This document shows positions 1 to 64,000 of a stretch of DNA of 64,000 bases, in pieces (positions within the stretch are counted from its first letter, which is position 1; each line of letters starts with the position of its first letter). Under the pieces are notes generated by a model. The model made no database searches and was not told where the DNA came from. It saw only the letters and a list, made by a program, of their open reading frames with translations. Location: NCBI RefSeq assembly GCF_020176715.1, contig NZ_JAIVMF010000001.1, positions 558,001-622,000 on the forward strand, written 5' to 3'. Origin of the DNA: Stappia stellulata (GTDB lineage Bacteria > Pseudomonadota > Alphaproteobacteria > Rhizobiales > Stappiaceae). The position numbers were made by a program, and so were the translations under genes.

Positions 1-1
1 C

Positions 2-772
2 CTCGCCTTCTCCTATGACGAGGAAGTCGGCTGCAAGGGCGTGCCGAGCCTGATCCGCAAGCTGGTCGATACCGTTGCCATGCCGCGCGCCTGTTTCGTC
101 GGCGAGCCGACCGAAATGCAGGTGATCGTCGGCCACAAGGCGAAGCGCTCCTACAAGGCCATCGTTACGGGCCGAACCTGCCATTCCTCGCTGGCGCCGC
201 AGGGCGTCAACGCGGTCGACTATGCCGCCATGCTGGCGCTGAAGGTGCGCGAAATGGGCAAGACGCTCGCCAAGGGCATGAGCGACGATCTCTACGACGT
301 TCCCGTCACCACCGCCCACACCGGCATCCTGCAGGGCGGAACGGCGCTCAACATCGTGCCCGACCGCGCCGAATTGTCCTTCGAGTTCCGCGCGCTCCCG
401 GCCGAGGATGTCGATGCTCTGGTCAAGGAGGTGATGCGCTACGCCCGCGAGGAACTGGAGCCGGAGATGCAGGCGATCGCGCCGGAAACCGGCATCGCCT
501 TCGAGGAGATCTCCAGCTTTCCCGGCCTCGATACCGAGATCGACGCCGAGGTGACGCGGCTTGCCAAGCGTCTCGCGGGGCGCAACGACCACGCCAAGGT
601 CGCCTATGGCACCGAAGGCGGCCGCTTCGTCGAGATCGGCGCCGTGCCGACCGTCGTCATCGGCCCCGGGTCCATCGAGCAGGCCCACAAGGCGGACGAG
701 TTCATCGCCCTGTCGGAACTGGTGAAATGCGAGGCCTTCCTCGACAAGGTTCTGGACGAGGCCAGCGCCTGA
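2..772 (+). CDS. argE: Acetylornithine deacetylase-like M20 peptidase (5' end outside window)
   Basis: The frame is already open at base 2 and reads LAFSYDEEVGCKGV, the M20 metal-binding segment in which the paired acidic residues (DEE) bridge two zinc ions, so the N-terminal part lies before the window. Later marks are the dimerisation-domain stretch GGTALNIVPDRAELSFEFR, the substrate-site segment AYGTEGGRF and GPGSIEQAHKADEF with the last metal-binding histidine. These fit ArgE-type acetylornithine deacetylases, which hydrolyse N-acetylornithine to ornithine and acetate in the cytoplasm. Related M20 amidohydrolases share most of these motifs, so the exact substrate is inferred. The next gene starts 52 bases later on the same strand and is also a zinc hydrolase of N-acyl amino acids, so the two are probably co-transcribed. 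Confidence 0.8.
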   Translation, partial: LAFSYDEEVGCKGVPSLIRKLVDTVAMPRACFVGEPTEMQVIVGHKAKRSYKAIVTGRTCHSSLAPQGVNAVDYAAMLALKVREMGKTLAKGMSDDLYDVPVTTAHTGILQGGTALNIVPDRAELSFEFRALPAEDVDALVKEVMRYAREELEPEMQAIAPETGIAFEEISSFPGLDTEIDAEVTRLAKRLAGRNDHAKVAYGTEGGRFVEIGAVPTVVIGPGSIEQAHKADEFIALSELVKCEAFLDKVLDEASA

Positions 773-824
773 CCGCCCGCCCCTTCCTTCAGCCTTCCAA
801 GCACGACTAAAAACGGATCGAACC

Positions 825-1826
825 ATGACAGCAGTTGCCGCCGACACGCCGCCCGTCGAACTCTCCAAGGTCGACATCACCCCCTATCTTGCCGGCAACA
901 CCGGCATTGAGGGCGTGACGACCTTCGACAGCGGCAAACCCGGTCCGCATGTGGCGATTTCCGCCATCGTGCATGGCAACGAGCTTTGCGGCCCGATCGC
1001 GCTCGACTGGCTGTTCAGGCACGATGTCCGGCCGGTCAGGGGCAAGCTGTCTCTGGTCTTCGTCAATCTCGACGCCTACGCCCGCTTCGATCCGGCCGAC
1101 CCCTTCGCCTCGCGCTGGGCGGATGAGGACATGAACCGGCTGTGGCAGGCGGAAACGCTTGACGACGACGCCACGCTGGAACGGCGGCGGGCCCGCGTGC
1201 TCCGCCCGTTCTTCGACACCGTCGATCTTCTGCTCGATCTCCACTCCATGCAGAACGCGACGCCGCCGCTGATGCTGGCCGGTCCGCTTGCCAAGGGACG
1301 CGATCTCGCCCGAGCCATCGGCGTTCCGGAGCTGGTGGTGAGCGATGCCGGTCATGCGGCCGGCAAGCGGCTGCGCGACTACGCGGAGTTCATCGATCCC
1401 TCGAGCGAGCGAAACGCGCTCTTGGTGGAGTGTGGCCAGCATTGGGAGGCGGAGGCCGCCGATGTCGCCATCGAGACAAGCCTGCGCTTCCTCCATGCGA
1501 CAGCCACGGTCGCGCCGGAGTTCGGCGCGGACTATCTCGCATCGCGTCCGGCCCCCGCGCCCCAGCAGTTCATCGAGATCGCCGCGCCGATCACGATCAC
1601 GACGGACACCTTCCGCTTCACCCAGCGCTTCATCGGCGGCGAGGTGATCGAGCGGGCCGGAACCGTGATCGCCCATGACGGCGGCGTGTCCGTCGCGACG
1701 CCCGAGGACAACATGATGCTGATCATGCCGACGCGCCGTCTCGACAAGGGGCTGACCGCTGTCCGGCTGGGGCGGTTGGTCGACGGCACGCAGGATCCGA
1801 ACCCGGCCCCTCCGCTGACGGCATGA
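825..1826 (+). CDS. Succinylglutamate desuccinylase/aspartoacylase family zinc hydrolase
   Basis: A 333-residue protein of the AstE/AspA family, carboxypeptidase-like zinc enzymes that remove an acyl group from an N-acyl amino acid. The family zinc ligands are visible as HGNE near residue 46 and DLHS near residue 139; the ADEDMNR segment supplies the conserved Asn-Arg pair that holds the substrate carboxylate. The C-terminal third (residues about 240-333) is the beta-rich domain of the family. The substrate cannot be decided from sequence: N-acetylaspartate, N-succinylglutamate and other N-acyl amino acids are all possible. It follows the M20 deacetylase by 52 bases in the same direction. The start is the ATG at 825, preceded by a weak GGA-type ribosome binding site. 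Confidence 0.8.
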   Translation: MTAVAADTPPVELSKVDITPYLAGNTGIEGVTTFDSGKPGPHVAISAIVHGNELCGPIALDWLFRHDVRPVRGKLSLVFVNLDAYARFDPADPFASRWADEDMNRLWQAETLDDDATLERRRARVLRPFFDTVDLLLDLHSMQNATPPLMLAGPLAKGRDLARAIGVPELVVSDAGHAAGKRLRDYAEFIDPSSERNALLVECGQHWEAEAADVAIETSLRFLHATATVAPEFGADYLASRPAPAPQQFIEIAAPITITTDTFRFTQRFIGGEVIERAGTVIAHDGGVSVATPEDNMMLIMPTRRLDKGLTAVRLGRLVDGTQDPNPAPPLTA

Positions 1827-1834
1827 TTTGCACG

Positions 1835-1862
1835 TTGCGCGCGCGCACGCCTTGCGCTACTG
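1835..1862 (+). promoter_or_regulatory. Probable sigma-70-type promoter of trpL-trpE(G)
   Basis: TTGCGC (1835-1840), a 16-base spacer and CTACTG (1857-1862) form a weak sigma-70-like promoter. Its predicted start lies 7-8 bases on, at or next to the ATG of trpL (1870). In Sinorhizobium meliloti the trpL leader is reported to be leaderless, with transcription starting at the AUG, and this geometry would match. The boxes depart from consensus, so this is a placement by spacing rather than a strong match. Confidence 0.4.
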
Positions 1863-1869
1863 AAAACAC

Positions 1870-1920
1870 ATGAGCGACATTCGGATCCTGAACAGCGGCT
1901 GGTGGTGGCGCGCCCTTTAA
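1870..1920 (+). CDS. trpL: trpL: tryptophan operon leader peptide
   Basis: A 16-codon frame encodes [16 protein letters not shown] with three consecutive TGG tryptophan codons at 1900-1908 and a TAA stop at 1918-1920. It lies 134 bases before the trpE(G) start and is followed by a GC-rich terminator hairpin. This is the arrangement of the rhizobial trp attenuator: a ribosome stalling at the Trp codons when charged tRNA-Trp is scarce lets the antiterminator form. No ribosome binding site is seen before the ATG, which suits a leaderless message. In S. meliloti the attenuated RNA and the peptide also act in trans; whether that holds here cannot be seen. Confidence 0.9.
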
Positions 1921-2000
1921 AGGCGGCAATCGACAGCGCGTGACCGAACGTCACTTGAAGCAAATCGAAAAGCCGCCGCGGGGTCCCGCCGGCGGCTTTG
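1921..2000 (+). terminator. trp attenuator: antiterminator segment and Rho-independent terminator
   Basis: The terminator arms GCCGCCG (1972-1978) and CGGCGGC (1990-1996) enclose a loop with further GGG/CCC pairing and are flanked by AAA and TTT. GGCGGC at 1922-1927, immediately after the trpL stop codon, can pair with GCCGCC at 1972-1977 and so compete with the terminator as an antiterminator. A small hairpin, GTGAC-cgaac-GTCAC (1939-1953), lies between them. The structure ends about 55 bases before the trpE(G) ATG. Confidence 0.85.
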
Positions 2001-2053
2001 TCATGTCTGGCGGCGGGAAAGGGTCCGGCGGCGCGGCAAGGGAAGAGACGGAC

Positions 2054-4249
2054 ATGTACACCGGACGCGAAATCAGCCTCGTCACCGAGGGCGGAATCGG
2101 CATCACCACGCGGGTGCGTGCCGCCGACTATTCGCAAGGCACTGCGCCCTGGATCGACCGGCTGGATGCGGAACGCGGCGCCGTCTTCTCCTCCTCCTAC
2201 GAATATCCCGGACGCTACACACGCTGGGACATGGCGCTGATCAATCCGCCGCTGGTGCTGGAATCGCTCGACCGCGACGCGCATATCGAGGCGCTCAACG
2301 ACCGCGGCCGCATCCTCCTGCCGGCCATCGAGACGCATCTGCGCAAGCTTGAAGACCTCGAAAGCCTGACGCGCGACGGCGACCGGCTGGACATGCGCAT
2401 CGCCCGCCCGACCCGCGCCTTCACCGAGGAGGAACGGTCCCGCCAGCCATCGATCTTCTCCGTCATTCGCGCGATAAATGCGCTGTTTGCCTGCGACGAC
2501 GAGCATATCGGCCTTTATGGCGCCTTCGGCTATGACCTCGCGTTCCAGTTCGAGCCGATCGAATTGTCGCTGGAGCGCCCCGAAGACCAGCGCGACGTCG
2601 TGCTCTATCTGCCGGACGAGATCCTGCTGGTCGACCACTACGGCCGCAAGGCGCATGTGGTGGAATACGAGTTCACGGTCGACGGCCAAAGCACCGAGGG
2701 ACTGCCGCGCGACGGCAAGTCGGAGGGCTATCGTCCCGCCGCCGGCGATCCGGGGCGCGGCGATCATGTGCCAGGCGAATATGCCGAGCTGGTGCGCGCG
2801 GCGAAGGATCACTTCAAGCGCGGCGATCTCTTCGAGACCGTTCCGGGCCAGACCTTCTACGAGGCCTGCCCGGCTGCCCCTTCCGCCGTCTCCCGCCGGC
2901 TCACCGAGATCAATCCGTCTCCCTATGGCTTCTTCATCAACCTGGGGAACCAGGAGTATCTGGTCGGCGCGAGCCCGGAGATGTATGTGCGGGTGTCCGG
3001 CGGACGCCGCGTCGAGACCTGCCCGATCTCCGGCACGATCCGGCGCGGCAAGAACGCCATCGAGGACGAGGCGCAGATCCGCAAGCTGCTGAACTCCGCC
3101 AAGGACGAGGCGGAGCTGACGATGTGCTCCGACGTCGACCGCAACGACAAGAGCCGCATCTGCGTGCCGGGCTCCGTGCGCGTGATCGGTCGCCGCCAGA
3201 TCGAGATGTATTCGCGGCTGATCCATACCGTCGATCACATCGAGGGCATCCTGCGTGACGATCTCGACGCGCTCGACGCCTTCCTGTCGCACACATGGGC
3301 CGTCACGGTAACCGGCGCTCCGAAACGCTGGGCGATGGACTTCATCGAGCGCAACGAGAAAAGCCCGCGCGCCTGGTATGGCGGCGCCATTGGTGCCGTG
3401 CTCTTCAACGGCGACATGAACACCGGTCTGACGCTCAGGACCGTGCGCATCAAGGACGGTGTCGCGCAGATCCGCGCCGGCGCGACGCTGCTCTACGACA
3501 GCATCCCGGAAGAGGAAGAGGCAGAGACCGAACTCAAGGCGGAGGCCATGCGCGCCGCCGTGCGCGAGGCCGGACAGGGCCGCGCCGCCATTGCCGGAGC
3601 CGAGGCATCGCTGCCGGGCAAGGGGCTGAAAATCCTGCTGGTCGACCATGAGGACAGTTTCGTCCATACGCTGGCCAACTACTTCCGCCAGACCGGCGCG
3701 GAGGTCGTCACCTACCGCTCGCCGGTGTCGGACAGCGTCTTCCATGATGTCGCGCCGGACCTGGTGGTCCTCTCCCCCGGCCCCGGCAGCCCGAAGGACT
3801 TCGACTGCGCGGCCACCATCGGACGCGCCCGCGCCCGCGGCCTGCCGATCTTCGGCGTCTGCCTCGGTCTTCAGGCGCTGACCGAAGCGCTCGGCGGAAA
3901 ACTGGCGCAGCTCGACGTGCCGATGCACGGAAAGCCGTCGCCGGTGCGCTTCGAGGCGGGATCGATGCTGTTCGACGGCCTGTCGTCACCGGTGACCGTC
4001 GGACGATACCATTCGCTGCATGCGGTCAGGGAGGCCCTGCCGGACGGCTTGCGCATCACGTCCGAAACGGCGGACGGGGTGATCATGGCGCTGGAACATA
4101 CCGAGGAGCCGATTGCGGCCGTGCAGTTCCATCCCGAATCGATCATGTCGCTCGACCAGGATGCCGGCCACCGCATCATCCACAATGTGGTGACGCGGCT
4201 GGTGCGCAGGCAGACGGATCAGGCCGCACGGGGAAGCGCGGTCGCCTGA
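2054..4249 (+). CDS. trpE(G): Anthranilate synthase, fused TrpE-TrpG
   Basis: This 731-residue fusion makes anthranilate from chorismate and glutamine, the first committed step of tryptophan synthesis. The TrpE half shows [39 protein letters not shown] and [15 protein letters not shown], with the LES segment near the N-terminus expected for feedback binding of tryptophan. The TrpG half begins near residue 525 with [19 protein letters not shown] and carries the glutaminase nucleophile in [11 protein letters not shown] plus HPES of the triad. Length and fusion match the rhizobial TrpE(G) of about 729 residues. The ATG at 2054 was chosen because an in-frame GTG at 1940 would place the attenuator terminator inside the coding region. 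Expression is probably set by attenuation at trpL. The gene ends 8 bases from a convergent nitroreductase gene. Confidence 0.95.
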
Positions 4250-4263
4250 GCGGTTGCTCAGGC
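4244..4263. terminator. Hairpin spanning both stop codons of two convergent genes
   Basis: GCCTGAGC (4244-4251), a GGTT loop and GCTCAGGC (4256-4263) form a perfect 8-bp stem, extendable by one more pair. The TGA of trpE(G) and the TGA of the facing nitroreductase lie in opposite arms. It could end transcription from both sides, although no T tract follows on either strand. Confidence 0.55.
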
Positions 4264-4941
4264 GGTCTCGCCGAAACCGGAAAAGCGGGTGAAATCCTCG
4301 ACCGCGGCCCGCTCCGTGCGCAAGCCGTTGATCGGCGCCGCCTCATCGGCATAGCCGAGCGCGACGGCGCAAAACAGCATGTGCACGGCCGGCGGCTTCA
4401 GATGGTCCGCGACCAGCGAATGCCACTGCGCCCAGGCCTCCTGGGCGCAGCTGTGCAGTCCATGCGCACGCGCCGCCAACATCACGCTTTGCAAAAACAT
4501 GCCGCAGTCCGCCCACTGCGGCGGTCCCATGGTCCGGTCGAGATAGACGAAAAGCCCGACCGGCGCGCCGAACAGCTCGAAATTCCGCCGGAATTGCCGC
4601 CCGCGCGCCACCTTGTCCTCGCGGGCGACACCAATGGTTGCATAGAGATCCTCCCCGGCCCTGAAGCGACGGGAGGCATAGGGCTCCTTGAGATCCGGCG
4701 GATAGACGCGGTATTCGCCCGGTTCGCCGCGCGGCATCTCGCTCATGCGCTCGCGCACGGCCCCGACCAGCCGCTGAAGCGGGTCACCGGCAAGCGCATG
4801 GACGTGCCAGGGCTGAAGATTGCCGCCGGAGGGCGCGCGCGATGCCGCCTGGAGAATGTCGCGCACCACCTGCTCCGGGACCGGGCGGGACAGAAAGGCG
4901 CGGCAACTGAAGCGGCTGTCGAGGGCGTTCAGGACATCCAT
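4258..4941 (-). CDS. Nitroreductase family FMN oxidoreductase
   Basis: A 227-residue nitroreductase-fold protein. The N-terminus DALDSR-type opening (NALDSRFSCRAF) followed by ASRAPSGGNLQPWHVHAL is the FMN-binding signature of the family, which uses NAD(P)H to reduce nitro groups, quinones, enones or flavin. Residues around 140-190 hold the second FMN and dimer contacts (MFLQSVMLAARAHGLHSCAQEAW). The start is the ATG at 4941; a GTG ten codons upstream lacks better support. It is the last gene of the minus-strand anthranilate run, 92 bases after the RidA gene, so it may be co-transcribed. A role in reducing an enone or dienone intermediate is possible but not shown. Substrate unknown. Confidence 0.85.
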   Translation of the reverse strand: MDVLNALDSRFSCRAFLSRPVPEQVVRDILQAASRAPSGGNLQPWHVHALAGDPLQRLVGAVRERMSEMPRGEPGEYRVYPPDLKEPYASRRFRAGEDLYATIGVAREDKVARGRQFRRNFELFGAPVGLFVYLDRTMGPPQWADCGMFLQSVMLAARAHGLHSCAQEAWAQWHSLVADHLKPPAVHMLFCAVALGYADEAAPINGLRTERAAVEDFTRFSGFGETA

Positions 4942-5033
4942 GGACGGCTTTTCCTCGCAGGTCGGAGACACGGGAACGCCAGACTAGCCTGTCGCTCTCC
5001 GCCGGCAAGTCCGGGGTGGCTCCCGGTGCCGGC

Positions 5034-5495
5034 TCACTCCGGCAGGATCGCCGTGCCCTCGATTTCCACCATGGCCTCCGGCTCGACCAGCGACAGCACC
5101 TGCACCACCGCCATCGCCGGGAAATTGCGCCCCATGACGGAGCGATAGGCCGGGCCGAGGTCCTTCAGGCAATTGCGGTAGGCCTCCATGTCGGTGACAT
5201 ACCAGGTGAGCCGGGCAATATGCTCCGGGCCGCCGCCTGCCGCCCGCACCACGGCCACGACGTTTTCCAGCGTCTGGCGGACCTGCTCGACGAAGACATC
5301 AGAGAATTTGCCGTCCGGCGTCCAGCCGATCTGGCCGCCGGTGAGCGCCATGCGCCCGCGTCCCGCCATGCCGTTGGCATAGCCGCGAGGCTGCGGCCAG
5401 CCCTCCGGCTGAAGCGCTTGCAAAAGCGACGGCGAGGCTGCCGGTGCGGCACCGGTTCCGGGTTCGATCCTTGCGGTTTCGGCTGTCTTGGTCAT
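5034..5495 (-). CDS. RidA/YjgF/YER057c family protein (probable enamine/imine deaminase)
   Basis: A 153-residue protein of the RidA family, trimeric proteins that hydrolyse reactive enamines and imines to ketones and ammonia. Recognised by the family pattern ALTGGQIGWTPDGKF, the QVRQTLENVVAVVRAAGG helix, and the C-terminal VQVLSLVEPEAMVEIEGTAILPE, which holds the usual conserved Glu; an Arg near residue 130 needed for carboxylate binding was not assigned with certainty. It sits 16 bases after the stop of the CoA ligase gene and continues the catabolic run. Because the monooxygenase/reductase pathway makes an aminocyclohexene (enamine) intermediate, a deaminase role inside this pathway is plausible. 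The ATG at 5495 was chosen because upstream in-frame codons would overlap the ligase gene. Confidence 0.85.
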   Translation of the reverse strand: MTKTAETARIEPGTGAAPAASPSLLQALQPEGWPQPRGYANGMAGRGRMALTGGQIGWTPDGKFSDVFVEQVRQTLENVVAVVRAAGGGPEHIARLTWYVTDMEAYRNCLKDLGPAYRSVMGRNFPAMAVVQVLSLVEPEAMVEIEGTAILPE

Positions 5496-5511
5496 TCGGT
5501 CATTTCCATGT

Positions 5512-7164
5512 TCAGGAGGCGGCGCGCGCGGAACCCGCGTCGCCCGATTCACTGGCCGCGATCTCGCGCAGGGCAAAGCGTTGCAGCTTGCCGGTTTCGG
5601 TGCGCGGCAGTTCGCTGACAAACTCGATGGCGCGCGGGTACTTGTAGGGAGCGAGCTCGGCCTTGACGTAGTCCTGCAATTCCTTCGCGAGCGCCGCATC
5701 GCCGGTCACGCCCGGCTTCAGCACGATATAGGCCTTGACGATGCGGCCGCGGTCGGGGTCCGGGGCGCCGACCACGCCGCATTCCGCAACGACCGGATGG
5801 GCAAGCAGCGTGCCCTCCACTTCCGGCCCGGCGATGTTGTAGCCCGACGAGACGATCATGTCGTCGGAGCGCGCCTGATACCAGAAATAGCCGTCGGCAT
5901 CGCGAATATAGGTGTCGCCAGTCACGTTCCAGCCGTCGATGACATAGTCAGCCTGACGGCGATCGGCGAGATAGCGGCAGCCGGTCGGTCCGCGCACGGC
6001 CAGACGTCCGGGCGTGCCGTCCGGCACCTCCTTGCCATCGGGACCGATGACCTTCGCCTCATAGCCCGGGACCGGCTTGCCGGTCGCGCCCGGGCGCACC
6101 TCGTCTTCGCGCGCGGCGATGAAGATGTGCAGGAGCTCGGTCGCGCCGATCCCGTCGAGGATCTTGATGCCGGTCGCCGCATGCCAGTCGTCCCAGGTCG
6201 CCTTGGGCAGCGCCTCGCCGGCCGACACGCATTTGCGCAGGGACGAAAGATCCGTGTCACCGCGCTTGGCAAGGATCGCCCGATAGGCCGTCGGCGCGGT
6301 GAAGACCACCGTCGGCCGCATCTTCGGGATCGCGGCCAGAAGCTCGTCCGGCCCCGCCTTTTCCAGAAGGATCGCGGTTGCGCCGGCGCGGAAGGGAAAG
6401 AGCACCAGGCCGCCGAGGCCGAAGGTGAAGGCAAGCGGCGGCGAGCCGATGAAGACATCGCTTTCCAGCGGACGCAGGACCTCGCGCGAATAGCAGTCGC
6501 AGATCGCCAGCATGTCGCGGTGAAAATGCATGGTCGCCTTCGGCTCGCCGGTCGTGCCCGAGGTGAAGCCGAGCAGGCAGACATCGTCGGCCGCCGTGTC
6601 GCAGGCGGTGAACTCGGGCGATGCGCGCTCCATGCGCGCTTCCAGCGTGTCGTCGCCCTCGCCTCCGCTGTAGAGGATCTGCTCCAGACGGTCCGTGCGC
6701 CTGCGGGTCAGCTCCATCTCCTCGGCCAGGCGATGATCGCAAATGGCGAGCGACAGCTCCGCCTTGTCGGTGATGACCGCCAGCTCCTTGGCCCGCAGCA
6801 GCGGCATGGTGGCAACGACGACGCCGCCGGCCTTGAGAACGGCGAAATAGACCGCCGTCATCATCGGCGTGTTGGGAAAGCGCAGCAGAACCCGGTTGCC
6901 GGGCTTCAGTCCGAAGTCATCGACCAGCACATTGGCGATGCGATTGACCTTTTCGGCAAGCTCGGCGTAGGTCCAGCTCGTCGTCGGGGACACCAGCGCC
7001 GGCTTGTCGCCGCGGCCTTCCGAGACATTGCGGTCGAGCAGTTCGCTCGCGCAGTTCAGCCGCTCGGGATAGCCGAGCCGGTCGAGATTGATGAACTCCG
7101 GCCACATCTCCTGCGGGGGAAGATTGTCCCGGGTGAAGGTGTCGAGATGCGCTGACTTTGCCAT
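5512..7164 (-). CDS. 2-aminobenzoate (anthranilate)-CoA ligase, AMP-forming
   Basis: A 550-residue adenylate-forming enzyme of the benzoate-CoA ligase group. Motifs in order: GFTSGTTGEPKA (P-loop, about residue 190), APTAYRA, GIGATELLH (A5), TGDTYIRDADGYFWYQARSDDMI (A7-A8) and the C-terminal lysine in RTETGKLQR (A10). It would activate an aromatic acid to its CoA thioester with ATP. The neighbouring bifunctional 2-aminobenzoyl-CoA monooxygenase/reductase makes anthranilate the best guess, as in the Azoarcus evansii abm clusters; benzoate or salicylate remain alternatives. The gene lies between the acyl-CoA dehydrogenase and RidA genes on the same strand. The ATG at 7164 is preceded by GGAG. 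Confidence 0.88.
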   Translation of the reverse strand: MAKSAHLDTFTRDNLPPQEMWPEFINLDRLGYPERLNCASELLDRNVSEGRGDKPALVSPTTSWTYAELAEKVNRIANVLVDDFGLKPGNRVLLRFPNTPMMTAVYFAVLKAGGVVVATMPLLRAKELAVITDKAELSLAICDHRLAEEMELTRRRTDRLEQILYSGGEGDDTLEARMERASPEFTACDTAADDVCLLGFTSGTTGEPKATMHFHRDMLAICDCYSREVLRPLESDVFIGSPPLAFTFGLGGLVLFPFRAGATAILLEKAGPDELLAAIPKMRPTVVFTAPTAYRAILAKRGDTDLSSLRKCVSAGEALPKATWDDWHAATGIKILDGIGATELLHIFIAAREDEVRPGATGKPVPGYEAKVIGPDGKEVPDGTPGRLAVRGPTGCRYLADRRQADYVIDGWNVTGDTYIRDADGYFWYQARSDDMIVSSGYNIAGPEVEGTLLAHPVVAECGVVGAPDPDRGRIVKAYIVLKPGVTGDAALAKELQDYVKAELAPYKYPRAIEFVSELPRTETGKLQRFALREIAASESGDAGSARAAS

Positions 7165-7220
7165 GCGGCTCTCCTCTGGATGGGTGTCAACGGCCGGTTG
7201 TCCGGCGCTTCGTCTTGGCT

Positions 7221-8423
7221 TTATTCGGCGGCGGCTGCGCGCGACTGGGCGCGCGCGGCGTGATCGGCAATCGCCTGGCGGGCGATCACCACCTTCTGGA
7301 TTTCCGTCGCGCCCTCGTAGATGCGAAGGGCGCGGACGTCGCGGTAGAGTTCCTCGATCTTGGTGCCGACGCGCACGCCGTTGCCGCCATGAAGCTGCAC
7401 CGCGCTGTCGACGACCTTTTGCGCGTTTTCCGTCGCCACCATCTTGGCAAGGGCGGCCTCGCGGGTGACGCGGGCAGCCCCCATGTCCTTGGTCCAGGCG
7501 GCGCGATAGACGAGAAGGGCTGCCGCATCGACGTCGGCGATCATGTCGGCAAGACGCCCCTGCGTCATCTGCAGGTCGGCGAGCGGCGCGCCGAAGAGCT
7601 CACGCCGCGTGGTGTGCTCCAGCGTCTCGTCCAGCGCCCTGCGGGCGAAGCCGAGCGCGGCCGCGCCGACGGTGGAGCGAAAGATGTCGAGCGTTGCCAT
7701 CGCCACCTTGAACCCCTCACCGCCCTTGCCGAGGCGGGCGGAGACGGGAACGCGCACGCCCTCGAAACCAAGTGTCGCCAGCGGGTGCGGCGCGACGGTG
7801 TCGATCCGTTCGCGAATGCTGAAACCGGGAGCATCGGCATCGACGACGAAGGCGGACAGGCCGCGCGCGCCGGGCGCCTCGCCGGTGCGGGCGAAGACGA
7901 CGTAATGGTCGGCGATCCCGCCGTTGGAGATCCAGGTCTTCTCGCCGGTGATCAGGACATGATCCGGCCCGTCCGGTTCCGCAACCGTTGCAAGGGCGGC
8001 GACATCGGAACCTGCTTCCGGCTCGGACAAGGCGAAGGCCGCGAGCTTTTCCCCGCGCCCGACCGGCGGCAGATAGCGCCCTTTCAGATCGTCCGAGCCG
8101 AAGAGCGAGATCGAGCCGGTGCCCAGCCCCTGCATGGCGAAAGCGAAATCGGCAAGCCCGGCGTGGCGGGCCAGCGTCTCGCGGGCGATGCAGAGCCGGC
8201 GCACGTCGAGCTTCTGGCTCAAGCCGCCATAAGCCGCCGGCACCGCTGCCTTGAGGATGCCGGCCTTGCCCAGCGCCGCGACCAGCCGGCGGCAGGAGCC
8301 GTCGACGTCATGGTGATCGACCAACGCTTCCGCGTGTTCGCCCGCCCAGGCGTCCACCTCGGCGGCGAAGGCACGGTGGCTGTCATCGAAGAACGGCCAG
8401 TCGAGAAAGCTTGTGTCGGTCAT
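7221..8423 (-). CDS. Acyl-CoA dehydrogenase
   Basis: A 400-residue FAD-dependent acyl-CoA dehydrogenase. It shows the FAD/substrate signature LSEPEAGSD at residues 132-140, WISNGG near residue 165, the C-terminal signature [34 protein letters not shown] in part, and the catalytic base as Glu370 in the YEG motif. The enzyme introduces an alpha-beta double bond into a CoA thioester and passes electrons to ETF. In this cluster the likely substrate is a cyclic or ring-opened CoA ester formed from 2-aminobenzoyl-CoA. It ends 56 bases before the ligase start and begins 27 bases after the crotonase stop, consistent with one operon. Confidence 0.9.
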
Positions 8424-8450
8424 GGCGAAATCCTTGCGAAAAGCGCGGCC

Positions 8451-9299
8451 TCAGTTGCCCTGAAACACCGGCGTCTGCTTGGCGGCGAAGGCCTCGAAAG
8501 CACGGCGATAGTCCTCGGTCTTCATGCAGACCGCCTGGGCCAGCGCCTCGGCCTCGATCGCCTGGTCGACCGACATGTCCCATTCCATGTGCATCATCCG
8601 CTTGGTCATGGAGTTGGCGAAGGTCGGACCGGCGGAAAGGCTGTCGGCGAGCGCACGCGCGTCCGACAGCACCGCATCGCTGTCGACCAGCCGGTTGAAG
8701 AAGCCCCAGCGCTCGGCCTCCTCGCCGCTCATGACGCGGCCGGTGTAGAGAAGCTCCGACGCCCGGCCGTGACCGATGATGCGCGGCAGGATCGCGCAGG
8801 CGCCCATGTCGCAGCCGGCAAGGCCGACGCGGTTGAACAGGAAGGCGACTTTCGCCTTTTTCGTTCCGACGCGCAGGTCCGAGGCCATGGCGATGATCGC
8901 GCCGGCACCGACGCACACACCATCAATGGCGGCGACGATCGGCTGCGGACAGGCGCGCATCGCCTTGACCAGTTCGCCGGTCATCGTGGTGAACTGCAGG
9001 AGGCCCGGCATGTCGCGCGACAGCAGCGGCTCGATGATCTCGAAGACGTCGCCGCCGGAGCAGAAATGGCCGCCCGCCCCGGTCACGACGATGGTCTTGA
9101 TCTCCTCGTCGAACTGAAGCGCGCGAAACAGGTCGCGCAGCTCGGCGTAGGACTGGAAAGTCAGCGGGTTCTTGCGGTCCGGCCGGTTCAGCGTGATCGT
9201 CGCCGTCTTGCCGGCCACATCCAGCAGGAAGTGCTGCGGGGTGTAGTCCCGCACGGGCAGCGTGATCGCGTAGGTTTCCTGCGGGGCGACGTCAGCCAT
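8451..9299 (-). CDS. Crotonase-superfamily protein lacking the usual hydratase glutamates
   Basis: A 282-residue crotonase-fold protein (enoyl-CoA hydratase/isomerase family). The CoA and oxyanion-hole segments are intact: [13 protein letters not shown] (residues 73-85) and [18 protein letters not shown] (127-144). The two glutamates of classical enoyl-CoA hydratases are missing: aligning by eye, Ile135 replaces the one in GGGCEL and Arg157 the one in QPE. Asp164 in AGCDMG may be the acid/base instead. This suggests hydrolysis, ring cleavage or another crotonase reaction rather than simple hydration. Its ATG (9299) overlaps the MarR stop codon by 8 bases, so translation is probably coupled. 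An upstream in-frame start would lie further inside the MarR gene and was rejected. Confidence 0.85.
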
Positions 9300-9858
9300 C
9301 GGCGGTGTCCTTTTTCGCCAGTGTTGCTTGTGTGGAAACGTGCGGCGCGCCCTCGGCCGCCACGCGCGCGGAGGCCTTGGCTTTGGCAAGCAGACCCATC
9401 AGCGCGTCGATATCGCCGGCGTCCAGGCCGGCAAACAGATCCGCCACCCAGTCGGCATGGGCCGCAGCCATCGTCTCGAAGCTCGCCCGGCCGCTGTCCG
9501 TCAGGCTGACGAGCGCGGACCGCCGGTCGCCCGGCGCCGGGCGCCGCTCGACGAGACCGTCCTGCACCAGCCGCTCGACAAGGCCGGTGACATTTCCGGC
9601 CGACACCATCATGCGGCGCGACAGGTCGCCCAGCGTCATGCCGTCCGGCGCGCGTTCCAGCTGCGCCATCAGATCGAAGCGCGGCAGCGTCACGTCGAAA
9701 CGCGTACGCAGCAGCGAGCGGATCTCGCATTCGATCAGGTTTGTGCAGGTGAGCATTCTCAGCCAGAGCCGCAGCTCGGCGTGGTGATCGCCGCTGCCCT
9801 GCACCCGGGTTTCGGCATCGACCGTCTCCGGCAGGTCCTCGTCGACGAGCTTTTCCAT
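9292..9858 (-). CDS. MarR-family transcriptional regulator of the anthranilate island
   Basis: A 188-residue winged-helix regulator. The core has the MarR recognition helix and wing: [23 protein letters not shown] followed by [24 protein letters not shown], with the Asp-Arg-Arg wing signature. MarR proteins of aromatic-degradation clusters commonly repress until an aryl-CoA ester binds (for example BadR, HcaR and similar systems); that ligand is inferred here. It lies second in the minus-strand run, 7 bases after the SDR stop, and overlaps the crotonase start. The best candidate targets are the two matching palindromes at 10730-10747 and 24141-24160. Confidence 0.9.
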
Positions 9859-9865
9859 CAGCGCC

Positions 9866-10636
9866 TCACATCACTTCGCCGCCGGCAACCGCCAGCGACT
9901 GGCCGGTGACCGACCGCGCACCGTCGCCGGTGAGCCAAAACACGCAATCGGCCACTTCCTGCGGATCGATCAGGCGTTTCTGGGGATTGTCGCGCACCAT
10001 GTCGGCGACGATGTCCGCCTCCTCGCGCCCGGTCTTCTCGCGAATTCTCGCAACGCTCTCGCGGACAAGGTCGGTGTCGGCAAACCCCGGACAGACCGCA
10101 TTGACGGTCACCCCGGTTTCCGCCGTTTCCAGCGCCAGCGCCTTGGTCAGACCGACCACCGCATGTTTCGCCGCAACATAGGCGGAGACATAGCGATAGC
10201 CCTTGAGGCCGGCGGTGGAGGCGATGTTGACGATCCGGCCCGTTCCGGCCGCGATCATGCCGGGCAGCACCGCATGGCAGGCCGTCACCACACTGTCCAG
10301 ATTGACCGAGAGCATCCGCTGGAACTGCTCGGGCGGGGTCTTGAGGAAGGGAGCGCTTTCGGCAGCCCCGGCATTGTTGATCAGGATCGACACGCCGCCG
10401 TGGCGCTCTTCCGCCGCGCGGATCGCCTCGCTCAAGCCGTCCCGGTCGGTCACATCCGCCGAGACGAAGCCGGCTGCGCCAAGGGTCTTGGCGACCTGTT
10501 CGGCGCGGGTCGCATTGCGCCCGAGAATCGTGACGAGCGCGCCTTCGGCGACGAGGCGCTTTGCAATCGCCACGCCGATACCGCGGCCTCCCCCGGTCAC
10601 AAGCGCATGACGGCCGTGCAGCGGTCCCTGTGTCAT
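9866..10636 (-). CDS. Short-chain dehydrogenase/reductase (3-hydroxyacyl-CoA dehydrogenase type)
   Basis: A 256-residue classical SDR. It has the nucleotide-binding TGGGRGIG near residue 13, NNAGAA near residue 90, catalytic Ser in NIAST and the YVAAK pair (Tyr and Lys). Such enzymes oxidise a secondary alcohol with NAD(P)+; in this run it most likely acts on a hydroxyacyl-CoA or hydroxycyclohexene-CoA intermediate of anthranilate breakdown. The ATG at 10636 is preceded by AAAGGAG at 9 bases. A longer start 13 codons upstream has poorer context. It is the first gene of the minus-strand run and faces the monooxygenase gene across a 180-bp region that contains the palindrome. Confidence 0.88.
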   Translation of the reverse strand: MTQGPLHGRHALVTGGGRGIGVAIAKRLVAEGALVTILGRNATRAEQVAKTLGAAGFVSADVTDRDGLSEAIRAAEERHGGVSILINNAGAAESAPFLKTPPEQFQRMLSVNLDSVVTACHAVLPGMIAAGTGRIVNIASTAGLKGYRYVSAYVAAKHAVVGLTKALALETAETGVTVNAVCPGFADTDLVRESVARIREKTGREEADIVADMVRDNPQKRLIDPQEVADCVFWLTGDGARSVTGQSLAVAGGEVM

Positions 10637-10716
10637 GAGATGCGACTCCTTTGATGCCTGCGCCGGCCGGCTCAATCCGTTTCACCTAACGTCCACGTAA
10701 GGGAAACAACGACCAT

Positions 10717-10746
10717 TGCGCCCCGAATTATTTTAAGTTTAAAATA
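10717..10746 (+). promoter_or_regulatory. Sigma-70-like promoter of the monooxygenase/reductase gene
   Basis: TTGCGC (10717-10722), an 18-base spacer and TAAAAT (10741-10746) give a plausible promoter with a start near 10753, some 64 bases before the ATG. The -10 box is the right arm of the palindrome at 10730-10747, so a protein bound there would block RNA polymerase. Confidence 0.55.
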
Positions 10747-10747
10747 T
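10730..10747. promoter_or_regulatory. Palindromic operator 1 (probable MarR site)
   Basis: TATTTTAA-GT-TTAAAATA is a perfect 18-bp inverted repeat in an otherwise GC-rich divergent promoter region between the SDR and monooxygenase genes. A closely related palindrome, TATTTTAG-AC-CTAAAATA with one more matched pair, lies before the transporter at 24141-24160. MarR proteins typically bind AT-rich inverted repeats of this length. The regulator encoded at 9292-9858 is the obvious candidate. Confidence 0.7.
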
Positions 10748-10816
10748 CTCCAGCACGGACGCAAGCGCCAGCTCCCGGTGAAATGGGTCGGCCGGCGCAC
10801 AAGGAGAGGAACGGTC

Positions 10817-13156
10817 ATGCGTATCGAGGTAATCGGCGGCGGCCCGGCGGGCCTGTATTTCGCGATCCTGATGAAAAAGGCGCGGCCGGACACACGCATC
10901 ACGGTGCACGAGCGCAACAAGGCGGACGACACATTCGGCTTCGGCGTGGTGTTTTCCGACCAGACGCTGGAGACCTTCGAGCGCTACGACGCGGAGAGCT
11001 ACCGGGCGATCACCGAGAATTTCGCCTATTGGGACGACATCGCCATCCACTACAAGGATGACGTCTTCCGCATCGGCGGCAACGGGTTCTGCGGCTGTTC
11101 GCGCCGCACCCTCTTGCTGCTCCTCCAGGAGCGCGCAAGCCAGCTCGGCATCGAGATGCACTTCGAGGCGGACATCAAGGGCATCGAGCAGTTCGCCGAT
11201 GCGGACCTGATCATCGCCGCCGACGGCATCAATTCCGCCGTGCGCGAAGCGCATCGCGACCACTTCCAGCCGAGCGTCGACCTGCGTCCCAACAAGTTCA
11301 CCTGGATGGGCTCGACCAAGCCGCTCGACGCCTTCACCTTCTATTTCAAGGAAACCGAGCACGGCATCTTCATCGCCCACACCTACCAGTATGAGCCGGG
11401 CCTCTCGACCTGGGTGCTGGAGACCGACCCGGAGACCTTCGACAAGGCCGGTCTGGAACACATGAGCGAGCAGGAGTCCGCGACCTTCCTGGAAGGCGTC
11501 TTCGCGGAGGAACTCGACGGCCACAAGCTCAAGATCAACCGCTCGATGTGGCGCAACTTCCCGATGATCCGCAACGCCCGCACGACGATGGACAATGTCG
11601 TGCTGCTGGGCGACGCCAAGTCGACGGCGCATTTTTCCATCGGCTCGGGCACCAAGCTCGCCATGGAAGACGCCATCGCGCTTTATGAAAGCGTGATGCG
11701 CACCGCCGACGTGCCGGCCGCCCTTGCCGACTTCGAGGACACCCGCCGCGAGGAAGTGGAAAAGACCCAGCACGCCGCCGACGTGTCGCTGGTGTGGTTC
11801 GAGCACGTCAAGCGCTACTGGCACATGGATCCGGTCACCTTCGCCTTCGGCGTGATGACCCGCTCCAAGGCGATCACCTACGACAATCTCGACCTGCGCG
11901 CGCCCGATTTCGTCGCCAAGGCGACCCGCGCCTTCGCGGAAAAGGTCAAGGCGTCGGGCTTCGACGTCGACACGCAGGATCCCGTCGTTCCGGCGTTCCA
12001 GCCCTACCGCCTTCGCGACATGACGCTTGCCAACCGCTTCGTCGTCTCGCCGATGTGCATGTATTCCGCCGTCGACGGCGTCCCGCAGGACTTCCATCTC
12101 GTGCATTACGGCTCGCGCGCCATGGGCGGGGCGGGTCTGGTCTTTACCGAGATGACCTGCGTCTCGCCGACGGCCCGCATCACGCCGGGCTGTGCCGGCA
12201 TCTGGAGCGACGAACAGGAAGCGGCCTGGAAGCGGATCGTCGATTTCGCACATTCCCAGTCGGAAGCGAAGATCTGTCTGCAGATCGGTCACGCGGGCCG
12301 CAAGGGCGCCTCGAAGCTGATGTGGGAGGGCATGGACCGTCCGCTTCCGGCTGAAGAAGCCTGGCCGATCCTATCCGCCTCGCCCCTTCCCTATTATCCC
12401 GAAAGCCAGACGCCCAAGGCGATGGACCGGGCCGACATGGACACGGTGAAGGCGGACTTCGTCGCCGCCGCGCAGCGCGGCGCGCGCGCCGGCTTCGACA
12501 TGCTGGAGCTGCATTGCGCCCACGGCTATCTGCTGGCGAGCTTCCTGTCGCCGATCACCAACACGCGTACCGACGACTACGGCGGATCGCTGGAAAACCG
12601 CCTGCGCTTCCCGCTGGAGGTGTTTACGGCAGTGCGTGCGGCCTGGCCCGACGACAAGCCGATGTCGGTGCGCGTCTCGGCGACCGACTGGATCGAGGGC
12701 GGGATTACCGGCGACGACAGCGTTGTTATCGCCAAGGCCTTTGCCGAAGCCGGCGTCGACCTGATCGACGTCTCCACCGGACAGACCAGTCCCGACAGCG
12801 CGCCGGTCTACGGACGCATGTTCCAGACGTCCTACGCCGACCAGATCCGCAACGAGAGCGGCATCGCGACCATGGCAGTGGGGGCAATCACCTCGGCGGA
12901 CCAGGCGAACACGATCCTGGCGGCGGGCCGCGCGGACCTCATCGCGCTCGGCCGGCCGCATCTCGCCGACCCCGCCTTCACGCTGAGGGCTGCCGGCGAC
13001 TACGGCTTCGGCGACATTTTCGCGCCGAAACAGTATCAGCCGGGCAAGTTCCAGTTGCTCAGGAATGCGGAGCGGGAGCGCGAAGAGCTGAAGGAACTCA
13101 AGCTCAAGGCCAAGCCGAAGACCCACAATCCGGCCTTCCGGGAGGCAGCGGAGTAA
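10817..13156 (+). CDS. Bifunctional 2-aminobenzoyl-CoA (salicylyl-CoA-type) monooxygenase/reductase
   Basis: A 779-residue two-domain flavoprotein. The N-terminal half is a PHBH-type monooxygenase: [12 protein letters not shown] at residues 6-17 binds FAD, and [21 protein letters not shown] near residue 260 is the second FAD motif. The C-terminal half, from about residue 395, is an Old Yellow Enzyme domain ([42 protein letters not shown]). This fusion and length match the 2-aminobenzoyl-CoA monooxygenase/reductase of Azoarcus evansii, which hydroxylates and then reduces the aromatic ring without dioxygenase ring cleavage; similar fusions are also annotated as salicylyl-CoA 5-hydroxylase. The ATG at 10817 follows AAGGAGAGGA. 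It is the only plus-strand gene of the island and is read from the promoter overlapped by operator 1. Confidence 0.9.
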
Positions 13157-13221
13157 TCCGCCGCCAATCCGGCGCGGGACCGCTCGCAAATCGGGTCGCC
13201 CACGCCCCACCCATACGGCTA

Positions 13222-13250
13222 TCCGTCTGGTGCACTCATTGCCAGACGGA
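13222..13250 (+). promoter_or_regulatory. Inverted repeat overlapping the ribosome binding site of the DUF1203 gene
   Basis: TCCGTCTGG (13222-13230) and CCAGACGGA (13242-13250) are perfect complements separated by 11 bases. The right arm overlaps the start of the GGAGG ribosome binding site (13248-13252) of the gene starting at 13259. As RNA it could mask the site; as DNA it could be an operator or the terminator of the upstream gene. No T tract follows. Confidence 0.45.
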
Positions 13251-13258
13251 GGCAGACC

Positions 13259-13732
13259 ATGGCCGCACTTCGATTTCTCGCACTCGATACCGACACCGTC
13301 CGCCGCTATCAGGCGGGCGGTCCCGATGCCAACGGCCAGACGCCGGAGAGGGCGACTTCCAGCGGCGGAGGCCTCCCCTGCCGGCACTGCCTGAGGCAGA
13401 TACCCGAAGGCGCGCCTTACCTGATCCTCGCCCACCGGCCGTTCCCCCAAGCCCAGCCCTATGCGGAGATCGGCCCGATCTTCCTGTGCGCTGAGCCCTG
13501 CGAACGACATCCGGACAGCGACACGCTACCGGATATGTTCGCCGGGATGGACAGGCTGATCATGCGCGGCTACGGCCATGACCAGCGGATCGTCTATGGC
13601 ACCGGGGACGTGGTCGACACGTCGCAGATCGAGGCGCGCGCCGAGGCCTTGCTTGCACGCGACGACATCGCCTTTGTGCATCTGCGCTCGGCCCGCAACA
13701 ATTGCTACCAGGGCCGCATCGAGCGGGCGTAA
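13259..13732 (+). CDS. DUF1203 family protein
   Basis: A 157-residue soluble protein of the DUF1203 family, whose function is unknown. Family marks are PCRHCLRQIPEGAPYLILAHRPF with a CxxC pair near residues 41-44, PYAEIGPIFLC, and the C-terminal AFVHLRSARNNCYQGRIER. The paired cysteines could bind a metal or be redox-active, but nothing in the context supports either. The ATG at 13259 follows GGAGG by 6 bases. It stands between the monooxygenase gene and a convergent small membrane-protein gene, and no operon partner is evident. Confidence 0.85.
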   Translation: MAALRFLALDTDTVRRYQAGGPDANGQTPERATSSGGGLPCRHCLRQIPEGAPYLILAHRPFPQAQPYAEIGPIFLCAEPCERHPDSDTLPDMFAGMDRLIMRGYGHDQRIVYGTGDVVDTSQIEARAEALLARDDIAFVHLRSARNNCYQGRIERA

Positions 13733-13745
13733 GGGAGGTCGCGCC

Positions 13746-13892
13746 TTACTTGGTCTCGACAGAGATACCTTCTTCGCCGACCTGGATGTTGATACCCGAG
13801 GCCTGCTGCTGGTCCTGATAGACCTTGTAGCCCAACACACCCGCCGCGACGGCGAGAACGACAATAATCAGATACAGCCCGTTCCGTTTCAC
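13746..13892 (-). CDS. 48-residue single-pass membrane protein
   Basis: A short frame reads (GTG)KRNGLYLIIVVLAVAAGVLGYK, then YQDQQASGINIQVGEEGISVETK and TAA. The basic N-terminus, a hydrophobic stretch over residues 5-20 and an acidic periplasmic or cytoplasmic tail give a typical small one-helix membrane protein. Very similar short proteins, with a tail of the GI.I.VG..GIS type, are common hypothetical genes in Hyphomicrobiales. The start GTG at 13892 is preceded by AGGAAGGA at 7-8 bases, which strongly supports it. Function is unknown. The stop lies 13 bases from the convergent DUF1203 stop. Confidence 0.75.
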   Translation of the reverse strand: MKRNGLYLIIVVLAVAAGVLGYKVYQDQQQASGINIQVGEEGISVETK

Positions 13893-14007
13893 CCGAAAGT
13901 CCTTCCTTCAATGCCGGGCCTCGCGTGGGCTCCGGTCCGCCGACGGTACTGCCCCCTCGCGCCCAAGGCAAAGACGGCTTTCGCGCCATACACGGCAATC
14001 GCACAAG

Positions 14008-14036
14008 AAAACGGGCGACCAGAGGCCGCCCGTTTC
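14008..14036 (-). terminator. Rho-independent terminator of ilvD
   Basis: On the minus strand, a 9-bp perfect stem AAACGGGCG / CGCCCGTTT with a 9-base loop (14009-14035) is followed by TTCTTGT. It lies 33 bases past the ilvD stop codon, the right side and spacing for ilvD termination. Confidence 0.8.
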
Positions 14037-14068
14037 CGGATCATGATTGAAATAATGTGCGCGGGATC

Positions 14069-15913
14069 TCAGTCGACGCGGCGCACGGCCCCTTCCGCCG
14101 CCGAGGTCGTCAGCAGCGCATAGGCCTTGAGTGCCGTCGTGATCTTGCGGGTGCGCTTTTCCTCGGGCTTCCAGGCATTCGGGCCCTTGGCTTCCATCCC
14201 GGCGCGCCGGCTGGCCATCTCCTCGTCGGAAATCGCCAGATTGATCGTGCGGTTGGGAATGTCGATCTCAAGCGTATCGCCTTCCCGCGCCAGACCGATC
14301 GCCCCGCCCTCCGCCGCTTCCGGCGAAACGTGGCCGATGGAAAGGCCCGAGGTGCCGCCGGAGAAGCGACCGTCGGTGACAAGCGCGCAGGACTTTCCGA
14401 GACCCTTGGATTTCAGATAGCTCGTCGGATAGAGCATTTCCTGCATGCCGGGTCCGCCGCGCGGGCCCTCGTAGCGGATCAGCACCACGTCGCCGGCTTC
14501 CACCTTGTTGGTCAGGATCGCGCTGACGGCGCTGTCCTGGCTCTCGAAGATGCGCACCCGGCCGGTGAACTTCAGGATCGAATCATCGACGCCCGCGGTC
14601 TTCACGATGCAGCCGTCGAGCGCGATGTTGCCGTAGAGCACCGCCAGGCCGCCGTCCTGCGAGAAGGCATGCTCCTTCGCGCGGATCACGCCGTTTTCGC
14701 GGTCGTCGTCGACGCTGTCGTAGCGGCAATCCTGCGAAAACGCCGTCTGCGAGGGAATGCCGGCAGGACCTGCGCGGAAAAAGTCGCGCGCGGTCTGGCT
14801 GTCGGTGCGCTTGATGTCCCACTGATCGAGCGCGTGCTTGACGCTTTCGCTGTGCACCATCGGCAGCGAGGTGTCGATCAGCCCGGCCCGGTCGAGTTCG
14901 CCCAGGATGCCCATGATGCCGCCGGCGCGGTGAATGTCTTCCATGTGCACGTCGGGCACCGACGGCGCGACCTTGCACAGCACCGGCACCTTGCGCGACA
15001 GCTTGTCGATGTCGGACATGGTGAAATCGACCTCGCCCTCGCGGGCGGCGGCGAGCAGGTGCAGCACCGTGTTGGTCGAGCCGCCCATGGCAATGTCGAG
15101 CGACATGGCGTTGTGGAACGCCTGACGGTTGGCGATGTTGCGCGGCAGCACGCTTTCGTCGTTCTGCTCGTAGTAGCGCTTGGCAAGATCCACGATCAGG
15201 TGCCCCGCCTCGACGAAGAGACGCCGACGGTCGGCATGGGTCGCGAGCGTCGAACCGTTGCCCGGCAGCGACAGGCCAAGGGCCTCGGTCAGGCAGTTCA
15301 TGGAGTTCGCCGTGAACATGCCCGAGCATGATCCGCAGGTCGGACAGGCGGAACGCTCGATCGCCGCGACATCCTCGTCCGACATGTTGTCGTCGGCGGC
15401 CGCGACCATGGCGTCGACCAGATCCAGCGCCCGCTCGGTGCCGTCGGCGAGCCGGACCTTGCCGGCCTCCATCGGTCCGCCGGAGACGAAGACGGCCGGG
15501 ATGTTCAACCGCATCGCGGCGCTCAGCATGCCCGGCGTGATCTTGTCGCAGTTGGAAATGCAGACCATCGCGTCGGCGCAATGGGCATTGACCATATATT
15601 CCACGCTGTCGGAGATAATCTCGCGCGAGGGCAGCGAATAGAGCATGCCGTCGTGGCCCATGGCGATGCCGTCATCGACCGCGATGGTGTTGAACTCCTT
15701 GGCGACGCCGCCGGCGGCCTCGATCTCGCGCGCGACAAGCTGGCCAAGGTCCTTCAGGTGCACGTGACCCGGCACGAACTGGGTAAAGGAGTTCACCACC
15801 GCGATGATCGGCTTGCCGAAATCGCCGTCCTTCATGCCGGTCGCGCGCCACAGGCCGCGCGCGCCCGCCATGTTGCGTCCATGGGTGGTGGTTCTAGAGC
15901 GGTAGGTCGGCAT
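14069..15913 (-). CDS. ilvD: Dihydroxy-acid dehydratase
   Basis: A 614-residue IlvD, which dehydrates 2,3-dihydroxy-isovalerate and 2,3-dihydroxy-3-methylvalerate in branched-chain amino acid synthesis. The iron-sulfur and Mg-binding segments are intact: [10 protein letters not shown] near residue 122, [22 protein letters not shown] near residue 195 (shown in part as [10 protein letters not shown]), and [11 protein letters not shown] plus [11 protein letters not shown] in the C-terminal half. Length matches the usual 611-617. The gene stands alone with its own terminator. The ATG at 15913 is the natural start. A GTGAC inverted repeat lies 37-55 bases upstream and may mark regulation. Confidence 0.97.
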
Positions 15914-15949
15914 GCTCGCCCCTGTCGGTTCGTATGACTATTAGTGGAA

Positions 15950-15968
15950 GTGACGAGTAAATTGTCAC
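15950..15968. promoter_or_regulatory. Inverted repeat upstream of ilvD
   Basis: GTGAC (15950-15954) and GTCAC (15964-15968) are complementary with a 9-base AT-rich spacer. The repeat lies 37-55 bases before the ilvD ATG, in the expected promoter region. A regulator site is possible; the arms are short, so chance is not excluded. Confidence 0.35.
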
Positions 15969-16016
15969 CTGCCGAAACGCAAGTGAAAGCGCGGTGAGAA
16001 CGGCAATGCCACCCGC

Positions 16017-16970
16017 TCAGGGATGCAATGCGTCCCTCCGCGGCTCATGCAGCCTGGTCAGATAGCCGGGAAGCTGATCGCACGCGTCGTCGCGGTAGGG
16101 AAGCAGATGCACCGCATCGTCCAACGAGTTTTCGTCGAAGACCCGGTTGATGCGCTCGATCCGCGCGCGGACTTCCTCATCCCATAGGTCCGTTAGCGGT
16201 TCGAATTTATCGACCGCCCCGATCCCCAACGCCTCGCCAAGGCGAACGAGATAAATGCCCTGGTCGGGAAAGTACTTGAGACTTTTCAGTTGAGCGTCGA
16301 CCCGAAGAAGAAATTCCAAGGCGCCGGCATGATGGTGACACGCGGCAAGGTGCTTGAGGACGAACGTCGCGCTGAAGAGACGATTGTCGTCCAACTCGAC
16401 GGAACGGGTCGCGGTCGCACGACCGATACCGATGAAATATTGCGCCGTGTGGACGTCGACTTCGTCCGCCCACTCTTCGGTCAGCCTTTGCGCCTCCGCA
16501 ACGAGGGGCTCGACAATGCGGAGCGCCTGACAATACGAAAACGCACGCGAGTAGATGGGGAATATCGCCTTGCGAAACAGTGGACCGATATCCGTTTCAG
16601 CAAGGGCCAGCCTCAACTCCGGATACAAATGCTTGTAGGCGGCCAACTCGATCTCAGCGACCTCGCCACACTCCCTGTTTGTCACAGCAACATGCAGCCG
16701 CTGGCGTGCATCCGGGCTCAACGCCTCGGAGACCTGTTTTTCAAGAAACGGAAGCCAAGGGCTCCGAACCCGAAACCAGTCCCGCCCGTCGTCCCGCGAG
16801 AGCGCGAGCCCTCCCGTGGTGAACGTTCGATACTCTCGAACATCGCGCATGAAGACTTCTGCATCGAAAGGCTCGGCGTGGGCTGAAGGAGAGGGAGAAA
16901 ATAGCAAGCAAACAAAGACTAGAACAGCCTTCAGCGCCCAGGAGTGAAGAAAAAATCCCTTCATTTTCAT
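16017..16970 (-). CDS. Secreted hypothetical protein
   Basis: A 317-residue protein that was not recognised. The N-terminus MKMKGFFLHSWALKAV, a hydrophobic core and SPSAHA-EP form a clear Sec signal peptide with cleavage after about residue 31, so it is periplasmic or secreted. The mature part is mainly helical, with Cys at about residues 106, 154 and 217 plus a C-terminal one, and a His-rich AACHHHAG near residue 218. No domain was identified. Start choice: ATG at 16970; an in-frame TTG six codons upstream and an ATG two codons downstream are alternatives. GC content drops towards its 5' end and stays low across the divergent neighbour, suggesting acquisition by transfer. Confidence 0.7.
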   Translation of the reverse strand: MKMKGFFLHSWALKAVLVFVCLLFSPSPSAHAEPFDAEVFMRDVREYRTFTTGGLALSRDDGRDWFRVRSPWLPFLEKQVSEALSPDARQRLHVAVTNRECGEVAEIELAAYKHLYPELRLALAETDIGPLFRKAIFPIYSRAFSYCQALRIVEPLVAEAQRLTEEWADEVDVHTAQYFIGIGRATATRSVELDDNRLFSATFVLKHLAACHHHAGALEFLLRVDAQLKSLKYFPDQGIYLVRLGEALGIGAVDKFEPLTDLWDEEVRARIERINRVFDENSLDDAVHLLPYRDDACDQLPGYLTRLHEPRRDALHP

Positions 16971-17065
16971 ATACTTTCTTGCATTCAAACGACTTTATTC
17001 GCCATCAAAAAATAGAGCTAGTCTGGATGACCTCAATTAAATTTGGCAAAAATGAGGATTTTCGA

Positions 17066-17440
17066 ATGCATGACCGCAAACGGGTTCAGACGTCTCTCCA
17101 GATCGCAGCATTCGGCGAAGCGCCCGAAAAACGAATGTCCCTGACACCGCATGACTTCAATCTTCGGAACCATTGTCGCTCGCTGCGAACAGAAATAGCC
17201 GGCGAGCAATCCAATCTTCGAAAGCTCGAAACCGAGCGCGACGCCTTAAACCGGGAATGGCTCGAAATCACAAATGAACGTCGAAATGGCGCCACCGGAG
17301 ATCGCCTGGAGTTTATCAAAGCCGAAAAATCCCGCTTAAAGCAGCGCGCGGGTATGGCCGAAACCCTCATCTACCGAGCCAACGAGCGTCTTAAGGCCCT
17401 GAAGAACGACTGGGAAATCAGCGGCTGCGATTCGCTGTGA
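17066..17440 (+). CDS. Small coiled-coil hypothetical protein
   Basis: A 124-residue hydrophilic protein with a strong predicted coiled coil over about residues 35-115 (SLRTEIAGEQSNLRKLETE, then ERDALNREW and later KAEKSRLKQRAGMAE). No known family recognised. The frame is open from 16979, but the ATG at 17066 has GAGG 8 bases before it and is preferred. It is divergent from the secreted protein gene and shares its low GC content, with more AT-rich codons than the surrounding genes. Function unknown. Confidence 0.6.
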   Translation: MHDRKRVQTSLQIAAFGEAPEKRMSLTPHDFNLRNHCRSLRTEIAGEQSNLRKLETERDALNREWLEITNERRNGATGDRLEFIKAEKSRLKQRAGMAETLIYRANERLKALKNDWEISGCDSL

Positions 17441-17460
17441 ACCGCCCGCTCCCGGAACCG

Positions 17461-17492
17461 CCTGACGGACCGCTTCGGTGCGGCCCGTCAGG
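17461..17492. terminator. Intergenic hairpin between two convergent genes
   Basis: CCTGACGG (17461-17468) and CCGTCAGG (17485-17492) form an 8-bp stem, with an inner CCGC/GCGG stem. It lies between the coiled-coil gene (ends 17440) and the facing solute-binding protein gene (ends 17501). No T tract is seen on either strand, so factor-independent termination is uncertain. Confidence 0.5.
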
Positions 17493-17500
17493 CATCCGCA

Positions 17501-19207
17501 TCAGCTTTCGACCCAGGTGGCGTTGAGCACATGGTACTTCGACGGATGCGCCGGGAAGCCATGCACCTTGTCCGCTGTCATCGTGTAGATCGGCCGCCAC
17601 AGCGGCTGTACGATGGCGCCGCTGTCCTGCAGCAGCCGCTCGACCGTCTCCATCTTCTGCCGACGTTCGTCGGGATCGAAGATCGCCTCTGCCGCGTCCA
17701 GGGCGGCGTCGAAGTCCGGGTTGGAGAAGCGGCTCTCATTCCACGGCACGCCGGAACGATAGGCCTGCGACAGCACCATGGTGCCGAGCGGACGATGCGC
17801 CCAGGACGTCGCGCCGAACGGCGTTTCGGTCCACACCTCCCAATATTTCGTCGCCGGCATCAGGTTCACGGTCAGGCGAATACCGGCGTCGGCCATCTGG
17901 TCGCGCATCGCCTCGCACACGGTTTGCTGCCACACGCCGTCGGTATTGCCGACGTCGATGGTAAGGTCGATTCCGTCCGCATATCCGGCCTCCGCAAGGA
18001 GCGCCTTTGCCCCGTCCACATCGCGCATCGTCTTCGGCAGGTCGAAATACTCCGGATGCACCGGCGACACGTGATGGTTCTCGCCCGTCTGTGCATCGTC
18101 GGCAAAAACAATGGCCGCGATCTCCACATTGTCGATCGACAATTGCACAGCCTTGCGCACCCTCACATCGTCGAAAGGTGCCGTGTCCATGCGCATCCGA
18201 CACACGAGACAATAGGCCGTCTCCACCGGCAGGATCTTTCCGGGGAAGCTCTCGGCCAGCGGCTTTTGCTCCGGGCCAAATTCAAAGATCGCATCGACGT
18301 CGCCGCCGGCCAGCGCGAGCAACTGGTTGTCGACGCTGAAGTCGTAGTAGTGGATCTCGTCAAGCAGCACGTCTCCGCCCCAATAGGCGAAGGCTTCGCC
18401 ATCGGCGCGGGTGGTCATCCGCTCCAGGATACAGCGTTCGCCGACGACCAACTCCTTGAGCGTGTAGGCGCCCGTGCCGATCGGATTGTCCGACCACGGC
18501 GCGGTGAACGACGGATGCACGATGGGGCAGGAGAAATTGCTGAAGTCCTCCGGAACCGACAAGACGGGCTTGGCGAGGTTCAGGCGCAGCGTCAACGGAT
18601 CGACCACCTCGACGGCGCCCGCGATGGGACGGCGCACCGGCGTCCCGTCCTCCTCCCGCTCGCCGGTTTCCTCCACCAGCGCGCTGAAGGTCGACAGGCC
18701 GATGTTGGCGGATCCGAGCGTGGCGTCGAGCCAGCGCCGCACGTTCCAGGCAACGTCCTCGGCGGTGAAGGGATCGCCATTGTGCCAGGTCACGCCCTCG
18801 CGAAAGGTGATCACCCAGGTCTTGAGATCGTCGGAGGGCGACCACCCGGCGGCGAGCATCGGCCGGGTGATGTTGTCAGCGCCCGTCAGCGCGACATAGT
18901 CGAGCACCTGGCGAGCCTGATTGGCCATCTCCCCCCAGGAAAACAGCGCCGGATCGTCCATCTTCTGCACGCCCATGCCGATGCGCAGGACCCCGCCACG
19001 CGTGGCCTCGGCATCGACGGCGGGAAACGGCGAATCGGCGAGCGTGTTCGCCTGCGCGGGCGCCGAAAGGCCGGCGAGCCCGTAGGCACTTGCCGCTCCG
19101 AGGCCGAAAAGCGCGGCAAGGCGAACAAACTGGCGCCGGTCAAGACCGCCCTGCTCCATCTGACGGCGAGCGCGTTCCACGAGACGATGATTGGGGCCTG
19201 AAGTCAT
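17501..19207 (-). CDS. Tat-exported family 5 (peptide/nickel-type) ABC solute-binding protein
   Basis: A 568-residue SBP_bac_5 protein. The N-terminus has a twin-arginine signal, DRRQFVRLAALFGLG near residues 23-37, followed by a hydrophobic stretch and APAQA cleavage, so it should be exported folded. Family segments include WVITFREGVTWHNGDPFTAEDV, GTGAYTLKEL and RVRKAVQLSIDNVEI. Such proteins bind peptides, opines, nickel or other small molecules for an ABC importer. No matching permease or ATPase genes of this family lie beside it: the adjacent transporter is of the branched-chain type and has its own binding protein. It may feed a distant transporter. The ATG at 19207 is the natural start. 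Substrate unknown. Confidence 0.85.
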   Translation of the reverse strand: MTSGPNHRLVERARRQMEQGGLDRRQFVRLAALFGLGAASAYGLAGLSAPAQANTLADSPFPAVDAEATRGGVLRIGMGVQKMDDPALFSWGEMANQARQVLDYVALTGADNITRPMLAAGWSPSDDLKTWVITFREGVTWHNGDPFTAEDVAWNVRRWLDATLGSANIGLSTFSALVEETGEREEDGTPVRRPIAGAVEVVDPLTLRLNLAKPVLSVPEDFSNFSCPIVHPSFTAPWSDNPIGTGAYTLKELVVGERCILERMTTRADGEAFAYWGGDVLLDEIHYYDFSVDNQLLALAGGDVDAIFEFGPEQKPLAESFPGKILPVETAYCLVCRMRMDTAPFDDVRVRKAVQLSIDNVEIAAIVFADDAQTGENHHVSPVHPEYFDLPKTMRDVDGAKALLAEAGYADGIDLTIDVGNTDGVWQQTVCEAMRDQMADAGIRLTVNLMPATKYWEVWTETPFGATSWAHRPLGTMVLSQAYRSGVPWNESRFSNPDFDAALDAAEAIFDPDERRQKMETVERLLQDSGAIVQPLWRPIYTMTADKVHGFPAHPSKYHVLNATWVES

Positions 19208-19413
19208 TGCGTATCGCCCTTTGCGGCTGATTGCAGATCGTGCCTTCGCACCCTGACGGGACGGGCGCTCGTGCCTTTTGCACGTGACGTGATCGAGAAT
19301 TTGTGAGGGACCGACCCTAACCGGAATTGGAACGTCCGGATATGACGAATGAACGACTTCGCACCGCCCTCATGACAAGAACGCAAGAGAACTTTCAACG
19401 CCTCGACGTGCGC

Positions 19414-20124
19414 TCAAACGCTCAGGTAGCGTTCGCGAATGGTGGCGTCGGCCGACAGTTCCGCGGATGTCCCCGACCAGACGACTTGCCCCTTCTCCAC
19501 CACGACATGGGCATCGGCGAGCTTTTCCAGCGCATCGACATTCTTGTCGACGACGAGGATCGACTGTCCCTCGCCCTTGAGGCGTTCCAGGCAGGCCCAG
19601 ATCTCTGCGCGCACCAGCGGCGCAAGGCCTTCGGTCGCCTCGTCCAGGATCAGCAGCTTGGGGTTGGTCATCAGCGCGCGGCCGATGGCGAGCATCTGCT
19701 GCTCGCCGCCCGACAGCTGGTTGCCCATGTTCTGCCGACGCTCGCGCAGGCGCGGGAAGAACTCATAGACCCGCTCCAGCGACCAGCCGGGCGTCGCCCC
19801 GTGCCGATTGGCGCTGGTGGCGATCAGGTTTTCCTCAACGCTCAGGGTCGGGAAGATCTGCCGACCCTCCGGCACCAGCCCGAGGCCGGCCTGCGCGACC
19901 CGATAGGACGGGCGCCCCGTCACGTCCTCGCCGTCGAAGACGATGCGCCCGCCGTCGGCGGCAATCATGCCGAGCAGCGCGCGGATCGTAGTCGTCTTGC
20001 CCATGCCGTTGCGGCCCATGAGCGTGACGACCTTGCCGGCGGGCACGGAAAACTCCATCCCGAAAAGAACCTTCGCCGCCCCGTAGGAGGCTTCCAGCCC
20101 GGACACTTCGAGCAGCATCGTCAT
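19414..20124 (-). CDS. Branched-chain-type ABC transporter ATPase (LivF-like)
   Basis: A 236-residue ABC ATPase of the LivF group. Motifs: Walker A GRNGMGKTTT near residue 36, signature LSGGEQQM near residue 137, Walker B LLILDEATEGLAP near residue 157. It energises uptake together with the LivG-like ATPase, the two permeases and the binding protein encoded upstream. Its ATG overlaps the LivG stop by 4 bases. It is the last gene of the five-gene operon. Confidence 0.93.
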   Translation of the reverse strand: MTMLLEVSGLEASYGAAKVLFGMEFSVPAGKVVTLMGRNGMGKTTTIRALLGMIAADGGRIVFDGEDVTGRPSYRVAQAGLGLVPEGRQIFPTLSVEENLIATSANRHGATPGWSLERVYEFFPRLRERRQNMGNQLSGGEQQMLAIGRALMTNPKLLILDEATEGLAPLVRAEIWACLERLKGEGQSILVVDKNVDALEKLADAHVVVEKGQVVWSGTSAELSADATIRERYLSV

Positions 20125-20876
20125 GCCACCGCCTCCTCGCCGAGATAGGCCTCGCGCACGCGTGGATTGTCGCGGATTTCCTCCGGCGTTCCGGTGGCGA
20201 CGATCTCGCCGTAGACCAGAACGGAGATCCGGTCGGCCAGCGCGAAGACGGCACTCATGTCGTGTTCCACCAGAAGCATCGCGTAGCGCCCCTTGAGCGC
20301 GCGCAGGACCTCGACCAGACGGTCGGTTTCCTCGCGCCCGGTGCCGGCCATCGGCTCGTCGAGAAGCAGGAGCTTCGGCTCGCAGGCCATGGCGATGGCA
20401 AGCTCCAGCGCGCGTTTCTCGCCATGCGACAGCGTGCCGGCGGGCACCTCCGCGCGGGCCTCCAGGCCGAGTTCAGCCAGACAGGCGTCGGCGCGGGCAT
20501 TGAGATCCGCGTCGCGCGACACGTTGCGCCAGAAACGGAAGGAATGCCCCTCGCGCGCCTGCAGCGCCAGCGCCACGTTCTCGCGCGCGGTGAAGGCGGG
20601 AAGGATCTCGGTGATCTGGAACGAGCGCAGCAGGCCCGCATGGGCGCGCGCATGCATCGGCAAGGCGGTGACATCCCGGCCGTCGAAACGGATGCGACCG
20701 CTGTCGGGGGCGAGCGAGCCGGAGATCTGGCCGATCAGCGTGGTCTTGCCGGCGCCGTTCGGGCCGATCACCGCGTGGATCTCGCCGGGCCGAACGTCAA
20801 GGCTGACGTGGCTTGTGACCTTAAGCGCGCCATAGGCCTTGCAGAGATCGTCGAGCGCAAGGATCGGTTCAGCCAT
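20121..20876 (-). CDS. Branched-chain-type ABC transporter ATPase (LivG-like)
   Basis: A 251-residue ABC ATPase of the LivG group with Walker A GPNGAGKTTLI near residue 38, signature LSHGEKRALE near residue 147, Walker B LLLLDEPMAG near residue 167 and H-loop EHDM. It overlaps the permease gene before it by 8 bases and the LivF-like gene after it by 4 bases, indicating translational coupling. Signature Ser-His-Gly-Glu is the usual variant in this group. Confidence 0.93.
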   Translation of the reverse strand: MAEPILALDDLCKAYGALKVTSHVSLDVRPGEIHAVIGPNGAGKTTLIGQISGSLAPDSGRIRFDGRDVTALPMHARAHAGLLRSFQITEILPAFTARENVALALQAREGHSFRFWRNVSRDADLNARADACLAELGLEARAEVPAGTLSHGEKRALELAIAMACEPKLLLLDEPMAGTGREETDRLVEVLRALKGRYAMLLVEHDMSAVFALADRISVLVYGEIVATGTPEEIRDNPRVREAYLGEEAVA

Positions 20877-21834
20877 TCTTGCGCCCTCCCGGCAGCAGCG
20901 AAATCAGGCCGCCGCGCCCGAACAGCACGACGAGCACGAGGAAGGGGCCGAAAATCAGCCGCCAGTGCTCGGTGAAGTGGGACAGCACCTCCTCCAGCAC
21001 CAGAAAGCTCGCAGCCCCAACGATCGCGCCAAGCAGCGACCCGAGACCGCCGAGCACCACCATGACGATGAGTTCGCCCGAACGGTGCCAGGACATATAG
21101 GCGGGCGAGACGAATTCGGCCGCGTTGGCCAGAAGCGCCCCGGCAAGCCCCGCCATCATGCCGGCAATGACATAGGCGATGAGCCGGTAGGCGTAAGGAT
21201 CGATACCGATGGCGCGCAGGCGCATTTCACTTTGCTTGGCACCCTGCAGCACCCGTCCGAAGCGCGAGGCGACGATCATGCGCGCCAGCAGATAGCAGGT
21301 CAGCAGGCATCCGAGCACGACATAGTAGAACACCGTGCGGTCGCCGAGCGCGGTGGAGCCCAGGATCTCGGTGCGCCCCCACATCGTCAGCCCGTCGTCG
21401 CCGCCATAGGCGGACAGCGAGGTTGCCGTGTAATAGGCCATCTGCCCGAAGGCGAGCGTGATCATGATGAAATAGACCCCGCGCGTCTTCAGGCTGATCG
21501 CCCCGGTTACCAGCGCGAAAAGGCCGCAGACGGCCAGCGTGACCGGCAACGAGACGGTGACATCCCAGATGCCGTGCTCGGCCAGGATGGCGACGCAATA
21601 GGCACCGAGGCCGAGATAGGCGGCGTGGCCGAAGCTCACCATCGCGCCATAGCCGAGGATCAGCGACAGGCTGACGGCGGCGATGGCGAAGACCATGATG
21701 CGGATGGTGAAGAAGACGACGAAGGTATCGCCCATCGCATCGGCGAGGATGGGGAGCCCGGCGAAGAGCGCGAAGACGATCAACGCACCGATCAGTTCGC
21801 GCGACAGGCGGGCGGGAGCGGATTGTGTGGACAT
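20869..21834 (-). CDS. Branched-chain-type ABC transporter permease (LivM-like)
   Basis: A 321-residue inner-membrane permease with about nine hydrophobic segments. The family segment GYGAMVSFGHAAYLGLGAY near residue 66, the EAA-like loop RAIGIDPYAYRLIAY near residue 210 and VLGGLGSLLGAIVGA near residue 260 identify LivM. The ATG at 21834 was chosen; a GTG four codons upstream would overlap the LivH stop by 8 bases and is an equal alternative. Confidence 0.92.
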   Translation of the reverse strand: MSTQSAPARLSRELIGALIVFALFAGLPILADAMGDTFVVFFTIRIMVFAIAAVSLSLILGYGAMVSFGHAAYLGLGAYCVAILAEHGIWDVTVSLPVTLAVCGLFALVTGAISLKTRGVYFIMITLAFGQMAYYTATSLSAYGGDDGLTMWGRTEILGSTALGDRTVFYYVVLGCLLTCYLLARMIVASRFGRVLQGAKQSEMRLRAIGIDPYAYRLIAYVIAGMMAGLAGALLANAAEFVSPAYMSWHRSGELIVMVVLGGLGSLLGAIVGAASFLVLEEVLSHFTEHWRLIFGPFLVLVVLFGRGGLISLLPGGRKNG

Positions 21835-21838
21835 GAGG

Positions 21839-22762
21839 TTAGCCACCCCGCACGGGAAAGAGGCCGGTCGGCCGGAAGAACAGCACGCCCGCCATCAGGA
21901 TATAGATCAGCATGGAGGCGATGGCCGGGCCGACGTCATTGGCAGCGGAGGGCGAAAGCAGCAGCTTGGCGATGTCGGTTGCAAAGCCCCGGCCCAGCGT
22001 GTCGACCAGCCCGACGATGAGCGCTGCCAGGAACGCGCCGCGGATCGAGCCGATGCCGCCGATGACGATCACGACGAAGGCGAGGATCAGCAGATTGTCG
22101 CCCATCCCCGGTTCCACCACCAGGATGGGGGCTGCGAGAATGCCGGCGAAGCCCGCGAGCATGGTGCCGAAGCCGAAGACCAGCATGAACAGGCGGCGGA
22201 TATCGACGCCAAGGGCAGAGACCATCGGCGCATTGGTCGCGCCGGCGCGCACCAGCATGCCCGCGCGGGTCTTGCTGACGAGCACATAGAGAAGGGCTGC
22301 GACCGCTAGACCGGCGACGATCAGGGCGATCCGGTAGACCGGGTAAAGCAAGCCGTCCATGATTTCGATGGAACCGGAGAGAAGATCGGGCATGGGCAGC
22401 GTCAGCGGCGCCGCGCCCCAGATCACCTTCACCGCCTCGTTCAGAAACAGAATCACGCCGAAGGTCGCCAGCACCTGATCGAGATGATCCCGGTCGTAGA
22501 GATGTCGGAAGATCAGGGCCTCAAGCAGAAGGCCGACGACCAGCGCGCCGACGAGCGCAATCAGCATCGCGCCCCAGAAGGTGCCGGTGATGGCGTAGCC
22601 CGCGACCGCCAGATAGGCGCCGAGCATATATTGGACGCCATGGGCAAGATTGATGAAATCCATCACGCCGAAGACGAGCGTCAGTCCGGCGGCGATCAGA
22701 AACAGCAGGATGCCAAGCTGCAGGCCATTCAGCGTCTGGACGGCAAAAAGGGTGGCGCTCAA
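21839..22762 (-). CDS. Branched-chain-type ABC transporter permease (LivH-like)
   Basis: A 307-residue inner-membrane permease. It has the LivH opening QTLNGLQLGILLFLIAAGL followed by FGVMDFINLAHG, the loop VRAGATNAPMVSALGVDIRR near residue 190 and VIVIGGIGSIRGAF near residue 235. It pairs with the LivM-like permease to form the translocation path. A strong hairpin separates it from the binding-protein gene, which normally lets the binding protein be made in excess. Confidence 0.93.
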   Translation of the reverse strand: MSATLFAVQTLNGLQLGILLFLIAAGLTLVFGVMDFINLAHGVQYMLGAYLAVAGYAITGTFWGAMLIALVGALVVGLLLEALIFRHLYDRDHLDQVLATFGVILFLNEAVKVIWGAAPLTLPMPDLLSGSIEIMDGLLYPVYRIALIVAGLAVAALLYVLVSKTRAGMLVRAGATNAPMVSALGVDIRRLFMLVFGFGTMLAGFAGILAAPILVVEPGMGDNLLILAFVVIVIGGIGSIRGAFLAALIVGLVDTLGRGFATDIAKLLLSPSAANDVGPAIASMLIYILMAGVLFFRPTGLFPVRGG

Positions 22763-22813
22763 CGGTCCGACCTCGTCGGTTGCGCATGACTGCGGAGGCG
22801 ATGGGAGTGCAGA

Positions 22814-22838
22814 CGGTCCGGGCGCGGGGCCCGGACCG
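22814..22838 (-). terminator. Hairpin between binding-protein and permease genes
   Basis: CGGTCCGGG (22814-22822) and CCCGGACCG (22830-22838) form a perfect 9-bp stem with a 7-base loop, 16 bases past the binding-protein stop. Such hairpins in ABC operons commonly stabilise the upstream message or cause partial termination, raising binding-protein output over permease output. No T tract follows. Confidence 0.6.
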
Positions 22839-22853
22839 AAGGACGAACGGACG

Positions 22854-24020
22854 TCAGTTCATCCGGCATTCGTCGACATAGGCGTCGACCTTGTCGTCGA
22901 ACACCTTCTCGACCGTTTCGGTGACATATTTGCCGTCGTCGCGCTTGACCGCCTTGACGACATAGACGTCCTGGATCGGGAAGTTGTTGGTGTTGAAGGT
23001 AAAGTCGCCGCGAACGCTTTCGAAGGGGGCTTCCTTCAAGGCGGCCATCAGCGCCTGCTTGTCGCCCTTGCCGCCGGCTTTCTTCAGCGCCGCATCGATC
23101 AGGCGGGCCGCGTCATAACCCTGGGCCGCATAGGTTGCCGGCGCATAGCCGTATTCGGCTTCAAAGGCTGCGACGAACTCCTTGTTGGCCGCATTGTCGA
23201 GGTTCGGCGCCCATTGCGCGCCGGCCTGCAGGCCAAGCGCGGCGTCCTGGGTCGCCGGCAGCGTGGTCTCGTCCACGGTGAAGGCGGAGAGGAAGGGGAT
23301 CTCGCCAGCAAGGCCGGCCTGGGCATATTGCTTCACCAGGTTCACGCCCATGCCGCCCGGCATGAAGGTGAAGATGGCGTCCGGCTTGGCGGCCGCGATG
23401 CGGGTGATCTCGGAGGAGAAGTCGAGCTGGCCGAGCTTGGTGTAGAGCTCGTCGACGATCTCGCCCTTGAAGTGGCGCTTGAAGCCGGCGATGGAATCCT
23501 TGCCCGCCTGATAGTTCGGCGCCATCACGATCATGCGCTTGTAGCCGGCGTCCTCGGCGTATTTGCCCATCGCCTCGTGATTCTGGTCGTTCTGGTAGGA
23601 CGTGGTGAAGAAATAGGGCGAGCAGGCGCGGCCCGCGATCGGCGAGGGACCGGCGTTGCCGCCGACGAAAATCGTCTCGCTGTCGATGATCGGCTTGTAG
23701 ACGGCCATCATCACGTTGGAAAAGACCACGCCGGCCATCATGTCGACCTGGTCGCGCTCCAGCAGCCCGCGCACCTTGGTCAGCGCGCCGTCCGGCTTCA
23801 GCTCGTCGTCCACGACGATGACCTCGGTGTCGAGGCCGCCCAGCTTGCCGCCGGCCTGCTTGACGCCCAGCAGGAAACCGTCGCGCATGTGCTGGCCAAG
23901 AACCGCCGGCGGTCCGGAAAGGGTCGCCAGGAATCCGATCTTCAGGCTTTCCGCCTGCGCGGCGGCACCATAAAGGCCGACTGCGGCCGCGGTCACCGCG
24001 GCAGTAATAATACGCTTCAT
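22854..24020 (-). CDS. Type I periplasmic binding protein of a branched-chain/aromatic-acid-type ABC importer
   Basis: A 388-residue Leu/Ile/Val-binding-type protein (Peripla_BP_6). Signal peptide: MKRIITAAVTAAAVGLYG with cleavage after AAAQA near residue 23. The mature start ESLKIGFLATLSGPPAVLGQH is the family opening, followed by VVDDELKPDGALTKVRGLL and GYDAARLIDAALKKAGG. Members near aromatic-degradation genes often bind aromatic acids such as benzoate or hydroxybenzoates rather than leucine. Here the shared palindrome before this gene and before the 2-aminobenzoyl-CoA monooxygenase suggests anthranilate or a related aryl compound. It is the first gene of the transporter operon. Confidence 0.92.
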   Translation of the reverse strand: MKRIITAAVTAAAVGLYGAAAQAESLKIGFLATLSGPPAVLGQHMRDGFLLGVKQAGGKLGGLDTEVIVVDDELKPDGALTKVRGLLERDQVDMMAGVVFSNVMMAVYKPIIDSETIFVGGNAGPSPIAGRACSPYFFTTSYQNDQNHEAMGKYAEDAGYKRMIVMAPNYQAGKDSIAGFKRHFKGEIVDELYTKLGQLDFSSEITRIAAAKPDAIFTFMPGGMGVNLVKQYAQAGLAGEIPFLSAFTVDETTLPATQDAALGLQAGAQWAPNLDNAANKEFVAAFEAEYGYAPATYAAQGYDAARLIDAALKKAGGKGDKQALMAALKEAPFESVRGDFTFNTNNFPIQDVYVVKAVKRDDGKYVTETVEKVFDDKVDAYVDECRMN

Positions 24021-24140
24021 TGGTCTCTCCCCTCAGGCCCGCCGCACGCCACGATCCGGTCAGCAGCGGTCCTCTGGATGGTGTCTGTCGTCTTCTGACG
24101 CCGCGTTTTGTACGGCTCACCGCTCTGCCGGCGGTTGGAA

Positions 24141-24160
24141 ATATTTTAGACCTAAAATAT
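24141..24160. promoter_or_regulatory. Palindromic operator 2 (probable MarR site)
   Basis: ATATTTTAG-AC-CTAAAATAT is a perfect 20-bp inverted repeat, 121-140 bases before the binding-protein ATG. It matches operator 1 (10730-10747) in 14 of 18 core positions and has the same 2-base centre spacing. As there, one arm supplies the -10 box, so one regulator could switch both promoters. Confidence 0.7.
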
Positions 24161-24172
24161 CTCCGGTGTGAA
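24143..24172 (-). promoter_or_regulatory. Sigma-70-like promoter of the ABC transporter operon
   Basis: On the minus strand, TTCACA (24172-24167), an 18-base spacer and TAAAAT (24148-24143) form a promoter with a start near 24136. The -10 box is the downstream arm of operator 2, the same geometry as at the monooxygenase promoter. Confidence 0.5.
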
Positions 24173-24399
24173 GCCCATTCTTGCGCGGCGCGCCCGAGTT
24201 AAGCATGCGGAAGGGAGAATCCGAATAGGATGGCCGCGTTTTCGCCCTGCCCTCGCAAAGCCGTGGCAGGAAACGGAGCGCCGACCGCCCGGATGCAGAG
24301 CGCGCCACGCCATGGCCCCGATCGAAGGGCAACCTGCCACTGTTCGCTTTGTCGGGGACAGGCTTTTCGCCGAGCCAACGAGACCGAGAGGATCCTGCC

Positions 24400-24909
24400 A
24401 TGACCGCCGACCCAGTCATGTTCGACCGCACCGCCTCCGGCGCCACTGCGCGCAGCGGCTGGTTCCTTGCCCTTGTGATGGTTCTAGCCAGCGCGCCTGC
24501 AAGCCTTGCCGATTCCGGACCGGAGCCGGATGCCTGCTCGCTCCAGGCCGCGGCCTATGCCGACCGGGCCGGTGCGCGCGGCATCGATGGCGAGGACGTT
24601 GCGGGAGCCGCAGTGGAAGGCGCCATTGTCGGCGGCCTTGCCGGCCCCGGCCCTGCCCCCGGCGGCTGGAGCGTACGCGGAGCACGGCGTGGCGCCCGTC
24701 TCGGCGGAGGGCTTGCGACGCTCGACGCGTTGAACGGTCCAGACCTCGACGACTGGCAGCGCAATTTCAACGCCGCCTATCAGGCCTGTCTTTCCGGCCG
24801 GCCGATGCCGGCGCGGCCCGAGAGCCGCTGCCCGCCCTCGACGGGCGTCGTCACCGGGTCCGGTCAGGGCGGCCTCTACGGCGCGTCCTCGCGCCGGAAC
24901 TGCCGATAG
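24400..24909 (+). CDS. Exported glycine-zipper-type hypothetical protein
   Basis: A 169-residue protein with a signal-anchor or Sec signal near residues 17-38 (WFLALVMVLASAPASLADS). Residues about 66-85 contain small-residue repeats (GAAVEGAIVGGLAGPGP), a glycine-zipper pattern of membrane-inserting or outer-membrane-associated small proteins. FNAAYQACLSGRP near residue 125 is shared with many short alphaproteobacterial exported proteins. Function unknown. The ATG at 24400 follows GAGAGGA by 8 bases; an in-frame start 17 codons earlier is less likely. Its 3' end overlaps the convergent DUF1194 gene by 34 bases. Confidence 0.65.
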   Translation: MTADPVMFDRTASGATARSGWFLALVMVLASAPASLADSGPEPDACSLQAAAYADRAGARGIDGEDVAGAAVEGAIVGGLAGPGPAPGGWSVRGARRGARLGGGLATLDALNGPDLDDWQRNFNAAYQACLSGRPMPARPESRCPPSTGVVTGSGQGGLYGASSRRNCR

Positions 24910-25685
24910 GCAACCGCCCGCGGCACTCCTTGCGGCTTGTTGCGGGCAAAGGCGTTGCCGGCAATCTCTCGCAGCAGCTTTCGCTTCATCGCCGTGCCGT
25001 AGTCGGCGAAGCTCTCCGCCGTTTCCACGAAGGCGCCGGGCCCGCGAATGACGGTCTCGCGGTAATAAGCCACCGGATCCGGATCCGCGCCCCGGATGAC
25101 GAGCCCGTTCACCGTTGTGCGGGAGAAGTCGAAGGCGCGATAGGCGCTGGCCGGCGGAAAGCCCTCGTTGTTCACTCCGTCGCCGGAGACGTCGACGACC
25201 TGCCGGGCGCAGGCGCGCGGCGCGCGGTTGAACTGGATTGCGGCATGGCCCAGCGCATATCCGAGTGCTGTGGGAAACCGGTGGTGACTGCGCGATGCGC
25301 CGGCCAGACGATCCGCAAAAGTCTGCACGGCGGCGGGCGTCTCAAGCCAGGTCCAGTCGGCGATGGGAACCTGCTGGTTACGGCCGCTCCACTCGAAGGC
25401 CGTCACCAGAACGCCGCCGTTGGAAATGATCGCATCGACGACCTCGCGATCCTCGAAGGCCTCGCCAAGGCCGCGCATTTGCAAGCGATAATCGCTGGCA
25501 TCAACGCTGGAGGACACATCGATTGCCAGCACCAGCGCGAGCGGACAGGCCATCGCCGCCAGTGGAACCATCAGGGCGGACAGCCCGGCGGCGACGCCTG
25601 CCGCCAGCCGGCCTCTTCGAGCCCGGGGTCTTCGCGTTTCCGCGTCCTTGGCAACACGCGGGCGTATAGACTTGAAGCGCTGCAC
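24876..25685 (-). CDS. DUF1194 / von Willebrand factor A-like exported protein
   Basis: A 269-residue protein. After a basic N-region and a hydrophobic segment (LAAGVAAGLSALMVPLAAMA) comes LALVLAIDVSSSVDASDY, with a DxSxS metal-site motif of von Willebrand factor A domains, then VDVSGDGVNNEG near residue 175, typical of the DUF1194 family. It is likely periplasmic; the ligand is unknown. The GTG at 25685 is preferred because AGGGGAGG stands 7 bases before it; the frame is open to 25904 but that part would run into the DUF418 gene. The 3' end overlaps the convergent glycine-zipper gene. Confidence 0.8.
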   Translation of the reverse strand: MQRFKSIRPRVAKDAETRRPRARRGRLAAGVAAGLSALMVPLAAMACPLALVLAIDVSSSVDASDYRLQMRGLGEAFEDREVVDAIISNGGVLVTAFEWSGRNQQVPIADWTWLETPAAVQTFADRLAGASRSHHRFPTALGYALGHAAIQFNRAPRACARQVVDVSGDGVNNEGFPPASAYRAFDFSRTTVNGLVIRGADPDPVAYYRETVIRGPGAFVETAESFADYGTAMKRKLLREIAGNAFARNKPQGVPRAVAYRQFRREDAP

Positions 25686-25779
25686 CCACTGACCTCCCCT
25701 GCCGCTCACGCCTTCATCGGCGCTTGTGACAATTAGGGTAGAAGGGCAGGCCCGCATGGCAATGGCGACGCAGCGGAAA

Positions 25780-27123
25780 TCAGCCGGCGCGCGCCTTTCC
25801 CTCCACCAGACGGCGAAGCAGCGCCTCGAGCGGCCCCTGACGCCAGCGGCGCAGCCAAAGCAGGACCACGATGATCTGGACCGCGTTGATTGCCAGCGCG
25901 ACAATCAGCAGCTGATGATGCTCCAGCGTTCCGAACTGTCCGAAGCCGACGCCGTAAAACACAGTAATGCAGACGATGGTCTGGCTGACGTAGACCGACA
26001 GCGGCATCCGTCCGACCTGCGCCAGGACCCGCACGACGGCCGCCGTCGCCCGGGCATGCGTCAGGACATGGAACAGGCCGACGACGCCCAGACACAATGC
26101 CAGCCGGCGGGCGTTGTAGAGATAGGCATCGGCCGTCCCGACCGAATAATCGTCCCAACCCTCGATCGCCGTTGCCCCGTGGATCCCGAATCCGAGCAGG
26201 AGGCCGAGCCCCAATCCGCCGACCGCAAGCGCCAGATAGGCGCGAAACGGCCATGCGCCAGACAGGGCCCCGAGACGGAACAGCGCCATGCCGAAGAACA
26301 TCATCGCCCCGACATCCAGCAAATGATCCGACACGAACACCGAGGTCTGCTCCTGGAACGTCTGCAGCGCCATGGTCTTCACAAGACCGGGGTAGTCCTG
26401 CAGATGCTCCTCGATCTCGTAGAGCGCCAGCCGCTCGATATCGTCCAGCATCGCCCGCTCGATGTCGGAGCCGTCAACCGTGCTCGCCTCCTCCTCCGTC
26501 GGACCGGGATCAGGGACGCCCGGTGCATCCGGCGGCGACTGCGCCGCCTGGAGCATCATCTTGGCGTCGAGAGCGTTCATGGAATCTTCCGCAAGGCTCC
26601 AGCCGGTGCCGTCCTTGAGTGACGACACGGCGAAGATCATTAGGGCGATCACCAGAAGCCAGCGGCCCGAAAGATTGCGAAAGACGAAGAGGAACATACC
26701 GATGACGCCGTAGACGTAGAGAACGTCATGCGGCCACAACAGCAGATAGCCGTGGACGAGACCGAAGACGATCAGCCACATCAGCCGACGAAAATAGAGG
26801 TCCGCAGCGGCAAGACCGCCGGGGCGCACGGCGTATTTCTCCATGATCAGGATCGCGGACGCACCGAACAGGAGCGAGAACAATCCGCGCATGGTGCCGT
26901 CGACGAAGATGACGACAAACAGCCAGCTCGCCACATTGGCGCCGGTCGACACACCCCATTCCTCGGGAAGTGAAAAAGCCACCGCCGGCATGCCGAACAC
27001 GAAGATGTTGCGCCACAGGATGCCAAGGGCGGCGAAGCCGCGCAGGGCGTCGAGAACGGCCAGGCGGCCCGGCGGAGATGCCTGAGCGGCGCCGGGAACG
27101 GCCGAACGGATACTTTGATCCAC
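25780..27123 (-). CDS. DUF418 family multi-pass membrane protein
   Basis: A roughly 447-residue protein of the DUF418 family (COG2311). The opening RLAVLDALRGFAALGILWRN is the family signature; about ten hydrophobic segments follow, and the C-terminal region contains VGRMPLSVYVSQTIVCITVFYG, the second signature. Between about residues 185 and 260 lies an acidic, probably exposed insert (PTEEEASTVDGSDIERAMLDD). Relatives resemble acyltransferase-3-type membrane enzymes, but the biochemical role is unknown. The start is uncertain: GTG 27123 (used here) or ATG 27174. The message probably ends before the DUF1194 gene on the same strand, 94 bases on. Confidence 0.82.
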   Translation of the reverse strand: MDQSIRSAVPGAAQASPPGRLAVLDALRGFAALGILWRNIFVFGMPAVAFSLPEEWGVSTGANVASWLFVVIFVDGTMRGLFSLLFGASAILIMEKYAVRPGGLAAADLYFRRLMWLIVFGLVHGYLLLWPHDVLYVYGVIGMFLFVFRNLSGRWLLVIALMIFAVSSLKDGTGWSLAEDSMNALDAKMMLQAAQSPPDAPGVPDPGPTEEEASTVDGSDIERAMLDDIERLALYEIEEHLQDYPGLVKTMALQTFQEQTSVFVSDHLLDVGAMMFFGMALFRLGALSGAWPFRAYLALAVGGLGLGLLLGFGIHGATAIEGWDDYSVGTADAYLYNARRLALCLGVVGLFHVLTHARATAAVVRVLAQVGRMPLSVYVSQTIVCITVFYGVGFGQFGTLEHHQLLIVALAINAVQIIVVLLWLRRWRQGPLEALLRRLVEGKARAG

Positions 27124-27191
27124 TTGCGAATTTCCAGAAAACGGGGACGATTGCGCGTGTCTACAACCAAACATAGAGTCGCACAATAAAA

Positions 27192-27222
27192 TAGAACGGC
27201 CCAGATCTACTTATCCGGGCCG
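27192..27222 (-). terminator. Rho-independent terminator of the HSD10-like gene
   Basis: On the minus strand CGGCCC and GGGCCG (27198-27203 with 27217-27222) form a stem, followed by TTCTATTTTATT. It is 33 bases past the stop codon of the dehydrogenase gene. Confidence 0.75.
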
Positions 27223-27254
27223 CTGTCATGTCACGACGAAAAAGAATACCCGCC

Positions 27255-28022
27255 TCAGCGCGGCGCCATCCGGATGGCGCCATCGAGACGGATCGTCTCG
27301 CCGTTGAGCATCGGGTTGTCGACGATCGCCGCAACGAGATTGGCATATTCCTCCGGCTTGCCGAGACGCGAGGGGAACGGAACCTGCTGGCCGAGCGAGG
27401 CCTGAACCTCTTCGGGAAGTCCGAGCAGCATCGGCGTTTCGAACAGGCCCGGCGCAATGGTCATCACGCGCACGCCCGATTTGGAAAGATCCCGCGCGAT
27501 CGGCAGCGTCGCGGCGGCGACACCGCCCTTGGAGGCCGCATAGGCAACCTGACCGATCTGGCCGTCGAAAGCGGCGACGGAGGCGGTCGAGACGATCACG
27601 CCGCGCTCGCCGTCGGGCGTGACGGGATCAAGCGCGGTCATGGCGGTCGAGGAATGGGCAATACAGCGGAAGGTGCCGACGAGATTGACCGCGATCACCT
27701 TCTCGAACATGTCCATGGGGTGCGGCTCGCCACGGGAGGTGGTCTTCGCCACCGGCGCGATGCCGGCGCAATTGACCAGGATCCGCTCCACGCCAAAGCG
27801 CTCGCGCGCGGCAGCGAAGCCTTTGGTGACGCTGTCGTCGCTGGTGACGTCAACCGCCACGAAGGCGCCGCCGATTTCCTTTGCCACGGCCTCACCCGCC
27901 TCGACGTTCATGTCGAAGAGCGTGACCTTGACGCCGGAGGCGGCGAGACGGCGTGCCGTCGCAGCGCCAAGCCCGGACGCACCGCCCGTCACCACGGCGG
28001 AAATGGTATCCCCCAGTTTCAT
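27255..28022 (-). CDS. HSD10-like 3-hydroxyacyl-CoA dehydrogenase (SDR family)
   Basis: A 255-residue SDR resembling 3-hydroxyacyl-CoA dehydrogenase type 2. Motifs: TGGASGLG near residue 13, NCAGIAP near residue 85, Ser in STASVAAFDGQIGQ and the YAASK Tyr-Lys pair, then the family C-terminus GKPEEYANLVAAIVDNPMLNGETIR. It would oxidise short-chain or branched 3-hydroxyacyl-CoA with NAD+. It stands alone with its own terminator, about 17 kb from the anthranilate run, so a link to that pathway is only possible. Confidence 0.92.
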   Translation of the reverse strand: MKLGDTISAVVTGGASGLGAATARRLAASGVKVTLFDMNVEAGEAVAKEIGGAFVAVDVTSDDSVTKGFAAARERFGVERILVNCAGIAPVAKTTSRGEPHPMDMFEKVIAVNLVGTFRCIAHSSTAMTALDPVTPDGERGVIVSTASVAAFDGQIGQVAYAASKGGVAAATLPIARDLSKSGVRVMTIAPGLFETPMLLGLPEEVQASLGQQVPFPSRLGKPEEYANLVAAIVDNPMLNGETIRLDGAIRMAPR

Positions 28023-28117
28023 ATGTCCTCTCCAGTTGTCGTCCCGATACAGGCACCACCCTCGCAGTGCATTCGGGGGAGACTGGTGGCAGGAAGCCGC
28101 CAGACGGTCAAGTAAGA

Positions 28118-28138
28118 CGCGCCCTGGTGCGGGGCGCG
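28118..28138 (-). terminator. Probable terminator of the cyclase gene
   Basis: CGCGCCC (28118-28124) and GGGCGCG (28132-28138) form a 7-bp stem 8 bases past the cyclase stop on the minus strand, followed by TCTTACTT. It also separates the cyclase group from the HSD10-like gene. Confidence 0.55.
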
Positions 28139-28146
28139 GGGTCTTC

Positions 28147-29526
28147 TCAAGCCAGCACCACCAGGTCCACCGGTTGCGCGATGCCGGCGACCTCCCGGGC
28201 CGGGCGCAGGTCGAGCGGCGCCTCGCGGTACCCTTGCGCCCTTGCCGACTCGAAGGTCTCCAGGTCCGTCAGCACCCGTGTCGCCTGCGCCTTGTTGGCG
28301 TCTTCGAGCTTCGCCGCCCGGTTCACCGTATTGCCGATAACCGTGAATTCCAGGCGGTTCGCGGCCCCGACCACGCCGACCGTCACGGCCCCGTAGGTCA
28401 CCGCTCCGCCAGCACGCAGGGGCTCGGGCCATCCACAGGCCAGCGCGCGGGGCACCAGCCGCTCGACGGCCGCAGGCAGCCCGCAGGCTGCCCGCACGGC
28501 ATCGGCGGCGGCGGTTTCGCTCGGCTCCACCGCACCGAAGGTTGCCAGAATGCCGTCGCCCAGGAACTTGTCGACCCGCCCGCCGTGCGCGGAGATCAGA
28601 GCCAGCATCTCCTCCTGATAGCAGGCGAGCACCTGCATCACCGTCGCCGGCGGCAGCCCAGCGGCCGTGCGTGTGAAACCGCGAATATCGATGAACATAA
28701 CCGCGGCCTTGCGGATCTCTCCGCGCCCCGCGGTCAGCGCCTCATCGGAATCCGTGATCGTGTGAGCCACCTCGGGCGCGAAAAAGCGCTTGAGATCTTC
28801 CGCGGCCGCGTGATCGCGCACCGCATCGAACAGAACCTGCCGCCCCCGGTACAGGGCCACCGACAGAAACAGGGTGACACCCAGGATGATGATCGTCTTG
28901 TCGAGTTCCGCCCCGATCAAGATCGCGTTGGAGGTAAGATACTCGACGTAATTGCGGGTGATGCGCATGTCTCCCATGTCCGAGAGCACCGCATAGCCGA
29001 CCAGCGCAAGCCATCCGGCAACGCCCACCAGACCGGTGATCAGGACAAACCGCGGATCGAACCGCAGGGCCCTCAAGGAAATGAAGATGAAGAGATACAT
29101 CAAGGTCGGTGCCTTGAGATAAAACGTCGGATGCTGACCGTACTGGATATGAAAGGAGAAGATCAGGGCGCACAGGAGCGCCACGTCGACAATAATCGAG
29201 ACCACCAGGTACCACGCCGGCAGGACGAAGCGGTAGGACAGGCCGACGCGCAGGACCGTGAAGAGGAAATAGGCGGCAAGCGCCAGCGGCACGAAATTGA
29301 ACCCGTCCGCGCCCTCGGCCCGCGGCGCAAGCGAATAGAGCCCGGCGAAGAAAACCACCATGGCGAGCTGGACCCAGCCGATCAGGCGTTCGGCGCTGTT
29401 TTCGCGCATGCGGATCTCGGCCCGCACCCGTTCGGGGATTCCGTCCTGCCGGGGACCGCCGCGAAGAATGTAGCCGACCCAGCCGTCCCGACGCCGGGGG
29501 GGCGCAACCGCCTTGCCATTGTCCAC
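28147..29526 (-). CDS. Class III adenylate/guanylate cyclase with six-helix membrane domain
   Basis: A roughly 459-residue cyclase. The N-terminal half (about residues 45-245) has around six hydrophobic helices; the C-terminal half is a class III catalytic domain. Visible residues are the first metal Asp in AAVMFIDIRGFT, the second in DKFLGDGILATFG, and the transition-state Asn-Arg pair in EFTVIGNTVNRAAKLE. It should convert ATP (possibly GTP) to the cyclic nucleotide at the inner membrane. The GTG at 29526 has GGAG 7 bases before it. It is last in a minus-strand set with a cyclic-nucleotide-binding protein, an MBL hydrolase and an ABC exporter, which suggests a local signalling unit. Confidence 0.9.
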   Translation of the reverse strand: MDNGKAVAPPRRRDGWVGYILRGGPRQDGIPERVRAEIRMRENSAERLIGWVQLAMVVFFAGLYSLAPRAEGADGFNFVPLALAAYFLFTVLRVGLSYRFVLPAWYLVVSIIVDVALLCALIFSFHIQYGQHPTFYLKAPTLMYLFIFISLRALRFDPRFVLITGLVGVAGWLALVGYAVLSDMGDMRITRNYVEYLTSNAILIGAELDKTIIILGVTLFLSVALYRGRQVLFDAVRDHAAAEDLKRFFAPEVAHTITDSDEALTAGRGEIRKAAVMFIDIRGFTRTAAGLPPATVMQVLACYQEEMLALISAHGGRVDKFLGDGILATFGAVEPSETAAADAVRAACGLPAAVERLVPRALACGWPEPLRAGGAVTYGAVTVGVVGAANRLEFTVIGNTVNRAAKLEDANKAQATRVLTDLETFESARAQGYREAPLDLRPAREVAGIAQPVDLVVLA

Positions 29527-29659
29527 GTCGCATCTCCGCCGGCTTCGGTTGTGCGGGCCGCATCGAGCACTTGCGAACGCCCCACCTCCGGCCATAAAGA
29601 CCGCAAACCAACTCACCGGCAACTCACCGCTGGCGGCGTCACCGCGACGTGATCGTGCG

Positions 29660-30484
29660 TTACGGGGTCAGCACCATGCCCTCGCGCCCGACAAGCGCCC
29701 CGGGATGGCGTTTTGCCGCCGCTTCGCCGATCGCATCCAGCTGGTCGTCGGTGCGGCGCGGGTCGTGATGGAACAGAACCGGACAGGCGACGCCGGCGTC
29801 CAGCGCCAGCTCAATGCCCTTTTGCCAGGTCGAATGCCCCCAGCCGACGAAGCGGTCGTATTCGTCATCCGTGTACATGGCGTCATAAATCATCACGTCG
29901 GCGCCTTCGACGAACCGCCGGACGGCCTGATCGATCTCGGCATTGCCATGCTCGTGATCCGTGATGATGCAGATGGACTTGCCGGCATGGTCCAGCCGGT
30001 AGCCGGTGGCCCCGCCCGGGTGGTTGAGCCCGACGGTGCGCAGGGCGATGCCGTCGCCGCGCTCAACGGTTTCGCCGGACCGGAAATTGCGGAAGGACAC
30101 CGCCCGCAGCTTGTTGGCGGCAACGGGAAAGATCGGCGGCGACATGATCCGGCAGATGATATCCATCAGCCCGGAGCGGTCGGCGAAATGCCCCGCCCAG
30201 GCCGTGATGGAAAAGCGGTCGTCATAGGCGGGGGTGAAGAACGGCAGTCCGCAGATGTGGTCGAGATGGGTGTGGGTGAAAAACAGGTCGAAGGCGCGCG
30301 GCGGCGCGGCATGAAGCTCCACACCGAGATTGCGCGCACCCGACCCGCAATCGATCAGGATGGCATCCTCTCCGGCGCGGATCTCGAAACAGGTGGTTTC
30401 CCCGCCATAGCGAAGCGTTCCGGCACCCGGCGTGGGCGTCGACCCGCGCACACCCCACAATTTCAGCGACAACGACTGCGACAC
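29660..30484 (-). CDS. MBL-fold metallo-hydrolase
   Basis: A 274-residue metallo-beta-lactamase-fold protein of the PhnP/RNase Z-like branch (COG1235 type). The opening LWGVRGSTPTPG..TLRYGG is typical, and the metal site is HTHLDH near residue 80 with later TDHEHG and HH-containing LFHHDP. Such enzymes include phosphodiesterases, so hydrolysis of a cyclic nucleotide or a glycan phosphoester is conceivable. The GTG at 30484 follows GAGG by 7 bases. It is 14 bases after the cyclic-nucleotide-binding gene. Confidence 0.87.
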   Translation of the reverse strand: MSQSLSLKLWGVRGSTPTPGAGTLRYGGETTCFEIRAGEDAILIDCGSGARNLGVELHAAPPRAFDLFFTHTHLDHICGLPFFTPAYDDRFSITAWAGHFADRSGLMDIICRIMSPPIFPVAANKLRAVSFRNFRSGETVERGDGIALRTVGLNHPGGATGYRLDHAGKSICIITDHEHGNAEIDQAVRRFVEGADVMIYDAMYTDDEYDRFVGWGHSTWQKGIELALDAGVACPVLFHHDPRRTDDQLDAIGEAAAKRHPGALVGREGMVLTP

Positions 30485-30498
30485 TCGGTTTCCTCGCC

Positions 30499-30957
30499 TC
30501 AAGCTGCCGCGCCGGACGCCTTTTGCGCCGCGAGGTCTTGTGTCGTGCGCTCCAGACGTTGCGCGAGCGTGCGCATGACCTCGAGCGACATGTCCGGAAA
30601 TTCCTTGAGCAACCGGAGAAAGTCATCCTTCGATACGGTGAGGACGTCCATTTCCGTTGCCGCCACCACCGTTGCGGTGCGCGGAACGTCGCACAGGATC
30701 GCGATTTCGCCAACAATGGAATGCTGCCCGAGCCGGGCGACGGTTTTTTCGCCATCCGGCGTGGAAACGCGAATGTCCGCCTCGCCCTCGAGGATGATGA
30801 AGGCGGAATCGCCCTCCTCCCCCTGACGGCACAACTCCTCTCCGGGCGCGAAATGCGTCCGGTCGGAGATGAAAGCCAGCAGCCTCAGTTTGGTGGCATC
30901 GATGCCCCGGAACAAAGGCACACGACGCAGGGCGTCAACTTCAGCGTCTAGGGTCAC
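30499..30957 (-). CDS. Stand-alone cyclic-nucleotide-binding domain protein
   Basis: A 152-residue single-domain protein of the CAP_ED (cNMP-binding) family. The beta-roll shows GEELCRQGEEGDSAFIILEGEADI and the phosphate-binding cassette region GEIAILCDVPRTATVVA, with Glu and Arg in the positions that contact ribose and phosphate. No DNA-binding helix-turn-helix follows, so it is not a Crp-type regulator; it probably works by protein contact. A C-terminal helix (VMRTLAQRLERTTQDLAAQ) could mediate that. The GTG at 30957 is preceded by GGAGG at 4-5 bases. It stands between the ABC exporter and the MBL gene. Confidence 0.9.
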   Translation of the reverse strand: MTLDAEVDALRRVPLFRGIDATKLRLLAFISDRTHFAPGEELCRQGEEGDSAFIILEGEADIRVSTPDGEKTVARLGQHSIVGEIAILCDVPRTATVVAATEMDVLTVSKDDFLRLLKEFPDMSLEVMRTLAQRLERTTQDLAAQKASGAAA

Positions 30958-31049
30958 AGATCCTCCTTCGGCCCGGCGGCACGCGGCACGCCGTGCGTAC
31001 CGGCGCTCGGGCCATTCGATACGATCGGGACAGGAGAGCGAACCCCGGA

Positions 31050-33653
31050 TCACTCCGCATTGTCATCCCCCGACGCGCTCTCCGTCATCCGTCCCTGGTT
31101 CATCACGATACTATGATCGAATTCCTCCGCGACGATCAAATTCGACGCCCCGAACAGCAGCATGCGCCCGTCGAGTTGCTCGCGGATCACCTTGCGCAGC
31201 GCCTTGTCGTCGTCGCTGTTTCCCGTTGCCGTCTCGTCGAGGATCGTCACCGGCGCATTCTTCATCAACGCACGCACCAGTGCGACCCGCCGGCGCTGGC
31301 CGGCCGAAAGCCGCGACCCGGCCACACCGACGTGGAAGCCCAGTCCCGCACGGATGATCGGACGGCGCAACTCCATCTCCTCGACGAGCGCCCGGATCAC
31401 CTTGTCGATCTTCTCGCGCGCATCCCGCCGGTCGACGCGGGGCCGGCCGAAGAGGAGATTGTCCTCGATGGTCATCGGCGCGACGAAACGGTCGCGGTCG
31501 AACACGACGAAACGGCGCTCCGCCTGATCCATACGCTTGTGGAAGGTGGCGCGGGCCGCCACGATCTCGCCCCGCATGTCGTCGTCGAGAACGCCCAGGC
31601 GGTGCCGGGCTGGAATCAGCTTGAAGGCAAGGCCGATGAGACGCTGCTCGTCGGTCGGGGTCAGCCCGCCCTTGCCGGATCCGACCTTTGCAGCCCTCAG
31701 GATCCGCTCGAACTCGGGCAATTCATCCTGGGTGATGAAGGAATAATCGCCGAGCAGGCCGGAATCGTCGCTGATGTTGGCGAAGAGCTCGACCATCGTC
31801 TCGGCGATCTTCTGGCCGATCTCCAGCAGGCGCGCATAGAGCCCGGACTCCTTCAAGGCCGCTTCGATGTCGGGATCCGACGCCAGGGTGTCGATCCCGA
31901 TCGAGCTATCCGCGGGCGCCGCGAACAGGAGGTTCTCGGCGACGCTGGCGCTGTTGTTGAAGCGGTCGATCTGCCAGAGCTCGATCATCGCGGAAAAGCG
32001 GTCGTCATTCGCGACCCGGTCGGCAAGTGCCCGGCGCGCGGCCAGGATCGCGTCCGCGAACTCCGGCTGAGACTCCGGGTCGATGGTTGCCTGCAATCCC
32101 ATGCGGAACACATCCGCCGCCAGGCCGGTGAGCTCGATCAGGGCGAGCGCGTGCTCGACGAGGTCGTCCACATCCGCACAGGCAAGCGCGTCCAGATCCT
32201 CCCATTCCGCCTCGATGTCATATTGCGGGTTGCTGGTCAGCTGGGCCTCGGAGAGCCGTCGGGCGTAATCCACCTTGGACTCGCCGGTCCGTTCGGGCGG
32301 GCGCAGGGGCCGGTGCCGCAGCCCGTAGAAGATGTTGTCGCGCACCGTTCCCGTCCAGACATGCACCGCCGGGCCGACATAGGCGATCTGGCGGCCGAGC
32401 ACGGATTCGCTCAAGGTCTCCAGGTTTCGCCCGCCGATCTCGACCCGCCCGCTTGTCGGACCAAGCAGGCCGGCGGCAAGCTGCAGCACCTCCGAGCGGC
32501 CGGATCCGTCCGGGCCGATGACCGCGAGATGTTGATCCGGCTCCACCGTCACCGTGACGTCGAACGCCTCCTGACCGGCCGCGCCTCCCGAGACGCTGAC
32601 ATTCTTCAGAGCCAGCGCGCCGGAGAGCGGCTCGGGCTCGTCGGTGACCAGACGGGCGACGGGGTAGATGTCCGGCGGATCGAAGTTTTCCACCACCGTC
32701 TGGTACTTCACGTCGACATCGGCAACCATCTGGTAGTAGGCGAGAAGTTCCTTCCAGGGACCGGCAAGGTCCTTGTAGGCGGCAATCACCGCAAGCAGCG
32801 CACCGATCGACAGGTTGCCCTCAATCACCAGCCAGCCGCCGATCAGATAGAACAGGAACGGCGTCAACTGATTCATGAAGTTATTGAGAAACTTTATGAA
32901 ATACTTCCAGTTGAAGATTTTGAAGCGGATCTTGTAGTTGGTATAGAGGCGATCGGAAAGGTCGGCCGAATGCCAGGCCGACGCATCGTTGGCATGGATC
33001 TCGGACACCCCGGTGATGCTTTCGCCGATCTTGTCGGCGATGACGCGCACGTTGCGCACCCTTTGCCGGGACAGCAGAACGACCTTCTTCTGCAGCTTGG
33101 GAATGATGTAGGCCTGCATCGGGTAGGACGAGATTGCCGCCAACCCCAGAAGCGGGTCCTGCATGAAGATGAAGCCGATCTGGACGGCGAGCATGCCGCC
33201 CTGATAGGCCGGCAAGGCCACCGCCTCGCCGATGAAGCCGCCGACATCCTCGACCTCGGAGGTGATCATCGGAATGATTTCGCCCGAACTCACCTTCTTG
33301 AAGTGCGGAAGACGGAACCGCAGCACCCGCTGAAACAGCTCGAAGCGGAGCCGGCGGAGCATGCGCTCGCCAAGACGCCCCTTGTAGACATTGAGAACAA
33401 GCTTGATCCCGTTCGACAGGATCACCAGGCCGAGGAAGGCGAAACACAAGAGCACCAGATAGGAGATCTGGTCGAACTCGAAGCCCAGCACCTCGCGGGG
33501 AAACAATTCCCCCTGGATCGCGTCGTTGACGATCAGCTTCGGCAGCTCCAAAAGGATATAGCTTACCGGATACGATAGCACGGTGATCAGCAGGATCACC
33601 ATCTGCTGCCTTGCGCTATACTGCCAGATGAAGCGGAAGAGGCTTTTTTCCAT
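31050..33653 (-). CDS. ABC exporter with expanded, degenerate nucleotide-binding domain
   Basis: An 867-residue half-transporter-like protein. Residues 1-320 form the six-helix exporter membrane domain. The nucleotide-binding domain starts near 345 but is unusual: Walker A is GPDGSGRSE (380-388) with Arg in place of the invariant Lys, the Q-loop Gln is absent (YVGPAVHVW, 425-433), about 290 residues are inserted, then comes LSAGQRRR (782-789), Walker B VTILDETA (802-809), and no switch His (LFGASNL, 833-839). Three TxxENLLFG-like segments occur at about 436-444, 570-577 and 728-736, as if the Q-loop region had been duplicated. It may bind rather than hydrolyse ATP, or pair with another subunit. 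It heads the cyclase group and is divergent from a glycan cluster. Confidence 0.88.
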   Translation of the reverse strand: MEKSLFRFIWQYSARQQMVILLITVLSYPVSYILLELPKLIVNDAIQGELFPREVLGFEFDQISYLVLLCFAFLGLVILSNGIKLVLNVYKGRLGERMLRRLRFELFQRVLRFRLPHFKKVSSGEIIPMITSEVEDVGGFIGEAVALPAYQGGMLAVQIGFIFMQDPLLGLAAISSYPMQAYIIPKLQKKVVLLSRQRVRNVRVIADKIGESITGVSEIHANDASAWHSADLSDRLYTNYKIRFKIFNWKYFIKFLNNFMNQLTPFLFYLIGGWLVIEGNLSIGALLAVIAAYKDLAGPWKELLAYYQMVADVDVKYQTVVENFDPPDIYPVARLVTDEPEPLSGALALKNVSVSGGAAGQEAFDVTVTVEPDQHLAVIGPDGSGRSEVLQLAAGLLGPTSGRVEIGGRNLETLSESVLGRQIAYVGPAVHVWTGTVRDNIFYGLRHRPLRPPERTGESKVDYARRLSEAQLTSNPQYDIEAEWEDLDALACADVDDLVEHALALIELTGLAADVFRMGLQATIDPESQPEFADAILAARRALADRVANDDRFSAMIELWQIDRFNNSASVAENLLFAAPADSSIGIDTLASDPDIEAALKESGLYARLLEIGQKIAETMVELFANISDDSGLLGDYSFITQDELPEFERILRAAKVGSGKGGLTPTDEQRLIGLAFKLIPARHRLGVLDDDMRGEIVAARATFHKRMDQAERRFVVFDRDRFVAPMTIEDNLLFGRPRVDRRDAREKIDKVIRALVEEMELRRPIIRAGLGFHVGVAGSRLSAGQRRRVALVRALMKNAPVTILDETATGNSDDDKALRKVIREQLDGRMLLFGASNLIVAEEFDHSIVMNQGRMTESASGDDNAE

Positions 33654-33924
33654 AGGGGGTTGTGTGCCTGGCTGGCGTTGGTCGCTCTCGATCTTCTCGC
33701 ATCATAACGCGGTGTTTTCAAAGCGCCAGTTCGCGCAGTATGCATTTGGCCACCGTTCCGGTCCGGGTCGTGCGAGCGGCGCAGAAACCGGCGGGGCTCC
33801 GCCTTGCCCGGGACAACCGGACCGTTCCGGTCTTGCATCGCGTTGACGCCGGGGCTAGAGCAGAAGGGTATGAGGGGATGCGTGGTCGTGCCGGACACCG
33901 GTTGCGCTGACCGAATGGGGCCGA
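33654..33924. promoter_or_regulatory. Divergent promoter region with 12-bp direct repeats
   Basis: This 271-bp gap between the ABC exporter and the first glycosyltransferase gene must hold promoters in both directions. ACCGTTCCGGTC occurs twice in direct orientation, at 33752-33763 and 33821-33832, 69 bases apart. A small GC-rich hairpin, GGCGG-ggct-CCGCC, lies at 33790-33803. No confident -35/-10 pair was assigned. Confidence 0.4.
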
Positions 33925-35151
33925 ATGACGAACACTTCCCCGAAAGTGCTGATTTACAGCCATGATTCCTTTGGTCTGGGCCATCTGCGGCGCTGCCGGA
34001 CAATTGCGCATGCGCTCACCGAGCGGTTTGGCGACCTCTCGGTCCTGATCCTGTCCGGATCCCCGATCATCGGCAGCTTCGAATTCCGCACGCGCGTCGA
34101 CTTCGTTCGCATTCCAGGCGTCATCAAGCTCAGGAATGGCGAATACACGCCGCTGTCGCTGTCGCTCAACATCGAGCACATTCTGGCGATTCGCTCGTCG
34201 ATCATCGAACACACGGCGCAGGTGTTCGATCCCGACATCCTGATCGTCGACAAGGAACCGCTCGGATTGCGCGGCGAGATCCTCAGCACGCTGGAGATGC
34301 TCAAGGCGCGCGGGACGACCCGGCTCGTTCTCGGCCTGCGCGACGTGATGGACGACCCGGCGCATCTGCGCGAGGAATGGACCCGCAAGAACGTCGACCC
34401 AGCGCTCGAGCGGCTCTACGACGAGATCTGGATCTATGGACCGCCCGACCTGCACGACCCGTTGGCCGGCATGGACCTGTCGCCCGCCGTTCATGCCAAG
34501 GCGACGAACACCGGATACCTGCGCCGCGACATTCCCGCCGACGCCAAGATCACCGAACCGCTGCCCTTCGACGACGAACCCTATATTCTCGTCACGCCTG
34601 GCGGCGGCGGCGACGGCGTCGAACTGGTCGACTGGGTGATGCGAGCCTATGAGGCCCGCTCGCAGCCGCTGTTTCCCGCGCTGATCGTTCTCGGCCCCTT
34701 CATGCCGGCCTCATCGGCGACCGAATTCCTGGCACGGGCGGAGCACCTGCGCGATGTCCATATCCTGCGCTTCCTGCCGACCATCGAGCCTTATATGGCC
34801 GGCGCGAAGGCCATCGTCGGAATGGGCGGCTACAACACGTTTTGCGAGATCCTGTCGTTCGACAAGCCGACGCTGATGGTGCCGCGAGTCGTCCCGCGGC
34901 GGGAACAGTCCATTCGCGCGACACGGGCCCAGGCCATCGGCCTGCTCAAGGTGCTTCCGATCGAGGACTACCCCGATGTCGACAAGATGATCGCGGCGCT
35001 CGTTGCCCTGCCGAACTCGAACCCTCCGTCCGCGGCCGGGATCGACAATCTGCTTGGCGGACTGGACGTGATCGGCGACCGCGTCGAAACCATCCTGGCG
35101 GACAAGCCGCGCGCGGATGCGCTGCGCGTTACTGCGCGCGGCGGGGACTGA
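33925..35151 (+). CDS. MurG-like predicted glycosyltransferase (COG4671 type)
   Basis: A 408-residue GT-B fold protein. It opens with LIYSHDSFGLGHLRRCRTIAHAL, the GHxxR-type N-terminal loop of MurG-like enzymes, and has TPGGGGDG near residue 228 and the C-terminal nucleotide-sugar segment IVGMGGYNTFCEILSFDKPTLMVPR near residue 298. It probably transfers a sugar from a nucleotide donor. It is the first gene of a five-gene plus-strand cluster. A second MurG-like enzyme follows three genes later. Donor and acceptor are unknown. The ATG at 33925 follows a weak GGGG element. Confidence 0.82.
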   Translation: MTNTSPKVLIYSHDSFGLGHLRRCRTIAHALTERFGDLSVLILSGSPIIGSFEFRTRVDFVRIPGVIKLRNGEYTPLSLSLNIEHILAIRSSIIEHTAQVFDPDILIVDKEPLGLRGEILSTLEMLKARGTTRLVLGLRDVMDDPAHLREEWTRKNVDPALERLYDEIWIYGPPDLHDPLAGMDLSPAVHAKATNTGYLRRDIPADAKITEPLPFDDEPYILVTPGGGGDGVELVDWVMRAYEARSQPLFPALIVLGPFMPASSATEFLARAEHLRDVHILRFLPTIEPYMAGAKAIVGMGGYNTFCEILSFDKPTLMVPRVVPRREQSIRATRAQAIGLLKVLPIEDYPDVDKMIAALVALPNSNPPSAAGIDNLLGGLDVIGDRVETILADKPRADALRVTARGGD

Positions 35152-35197
35152 CCCGCGTCTCGCCTGCCCCTTGAACCCTGTTGAAGACCAGGATCAC

Positions 35198-36421
35198 ATG
35201 TCGCGCCTCGCCGTCGTCGTAAAAGGCTATCCACGCCTGTCGGAAACCTTCATCGCCCAGGAGATCCACGGGCTTCAGACACGCGGGATCGACCAGCTCA
35301 TCGTCGCCTTGCGCAAGCCCTATGATCCCTTCATCCACGAGGTGCATCGCAAGATCACCGCCGATGTTCTCTATCTTCCCGAGTATCTGAAGGATGACCC
35401 GGCCCGCGTTGCCCGCGCACGCCGTTGGGCGCAGGCGCAGCCGACCTATGCGGAGGCGCGCGCGCTTTTCGAGGCGGACTTCGCGCGCGAGTCCAATGCC
35501 GGGCGGCAGCGGCGCTGGGGCCAGGCCTGCGTGCTTGCCCACGAGCTTCCCGACGACGTCTCCTGGATCCACACCCATTATCTGCACACGCCCTGCACCG
35601 TTGCCAGGTATGCCGCGCATCTGTCGGGCCGGCGCTGGTCGTTTTCCGCTCACGCCAAGGACATCTGGACGAGTGCGGAGTGGGACCTGAAGGTTAAGCT
35701 CGCCGATGCCGCCTGGGGCGTGACCTGCACGAAGGTCAACGTCGATCACCTGAACGCGCTCGCCGGGACTGCGGACAAGGTGGACCTCGTCTACCACGGG
35801 CTGGATTTCTCGCCCTTTCCGCAACCGGACGGGCCGCCCGGCACGGCAAACGGCGCGACCGGCGCGCCCGTGCGCCTGCTCTCCGTCGGGCGCGCGGTGG
35901 AAAAGAAGGGGTATGACGACCTGCTGCATGCGCTGGCGGCCCTGCCCGCCTCGCTCAACTGGCACTTCGACCATATCGGCGGCGGGGAAAAGGCCGACGA
36001 CCTGAAGGCGCTCGCCGAGCGCCTTGGCCTGACGGACCGCATCTCCTGGCAGGGCGCGCGTCCGCGCGAGGATGTGATTGCCGCGGCCAGCCGCGCGGAC
36101 CTGTTCGTCCTGACATCGAAGGTCGCCAAGTCCGGCGACCGCGACGGGCTGCCGAACGTGCTGATGGAAGCGCAGGCAATGGGCCTGTGCTGCCTCGCCA
36201 CCAGGGTCTCCGCGATTCCCGAACTGATCCGCGATGGCGAGACCGGCGTTCTGGTTCCGCCGGCGGATCGCTCGGCGATTGCTGCCGCGCTGGAAACGCT
36301 GATCCGCTCGCCCGACACCCGCCACCGGCTCGGCCAGGCAGCGGCACAGGACGTCCGCGCCCGGTTTTCCGCCGACCCGGGGCTCGATTTTCTGGCAGAC
36401 CGGTTTCGCAAGATCCTGTAA
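35198..36421 (+). CDS. GT4-family glycosyltransferase
   Basis: A 407-residue glycosyltransferase resembling WcaL-type enzymes of colanic acid synthesis. Marks: KGYPRLSETFIAQEI at the N-terminus, HTHYLHTPCTVARYAA near residue 124, AHAKDIW, VYHGLDF, LLSVGRAVEKKGYDDLL near residue 229, and the EX7E-type segment GLPNVLMEAQAMGLCC near residue 314. The C-terminal half binds the sugar nucleotide. The ATG at 35198 is preceded by AGGA; an open frame upstream was rejected because it overlaps the previous gene. Confidence 0.88.
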   Translation: MSRLAVVVKGYPRLSETFIAQEIHGLQTRGIDQLIVALRKPYDPFIHEVHRKITADVLYLPEYLKDDPARVARARRWAQAQPTYAEARALFEADFARESNAGRQRRWGQACVLAHELPDDVSWIHTHYLHTPCTVARYAAHLSGRRWSFSAHAKDIWTSAEWDLKVKLADAAWGVTCTKVNVDHLNALAGTADKVDLVYHGLDFSPFPQPDGPPGTANGATGAPVRLLSVGRAVEKKGYDDLLHALAALPASLNWHFDHIGGGEKADDLKALAERLGLTDRISWQGARPREDVIAAASRADLFVLTSKVAKSGDRDGLPNVLMEAQAMGLCCLATRVSAIPELIRDGETGVLVPPADRSAIAAALETLIRSPDTRHRLGQAAAQDVRARFSADPGLDFLADRFRKIL

Positions 36422-36430
36422 GGCACAGCG

Positions 36431-37555
36431 ATGCGCATCGCCTTCACCGCTCCGATGAAACCGCTGGACGATCCTGTGCCGTCCGGCGATCGCACCATGG
36501 GCCGGCTGATCCTGCGCGCGCTGGAAACGGCCGGGCACGAAGTCTCGGTCGCCTCGCGGTTTCGCGCCTGGCGCAGGGACGGCGGCGTCGACATGCAGCT
36601 TGCGCTGGAGGCCGAGGCCCGACGCGAGGCAGCGCGGATCGCGCGCGAATGGCGATCTGACGGCACCCGGCCCGACGCGTTCCTGACCTACCACCTCTAC
36701 CACAAGGCGCCGGACTGGATCGGCCCCGCACTGGCCGGCGCCTTCGACCTTCCCTACGTCGTGATCGAGGCAAGCCGGGCGCCCAAGCGTCGCACCGGCC
36801 CCTGGTCGCACGGATTCGCCGCAGCCGATGCGGCCCTCGCCCGCGCCGACCGGGTCGCTGCCTTGCACAGCGCCGACCTAGGCTGCCTCAAGGAGGTCGT
36901 GCCGGCCGACCGGCTGGAGATCTGTCCGCCGTTCCTTGACGAGGCACCGTTTCGCGATGCGGCGTCGTCGCGCAGTGCGGCGACCTCGCCCTTGCGGCTG
37001 CTGGCGGTCGGGATGATGCGGCCCGGAGACAAGCACGCCTCCTACAGACTGCTCGCGGACGCACTTGCCCTGCTGGCGGGGCGGCCCTGGCAACTGACCA
37101 TAGCCGGCGACGGGCCTTGCCGGACGGAAATCGCAGGGTGGTTCGATCCCGCGCGCGTCACCTTCACCGGAGCCCTTGCGGAGGATGACATGCCCGCGCT
37201 CTACGCCCGCCATGACGTCCTCGTCTGGCCGGCGATCCGCGAGGCCTTCGGCTTCGTTTTTCTGGAAGCGCAGGCGAGCGGGCTTGCCGTTGTCGGCGGC
37301 GACACCTTCGGCGTACCGGAGGTGGTTGCCGACGGCAGCAGCGGGCTTTTGTCACCGGAGGGCGACACGACCGCATTCGCCGCCAACATCCGCCGTCTGA
37401 TCGACGATCCCGGCCTTGTGGCGCGTCTTGCCGGTGGCGCGAGGGCGAACATCGCCAAGCGTCACAGCCTCGCCAGTGGGGCGCAGCGGCTCGATGCCTT
37501 GATGCAAGCGGCCGGCGCCACTTATGCCGCCCGAAGCGGGACCTTGCCGTCATGA
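36431..37555 (+). CDS. GT4-family glycosyltransferase
   Basis: A 374-residue GT-B glycosyltransferase. It opens MRIAFTAPMKPLDDPVPSGD and has LLAVGMMRPGDKHASYRLL near residue 195, TIAGDGP, and the donor-binding segment REAFGFVFLEAQASGLAVVGG near residue 270. It starts 9 bases after the previous glycosyltransferase and its stop overlaps the next start by 4 bases (ATGA), so the cluster is translationally coupled. Sugar unknown. Confidence 0.87.
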   Translation: MRIAFTAPMKPLDDPVPSGDRTMGRLILRALETAGHEVSVASRFRAWRRDGGVDMQLALEAEARREAARIAREWRSDGTRPDAFLTYHLYHKAPDWIGPALAGAFDLPYVVIEASRAPKRRTGPWSHGFAAADAALARADRVAALHSADLGCLKEVVPADRLEICPPFLDEAPFRDAASSRSAATSPLRLLAVGMMRPGDKHASYRLLADALALLAGRPWQLTIAGDGPCRTEIAGWFDPARVTFTGALAEDDMPALYARHDVLVWPAIREAFGFVFLEAQASGLAVVGGDTFGVPEVVADGSSGLLSPEGDTTAFAANIRRLIDDPGLVARLAGGARANIAKRHSLASGAQRLDALMQAAGATYAARSGTLPS

Positions 37556-38709
37556 CCCTCTCCGCCTTCATCCACGTCCAACATCTGCTGGGGACCGGCC
37601 ATGTGCTGCGGGCCGCCGCGATCGGGCGCGCGCTCGCCGAGCGGGGCGTGGCGGTGACACTCGCCACCGGCAACACGCTGCCGCCGCATGCCGATGTCGG
37701 TGGACTGGAGATCGTCGAACTGCCGCCAGTGCGCGCCGCCGACGCCCGCTTCAAGACGTTCCTGACGCCCGAGGGACGGGAGATAGACGACGGCTGGAAG
37801 ACGGCCCGCCGGCAGGCGACCCTTCGCGCCTTCACCGCCCGGCCCTATGACCTGCTTCTGAGCGAGACCTGGCCCTTCGGCCGCCGTCCCTTCGCCTTCG
37901 AGATGGAGGCTCTGACCGCGACCGCCCGGGCGTTGGATCGCCCGCCGCTTGTCGCAGCGTCGATCCGCGACATCCTGGTGCGCAAGCAGCAGCTCTGGAA
38001 GGAAGAGCAGATGGCCGAGCTTGCCCAGGCCTTCTACGACCGCGTGCTGGTGCATTCCGATCCGGAGTTCATCCGGCTTGAGGACAGTTTCCCCTTCACC
38101 GATCGTATCGCGCCGCTCCTGCGCTACACCGGCTTCGTCGACACCTCGACCGGTCGCCCTGATGCGCCGGACGGAGACGGCGAGGACGAGGTGATCGTCT
38201 CCTGCGGCGGCGGGGCCGTCGGCGCCGACCTTCTGGCAGCGGCCATCGACGCCCGCCCGCTCTCCCGGCGCGCCGGCGATTGCACCTGGCGGCTGCTTGC
38301 CGGCCATGACATCGACGCCGCCACCTTCGATGCACTTTCGAACAAGGCCTCAACCGGCATTGTCCTGGAGCGCGCACGGCGGGACTTTCCTTCGCTTCTG
38401 GCCCGCGCACGGCTGTCCGTCAGTCAGGCCGGCTACAACACGGTGCTTGATGTCCTGCGGGCAGGCGTTCCGGCAGTCTTTGTGCCCTTCGCCCAGATCA
38501 AGGAAACCGAACAGCAGCAACGCGCCGAAGCGCTGCAGCGCCAAGGGCGGGCGGTCGTCACCCCGGAAGCGTCCTTGACGTCGGAAGCCCTGGCCGGCGC
38601 CATCGACGACGCCCTCGCCCTGCCGAAACGCCGGTTTACCGTTCAAACGGGCGGGGCGGAACGCAGCGCCGAGATCCTGATGGACGACCTGGAGCGGCGA
38701 AGCCGATGA
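37552..38709 (+). CDS. MurG-like predicted glycosyltransferase
   Basis: A 385-residue GT-B protein of the MurG-like group. It has the N-terminal loop HLLGTGHVLRAAAIGRALAE, VIVSCGGGAVG near residue 218, and SVSQAGYNTVLDVLRAGVPAVFVPF near residue 291, a classic GT28 donor-binding segment. It resembles the first enzyme of the cluster in plan but not closely in sequence, so they probably add different sugars. It overlaps both neighbours by 4 bases. Confidence 0.83.
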   Translation: MTLSAFIHVQHLLGTGHVLRAAAIGRALAERGVAVTLATGNTLPPHADVGGLEIVELPPVRAADARFKTFLTPEGREIDDGWKTARRQATLRAFTARPYDLLLSETWPFGRRPFAFEMEALTATARALDRPPLVAASIRDILVRKQQLWKEEQMAELAQAFYDRVLVHSDPEFIRLEDSFPFTDRIAPLLRYTGFVDTSTGRPDAPDGDGEDEVIVSCGGGAVGADLLAAAIDARPLSRRAGDCTWRLLAGHDIDAATFDALSNKASTGIVLERARRDFPSLLARARLSVSQAGYNTVLDVLRAGVPAVFVPFAQIKETEQQQRAEALQRQGRAVVTPEASLTSEALAGAIDDALALPKRRFTVQTGGAERSAEILMDDLERRSR

Positions 38710-39473
38710 CCGACGACGGGTTCAGCGACTTCCGCGCGCAACTCGAGGCGCATCTCGACTGGTTCGCCGAACGGGGCTTGAGCGTTCCGGTCTGGTGGCG
38801 CGACGACGACGCCGTCGAACCGACGCCGGCGCTCGATCGCCTGATCGCCATCGCCAACACGCATGACATCGAGGTCTCGCTTGCGGTGATCCCGAGGGAG
38901 GCGACCGAGGCGCTTGCGGAGCGAATCGCGAACGAGCCCTTCGTCGCGGTGCTCCAGCACGGGTACGAACACCGAAACCATCAGGACAAGGCGCGCGGCG
39001 AAAAGGCGGCGGAGTTCGGATCGCGCCGCGATGCCGATGAGGCGATCCGTCTGCTGAAGGGTGGCTGCGAAAGGCTCACGGCCCTGTTCGGCCCGCGGTT
39101 CGTGCCGGTGTTCGTGCCGCCCTGGAACCGTCTGTCACCGCAGATCGCGCGCCGCCTGCCGGAGGCCGGACTGGTGGCCTCATCCACCTTCACGCAGTTT
39201 CACCCGCGCGCCCTGCCCTATCTGCAGACCCATATCGACATGATCAAATGGAAGAAGGACCGGCGCTTCATCGGCTGGCGCTCGGCCGCGCTGCGCTTCG
39301 ACTACCAGCTCGCCCGACGGCGCACCAATGCGGACGAGCCGCTCGGCATCCTGTCGCACCATCTGGCGCAGAACGACGCCTGTTTCGACTTTCTGGACAA
39401 GACCTTCGCCATCCTGCGGGCCCATCCCGGCGCGCGCTTCCTGCGCGCCGGCGCACTTCTGGCCGCGCGTTAG
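38706..39473 (+). CDS. Polysaccharide deacetylase family protein
   Basis: A 255-residue NodB-fold (carbohydrate esterase 4-like) protein. Putative metal-site residues are visible: the Asp triplet in WWRDDDAVEP near residue 32, QHGYEHRNH near residue 83 with two spaced histidines, PPWNRL near residue 137, and SHHLAQND near residue 217. There is no signal peptide, so it would act in the cytoplasm, for example on a lipid-linked precursor of the glycan built by the neighbouring transferases. It overlaps the transferase before it by 4 bases and the convergent methyltransferase after it by 4 bases. Confidence 0.82.
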   Translation: MTDDGFSDFRAQLEAHLDWFAERGLSVPVWWRDDDAVEPTPALDRLIAIANTHDIEVSLAVIPREATEALAERIANEPFVAVLQHGYEHRNHQDKARGEKAAEFGSRRDADEAIRLLKGGCERLTALFGPRFVPVFVPPWNRLSPQIARRLPEAGLVASSTFTQFHPRALPYLQTHIDMIKWKKDRRFIGWRSAALRFDYQLARRRTNADEPLGILSHHLAQNDACFDFLDKTFAILRAHPGARFLRAGALLAAR

Positions 39474-40060
39474 ATCGCCGGCCTGACCAGACGCAACCGC
39501 CAGGTGACGTTCTTCTTGTCGGAGGTCAGCCGGTAGTCGTCGAGAACGTCCCACTCCACACCGTCGGTGGCTTCCCACAGGCGGGAAATCAGGCGGTTGG
39601 CACCGGATTCAAGGCGTTTGGGCGAATACATCGACACGGCAATCACGCCGCCCGGCGCCAGAAACGGAACGTAGCGCGCAACTGCAGCGGCCGGATCGTC
39701 GGAGAAATGCAGCACCTCGTTGAAGACGATGGCGGAGAAGGTCTCGCCCTCCTCCGGCGTAAAGGTGTGCAGATCGCCGGCGCGCAGCGAGGCGAGGTCG
39801 GGATCGACATTGGCGATGTTGAGCGCGGCCGGCGCCAGATCGACGCCGACATAGCGCTTGATACCCATCGGCTGCAGGCGCTCGTAGAGCAGCCCCTCGC
39901 CGCAGCCGATGTCGAGCACGCTGTCGAGCGTCTCCGTCAGCGACAGCCACATGCCGATGATGCCATAGCGACCGCTTTCGGGCAGATCGCGCAGGAACGA
40001 CCAGCGTCCGGCCCGGTATTCCTCGTCCCAGCCGTCAGCGGTCGATGCGTTCTTCGCCAT
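39470..40060 (-). CDS. Class I SAM-dependent methyltransferase
   Basis: A 196-residue methyltransferase with motif I VLDIGCGEG near residue 50, an acidic end of beta-2 in YVGVDLAP, motif II-like GDLHTF and FNEVLHF near residue 112. The compact size and neighbourhood suggest modification of a small molecule, sugar or peptide. It is convergent with the glycan cluster (stop codons overlap by 4 bases) and 43 bases after the peptide-transporter permease, so it may be transcribed with the transporter. The ATG at 40060 follows GGAGACGAGA. Substrate unknown. Confidence 0.85.
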   Translation of the reverse strand: MAKNASTADGWDEEYRAGRWSFLRDLPESGRYGIIGMWLSLTETLDSVLDIGCGEGLLYERLQPMGIKRYVGVDLAPAALNIANVDPDLASLRAGDLHTFTPEEGETFSAIVFNEVLHFSDDPAAAVARYVPFLAPGGVIAVSMYSPKRLESGANRLISRLWEATDGVEWDVLDDYRLTSDKKNVTWRLRLVRPAI

Positions 40061-40103
40061 TCTCGTCTCCGGTTTGCCAGCACACGCCCCCGCGCGTTCC
40101 GCC

Positions 40104-41276
40104 TCACTTATACGGGTCGGCGGCATCACGCAAACCGTCGCCGAGGAAATTGAACGCAAGAACGACGATGATGATGGGGACAACCGGCGCCATCAGCCAC
40201 GGATAGACCACAACGACCGAGATATCCTGCGCCTCGTTGAGCAGCACGCCCCAGGACACCGCCGGGCGCCGCAGCCCGAGATTGAGGTAGGAGAGCGCCG
40301 TCTCGCCCAGGATCATCGCCGGAATCGATAGCGAGGCGGAGGCGATGATGTGGCTGGTGAAACCCGGCAGCAGATGTTTGCGGATCACGCGCGAGGGGGT
40401 GGCGCCCATCAGTGTCGCGGCGCGGGCATATTCCTCCTCGCGCAGCGCGAGCAGCTTCGATCTCACCGCGCGTGCAAGCCCCGGCCAGTCGAGCAGCCCG
40501 AGGATCACGGTGATGCCGAGATAGATCCACACCGGCGACCAGGTGACGGGAAGTGCTGCGGACAACGCCATCCACAGGGGAAGCTCCGGCAGCGAGCGCA
40601 GGATCTCGATCACGCGCTGGACCAGGCTGTCGATGATGCCGCCGAAGAAGCCGGCGATCCCGCCGAAGAACAGGCCGAGCACGATGGAGATGGTCACGCC
40701 GACCAGACCGACGGTGAGCGACAGGCGCGCGCCGTAGACCAGCCCGGAAAAAACGTCGCGGCCCAGCCTGTCCGTGCCGAGCAGGAAGAGCGTGCCGCCT
40801 TCCGCCGGACAGAACAGGCGGAAACTGCCATCGATCAGGCCCCAGAACTTGTACTGCGACCCGAAACAGAAAAACCGGATCGGCTGCACGTCGGTCCGGT
40901 CTTCGGTGAAGACCCAGCGCACCGTTTCCAGATCGACGCTTGCCTCCAGTCCATAGACGAAGGGACCGACAAACCGGCCTTCATGGAAGAGATGGACGGC
41001 CTGCGGCGGCGAATAGAGGTGATCGTTCGCGCGTTCGTTCGCCGTATAGGGCGCGATCAGCTCAGCAAAGGGCACGGCCAGATAGAACAGGATCAGGATC
41101 GCGCCCGACCATACGGCCAGCTTGTGGCGGCGGAACTTCCACCACATGATTTTCCACTGCGAGGCCTGGTAGTAGCGCTCCTGCTCCGGCGTGAGCGTCT
41201 CGGCCGCGGTCGGGTTGAACGGCTCGGGGTTCACATAGTGATCCCGATCCAGCGGATCGCCTCCCTGCACGGTCAT
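40104..41276 (-). CDS. Oligopeptide-type ABC transporter permease (OppC/DppC-like)
   Basis: A 390-residue inner-membrane permease. The N-terminal region has a cytoplasmic tail with WKFRRHKLAVWSGAIL and one helix, then a periplasmic insert of about 110 residues. The core contains LLGTDRLGRDVFSGLVYGARLSL near residue 168 and the EAA loop YARAATLMGATPSRVIRKHLLPG near residue 305, both typical of OppC. It overlaps the OppB-like gene by 4 bases. The enlarged periplasmic loop matches the group of transporters with large binding proteins. Confidence 0.92.
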   Translation of the reverse strand: MTVQGGDPLDRDHYVNPEPFNPTAAETLTPEQERYYQASQWKIMWWKFRRHKLAVWSGAILILFYLAVPFAELIAPYTANERANDHLYSPPQAVHLFHEGRFVGPFVYGLEASVDLETVRWVFTEDRTDVQPIRFFCFGSQYKFWGLIDGSFRLFCPAEGGTLFLLGTDRLGRDVFSGLVYGARLSLTVGLVGVTISIVLGLFFGGIAGFFGGIIDSLVQRVIEILRSLPELPLWMALSAALPVTWSPVWIYLGITVILGLLDWPGLARAVRSKLLALREEEYARAATLMGATPSRVIRKHLLPGFTSHIIASASLSIPAMILGETALSYLNLGLRRPAVSWGVLLNEAQDISVVVVYPWLMAPVVPIIIVVLAFNFLGDGLRDAADPYK

Positions 41277-42298
41277 GACGGCGCCTTTCCGCCCAGGCGG
41301 ATGCGCGGGTCGAGCACGGCGAGCAGCAGGTCGGACACCAGCATGCCAAACAGCGTCAAGATCGCCACGAAGAGCAGAACGAAGCCGGAGAGGAACTGGT
41401 CCTGCGATTGCAGCGCATTGAGCAGGACCGGCCCGACGGTCGGCAGGTTCAGCACCACCGACACGATCACCGACCCCGACACCAGCGAGGGGATCAGGTT
41501 GCCGATGTCGGCGATGAAGGGGTTGAGCGCCATGCGCAGCGGATACTTGAGCAAGAGCCGGGCCTCGCGCATGCCCTTGGCGCGCGCGGTCGTGACATAT
41601 TGCTTGTGCAGCTCGTCGAGCAGGTTGGCCCGCAGCCGGCGGATCATCGCGGCGGTACCGGCGGTCCCGATCACGATCGTCGGCACGATCAGATGCGCCA
41701 GGATCGACAGCGCCTTGGCAACGCTCCAGGGCTCGCCGATGTATTGCGGGTCCATCAATCCGCCGATCGACAGGCCGAACCATCGGTTGGAGAAATACAG
41801 CAGGATCAGACCGAGGAGGAAGTTCGGCGTGGCAAGGCCGATGTAGCCGACCAGGGTAAAGCCGTAGTCGCCCCAGGAGTACTGCCGCGTGGCCGAGTAG
41901 ATGCCGATCGGAAAGGAGACGACATAGACGAAGAGGATGGTCGCCGTGTTCAGCACGATGGTAAGCGGCAGCGTCGGGCCGACGACCTCCGCCACCGGCT
42001 TGTCGTATTCGAAGGACCAGCCCCAGTTGCCCTGGATCAGCCCGTCGAAGCCGTGCGGTCCGGGCCACAGCCCGACCCAGATCAGATAGCGTTCAAGGAA
42101 CGGGCGGTCGAGCGCGAACTCGCTGCGCATGAACTCCAGCTTGGCGATCGACGCGCTCTCTCCCGCAGCCCTCAGGGCCGCGATCTGATTGGAGATATAG
42201 TCCCCCGCCGGCAACTCGATGATGATGAAGGTCAGCAACGAGATAACCAGCAGCGTCGGGATCATCGTCAGGATCCGGCGCAGCACATAGAAGGCCAT
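41273..42298 (-). CDS. Oligopeptide-type ABC transporter permease (OppB/DppB-like)
   Basis: A 341-residue inner-membrane permease with about six hydrophobic helices. It opens MAFYVLRRILTMIPTLLVISLL and has the EAA loop YVTTARAKGMREARLLLKYPLR near residue 238 and the family C-terminus DLLLAVLDPRIRLGG. It forms the channel with the OppC-like partner. It starts 46 bases after the binding-protein stop. Confidence 0.92.
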   Translation of the reverse strand: MAFYVLRRILTMIPTLLVISLLTFIIIELPAGDYISNQIAALRAAGESASIAKLEFMRSEFALDRPFLERYLIWVGLWPGPHGFDGLIQGNWGWSFEYDKPVAEVVGPTLPLTIVLNTATILFVYVVSFPIGIYSATRQYSWGDYGFTLVGYIGLATPNFLLGLILLYFSNRWFGLSIGGLMDPQYIGEPWSVAKALSILAHLIVPTIVIGTAGTAAMIRRLRANLLDELHKQYVTTARAKGMREARLLLKYPLRMALNPFIADIGNLIPSLVSGSVIVSVVLNLPTVGPVLLNALQSQDQFLSGFVLLFVAILTLFGMLVSDLLLAVLDPRIRLGGKAPS

Positions 42299-42344
42299 CA
42301 GGCGACCTCCTGCAGGGGAATCGTCATGTTGCGTGTCAAACCCG

Positions 42345-44252
42345 TCATTTCACGAAGAACTCATCCATGCGGTGAATGCCGAAATGCGCACCCGGGTCCC
42401 ACCCGTAGATGCCTTCCTTCGGCACATTTCCGAGGTTTTTCACGACCACCGGCTGACGCACCTCGGACACCAGCCCGATATGGATCGTTTCCTCGGCGTG
42501 AATCTCCAGGATCTCGTGCCAGATGCGCTCGCGCTCCGCCCTGGAGGTCGAGACGAGCCAGGAGTCATAGAGTTCGATCAGGCGCACAGCCGGCGGCCAA
42601 TCGGGCTTTTCACCGGTAAGGCCGTCGGTCTCGTAATAGTCGCCCCACCGCGCCCAGGACAGGAAATCGCCACGAACCGGCACGAAGTCCTCCGGCGGCA
42701 TCTCGGAGGTGGGAATGCCGTTTTCGAAGCCGGACCAGACCGACATCACCAAAAGCCCCGAAAGCGCGCGCTCGCGCATGATGTCGCGCTGGCTCGGCTT
42801 GGCGAACAGGCGCACGCCGATGCCGCGCCACGTCTCGCTGACAAGCTCCAGCGCATCGAGCTGTTCCTGGCTTTCCCCGGACGCCTCGATGATGATCTCC
42901 AGCGGCCGGCCGTCCGGCAAGAGCCGGGTGCCGTCGCTGCGGCGCTCGGTCAGCCCCATCTCGTCAAGAAGCGCATTGGCCTTGTCCGGGTCGTAGGAGG
43001 CATAGGCCTCGTGATAGTGCGACTTGTACAGCGGGCTCTTGGACAGGACCGTATCGTTTCCGGGCTTTCCGAAGCCCAGGTACAACACCTTGTTGATCAT
43101 GTCGCGGTCGATCCCGAGCGACAGGGCGCGCCGGAAGCGGGTATCGCGCAGCACCTTGCGCCAGACCGGGTCGGCAACCGTCAGGTTCGGCAGGATCGAA
43201 ATCTCCGATCCCTTGGAGATCGGCCAGAGATAGGTCTTGAACTTTCCGGACTTCTCGCCCTGCTTCAGGATCGTGATGTCGGAAAAGCCGATGTTGCGCG
43301 CCTGAAGGTCAGACTCACCCGCCTGCGTCTTGGCGGGAATGATCTTTCCGTCGGCGACGGTCATGATCACCCGGTCGATGTAGGGCAACTGGTTTCCAGC
43401 CGTATCGACCCGGTGATAATAGGGGTTTCGCTCCAGGACGAAACGCCGCTCGCCATCGTCCGTCAGCCTGAGCCAAGGCTGCAGGCTCGGCAGATCCGGG
43501 TTCCTGGCGTCATACATGTCGTCCATCTTGTTGAACAACGACGCCCAGTTGCGCAGCTTGCGCGCGGCGGCAAGCTCGGCGATCTCGTCCATGTCGCCGT
43601 ATTTGGCGTGGAACTGCTTGAGATAATGCGCAGGCCGGTAGATGAACGGCGGACGCGACTTGGCCAGTTCCGGGGCAAAAAGCGGATTGGGCGCGTCCCA
43701 GGCGAACCGCACGGTCGTCTCGTCGATCACCTCGAACACAGGCGGCTTTCCGCCGGCCAGCATGAAGGCGGGAAGACCGGCCGGCTGCAGTTCCTGGTTC
43801 AACGCGATGTCTTCGTACCAGAAGCGGATATCCTCGCTCGTGAAGGGCGCGCCGTCCGACCACTTGTGCCCTTTACGCAGATGCAGCGTGAAGCGGCGAT
43901 CATCCTCCGACACCAGATCCTTGAGGAGATCGGGAACGAGAACGAGGTCCTCGGTGTATCCGACGAGGCGCGCGTAGCCCCAGACGTTGATCAGGCGGAC
44001 GTCCTTCGAGCGGCCGATCAGGGTGTTGATCTCTCCCCCCGACGTGCCGATCTCGCGCCCGGTCGCCTCAAGGTCGACCACGAGAGGTTCGGCCGGCACC
44101 CGCTCCGCCACCGGCGGCAGGTCCTTGCCGACACGCTCCGCCAGTCCGGGGGTTTCCTTCAGGTCAAGGGCCGAAGCGGCTGTGCCGAGGGCCGTGAACG
44201 TCAGCAGTGCGATTGACACGATGGTCGAGGAAAGCCTCAAGCCCAGGCTCAT
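42345..44252 (-). CDS. Large family 5 ABC solute-binding protein
   Basis: A 635-residue periplasmic binding protein, longer than typical DppA/OppA (about 530-545). Signal peptide: [19 protein letters not shown] with cleavage after ASA near residue 28. Family segments are LHLRKGHKWSDGAPFTSEDI near residue 135 and FRRALSLGIDRDMINKVLY near residue 365. Large members of this type often bind longer peptides or other bulky ligands. The ATG at 44252 follows AAGGAGG and overlaps the ATPase stop by 4 bases. Ligand unknown. Confidence 0.9.
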   Translation of the reverse strand: MSLGLRLSSTIVSIALLTFTALGTAASALDLKETPGLAERVGKDLPPVAERVPAEPLVVDLEATGREIGTSGGEINTLIGRSKDVRLINVWGYARLVGYTEDLVLVPDLLKDLVSEDDRRFTLHLRKGHKWSDGAPFTSEDIRFWYEDIALNQELQPAGLPAFMLAGGKPPVFEVIDETTVRFAWDAPNPLFAPELAKSRPPFIYRPAHYLKQFHAKYGDMDEIAELAAARKLRNWASLFNKMDDMYDARNPDLPSLQPWLRLTDDGERRFVLERNPYYHRVDTAGNQLPYIDRVIMTVADGKIIPAKTQAGESDLQARNIGFSDITILKQGEKSGKFKTYLWPISKGSEISILPNLTVADPVWRKVLRDTRFRRALSLGIDRDMINKVLYLGFGKPGNDTVLSKSPLYKSHYHEAYASYDPDKANALLDEMGLTERRSDGTRLLPDGRPLEIIIEASGESQEQLDALELVSETWRGIGVRLFAKPSQRDIMRERALSGLLVMSVWSGFENGIPTSEMPPEDFVPVRGDFLSWARWGDYYETDGLTGEKPDWPPAVRLIELYDSWLVSTSRAERERIWHEILEIHAEETIHIGLVSEVRQPVVVKNLGNVPKEGIYGWDPGAHFGIHRMDEFFVK

Positions 44253-46144
44253 GATACAGCCTCCTTGACGGATGAAAGGGGGGCGTTGCCGGCAAGGCCG
44301 GGTGCGCAGACAAAATGGCCCGGCTCCGTTTCGACAAGCGTCGGCGCCATGCCGTCGGTCAGTCGATAGGGGTGCGGCCAGGCATCGGGCTCCGACGCGC
44401 GTCCCGCGTCGAGCCTGGCGAAATCGAGCGGCGCGTCGAGATCCGGCTCGGGGACCGAATCGAGCAAGGCGCGCGTGTAGGGATGCAGCGGATTTTCGAT
44501 CAGCTCGCGGGTCGGCGCGACTTCCACGACCCGTCCGCGGCACATCACGGCGATGCGGTCCGCGATATAGTCGACGACAGCCAGGTTGTGGCTGACGAAC
44601 AGATAGGTCAGGCCGAGTTCCCGCTTCAGGTCCTTCAGCAGGTTGAGGATCTGCGCCTGGACGGACACATCGAGCGCGGAGGTCGGCTCGTCGCAGAGGA
44701 TGAATTCCGGATTGAGCGCGAGCGCGCGCGCGATGCCGATGCGCTGGCGCTGTCCGCCGGAGAAGGAATGCGGGTAGCGGCGCAGGAAGCGGGCGTCGAG
44801 ACCGACCAGCCGCATCAATTCACGCACGCGTTCGGCGCGCTCCTCAGGCGTTCCGACCTTGTGGATGACCAGCGGCTCGGACAACAGGTCGTTGACCGTC
44901 ATGCGCGGGTTGAGCGAGGAAAACGGATCCTGGAAGATCAACTGGACCCGCTTGCGGTAATCGAGAAGATCAGCGCCAGAGAGTTTGGAGACATCCACCG
45001 GCCCGGCGCCGGCATCGTAGCGGATCTCGCCCTCGTCGATCTCGATCGCCCGCAGGATCGCCTTGGCGGTCGTCGTCTTGCCGGACCCGGATTCGCCGAC
45101 AAGCCCGAGGCATTCGCCGCGATTGACCGTGAGGTTGATGTCGTCGAGCGCCAGCAGCGCGTGGGATTTTCCGCCGAACATCCCGGCCTTGCGGGTCACG
45201 AAGCGTTTGGTCACGCCGGCGAGCGAAACGAGCGGCGTGCCCGGCGTGGCCGCACGGGTGCGCCCGCTCTTCAAGAACCCTTCCGCGTGCGGCTCGATGG
45301 GCCGGATGGGAACCAGCCGCTCTCCCGGCTCCATCCCGAACCGCGGCACCGCATTGAGCAGCGCCTTGAGATAGGCATGCTGCGGATTGCCGAAGAGCTG
45401 GGCGGCACTGCCCTGCTCCATCACCCGCCCGTGGTAAACGACGACGACCTCGTCGGCCATGTTGGCGACCACGCCGAAATCATGGGTGATCAGCAACATC
45501 GACATCTTCAGGGTTTCCTGGACGTCCTTCATCAACTTCAGGATTTCCGCCTGAATGGTGACGTCCAGGGCCGTTGTCGGTTCGTCGGCGATCAGGAGTG
45601 CGGGATGGCAGATCATCGCCATGGCGATCATCGCGCGCTGGCGCAAGCCGCCCGACAACTCGAAGGGATAGGCATCCAGGCCGCGCACGGGATCGGGAAA
45701 GCGGACCAGGCTCAGCATTTCGCGGGTGAGTTCACGCGCTTCCGCCGGCCCGGCGCCGCGATGAAGTTGGGCTGCCTCGCCAATCTGGTCGCCAATCGTA
45801 TGCAGCGGCGACAGCGAGGTCATCGGCTCCTGGAAGATGATGGCGATCCGGTTGCCGCGGATGGCGCGCAAGGTCGCCCCCTTGCGATCGAGCTGCGCGA
45901 TATCGACCGGCGCCCCATCGGTCGCCGGATCCCGGAACAGGACGCGCCCGCCGGTGACATGCGCCTTTTCCGGCAAAAGACCCATGATGGTCTGCGACAC
46001 GACGGTCTTTCCGGACCCTGATTCGCCAACAAGCGCGACGGTCCGGTTTTCCGGCACGGAAAAGGACACTCCGTTCACCGCGCGGGCGCGTCCTTCCGGG
46101 GTCACAAAATCGACGCTCAGATCGTCGACCGTCAGCACATCCAC
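44249..46144 (-). CDS. Fused dual ABC ATPase (DppD-DppF-like)
   Basis: A 631-residue protein with two peptide-transporter ATPase domains in one chain. Domain 1 has [12 protein letters not shown] near residue 41, [15 protein letters not shown] and [13 protein letters not shown]; domain 2 has [13 protein letters not shown] near residue 347, [15 protein letters not shown] and [12 protein letters not shown]. Each ends with the Opp/Dpp C-terminal region, where cysteines are few, so no iron-sulfur site is evident. It energises the permease pair encoded downstream. The GTG at 46144 has GGAGGAGGG upstream; GTG 46138 is an alternative. First gene of the operon. Confidence 0.9.
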
Positions 46145-46257
46145 GTAAACCGCCCTCCTCCCGGCGAAATCGCATTGGCGCGAGGAACGGACTACCGCTT
46201 GCAAAAAGCGTCCTGTCGGCTCCCCAGCCTCACCGACACAGTGTCACGGCGACTTTA

Positions 46258-46291
46258 AAGACAAGTGATGAAAATCACAAAAGAATGTCTT
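46258..46291 (-). terminator. Probable terminator of the second cyclase gene
   Basis: GTGAT-gaaa-ATCAC (46265-46278) is nested in AAGACA/TGTCTT (46258-46263 with 46286-46291). On the minus strand it lies 17 bases past the cyclase stop and is followed by TAAAG only, so it is a weak terminator candidate. Confidence 0.4.
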
Positions 46292-46308
46292 GCGATTGAC
46301 GGTGCATT

Positions 46309-48195
46309 TCATTCACCGGCAAGGCCGATGGGCGCCGGCTCTGCAACAGCATCCGGCGCTGCGGTCTCGTCAATGCGCCACACTGTGACCGCTCCGCTGC
46401 GACCACGCAACTGGTAGGCGCCAAGCGATGCGGCGCCCACCGGCCCGATCCGCGAAACGGTCTCCTCGCTCGCAAGAATCACCACCTCCGCATTGGGCGC
46501 CACGTCCCGGCCAAGGGTCTGCAGGCGCTCGCACAGGTTTACCGCATCTCCCACGACCGTATAGTTCCAGCGATCGAGCGCCCCGACGTTGCCGACGACC
46601 GCCCGACCGCTGTGGATGCCGATACGCAGCCGGATCGGCTTGCCGCCAGCCTCGACGGCTTGCGCGTTTGCCAGCTTCACCTTCTGTGAAATGGAGAGGC
46701 AGGCGCGGGTCGCGGCCAGGGCGTGATCGTCGCGCGCGTCCGGCGCGCCCCAGAAAGCGAGCATGCCGTCGCCGACGAATTTGTCCACCGTTCCGCCCTC
46801 GGCCTCCACGGCCGCGACCAGCAGAGCGAAATGGTCGTTCAAGAGCTGCGCGGTTTCCGGTGCCGTGAGATGCTCCGAAACCGAGGTGAAGCCGACGATG
46901 TCGGTGAAGATGCACGTCAGGTCGCGCTCCTGGGCAACGGCAGCGCTGTCGACACCGAGGCGCATCAGCTTGCGAAACAGGCTGCGCGGCACATAGGTGT
47001 TCATCGCCTTCAGGCCGATCACCATCGCGTTGAACGCCTGATAGACCTGATCGAGCTCCTTGATCCGGCTTCTCGGCAAGGGAGCGACCTGGTCGAAGTC
47101 GAGTGCGCCGACATGTTCCGCGCGCCTAGCGATTTCCGACAGCGGCCGCGCCGCCCGGCGCACGAGAAGAATCGACAGCCCCAGCGCAATCACAATCGAC
47201 ACCAGCCCGACCACGGCAGACCCGAACAGGCGCCGCACCTCGCGCGAGATGCTGGATGCCTCGTAATACTGGCCCACCGTCCACACACCGGGACCGTAGC
47301 CGGCGATGGTTTTGGTCATGGACAGATAGTTGGGCCCGTCCTCAGGCGTTTCCAGATCACGCACATCGACGCCGGCGGCGCTCGCGCGGCGGAAATTGTC
47401 GAGGCGCGGGCTTGTCCTGAGGCGTTGAAGGGCGACATCGCCAAGTTCCTCGATCGTCGCCGGCAACATCGCCGGCCGGCCGTCGATCTGCGGAAGACGT
47501 TCCAGGTCCGAATGCGCAATGACCTCGTCGCCATCGGCAATGATGAAAACGGTCGCGAAGGGACCGTCGTCGAGCTGGCGCACCGTGTTTCCGATCTCCT
47601 CGGTCGAGACGGCGGCCGTGAGATAGCCGGACAGTTGTCCCTCTTGCACGAGCGGCACGGTGACATTCGCATAAAGCGCACCGTCGGACTCCATCAGCGG
47701 GCCCCAGGTCGCCGGCGCATCCATGCCGATTTCGGGAATACTGTAGCGCGATGCGACTTCCGGCACCTGCTGGCGCTGAAACGGCCAGAGCTTTCCCGTT
47801 TCCGACCGGTAGATGCCGAAGGCCTCGCCGTCGGGGCGGGAGACGACCAGAACATCAATGGCGGGATTGGCGTTGACGGCGGCGAGCAACACCGGGCGCA
47901 GCTCCGGATAGGCGGAGACGTCAAGCGGACGGTCGTCCATCTGGGTCTTCAAGCCGTTGACCGCACTTGCCGCAAGATCGAGGTGATCGCGCACCTGCCG
48001 TTCAAGAGCGCCGGTGGCCAGGACCGCCTTGTCGTTGAGGAGCGAGAAGGTGTTTTGAACGTTCGCGGTCACGGCAAGACCGAGCACGAGAAGCATGGAC
48101 ACGGTCAGCAGCGCGCCGAAAGCGGCGCCCACCAGAACGGTCATCGAGATCCCCCGCACGCGGGAGCGCCCATATTTTCTCAAACGCTTGATCAT
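46309..48195 (-). CDS. Receptor-type class III adenylate/guanylate cyclase
   Basis: A 628-residue membrane cyclase. Helix 1 spans about residues 18-42; the periplasmic part to about 335 looks like a double-Cache sensor (PATWGPLMESDGALYANVTVPL, GYGPGVWTVGQYYEAS); helix 2 is about 336-357, followed by a HAMP-like linker (RRAARPLSEIARRAEHVGALDF). The catalytic domain shows metal residues in CIFTDIVGFTSVSEHL and DKFVGDGMLAFWG and the Asn-Arg pair in NYTVVGDAVNLCERLQ. It should make cyclic AMP (or GMP) in response to an external ligand. It stands alone between the peptide transporter and the hydrolase gene. Confidence 0.93.
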   Translation of the reverse strand: MIKRLRKYGRSRVRGISMTVLVGAAFGALLTVSMLLVLGLAVTANVQNTFSLLNDKAVLATGALERQVRDHLDLAASAVNGLKTQMDDRPLDVSAYPELRPVLLAAVNANPAIDVLVVSRPDGEAFGIYRSETGKLWPFQRQQVPEVASRYSIPEIGMDAPATWGPLMESDGALYANVTVPLVQEGQLSGYLTAAVSTEEIGNTVRQLDDGPFATVFIIADGDEVIAHSDLERLPQIDGRPAMLPATIEELGDVALQRLRTSPRLDNFRRASAAGVDVRDLETPEDGPNYLSMTKTIAGYGPGVWTVGQYYEASSISREVRRLFGSAVVGLVSIVIALGLSILLVRRAARPLSEIARRAEHVGALDFDQVAPLPRSRIKELDQVYQAFNAMVIGLKAMNTYVPRSLFRKLMRLGVDSAAVAQERDLTCIFTDIVGFTSVSEHLTAPETAQLLNDHFALLVAAVEAEGGTVDKFVGDGMLAFWGAPDARDDHALAATRACLSISQKVKLANAQAVEAGGKPIRLRIGIHSGRAVVGNVGALDRWNYTVVGDAVNLCERLQTLGRDVAPNAEVVILASEETVSRIGPVGAASLGAYQLRGRSGAVTVWRIDETAAPDAVAEPAPIGLAGE

Positions 48196-48370
48196 TCGGC
48201 GCGTCGATTCCTGCCCGTGCAGTCTTGAAAATCAGACGCACCTTACACCGGAAAGACGCACGGCGGCGACCCCGCCCGTCACGCGAGGGCAAGGGTCGGG
48301 GACGCGCATGCTCTCTCTGTACTCGCAGGCGACGGGCAGGTAAGACGGCAGATGAAACAGGAGCACCGGC

Positions 48371-49198
48371 GTGATCGACTACGAAGCGGAATACAACAAC
48401 AGGGCGCTTGTGCCGGAGCATCCGGCGCTGATCGAGGGCTGGAAGCGGGATGCGGCCGCCTACAGGGCCGAGGCGCATTGCGATCTGGCGATCCCCTACG
48501 AGCTGTCGGAACGCACGACCTACGATCTTTTCCTGCCCGAAGACGGCATGCCCCGCGGCGGCGCCATAGCCCTCTTCCTGCATGGCGGCTACTGGCAGGC
48601 GCTTGATCGCACCTTCTTCTCCCACATGGCCCGCGGGATCGTGGCGCATGGCATTCCCTGCGCGGTGGCGAATTACACCCTGTGCCCGCAGGTCCGCGTC
48701 GGAGACATCGTCGAGGAAATCCGCCATCTGGCCGGCCACATCTGGGAACGCTACCGCAAACCGATTGTCGCCTTCGGTCATTCCGCGGGCGGGCACCTGA
48801 CGGCCTCCCTGCTCGCCACAGACTGGGCGCAACGCGGCCTGCCGCTGCGCCTGGTGCCGGCGGGCCTGTCGATTTCCGGGGTCTTCGACCTGCAGCCGCT
48901 GATCGATACCTCGCTCAACGCGAATCTGCGCCTTGACCGCAAGGAAGCCATCGACGTCTCGCCGCTCGCCATGGTGGCGCCGTCCGGCACCCATCTCACT
49001 GCGGCCGTCGGCGGCGGCGAATCCAGCGAGTTCATCCGCCAGTCCCGCATCATCGCCGACATCTGGGGACGCGGCGGCGTCGACACGCGCCTCGATATTC
49101 GCGGGACAGACAACCATTTCACGGTGATCGCCCCTCTGGCCGATCCGCACAGCGATTTGACGCAGACCCTCGTCGCCATGACCAAAGCGATCTGCTGA
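48371..49198 (+). CDS. Arylformamidase-like alpha/beta hydrolase
   Basis: A 275-residue alpha/beta hydrolase. It has the oxyanion segment FLHGGYW near residue 70, the nucleophile elbow GHSAGGHL near residue 137, and a late Asp/His (DNHFTVIAPLADPHS) near residue 247. The HGGYW motif and N-terminal YNNRALVPEHP are typical of the kynurenine formamidase-like group, which cleaves N-formylkynurenine; other small amide or ester substrates are possible. Tryptophan breakdown by way of kynurenine can yield anthranilate, but no tryptophan dioxygenase or kynureninase gene is present here. The GTG at 48371 follows AGGAG by 9 bases. Confidence 0.82.
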   Translation: MIDYEAEYNNRALVPEHPALIEGWKRDAAAYRAEAHCDLAIPYELSERTTYDLFLPEDGMPRGGAIALFLHGGYWQALDRTFFSHMARGIVAHGIPCAVANYTLCPQVRVGDIVEEIRHLAGHIWERYRKPIVAFGHSAGGHLTASLLATDWAQRGLPLRLVPAGLSISGVFDLQPLIDTSLNANLRLDRKEAIDVSPLAMVAPSGTHLTAAVGGGESSEFIRQSRIIADIWGRGGVDTRLDIRGTDNHFTVIAPLADPHSDLTQTLVAMTKAIC

Positions 49199-49317
49199 GC
49201 GGCTGAGGAGCGACGCGGCCGACCCGCAAAACCACGATTGCCGCATGCCTCATCCCGTCGCCCGGCACCGGCCGGACACACGCGCCCGAGGATGCGAGCC
49301 GCAAGAAGGAGCCATTG

Positions 49318-51963
49318 ATGCGCACGGAGACCCCTGCCCCGGTCCGCCTCGAGGACTATAGCCCGCCGAGCTTCCGGATCGACACTGTCGATCTCGATAT
49401 CCGGCTGGCTCCGCGCGCCACAAGGGTCGCCGCGCGCCTGACGATCCGCCGTGCGGGCGATGCGCCGGCGGACGCGCCGCTCATCCTCGACGGCGACGAA
49501 CTGACCCTCGTTTCGCTGGCGCTCGACGGCCAGGTGCTGGCCGCCGATCGCTACCGCGCGACCCCGTCGCGGCTTGAGATCGACAAGCTGCCCGACGGCC
49601 CGTTCCGGCTCGATATCGAAACGCGGCTCGATCCGGACGCAAACACCAAGCTGATGGGGCTTTACCGCTCGAACGGCACCTATTGCACGCAATGCGAGGC
49701 GGAAGGGTTTCGCCGGATCACCTATTTCCTCGACCGGCCGGACTGCCTCGCCGTCTACACCACCCGCATCGAGGCCCGGGCCAGCGAAGCGCCGCTCCTG
49801 CTTGGAAACGGCAATCCGGTCGAACAGGGCGAGGTGCCGGGAACGGACCGGCACTATGCGATCTGGCACGATCCGCATCCCAAGCCGAGCTATCTCTTCG
49901 CGCTTGTCGCCGGCGACCTCGCCTGCGTCAGCGACCGCTTCACGACCGCCGAAGGCCGGGACGTCGCGCTCAACATCTATGTGGAACATGGCAACGAGAA
50001 CCATTGCGGATGGGCAATGGACAGTCTCAAGCGGTCGATGCGCTGGGACGAGGAGACCTTCGGGCGCTGCTACGACCTCGACGTCTTCAACATCGTCGCC
50101 GTCTCCGATTTCAACATGGGCGCGATGGAGAACAAGGGCCTCAACATCTTCAACGACAAATACGTGCTGGCCGACCCCGATACGGCAACCGATCAGGACT
50201 ATGCCGGCATCGAGGCCGTGATCGCGCATGAGTATTTCCACAACTGGACCGGCAACCGCATCACCTGCCGCGACTGGTTCCAGCTATGCCTGAAGGAAGG
50301 CCTCACGGTGTTCCGCGATCAGGAGTTTTCCGCAGACATGCGGTCTCGCGCGGTCAAGCGGATCTCCGACGTGCGCCTGCTGAAGTCGCACCAGTTTCCC
50401 GAGGACGCCGGTCCGCTGGCGCATCCGGTGCGCCCGCGCCTTTATCACGAGATCAACAACTTCTACACGGCCACCGTCTACGAGAAGGGCGCGGAGGTCG
50501 TGCGCATGCTCAAGACCGTGCTGGGTGCGGCGGATTTCCGCAAGGGAATGGATCTGTTCTTCGAGCGCCACGACGGCGAGGCGACCACGATCGAGGCTTT
50601 TCTCGCCTGTTTCGCGGAGGCGAGCGGCCGCGACCTCAACCAGTTCGCGCTGTGGTACGAGCAGGCCGGAACGCCGTCCTTGCGCATCGACAGCGACTAT
50701 GACGCGAATGAACAGCGCCTGACGCTCACCGTGGCGCAACACACGCCGCCGACCCCGAAGCAGAACGACAAGCCCGCCCTCCACATCCCGGTGCGGATCG
50801 GGCTCGTCGGACCGACCGGGGCGGAGCTCTCGCACGGGGCCGTGACCGGCGCGCAAACGACCGGCGACGTGGTGCATATCACCGCGCCGAAGCAGAAGGT
50901 CGTCTTCCACGACGTTGCGGACCGTCCCGTCCCCTCGCTGTTGCGCGGCTTTTCAGCCCCCGTCACCCTGAAGAGCGATCTCGGCGACACCGACCTCCTG
51001 TTCCTCGCCGCAAATGACGCGGACGCCTTCAACCGCTGGGAGGCCTTGCAGACGGTCGTCTTCAAGACCCTGATCGCGCAGACCTTCGCCGGCCCGCGCC
51101 AGCAGCCGCTCGAGATCGACCCGCGCCTGACCGCCGCCATCGAGGCGACCATGACGGACGATACTCTCGAGCCCGCCTTCCGCGCTCTGTGCCTGCAGTT
51201 GCCGGGCGAAGCGGATATCGCCCGGGAGATCGGAAGCAATGTCGATCCGGAGGCGATCCACCTCGCCCGCTCGCAGATGCGCGCCGGGCTCGCTGCCGCA
51301 CTCGCACCGTCCATCAAGCGGATCTACGACGGCATGAAGGAGACGGCACCCTATGCGCCGGATGCGGCCGCTGCCGGTCGCCGTGCGCTGAAAAACGTCC
51401 TGCTCGAATATCTGGGCCATGCCCACGGCGGCGAATATGACGCCCTCGTGCGCCAGCAGTTCGACGCGGCCGACAACATGACGGACCGGCTCGCCGCCCT
51501 CACCGTCCTCGTGCACGCACGCCTTCCGGGATATGAGGACGCGCTCTCCGCCTTTGCCGACCGCCACGCGCGCACGCCGCTTGCCATGGACAAGTGGTTC
51601 ATGGTGCAGGCCACGGCGCCGCGCGAGGAGACCTTGGCCGCGGTCAAGACGCTCACCGCGCATCCGGGCTTCTCGGCGGCAAACCCGAACCGCGTCCGCG
51701 CCTTGATCGGCGCCTTTGCCAGCGGGAACCAGAGCCAGTTCAACCGCGCCGACGGTGCGGGTTTCGACTTCATCGCCGACTTCGCGCTGGATCTCGACAC
51801 GCGCAACCCGCAGGCCGCGGCCCGGCTGCTGTCGGCGTTCCGCTCCTGGCGGGCGCTCGAGCCCGGCCGCCGCGCCCGGGCACGGGCAACGCTTGAGTGC
51901 ATGGCGCAGGCAAGCAACCTGTCGCCCGACGTGCGCGATATCGTCGACCGCTGCCTGCAATAA
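49318..51963 (+). CDS. pepN: Aminopeptidase N (M1 family)
   Basis: An 881-residue M1 zinc aminopeptidase. The exopeptidase motif GAMEN is at residues 268-272, and HEYFHNWTGN with two zinc-binding histidines begins at residue 304, followed by the third ligand in LKEGLTVFRDQE. The length and the C-terminal helical domain (from about residue 540) match Escherichia coli PepN (870). It trims N-terminal residues from peptides in the cytoplasm; no signal peptide is present. The ATG at 49318 follows AAGGAG at 6 bases; a TTG one codon earlier is less likely. Confidence 0.96.
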   Translation: MRTETPAPVRLEDYSPPSFRIDTVDLDIRLAPRATRVAARLTIRRAGDAPADAPLILDGDELTLVSLALDGQVLAADRYRATPSRLEIDKLPDGPFRLDIETRLDPDANTKLMGLYRSNGTYCTQCEAEGFRRITYFLDRPDCLAVYTTRIEARASEAPLLLGNGNPVEQGEVPGTDRHYAIWHDPHPKPSYLFALVAGDLACVSDRFTTAEGRDVALNIYVEHGNENHCGWAMDSLKRSMRWDEETFGRCYDLDVFNIVAVSDFNMGAMENKGLNIFNDKYVLADPDTATDQDYAGIEAVIAHEYFHNWTGNRITCRDWFQLCLKEGLTVFRDQEFSADMRSRAVKRISDVRLLKSHQFPEDAGPLAHPVRPRLYHEINNFYTATVYEKGAEVVRMLKTVLGAADFRKGMDLFFERHDGEATTIEAFLACFAEASGRDLNQFALWYEQAGTPSLRIDSDYDANEQRLTLTVAQHTPPTPKQNDKPALHIPVRIGLVGPTGAELSHGAVTGAQTTGDVVHITAPKQKVVFHDVADRPVPSLLRGFSAPVTLKSDLGDTDLLFLAANDADAFNRWEALQTVVFKTLIAQTFAGPRQQPLEIDPRLTAAIEATMTDDTLEPAFRALCLQLPGEADIAREIGSNVDPEAIHLARSQMRAGLAAALAPSIKRIYDGMKETAPYAPDAAAAGRRALKNVLLEYLGHAHGGEYDALVRQQFDAADNMTDRLAALTVLVHARLPGYEDALSAFADRHARTPLAMDKWFMVQATAPREETLAAVKTLTAHPGFSAANPNRVRALIGAFASGNQSQFNRADGAGFDFIADFALDLDTRNPQAAARLLSAFRSWRALEPGRRARARATLECMAQASNLSPDVRDIVDRCLQ

Positions 51964-52068
51964 CAGCGGGCGGCCAAAGGCCCGGAGACGGCGGACAACA
52001 AGCCTCTGCCGTCTCCACCGCCCCGGCCAAGACCAGACTCGCGATAGTTGTGTTTAAAGACCGATGCA

Positions 52069-52084
52069 TTAACCTTTGATTAAC
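52069..52084 (+). promoter_or_regulatory. CtrA-type binding box upstream of the pleC candidate
   Basis: TTAACCTTTGATTAAC matches the CtrA full-site consensus TTAA-N7-TTAAC exactly. It lies 116 bases before the ATG of the PleC-like kinase gene, within an AT-rich stretch (52049-52140) of a GC-rich chromosome. CtrA is the master cell-cycle regulator of alphaproteobacteria and acts downstream of PleC and DivK. Confidence 0.65.
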
Positions 52085-52199
52085 TATATTTTTCTTGCCC
52101 AGCTCTGGACAAAATCAACGAATGCGATTCAAATAAAGTTGATTCGAACGCCTGTCGCGTTCTCGTTGCGGATACATCGAAACATCGGGAGCCATTACG

Positions 52200-54569
52200 A
52201 TGGCGCGTGCCCTTGCAGGTTCAGCGTCCGCGCGTCGATTCGCGGAGCTGCTTCGGAAACAACGCGACGCCCAGTCGCTGACCGGACACATTCGCCTGCT
52301 GGCCCAACCGGCCTATCAGCGTCTCCTGACCGCAGAACCGTTCTTTCGCCGCGCCATTCCCGTTCTCTGCGTCGTCTTCATCGCCACGCTCGCCACCTAT
52401 CGCGCCCTCACCCTGTCTTACGAGCATGAAGAGACCGACCAGCGGGCGCGCGACGACCTCACGATGATCGCAACGACCCTGGCCGCCCGCCTCGGCGCCG
52501 AGGAAGCCGACCTGCCGGAACAGGGGTTCCATACCGCACTGCAGGCGGCGCTTGCCGACAGCCTGCCGCCGCGCGCCACGAGCGACGCCCGCCGCATTCT
52601 GGTGGCCGACAAGGACGGCCGCATCGTTGCCACCGCGCCGCTGCGCTCCGACCTCGAAGGCCGCCCGCTGTCCGACCTTCTGGGCGTGGGCCAGCCGCTG
52701 ACCGTGTTCGGCGCACGTGCCGGCGTACTGACGATCGCCGCCGACACGGATGACGAGGCCTATGCCACCGTGCACCATCTGGACGGACGTCTCGGCATGG
52801 TCGCGCTCATCCAGTCGAAGGACATGCTGTTTGCCGAGTGGCGCGCAGGCGTCTCGGCCAATGTCACGCTCTTCGTCGGCACCGCCACGGTGATGCTGAT
52901 CCTGATCTACGCCTTCTTCGCCCAGGCAACCCGGGCCGAGCAGGCGGACCAGATCTACGCGGCGACACGCGCGCGCATCGACCTCGCGCTCAACCGCGGC
53001 CGCTGCGGCCTGTTCGACTGGGACCTGTCGCGCGGACGGATCTTCTGGTCGGCCTCGCTCTATGAAATGCTGGGCATGCCGCCGCGGGACGACATTCTCG
53101 GCTTCTCCGAGATCTCCGCCCTGACCCACCCCGACGACATCGACCTTTACGATCTCGCGGAATCGCTGCTGGAGACCGGGGAAACCACCGTCGACAAGCA
53201 GTTCCGCATGCGCCACGCCAACGGCGAATGGGTATGGCTGCGCGCCCGCGCCCAGGTGCAGAGCGAACCGGGCATCTCCGAACCGCATCTGATCGGCATC
53301 TGCATCGACGTCACCGAACAGAAGCAGCTGGCGGAGCAAAGCCGGACAGCGGACTTGCGCCTGCGCGATGCCATCGAGACGATTTCCGAGGCCTTCGTCC
53401 TGTGGGACACGGAAAACCGGATGGTGATGTGCAACTCCAACTATCAGACGCTGCACAATCTGCCGAACTCCGCCATCAAGGCCGGAACGCCCTATGCTCA
53501 GGTGATGTCGAGCGCCCGCCAGACGGTGGTCTCCGCCAGCCCGACGATCGGCAGCGACGGATCCGACCCCTCCTCTAGCTACGAGGCGCATCTCGCCGAC
53601 GGGCGCTGGCTGCAGATCTCCGAGCGCCGCACCAAGGACGGCGGCTTCGTGTCGGTCGGCACCGACATCACCGCGCTGAAGCGGCACGAGGAAAAGCTGA
53701 TGGAAAGCGAGCGCCGGCTGATGGCGACCGTCGCCGACCTGCGCCAGTCCCGCCAGAAGCTCGAGATCCAGGCCCAGCAGCTCGTCGAGCTTGCCGAGAA
53801 ATATTCGGAAGAAAAGACCAAGGCCGAAGAGGCCAACCAGGCGAAGAGCGAATTTCTCGCCAATATTTCCCATGAGCTGCGCACGCCGCTCAATGCGATC
53901 ATCGGCTTTTCGGAGATCATGGACCAAGGCATGTTCGGCCCGCTCGGATCGGACAAATACCGCGAGTATTGCAGCGATATCCACGACAGCGGCCGTTACC
54001 TGCTGAACGTCATCAACGACATTCTCGACATGTCGAAGATCGAGGCCGGCCGGCTGGAGCTGAAGTACGAGGAAATGGATTTCGGCGCCGTCGTCAGCGA
54101 CGTCTCGCGGATCATCGCCTCGGCCGCCGACGAGAAGAACATCTCCGTCACCACCGAGACGGCCGACGATCTCCTGCTGAACGGCGACCGCCGGGCGATG
54201 AAGCAGGTTCTCCTGAACCTGCTGGCGAATGCCGTGAAGTTCACGCCCGATGGCGGAGCTGTCAGTCTCTCCGCCCAGCATTCGGGCAAGGGCGATATCG
54301 CGCAGATCGTCGTCGACATCCGCGACACGGGCATCGGCATCAAGCAGAGCGACATCGTGCGCCTCGCCAAGCCCTTCGTGCAGGTCGAGAACCAGTTCAC
54401 CAAGACCCACAAGGGCTCGGGCCTCGGGCTGGCGATCGCCCAGTCGCTGATCAAGCTGCACGGCGGGTCGATGGCCATTCAGTCGACCGTCGGCAAGGGC
54501 ACCTGCGTCACCGTGACGTTGCCGGTCCGTCGCCCGGCGACACCGCCGGTCGAGCTGCCGGCGGCCTGA
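52200..54569 (+). CDS. pleC: PleC/DivJ-type PAS sensor histidine kinase
   Basis: A 789-residue membrane kinase. Helices at about residues 50-70 and 222-242 bracket a periplasmic domain; PAS domains follow at about 265-375 and 390-500, then a coiled linker. The dimerisation helix holds phospho-accepting His558 in ISHELRTPLNAIIGFSEIM, and the pattern LGSDKYREYCSDIHDSGRYLLNVINDILDMSKIEAG is the PleC/DivJ family type (shown by name only beyond motifs), which docks DivK. The ATPase domain has NLLANAVKFTP, DTGIGI and GSGLGLAI. Its place next to glnE and the upstream CtrA box favour PleC over DivJ or CbrA/PdhS kinases, but the name is an inference. Confidence 0.75.
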   Translation: MARALAGSASARRFAELLRKQRDAQSLTGHIRLLAQPAYQRLLTAEPFFRRAIPVLCVVFIATLATYRALTLSYEHEETDQRARDDLTMIATTLAARLGAEEADLPEQGFHTALQAALADSLPPRATSDARRILVADKDGRIVATAPLRSDLEGRPLSDLLGVGQPLTVFGARAGVLTIAADTDDEAYATVHHLDGRLGMVALIQSKDMLFAEWRAGVSANVTLFVGTATVMLILIYAFFAQATRAEQADQIYAATRARIDLALNRGRCGLFDWDLSRGRIFWSASLYEMLGMPPRDDILGFSEISALTHPDDIDLYDLAESLLETGETTVDKQFRMRHANGEWVWLRARAQVQSEPGISEPHLIGICIDVTEQKQLAEQSRTADLRLRDAIETISEAFVLWDTENRMVMCNSNYQTLHNLPNSAIKAGTPYAQVMSSARQTVVSASPTIGSDGSDPSSSYEAHLADGRWLQISERRTKDGGFVSVGTDITALKRHEEKLMESERRLMATVADLRQSRQKLEIQAQQLVELAEKYSEEKTKAEEANQAKSEFLANISHELRTPLNAIIGFSEIMDQGMFGPLGSDKYREYCSDIHDSGRYLLNVINDILDMSKIEAGRLELKYEEMDFGAVVSDVSRIIASAADEKNISVTTETADDLLLNGDRRAMKQVLLNLLANAVKFTPDGGAVSLSAQHSGKGDIAQIVVDIRDTGIGIKQSDIVRLAKPFVQVENQFTKTHKGSGLGLAIAQSLIKLHGGSMAIQSTVGKGTCVTVTLPVRRPATPPVELPAA

Positions 54570-54592
54570 ATTGCGAGAGCGCGCGCGGCGGT

Positions 54593-57577
54593 TCAGTCGC
54601 CCGCCTTCTCCACCGGTCCGACGATCCGCGCGAAGGTTTGCCTGACCGCGTCCTGACAATCCTTCAACCGATGTTCCAGATGGCTGAAGTCCGGTGCCTC
54701 TCCGGCATGGACCAGAAGGTCGCGGACGCCCTTTGGCGCGGCGTCCGCCTTGAACGGTCCGTCGAGGGTCAGGCGCTGCACCTGGGTCAGGGCGTGATAG
54801 AGACGGATGGCGGGCAACAGTACCTCGGCATCGCCGGCGGACAGAAAACCGGCGCGGGCTGCGTTTTCCAGCGCCGTCTCCGTGGTCTGGGAGAGGACGC
54901 CGGGATCTGCCTCGGCATGCACGAGCTGCAGAAATTGCGCGATGAACTCGATATCGACCAGCCCCCCGGCAACCTGCTTCATGTCCCAGATGTCGGATGT
55001 GCCCTTCTCCGCCTCGATGCGCGCGCGCATCGACGCCACCTCTTGCGCCACCTTCGCCGCGTCGCGCGGCCGCGCCAGCGTCTCGCGGATCAACGCATGA
55101 ATGCGCTCCGCGAAGGCGTCCGAGGAGGCGGCGATGACCCGTGCCCGCGTCAGCGCCATATGCTCCCAGGTCCAGGCTTCCTTGGCCTGATAGGCCTCGA
55201 AGGACGCAAGACGGGTGGCGAGCGGACCGGCGTTGCCCGACGGGCGTAGCCGGAAGTCGACCTCGTAGAGAAGCCCTTCCGCCGTCGGTGCGGAGAGCGC
55301 CGACACCAGTCGCTGGGTCAGGCGGATGTAATACTGGCTGGCGGCCAGCGGGCGCGACCCGTCCGTCTGGGCGGTCTCGTCCGGGTGATCGTAGAGCAGG
55401 ATCAGGTCGAGATCGGAGGAGGCCGTCATTTCCCGGCCGCCGAGCTTGCCCATGGCGAGAACCGCCCAGGACCCGCCGGGCAGCCGGCCGTGGTTTTCCG
55501 CCACATGAGCGATCACATACGGCAGCAAGCCCTCGATGATCGTCTCGGCCAGGCGTGCCAGCGCCTCGCCGACCTGGTGGGCGGTCAACGTGTCCGACAG
55601 GAGCCGCAGGCCGATCAGGAACTGCTGCTCCTGCGCGAAGATGCGCGCACGGTCGAGCGCATCCTCATAGAAGCGCGCGAGGTCCAGCGTGCGGGCAAGG
55701 CCGGCCCGGAATTCCTCGGAGGTCGGCATCGCGCCGAAGAAGGCCGGATCGAGAACCGCGTCCAGCACATGCACGCGCTTGGAGACGACCTCGGCGAGGC
55801 GGGGCGCCGCGCCCATCACCGTCGCCAGCAGGCGCAGCAGTTCTGGGTTCGACCTGAGCAGCGAGAACAGCTGCACGCCGGCAGGCAGCTTGGACAGGAA
55901 CCCGTCGAAGGAAATCAGCGCCTGATCGGCATTGTCGGTGCTTGCCAATGCCGCGATCAGCACAGGGTGCAGCTCAGTAAGCCGCTCGCGCGCTTTGGAG
56001 GAGCGCACCGCCGGATAGCGCCCGAAATGCCAAGCGCGAATGATCTTCGCCGCCTCCTTCGGCCGGGCGTAGCCGAGCCCGCTCAGCGTTTCCAATGTTT
56101 CGGGATCGTCGTCGTCGCCGGTGAAAACGAGGTTGCCGAGGTCGGAGGCGAGCTCCGGCTCGTTCTCGAACAGCGCCGAATAGTGCCGCTGGACCGTCTT
56201 GAACCGCGTCCGCAGATCGGTCTCGAATGCCGTGAGGTCGGTGTAGCCCATCAGGCGCGACACCCGCGCGCGGGCGCTCTCGTCCGCCGGCAGGATATGG
56301 GTCTGCTCGTCGTTCACCATCTGGATACGGTGCTCGACGTTGCGCATATAGACATAGGCCTCGGCCAGTTCGTCCCGCGTGTCCGGCGTGATCCAGTCGA
56401 GATCCGCCAGCGTGCCGAGCGTGTCGAGCGTGCGCCGCCCGCGCAGTTCGGTGATCCGGCCGCCTGCGATCAGCTGCTGGGTCTGGGCGAAGAACTCGAC
56501 CTCGCGGATGCCGCCGCGCCCGAGCTTCACGTTGTGGCCGGCGACCGCGATCTCGCCGTGTCCCTTGTGCACATGGATCTGGCGCTTGATGGAATGCACG
56601 TCGGCGATCGAGGCGTAATCGAGATACTTGCGCCAGATGAAGGGCACGATTTCCTTCAGGAAGGCGTCGCCGCAGGAAATGTCGCCGGCGCAGGCCCGCG
56701 CCTTGATCAGCGCGGCGCGCTCCCAGTTCTGACCCAGGCTCTCATAGTAGACGAGCGCGCCGGGGATCGACATGGCGAGCGGCGTCGCGCCGGGATCGGG
56801 ACGCAGCCGCAAGTCCGTGCGGAACACATAACCATCCGCCGTGCGGTCACCCATGATCTTCACCAGACGCTTGGTCAGGCGGACGAATTCCACCGGAGCT
56901 TCCGCCCCGCCCCCCATCGGCGCCAGATCCGGATCGTAGAGCACGATCAGATCGATGTCGGAGGAGTAATTCAGCTCGAAGGCGCCGTATTTGCCCATCG
57001 CCAGAATGACGAAACCGGAGCCCTCCTCCGGGCGCATCGCATCCTTGGGAACGAAGCGGCCGCGGCGCTCCAAATCACGCAGGCAGAAGCGGATCGCGGC
57101 GGTCAGCGCCGCATCGGCAAAGCGGCTGAGACCGCCGGTCACCGCATCGAGATCGATCGCCTGGCCGATGTCGGCGAGCGCGAGCGTCAGCGCCAGATCC
57201 TTTTTCAGATCGCGCAGCGCACGCATCAGACCCGCCTCGTCGTCCACGTCGAGCGCGCGCGCCTCCGCGATCAGGCGTTCGGCGCGCTGACGCGGCGGCG
57301 TGGTCAGGATGGTCGCAAGGCGCTCGGGATCGGAACAGGCGAGATCGCGCAGATACGGCGCATTGGAGAGCGCCCCGGCCAGAAAAGCACGGGCGCGGTC
57401 CTGCAAGCCGGCATCGGCGATCGCCTCCAGCGCCGGCGCGAGATCGGCCAGAATGACCTCGCCGGCCTGTCGGTCGGCCGGTGCCGGTTCCACGGTCAGC
57501 GCCTCGATCAGAGACCGTTCGCCCGCCGTTTGGTCGTCAGCCGCCTGTGCGTCCGTCTGCTCGCCCGTCACGCTCAT
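54593..57577 (-). CDS. glnE: Glutamine synthetase adenylyltransferase/deadenylylase
   Basis: A 994-residue two-domain nucleotidyltransferase that adds AMP to, and removes it from, glutamine synthetase under PII control. The N-terminal (deadenylylase) domain has MGKYGAFELNYSSDIDL near residue 194; the C-terminal (adenylylase) domain has MGKLGGREMTASSDLDL near residue 708, each with the paired Asp of the active site. Length is typical (about 945-1000). It is convergent with the PleC-like gene and its start lies inside the last 41 bases of the histidine kinase gene upstream, so translation is probably coupled. Confidence 0.97.
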   Translation of the reverse strand: MSVTGEQTDAQAADDQTAGERSLIEALTVEPAPADRQAGEVILADLAPALEAIADAGLQDRARAFLAGALSNAPYLRDLACSDPERLATILTTPPRQRAERLIAEARALDVDDEAGLMRALRDLKKDLALTLALADIGQAIDLDAVTGGLSRFADAALTAAIRFCLRDLERRGRFVPKDAMRPEEGSGFVILAMGKYGAFELNYSSDIDLIVLYDPDLAPMGGGAEAPVEFVRLTKRLVKIMGDRTADGYVFRTDLRLRPDPGATPLAMSIPGALVYYESLGQNWERAALIKARACAGDISCGDAFLKEIVPFIWRKYLDYASIADVHSIKRQIHVHKGHGEIAVAGHNVKLGRGGIREVEFFAQTQQLIAGGRITELRGRRTLDTLGTLADLDWITPDTRDELAEAYVYMRNVEHRIQMVNDEQTHILPADESARARVSRLMGYTDLTAFETDLRTRFKTVQRHYSALFENEPELASDLGNLVFTGDDDDPETLETLSGLGYARPKEAAKIIRAWHFGRYPAVRSSKARERLTELHPVLIAALASTDNADQALISFDGFLSKLPAGVQLFSLLRSNPELLRLLATVMGAAPRLAEVVSKRVHVLDAVLDPAFFGAMPTSEEFRAGLARTLDLARFYEDALDRARIFAQEQQFLIGLRLLSDTLTAHQVGEALARLAETIIEGLLPYVIAHVAENHGRLPGGSWAVLAMGKLGGREMTASSDLDLILLYDHPDETAQTDGSRPLAASQYYIRLTQRLVSALSAPTAEGLLYEVDFRLRPSGNAGPLATRLASFEAYQAKEAWTWEHMALTRARVIAASSDAFAERIHALIRETLARPRDAAKVAQEVASMRARIEAEKGTSDIWDMKQVAGGLVDIEFIAQFLQLVHAEADPGVLSQTTETALENAARAGFLSAGDAEVLLPAIRLYHALTQVQRLTLDGPFKADAAPKGVRDLLVHAGEAPDFSHLEHRLKDCQDAVRQTFARIVGPVEKAGD

Positions 57578-58988
57578 CTACCCCGTTTCCCCGTTTCCCG
57601 GATGCCCCGCCAGCCGGCAGCCGCAGTTCCGCACGCAATCCCGGATGCGCATCCGCCAACACCAGACGCCCGCCATGCAGCCGCGCGACCGCGGACACGA
57701 GGCTCAGGCCGAGCCCGGACCCCGGTGCATTGCGGCTCTTCTCCAGCCGCACGAAGCGGTGCAGCACGCGCTCCTTGTCGGCATCCGGGATCCCGGTTCC
57801 GAAATCGCGAACGGCAAGCACCACCGTGTCGCCGTCCCTGTATCCCTCAAGCGCGACCCTGACACCGCCGTCATCCGGGTTTTGAGCGTATTTCAACGCA
57901 TTTTCAATGAGATTCACCAAAGCCTGCACCAGCAGCTCGCGGTTTCCGCAAAGCGTCATCCCCGTGCCGGCGTCCAGCTCAAGCCGGCCTCCCTGATCCT
58001 CGACCACCGGGGCATAGAGCTCGCCAACCTCGGCGATGAGAGTGCCCGCGTCAAAGGTTTCCTGGACGGCATCAGAAGACCCCGCCTCGACGCGCGCGAT
58101 GCGCAAGAGCGCGTCGAAGGTGCGGATCAGCGTGTCGCAATCCTCGATCGTCGCCTCCAGCGCCGCGCGCGCGGGCGCATCCGCATCCTGCTGGCGCAGC
58201 GCCTCCTCGACCCGATTACGCATGCGCGTCAGCGGGGTCTTCAGGTCGTGCGCAATGTTGTCGGAGACATCCTTGAGGCCCTGCATCAGCGCCTCGATGC
58301 GCTCCAGCATGGTGTTGAGGCCGATTGCCAGGCGGTCGAACTCGTCGCCGGTGCCCTCCACCGGCAACCGCTCCGACAAATCACCCGACATGATCCGCCG
58401 GCCGGTCGCCGCCATGGCGTCGATGCGCTTGAGCACGCGCCGGCTGACGTAGATCCAGGTCACCAGACCGAGACCGGCAAGCACCAGCAGCCAGAAACGC
58501 ATCGCCTCGACCAGCAGCGAGCGGAAATACTGCTGCTCCTGCAGATCCCGCCCGACCAGAAGGCGAAAGCCGCCGGAAAGCTGGAACACCCGCACGAGCG
58601 CCTCGCGCTTGTCGCCGCCGCCGAGCGGCGTGTAGCTCACCCGCTGCAGCTCGCCGCTCTCGCCGGCCAGCACGCGCTCGTCCAGTCCCTCGACGTTGCC
58701 GACGAGCTGGTTGGCGGCAAAATCCGTGACGAGATAAAGGCTTGCGCCGGGCCGCCTCGAGCGCGCCTCGACGGAGGCGACCAGACCGCGAATGCCGGCG
58801 ATGCGGTAGCGGTCGGCCAGGCCGACGATCTCCGCATCCACCGTTTCGACGATCTGCTCGCGCAGCACCGTCGCCGTGTTTTGCGACAAATAGACGATCA
58901 CCGCGCCGGAGGCGAGCGAAAGCGCCGCCAGATAGATCAGCGCAAGCTTTATGGCCGTGGTGCGAAACAATTTAGCGAGCGGTGTCAC
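57537..58988 (-). CDS. Sensor histidine kinase (HAMP-containing, HisKA)
   Basis: A 483-residue kinase with helices at about residues 12-34 and 162-182 around a periplasmic domain, a HAMP region (RRVLKRIDAMAATGRRIMSGDL), phospho-accepting His in NIAHDLKTPLTRMRNRVEEA near residue 256, and N, G1 and G2 boxes as NLIENALKYA, DFGTGIPD and GSGLGLSLV. It phosphorylates the OmpR-type regulator encoded just upstream, with which it overlaps by 17 bases. Its last 41 bases overlap the start of glnE. The signal is unknown; position beside degP suggests envelope stress. Confidence 0.92.
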   Translation of the reverse strand: MTPLAKLFRTTAIKLALIYLAALSLASGAVIVYLSQNTATVLREQIVETVDAEIVGLADRYRIAGIRGLVASVEARSRRPGASLYLVTDFAANQLVGNVEGLDERVLAGESGELQRVSYTPLGGGDKREALVRVFQLSGGFRLLVGRDLQEQQYFRSLLVEAMRFWLLVLAGLGLVTWIYVSRRVLKRIDAMAATGRRIMSGDLSERLPVEGTGDEFDRLAIGLNTMLERIEALMQGLKDVSDNIAHDLKTPLTRMRNRVEEALRQQDADAPARAALEATIEDCDTLIRTFDALLRIARVEAGSSDAVQETFDAGTLIAEVGELYAPVVEDQGGRLELDAGTGMTLCGNRELLVQALVNLIENALKYAQNPDDGGVRVALEGYRDGDTVVLAVRDFGTGIPDADKERVLHRFVRLEKSRNAPGSGLGLSLVSAVARLHGGRLVLADAHPGLRAELRLPAGGASGKRGNGVDERDGRADGRTGG

Positions 58989-59652
58989 GGATCGTGTACC
59001 CGGCGCCGCGCACCGTATGGAGAAGCGGGCGGTCGAAATCCTTGTCGATCTTCGCGCGAAGCCGCGAGACGTGGACGTCGATCACATTGGTCTGCGGATC
59101 GAAGTGATACTCCCAGACATGTTCCAGCAGCATCGTGCGGGTCACCACCTGCCCGGCGTTCTGCATCAGGTATTCCAGCAGCTTGAACTCGCGCGGCTGA
59201 AGCGGAATGTCGCGGCCCGAGCGGGTGACCGTGTGGGTGAGCCGGTCGAGCGTCAGGTCGCCCACGGTATAGCTGGTGTCGATGTCCTGCTGGCGCGGGC
59301 GCCGGCCAAGCGCCTCGACGCGGGCGAGAAGCTCGGAAAACGCATAGGGTTTGGGGAGGTAGTCGTCGCCGCCGGCGCGCAGTCCGGTGACCCGGTCGTC
59401 GACCTGGCCAAGTGCCGACAGCACGAGGACCGGTGTGTGATTGCCGTCCGCGCGCAGGCCGGAAATCATCGAGAGACCGTCGCGGCGCGGCAGCATCCGG
59501 TCGACCACCAGAACGTCATAGGGTGCGGAGGACGCCAGTTCGTAACCGGTCTCGCCGTCGGCCGCGTGGTCGACCACATGGCCGGCCTCGCGCAGGGCCT
59601 TGGCGAGATAGTTGGCGGCTTCGGTATCGTCCTCGACAATCAGGATTCGCAT
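58972..59652 (-). CDS. OmpR/PhoB-family response regulator
   Basis: A 226-residue regulator. The receiver domain begins MRILIVEDDTEAANYLAKAL; the phosphorylated Asp is residue 51 in LVVDRMLPRRDG, and Lys in LPKPYAF completes the site. The winged-helix output domain has LPLQPREFKLLEYLMQN-type sequence and VIDVHVSRLRAKID. The ATG at 59652 gives the usual receiver numbering and has GAAG upstream; an in-frame ATG 13 codons earlier (59691) is possible. It is first in the regulator-kinase-glnE set and follows a strong terminator after degP. Confidence 0.93.
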   Translation of the reverse strand: MRILIVEDDTEAANYLAKALREAGHVVDHAADGETGYELASSAPYDVLVVDRMLPRRDGLSMISGLRADGNHTPVLVLSALGQVDDRVTGLRAGGDDYLPKPYAFSELLARVEALGRRPRQQDIDTSYTVGDLTLDRLTHTVTRSGRDIPLQPREFKLLEYLMQNAGQVVTRTMLLEHVWEYHFDPQTNVIDVHVSRLRAKIDKDFDRPLLHTVRGAGYTIRDTAR

Positions 59653-59735
59653 CGGCTTCTTCACATCGCGTTGCGCAGCGGTTGCTTGCATATCACCGTC
59701 GGGGAGCGCGGTCTAATCGCGCGCCCGCGACGCCA

Positions 59736-59767
59736 AAGCCCCGGACCGTATCACCGGTCCGGGGCTT
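59736..59767 (-). terminator. Strong terminator after degP
   Basis: AAGCCCCGGACCG (59736-59748) and CGGTCCGGGGCTT (59755-59767) form a perfect 13-bp stem with a 6-base loop, 53 bases past the degP stop. The arms end in TT, and on the minus strand TGG follows. It separates degP from the response regulator gene. Confidence 0.8.
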
Positions 59768-59820
59768 CGTTGCGTTTCAGGCGCCGGGTGGCGCCGGCTT
59801 TCGCCCCTTGAGGACCCGCG

Positions 59821-61344
59821 TCAGCCGCGGGCGACCGGGACCGCCACGAAGCGCGTGGCGTTTTCGCTCTTCACCCGCATCAGGACGGCCTTGCGGCCTC
59901 CCTCGCTGGCGCCGAGCACGGCACTAGCCACATCGCCCGGAGCGTCGACCTGCTTGCCGGCGACCTCGAGGATCACGTCGCCGCGCTTCAGGCCCTTCTC
60001 CGCGGCCGCGCTGTCGTTCGCGAGATCGGTGATCACCACACCGCGCTCGCCCGCGCCGACCTTGCTGGCGGAGGCCAGTTCCAGGCCGAGGCTGTCGACG
60101 AAGGCGGTTGCCTCGCCGGTCGGCTCGACCGCCGCGGTGACGCTGGCCTTTTCCTGCAGGCGACCGAGGGTCACGTCGACGCTCTGCTTGCGGCCGTCGC
60201 GCCAGATGCCGAGCTCGACCACGGTCTCCGGCGGATAGCCGGCGATCTTGCGGGCCAACTCACGCGGTCCGTCGATCGCCTCCCCGTCGACCGTCAGGAT
60301 GGTGTCGCCGGACTCGATCCCGGCCTGCAGCGCAGGGCTGTCGGCCTGGGCCTCGGCAACGATGGCGCCCTTGGCTTCCTCGAGGCCGAGGCTTTCGGCG
60401 ATGTCGGCGGATACCGGCTGGATCTGTACGCCGAGCCAGCCGCGCACCACCGTTCCGTCGTCCTTGAGGTCGGCGATAATGTTGGTCGCCGTCGACGCGG
60501 GAATGGCGAAGGCAATGCCGACATTGCCGCCCGACGGCGAGAAGATCGCAGCGTTCACGCCGATGACCTGCCCCTTGGTGTTGAAGGCGGGACCGCCGGA
60601 GTTGCCGCGGTTCACCGGGGCATCGATCTGGATGAAGTCGTCATAGGGACCGGCGCCGATGTCACGGCCGCGAGCCGAGACGATACCGGCCGTCACCGAT
60701 CCGCCAAGACCGAAGGGATTGCCGACAGCAACCACCCATTCGCCGACCACCGGGGCCTCCTCGGCGAATTCGACATAGGTGAACTCCGTATCCGCATCGA
60801 CCTTGAGCAACGCCAGGTCGGTGCGCTCGTCGGTGCCGATCAGCCGCGCCTCATACTCGCGTCCGTCGTCGCCGACCACGGTGAATTCGCTGCCGCCGGC
60901 CACGACATGCTCATTGGTGACGAGATAGCCGTCCTCGGAGATGAAGAAGCCCGAGCCCTGGCTTGAGGCACGGCGCTGCGGACGCGCGTCATCGCCGCCC
61001 GGCTTGCCGCCGAACTGCCGGAAGAAGCGCTGAAGCGGATGATCGCGGGGCAGATCCTCAAAGCCCGGAATGCCCCGCCCGCGCGAGGACATCATGCGCG
61101 GGGTCCGGTCGGAGGTGACGCGGACGCTGACGACGGCGGGCTTCACCGCCGCGACGACCGGCGCGAAGCTCTGCGGCGCGGCGGCGTCGACCCGCACCGG
61201 GTCGGCAAGGGCGAATTGTCCGGGCACGACGGTCTGCGCCGTCAGGCCGCCGGCAAGGCCGAGCGCCAGCGCACCGACGACGAGGCCCCTGCGCCCACCG
61301 CGCGGCAGACGGCGAATGGCTGCGGGAATTTTCTTGGTCGACAT
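59821..61344 (-). CDS. degP: DegP/HtrA periplasmic serine protease
   Basis: A 507-residue Do-type protease. After a basic start and a signal segment (GLVVGALALGLAGGLTAQ) come the catalytic triad: His in TNEHVVAGG, Asp in ERTDLALLK, Ser in NRGNSGGPAF. A disordered, Arg-rich LA-loop region precedes the protease domain, and two PDZ domains follow (RGWLGVQIQPVSADIAE and GAGERGVVITDLANDSAA). It degrades and chaperones misfolded envelope proteins. The ATG at 61344 follows GGAG by 7 bases. In rhizobia degP lies directly after the cytochrome c maturation genes; here one gene intervenes. Confidence 0.95.
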   Translation of the reverse strand: MSTKKIPAAIRRLPRGGRRGLVVGALALGLAGGLTAQTVVPGQFALADPVRVDAAAPQSFAPVVAAVKPAVVSVRVTSDRTPRMMSSRGRGIPGFEDLPRDHPLQRFFRQFGGKPGGDDARPQRRASSQGSGFFISEDGYLVTNEHVVAGGSEFTVVGDDGREYEARLIGTDERTDLALLKVDADTEFTYVEFAEEAPVVGEWVVAVGNPFGLGGSVTAGIVSARGRDIGAGPYDDFIQIDAPVNRGNSGGPAFNTKGQVIGVNAAIFSPSGGNVGIAFAIPASTATNIIADLKDDGTVVRGWLGVQIQPVSADIAESLGLEEAKGAIVAEAQADSPALQAGIESGDTILTVDGEAIDGPRELARKIAGYPPETVVELGIWRDGRKQSVDVTLGRLQEKASVTAAVEPTGEATAFVDSLGLELASASKVGAGERGVVITDLANDSAAAEKGLKRGDVILEVAGKQVDAPGDVASAVLGASEGGRKAVLMRVKSENATRFVAVPVARG

Positions 61345-61520
61345 GTTTGGTCTCCACGTCTTGGTCAGGAACATCAAGCCGGGCCGGCCTGAGGGGAAGT
61401 GGCTGCCCGGGTGTCACCTGAAGATATGGACCATGTCGCCTTACAGCCGCCTGTCGAAGCGATTAAGCTTTGGTAATGTTGGCAGGCCACCACCGCCCGA
61501 CGGATAGAGAAGCGGCCGTG

Positions 61521-62765
61521 TCAGTCCCCGGCCGCATCCCCATCCTGCGTGACAACGGCCGCGCCGGCCTCCAGCGTTTGGTGAACGGGACACTTGTCCG
61601 CGATCTCCAGCAGGCGGGCGCGGGTCTCCGCGTCGATGTCGCCGGTGAGATGCAGGATCCGCTCGAAGCGGTCGATCCGGCCGCCACGGGCGCGGGCATC
61701 CTCGGCGCAGTCGGCACAATCCTTGGCGTGAACCTTGGCATGGCGGACCGTCGTGCCGATCCGCTCCAGCTCGATGCCCTTGTGCTCGGCATACATGCGC
61801 AGCGTCATGACGGTACAGGCACCGAGCGCGGCCGCGAGATAGTCGTAAGGAGACGGCCCGCTGTCGAGGCCGCCGACGTCTTCCGGTTCGTCGGCCAGCA
61901 AGCGATGCGTGCCTGCCCGCACGAGCGCCTGGAACTTGCCTTGCCCCGTCTCGGTAACGACAACCCCCTCCGCCGTGCTGTCGTCGGCCTGGCTTTCGGC
62001 CGGCGCGAGATAGCGGCTCGCCCAGGCGGCGATGACATCCGCCGCATAGGCGGCATCACCGGGATCGCTCAGCAGATGGTCGGCGGTATCGAGGGAGATG
62101 AAGCTCTTGGGATGTTTGGCGGCCACGAAAAGCGCCGTCGCATTGTCGATGCCGACGACCTCGTCGCGCGGGGCATGCAGCACCAGAAGCGCCTTGCCGA
62201 GCCGTGCCACCCGGTCGCGCACCGCGTGCTGCGACAGGTCGTCGAGAAACTGCCGCTCGATGGTGAAGCTGCGCCCGGCAAGCGTAACGTCCGCCTGTCC
62301 GTCCTGGCGGATCGTCTCGAGATCGGCATGGAAATTGTGGACCACGTGATCGGCATCCGCCGGCGCGCCGATGGTGGCGACCGCCACAGTCTCGGGAATA
62401 TCGGCAGCAACGGCAAGCACCGCCGCGCCGCCGAGCGAATGGCCGATCAGGAGGCTCGGCGCCTCGTAGTTGGACCGCAGGAAGTCCGCAGCCGCCAGAA
62501 GATCGGCGAGATTGGAGGAAAAATTGGTGGAGGCGAAGTCGCCCCCCGACCCGCCAAGGCCGGTGAAATCGAAGCGAAGCACCCCGATGCCCGATGCCGT
62601 CAGCGCCTGCGCGATGCGGCGCGCCGCGACCACATCCTTGGAACAGGTGAAGCAATGCGCAAACAGCGCATAGGCCCGCACGGGGCCGTCCGGCAGATCG
62701 AGCCGGGCGGCAAGCTCGGCTCCCGCATGTCCGGCAAAGGTCAGTCGGATCGGCTTGGCAGTCAT
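61521..62765 (-). CDS. Alpha/beta hydrolase-OsmC fusion protein
   Basis: A 414-residue two-domain protein. The N-terminal 250 residues are an alpha/beta hydrolase with LLIGHSLGGAAVLA near residue 105 and a late His in LDTADHLLSDP. The C-terminal 150 residues are an OsmC/Ohr domain with the peroxidatic Cys in LGACTVMTLRMYA and a second Cys in ADKCPVHQTLE. Fusions of this kind are known in proteobacteria; the OsmC half probably reduces organic hydroperoxides, while the substrate of the hydrolase half is unknown. The ATG at 62765 is the natural start. Confidence 0.9.
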   Translation of the reverse strand: MTAKPIRLTFAGHAGAELAARLDLPDGPVRAYALFAHCFTCSKDVVAARRIAQALTASGIGVLRFDFTGLGGSGGDFASTNFSSNLADLLAAADFLRSNYEAPSLLIGHSLGGAAVLAVAADIPETVAVATIGAPADADHVVHNFHADLETIRQDGQADVTLAGRSFTIERQFLDDLSQHAVRDRVARLGKALLVLHAPRDEVVGIDNATALFVAAKHPKSFISLDTADHLLSDPGDAAYAADVIAAWASRYLAPAESQADDSTAEGVVVTETGQGKFQALVRAGTHRLLADEPEDVGGLDSGPSPYDYLAAALGACTVMTLRMYAEHKGIELERIGTTVRHAKVHAKDCADCAEDARARGGRIDRFERILHLTGDIDAETRARLLEIADKCPVHQTLEAGAAVVTQDGDAAGD

Positions 62766-62796
62766 TCACGCATCCCCGGTTTTCTGGCGCAGCAAT

Positions 62797-62830
62797 AAGG
62801 CGCCGCCCCCGTCATGTGGGACGGCGCCTT
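62797..62830 (-). terminator. Terminator of the cytochrome c maturation operon
   Basis: AAGGCGCCG (62797-62805) and CGGCGCCTT (62822-62830) form a 9-bp stem on the minus strand, followed by ATTGC. It lies 66 bases past the ccmH stop and before the hydrolase-OsmC start. Confidence 0.7.
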
Positions 62831-62896
62831 CGAAATGTCGAGCCGGAGGCTTGCGCGCCATCGCCCCGGCGCGCGGCGACATGCGCAAGACCCCCC

Positions 62897-63385
62897 TCAG
62901 CGTCCGTCGGCCTGTTCGGCGAGAATGCGGTCGAGTTTCGCCTGTTCCGCATCGCTGAGCGATGTGGTCCGCGTCGTCGCCAGCGTGCGCGTGCGCCGTC
63001 GCGCCGCGACCAGCAGCGTCCCCGCGCCCACCAAAAGGGCGAGAGGCGCCACCGCCCAAAGCAGGACCGTGTTCCAGGAAAAGCGGGGCTTGAGCAGGAC
63101 GAACTCGCCGTAGCGCGCCACCAGATAGTCGATCACTTCCGAATTGCTGTCGCCGGCGACAAGCCGCTCGCGCACCAGCACGCGCAGGTCCTTGGCGAGC
63201 GGCGCGTCGCTGTCGTCGATCGACTGGTTCTGGCACACCATGCAGCGCAGGTTCGCAGACAGGTCTCGGGCGCGCTGTTCCAGCACCGGATCGTCGAGGA
63301 TCTCGTCGGGGGCAACGGCCCCCGCCGGCAAGGCCGCGAGAGCAATTGCCAGCCCGGCGAGAATCGCGAGAACGATGTTGCGCAT
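62897..63385 (-). CDS. ccmH: Cytochrome c maturation protein CcmH (CycL)
   Basis: A 162-residue membrane-anchored thioredoxin-like partner that keeps apocytochrome c cysteines reduced for heme attachment. Signal peptide: [19 protein letters not shown], cleavage after AGA near residue 23. The redox motif [19 protein letters not shown] is intact, and a C-terminal membrane helix ([22 protein letters not shown] in part) anchors it, followed by a basic tail. ATG 63385 was chosen over GTG 63391 because AGGAG lies 8 bases before it. It follows ccmF by 11 bases. Confidence 0.94.
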
Positions 63386-63396
63386 TGTCACTGCTC

Positions 63397-64000
63397 CTAT
63401 TCCGCCGGGACGGCGCGCATGCGCGCCGGGCGCGGGGCGCCGACCCTGAGGCGGCGGTCGAACAGCGACAACACGGCGCCGAAACCCATCACCAGGCAGC
63501 CGAGCCAGATCAGTGTCACGAAGGGCTTGTGATAGAGCCGGATATCGGCACCGCCGTCGGCGTGAACCTCGCCGATGGAGACATAGACCTGCGACAGGCC
63601 GAAGGTCACGATGCCGGCCTCCGTCGTCGGCATGCGCCGCGCTGTGTAGAGCCGCTTGGCCGGATCCGCTTCCGCGACCTTCACACCGCCCTTGAAGATA
63701 TCGAAATGACCGACGTCGTCGATGTAGTTCGGTCCGGTGCGACGCACGAGTCCGCCGAAGGCAAGCTCGTAATCGCCAATGGTCACGGTCTCGTTCGGAC
63801 GGATCGTCAGGACCTTTTCTTCCTGGAAGGCTTCCGTGGCGACGATGCCAAGCATCACGACGCCCATGCCGATATGCCCGAAGGCCGCGCCCCAGGCGGA
63901 GCTCGGCAGACCGAAGAGCCGCCGGAACCCCGTCGACATGCCGACATCGGCGAACCGCGCACGCGAGAGGATTTCGGCGACGGCTCCGGCGATCACCCAG
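63397..64000 (-). CDS. ccmF: Cytochrome c heme lyase subunit CcmF (CycK), C-terminal part
   Basis: The frame runs out of the window at 64000, so only the last 201 residues are seen. They match the CcmF C-terminus: a hydrophobic helix ([17 protein letters not shown]), a soluble periplasmic region with [22 protein letters not shown], and the final helix ([20 protein letters not shown]). CcmF with CcmH attaches heme to cytochromes c in the periplasm. Gene order ccmF-ccmH then degP follows the rhizobial cycHJKL-degP arrangement. Confidence 0.9.

Follow-up and report, generated by a model that had tools for sequence, protein, structure and literature searches.

CouR of Rhodopseudomonas palustris and Rhodococcus jostii is a MarR homodimer which represses aromatic acid catabolic genes from a palindromic operator, and binds the p-coumaroyl-CoA thioester, not the free acid (PMC9594313). 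In Azoarcus sp. CIB, a single repressor, MbdR, acts on several promoters through palindromic operators of 18 bp; one of these promoters drives a CoA ligase gene, and the inducer is the first CoA intermediate, 3-methylbenzoyl-CoA (PMC4424350). MarR_73 (IadR), from the auxin locus of Variovorax, is described as a ligand-released MarR repressor located beside an anthranilate-yielding pathway (PMC9613470). Arthrobacter sp. Rue61a carries PaaX-related regulators near the genes of an anthranilate-CoA ligase and a 2-aminobenzoyl-CoA monooxygenase; these are said to help control the pathway via the same CoA intermediates as in the pathway treated here (PMC3534580).

The locus described here was found in a window (the whole stretch of 64 kb that was analysed) of a 4.55-Mb Stappia-like genome. 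Its MarR protein resembles CouR in family, predicted palindromic operator and presumed role in aromatic acid catabolism; the pathway controlled by CouR is another one. CouR chain 6c28 matched the window MarR weakly (E 6.7e-5); its closest solved relative was the MarR-family structure 3boq (E 8.4e-23). MbdR differs as a member of the TetR family with the operator ATACN10GTAT, MarR_73 (IadR) responds to indole-3-acetate at another catabolic locus, and the Rue61a regulators belong to another regulator family and another phylum.

Features of the catabolic cluster, the importer operon and the predicted control sites are listed in Table 1. The cluster contains a CoA ligase, likely a 2-aminobenzoate-CoA ligase, and a monooxygenase fused to an old-yellow-enzyme-type reductase (ACMR), of which residues 393-741 matched the NADPH dehydrogenase model NF010047 with 328 bits, below its cut-off of 431. 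Among six cluster proteins scanned, the MarR protein was the sole regulator. The importer genes form one run of HAAT/LIV type that encodes a binding protein, a pair of permeases and a pair of ATPases, the same component set as in LIV/urea-type ABC importers. The binding protein is related to 4evq (E 9e-54) and 4ey3 (E 1e-49), both of which we take to bind benzoate derivatives.

Table 1. Positions of genes, predicted operators and putative promoter elements in the window
Feature	Position	Strand	Remarks
Benzoate-CoA ligase family protein	5512..7164	-	TIGR02262 406.5 bits, cut-off 375
Acyl-CoA dehydrogenase family protein	7221..8423	-	no model above its cut-off
Enoyl-CoA hydratase family protein	8451..9299	-	NF006107 474 bits, cut-off 330; scanned from 9302, ATG at 9299
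MarR-family regulator, 188 aa, proposed repressor	9292..9858	-	PF12802 58.4 bits (cut-off 27), PF01047 51 bits (cut-off 24.6)
SDR-family dehydrogenase, first gene of divergent operon	9866..10636	-	scanned from 10639, ATG at 10636
-35 TTGCGC, monooxygenase promoter	10716..10721	+	18-bp spacer; TTGC invariant in 14 distinct Stappiaceae sequences
Predicted operator 1, TATTTTAAGTTTAAAATA	10729..10746	.	between SDR operon and monooxygenase gene
-10 TAAAAT, monooxygenase promoter	10740..10745	+	within right arm of operator 1; putative promoter role
GACGCAAGC block (GCTTGCGTC on - strand)	10758..10766	-	candidate -35 of divergent SDR-MarR operon; putative promoter role
2-aminobenzoyl-CoA monooxygenase/reductase type fusion protein (ACMR)	10817..13156	+	NF006101 1138 bits, cut-off 1078
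Importer ATPase, LivF/UrtE type	19414..20124	-	
Importer ATPase, LivG/UrtD type	20121..20876	-	
Importer permease, LivM/UrtC type	20869..21846	-	
Importer permease, LivH/UrtB type	21839..22762	-	
Periplasmic substrate-binding protein of importer (SBP6)	22854..24020	-	PF13458 273 bits
Predicted operator 2, TATTTTAGACCTAAAATA	24142..24159	.	upstream of importer operon
-10 TAAAAT, importer promoter	24143..24148	-	within operator 2; putative promoter role
-35 TTCACA, importer promoter	24167..24172	-	18-bp spacer

The first-pass annotation had described two matched palindromes as the only ones of their kind noticed in the window. Both were found again, the first one base upstream of its earlier position and the second as the full palindrome ATATTTTAGACCTAAAATAT (24141-24160) around its 18-bp core. 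At up to two mismatches the motif matched these sites alone in 64 kb, and never in 100 dinucleotide shuffles. The genome scan which that annotation had proposed returned just two copies of TATTTTARNNYTAAAATA with zero mismatch, both at promoters of linked function, one catabolic and one for the importer. One further genomic site had two mismatches, a level at which the reversed control gave 2 matches. Chance origin of the palindromes was rejected in view of the shuffles, the reversed-pattern controls and conservation. An intrinsic terminator seemed unlikely on composition and position, the repeat being AT-rich and lying on promoter-like elements.

The -35 hexamers which the first-pass annotation had placed 18 bases ahead of the operator-borne -10 were found in position at both promoters. 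For conservation, 15 and 14 Stappiaceae sites were chosen (14 distinct sequences each; the near-identical L079 and L085 were left out). The GACGCAAGC block and GGGCTTCACA at the importer -35 were invariant in the 14 distinct sequences; L079, outside that set, had GGACTTCACA instead of GGGCTTCACA. A TTG[ACG] -35 was located 16-18 bp ahead of the TAAAAT in the operator arm at 31 of the 44 distant loci that have the motif (at most 3 mismatches; clade 2, duplicates, the window and L119 excluded). The 18-bp inverted repeat, within the 16-20 bp expected of a MarR operator, overlaps promoter-like elements of the predicted promoters of MarR's own operon and of its neighbours. The operator-on-the-minus-10 layout and the sharing of operator 1 between the monooxygenase gene and the divergent operon, as first suggested, are supported by comparative genomics; the -10 of the divergent promoter is presumptive.

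Since the right arm itself is a putative -10 element, the palindromes might simply be promoter cores with strong, AT-rich -10 boxes that resemble each other by chance or through sigma-factor constraint. Among the AT-richer genera of the family, some genomes indeed had at least as many matches to the reversed control as to the motif at up to one mismatch (G025, 5 motif vs 7 control; G027, 4 vs 7). However, a plain -10 artefact was rejected because the left arm was as conserved as the right; the perfect copy occurred only at these two promoters of the genome, and the reversed pattern upstream of the monooxygenase gene had no match at up to 3 mismatches in any of 79 loci, never falling below 4. 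We regard the promoter-core explanation as extremely improbable.

Operator 1 was matched perfectly in the window and in 13/13 genus relatives, and the monooxygenase gene was preceded by a motif copy in all 14 genus genomes. The importer binding-protein gene carried a copy (at most 2 mismatches) 117-126 bp upstream in 14/14 genus orthologues, even where the importer was unlinked. A second genus (G004-G006) had copies at both promoters in 3/3 genomes. Both promoters kept their copies with the importer on another contig (G078) or about 283 kb away (G004). G012 had a site at the importer only, and no site was found in G001 (L099; same family, other genus) though MarR and monooxygenase were present. 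The shared regulon including the importer, as the first-pass annotation had it, thereby gains comparative support.

Since the symmetric dyad finder missed many degenerate sites and mismatch counts against a consensus were used instead, the consensus behind the following counts was built on the finding itself rather than on a blind search for motifs. In the 14 genus genomes, TATTTTANNNNTAAAATA gave 39 sites at up to one mismatch vs 0 for the reversed control, and 90 vs 44 at two mismatches, so that a lone site with two mismatches means little. Motif copies (at most 2 mismatches) were located upstream of the monooxygenase gene in 45/79 loci from several orders; L162 and L172, with less than 200 bp upstream, were set aside. 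A stricter pattern (TTGC -35, 18-bp spacer, operator) gave 10 matches and no control matches in 397 genomes of the order; each of the 10 was located between an SDR and a monooxygenase gene. Where operons were split, distant loci had copies at up to 2 mismatches upstream of the ligase in 11/37 cases (13/37 at up to 3) and upstream of the binding protein in 4/19 (12/19 at up to 3); the reversed control was not found at 3 mismatches upstream of these genes. Bradyrhizobium binding-protein upstream regions had versions with 3-5 mismatches only.

The MarR protein at 9292-9858, named at the outset as the obvious repressor, is the best candidate regulator of the palindromes on indirect, comparative grounds; binding, repression and inducer we infer. 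Among 87 family genomes, MarR and monooxygenase were both present in 72 and both absent in 14, with 1 discordant (86/87 concordant), and MarR lay within the cluster in loci of several orders. In a diverged MarR clade (clade 2) the palindrome tends to be a different one, TATATTACNNGTAATATA. Its type tends to go with MarR clade; 2/8 clade-2 loci scored as the first type. These locus counts are neither independent nor blind, since the loci are related and the second consensus was drawn up after the loci that it was to classify had been seen. Long branches meet in the tree of the clades (tool warning). With a strong MarR match (at least 180 bits), 31/44 loci had the motif at up to 2 mismatches. 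The operator is thus conserved alongside regulator orthologues, with exceptions in both directions. Upstream of the monooxygenase gene, the motif at up to 3 mismatches was not found in 14/59 loci with any MarR match, 8 of them with a strong one; conversely, 6/20 loci with no MarR match in the fetched DNA still had it at up to 2 mismatches (L131, L146, L170, L178, L181, L184), L131 and L146 being cut by a contig end. The latter six favour another, unlinked regulator (TetR or other MarR) at the operators, with the clustered MarR acting elsewhere. The near-complete concordance, the position of MarR inside the cluster and the altered palindrome in most of the diverged clade speak against an unlinked protein, which we consider improbable.

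Weaker motif copies were present at two other places: upstream of a fadJ-like gene and, in 7 of the relatives, upstream of an operon that encodes an FAD-monooxygenase, a cupin and a hydrolase. The latter could possibly yield anthranilate and so act as a feeder operon. The fadJ-like gene and, in relatives, the possible feeder operon are probable further targets outside the window. Near the two-mismatch sites at G000 C13 and C15 (L107, L108), none of the queried pathway genes was present. Operator-like sequences, known from sequence alone, also occurred in L097, L109-L112 and L114.

The regulator and sites may be right while the pathway and ligand belong to another aryl-CoA, e.g. salicylyl-CoA, or while the free acid itself serves as effector. 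The NCBIfam model matched by the monooxygenase, NF006101, is named salicylyl-CoA 5-hydroxylase/oxidoreductase, and the family model does not settle the substrate. Against another aryl-CoA stand the fusion to an old-yellow-enzyme-type reductase, a hallmark of 2-aminobenzoyl-CoA monooxygenase/reductase, and the copy before the putative anthranilate-yielding operon. Such a different substrate or effector has a substantial chance of being correct, though we lean against it; the aromatic acid imported and broken down is most likely anthranilate.

The two palindromes are very probably operators of MarR 9292-9858, which would cover the -10 elements, repress catabolism and import, and be released by an aryl-CoA thioester. 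This prediction draws on operator identity, conservation, position relative to the conserved -35 and TAAAAT, and the joint presence of MarR and the pathway. Bound to the 18-bp palindrome, a MarR dimer would cover the -10 of the monooxygenase, divergent SDR-MarR-hydratase-dehydrogenase-ligase and importer promoters, so that RNA polymerase would be blocked and, at the divergent promoter, the repressor would limit its own synthesis. After entry, the aromatic acid would be converted into a CoA thioester, in all likelihood 2-aminobenzoyl-CoA; this ligand would free the operators of MarR, and catabolism and uptake would start together. More tentatively, and with slightly less than even confidence, a portable operator/-10 cassette may put the aerobic 2-aminobenzoyl-CoA pathway under MarR control throughout Alphaproteobacteria and in some Beta- and Gammaproteobacteria. 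The cassette would have been carried to the promoters of the catabolic, ligase, importer, fadJ-like (beta-oxidation) and feeder genes, and in a sister clade its half-site would have been rewritten from TATTTTAR to TATATTAC along with the recognition helix of the repressor.

Among the matches listed from the open-access literature, no paper on a MarR regulator of the 2-aminobenzoyl-CoA pathway was present; the regulon is new, its kind well known. A specific transcription factor, operator and promoter layout are hereby proposed for this pathway and are open to test. Regulon membership would tie the LIV-type importer to the substrate of the catabolic pathway, and if the cassette is portable as outlined, the importer would take up anthranilate and be controlled by 2-aminobenzoyl-CoA. 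If 2-aminobenzoyl-CoA is the inducer, the cassette could serve directly as a sensor of this thioester. The two MarR clades, whose half-sites differ, would offer a natural experiment in operator specificity.

The two AT-rich palindromes described in the first-pass annotation are both present, the coordinates of the first being shifted by one base. As claimed there, they are the only ones of their kind in the window: the pattern TATTTTARNNYTAAAATA gave 2 matches at up to 2 mismatches, and 100 dinucleotide shuffles gave none. A genome scan, which had been suggested as a check, returned these sites as the only perfect matches in 4.55 Mb (58 contigs). At 2 mismatches the genome held one additional motif site, and the same pattern reversed and scored likewise (reversed control) gave 2 matches. 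In the 14 genus genomes, 39 motif sites versus 0 control matches were found at up to 1 mismatch, and 90 versus 44 at 2 mismatches; a lone 2-mismatch site therefore counts for little. The reversed control can outnumber the motif in the family's AT-richer genera (G025, G027). A stricter pattern, the motif plus a TTGC -35 element at 18-bp spacing with up to 1 mismatch, was scanned in 397 genomes of the order. All 10 matches, spread over nine genomes, were perfect and lay between SDR and monooxygenase genes; the control gave 0.

Palindromes and predicted promoter elements (positions in the window; L, fetched loci; C, contig; G000, the window's own genome)
Feature	Sequence	Position	Strand	Context
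Site 1	TATTTTAAGTTTAAAATA	10729-10746		between SDR and monooxygenase genes
Site 2	ATATTTTAGACCTAAAATAT	24141-24160		upstream of importer operon
Monooxygenase promoter	TTGCGC, TAAAAT	10716-10721, 10740-10745	+	18-bp spacer
Importer promoter	TTCACA, TAAAAT	24172-24167, 24148-24143	-	18-bp spacer
fadJ-like site	TGTTTCAATCTTAAAATA	L106:5735-5752 = G000 C14:25734-25751		own genome, 2 mismatches
Third copy		L101:5836-5853; also L100, L102-L105, L113		7 relatives

Leftward from site 1, an SDR dehydrogenase, the MarR protein, an enoyl-CoA hydratase, an acyl-CoA dehydrogenase and a benzoate-CoA-ligase-family protein are encoded. To the right of site 1, a fusion protein combines a flavin monooxygenase with an old-yellow-enzyme-type reductase; its top NCBIfam model bears the name salicylyl-CoA 5-hydroxylase/oxidoreductase. 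We take this gene set to fit the aerobic 2-aminobenzoyl-CoA pathway. The importer operon, leftward from site 2, is of the LIV/urea type: first comes a binding protein, followed by two permeases and two ATPases. Two solved proteins that presumably bind benzoate derivatives, 4evq and 4ey3, are sequence relatives of this binding protein. Between both operons (14069-19207) a dihydroxy-acid dehydratase and a family-5 (peptide-type) binding protein are encoded, with no motif copy.

The promoter hexamers proposed previously were found at both sites with the 18-bp spacers claimed. In 14 distinct Stappiaceae sequences, TTGC before site 1 and GGGCTTCACA before site 2 were invariant outside the palindromes, each 18 bp from TAAAAT; locus L079, outside this set, has GGACTTCACA in place of GGGCTTCACA. 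GACGCAAGC after site 1 was likewise invariant in the 14 sequences. Its minus-strand reading, GCTTGCGTC, is a natural candidate for the -35 element of the divergent operon, the -10 element of which would fall in the palindrome centre. In a genome of another family (G209), TTGC flanks the palindrome on both sides at 18-bp spacing. Among 44 distinct distant loci, chosen because they carry the motif, 31 had TTG[ACG] starting 11-13 bases upstream of the palindrome, with spacers of 16-18 (17 or 16 in most), and any other offset from 4 to 40 had at most 3. This backs the placement of the operator on the -10 box, a model that is well supported for these predicted promoters.

By analogy with the usual logic of such regulators, the MarR protein would occlude the promoter and thereby repress it, and an aryl-CoA would cause release. 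CouR is described as repressing by promoter occlusion and as being released by aryl-CoA (PMC9594313). MbdR, of a regulator family other than MarR, follows this logic too and is described as having several operators, one of them for a CoA ligase (PMC4424350). PaaX-related regulators are reported to act on the degradation of quinaldine in Arthrobacter Rue61a, a pathway described as having a 2-aminobenzoyl-CoA monooxygenase among its genes (PMC3534580).

Neighbourhoods from 13 genus relatives were compared with the window. Site 1 was located between SDR and monooxygenase genes in all of them, always perfect to TATTTTANNNNTAAAATA. For the importer, the binding-protein gene was taken first and the motif looked for second, with orthologues defined by at least 85% identity. 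The motif was found 117-126 bp upstream in 14 of 14 orthologues at up to 2 mismatches, and in 12 at up to 1. In the 350 bp upstream of thirteen paralogues (44-57% identity), every match had 6 or more mismatches; seven of these paralogues belong to operons headed by a third (cupin/FAD-monooxygenase) site. The assignment of the importer to the same regulon is supported, also where it is unlinked. It lies on a separate contig in genome G078 and about 283 kb off in G004, of a second genus, each time with its own site; the link between site and importer is therefore no effect of position. Both sites occur in all three genomes of the second genus (G004-G006), and occurrence is patchier in four further family genera. 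Sites with 1 mismatch were found before the monooxygenase in G008 and G015, before the SDR gene in G033 and only before the importer in G012; G001 had no site at up to 2 mismatches.

In a monooxygenase scan of named genomes, the best 80 of 582 relatives were taken. Of the 81 loci including the window, 79 had at least 200 bp and were searched from 300 bp upstream to 10 bp into the gene. The motif was present in 45 of the 79 at up to 2 mismatches and in 53 at up to 3; the best match of the reversed control anywhere had 4. With a strong MarR match (at least 180 bits) in the fetched DNA, the numbers were 31 and 36 of 44 loci, and with no MarR match 6 and 8 of 20. Fourteen MarR-bearing loci had no motif upstream of the monooxygenase at up to 3 mismatches. 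In one of these (L133) the monooxygenase follows the ligase and the site lies farther upstream; others have a site before the MarR (L164) or SDR gene (L194, L195). In split operons, copies precede separate units. Ligase upstream regions carried the motif in 11 of 37 cases at up to 2 mismatches (Bradyrhizobium, 8 of 9) and in 13 at up to 3. For binding-protein regions, the numbers were 4 of 19 (Pseudorhodoplanes, two Microvirga, Acuticoccus) and 12 of 19; those of Bradyrhizobium (n=11) had only versions with 3-5 mismatches. The reversed control gave no match at either level in ligase and binding-protein regions.

The palindromes are very probably operators of the MarR protein encoded in the divergent operon, which would act as a repressor. 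Of 87 family genomes, 72 had both MarR (E-value 1e-20 or better) and monooxygenase (1e-150 or better), and 14 had neither. The sole discordant genome (G028) lacks the monooxygenase, and its MarR match (C1:554000-554416) is interrupted by an internal stop, as expected of a decaying remnant. The six motif loci with no MarR match in the fetched DNA, including Jiella, Aurantimonas and Fulvimarina, count against MarR as the regulator. Eight loci (five named Gammaproteobacteria or Cellvibrionales relatives, three Alphaproteobacteria) form a diverged MarR clade, supported at 97/94 in a tree that carries a warning that long branches meet. This clade tends to go with another palindrome, TATATTACNNGTAATATA. 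Typing by the nearest consensus within 3 mismatches, the second consensus having been written after seeing four clade loci, gave 5 second type, 2 first type and 1 undecided in the clade, versus 41 first type and 6 undecided among 47 loci outside. Both first-type exceptions (L175, L176) also have a second, non-clade MarR, which adjoins their first-type site before the SDR gene. The DNA-reading helix of MarR proteins also differs, being VSNGNVTGLV (or a second 10-residue form) on one side versus ASKGNITRLV-like on the other. In four gammaproteobacterial loci (L173, L180, L188, L190) the palindrome resembles TATATTACNNGTAATATA and a diverged MarR adjoins the monooxygenase.

The regulator would be of a known type, predicted for a pathway for which no paper on a MarR regulator was found among the matches listed from mostly open-access literature. 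Further members are suggested by additional sites. The third copy (TATTTTAGACTTGAAATA type, 1-2 mismatches) occurs in 7 of 14 genus genomes and is absent from the window's own. It heads a gene run whose domains were assigned from L101 alone: a cupin, an alpha/beta hydrolase, an FAD-monooxygenase and a further binding protein, which shares 55-57% identity with the importer's. In L101 an AraC-family gene diverges from this copy. This run could be a route into anthranilate. In three genus genomes an AT palindrome is flanked by other conserved sequence (AATGCATGTCTGAGGTTG; L110:4917, L111:4594, L112:4799). Of the 14 genus genomes, 10 have the fadJ-like site as TGTTTCAATCYTAAAATA (no control match) and G083 has it as a variant, all 11 copies being upstream of a fadJ-like gene; G085 has a similar variant outside those 11. 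It is regarded as a candidate weak operator because it overlaps a -35-like sequence (TTGAAA), not a -10 box. If it is an operator, it would add beta-oxidation enzymes to the regulon.
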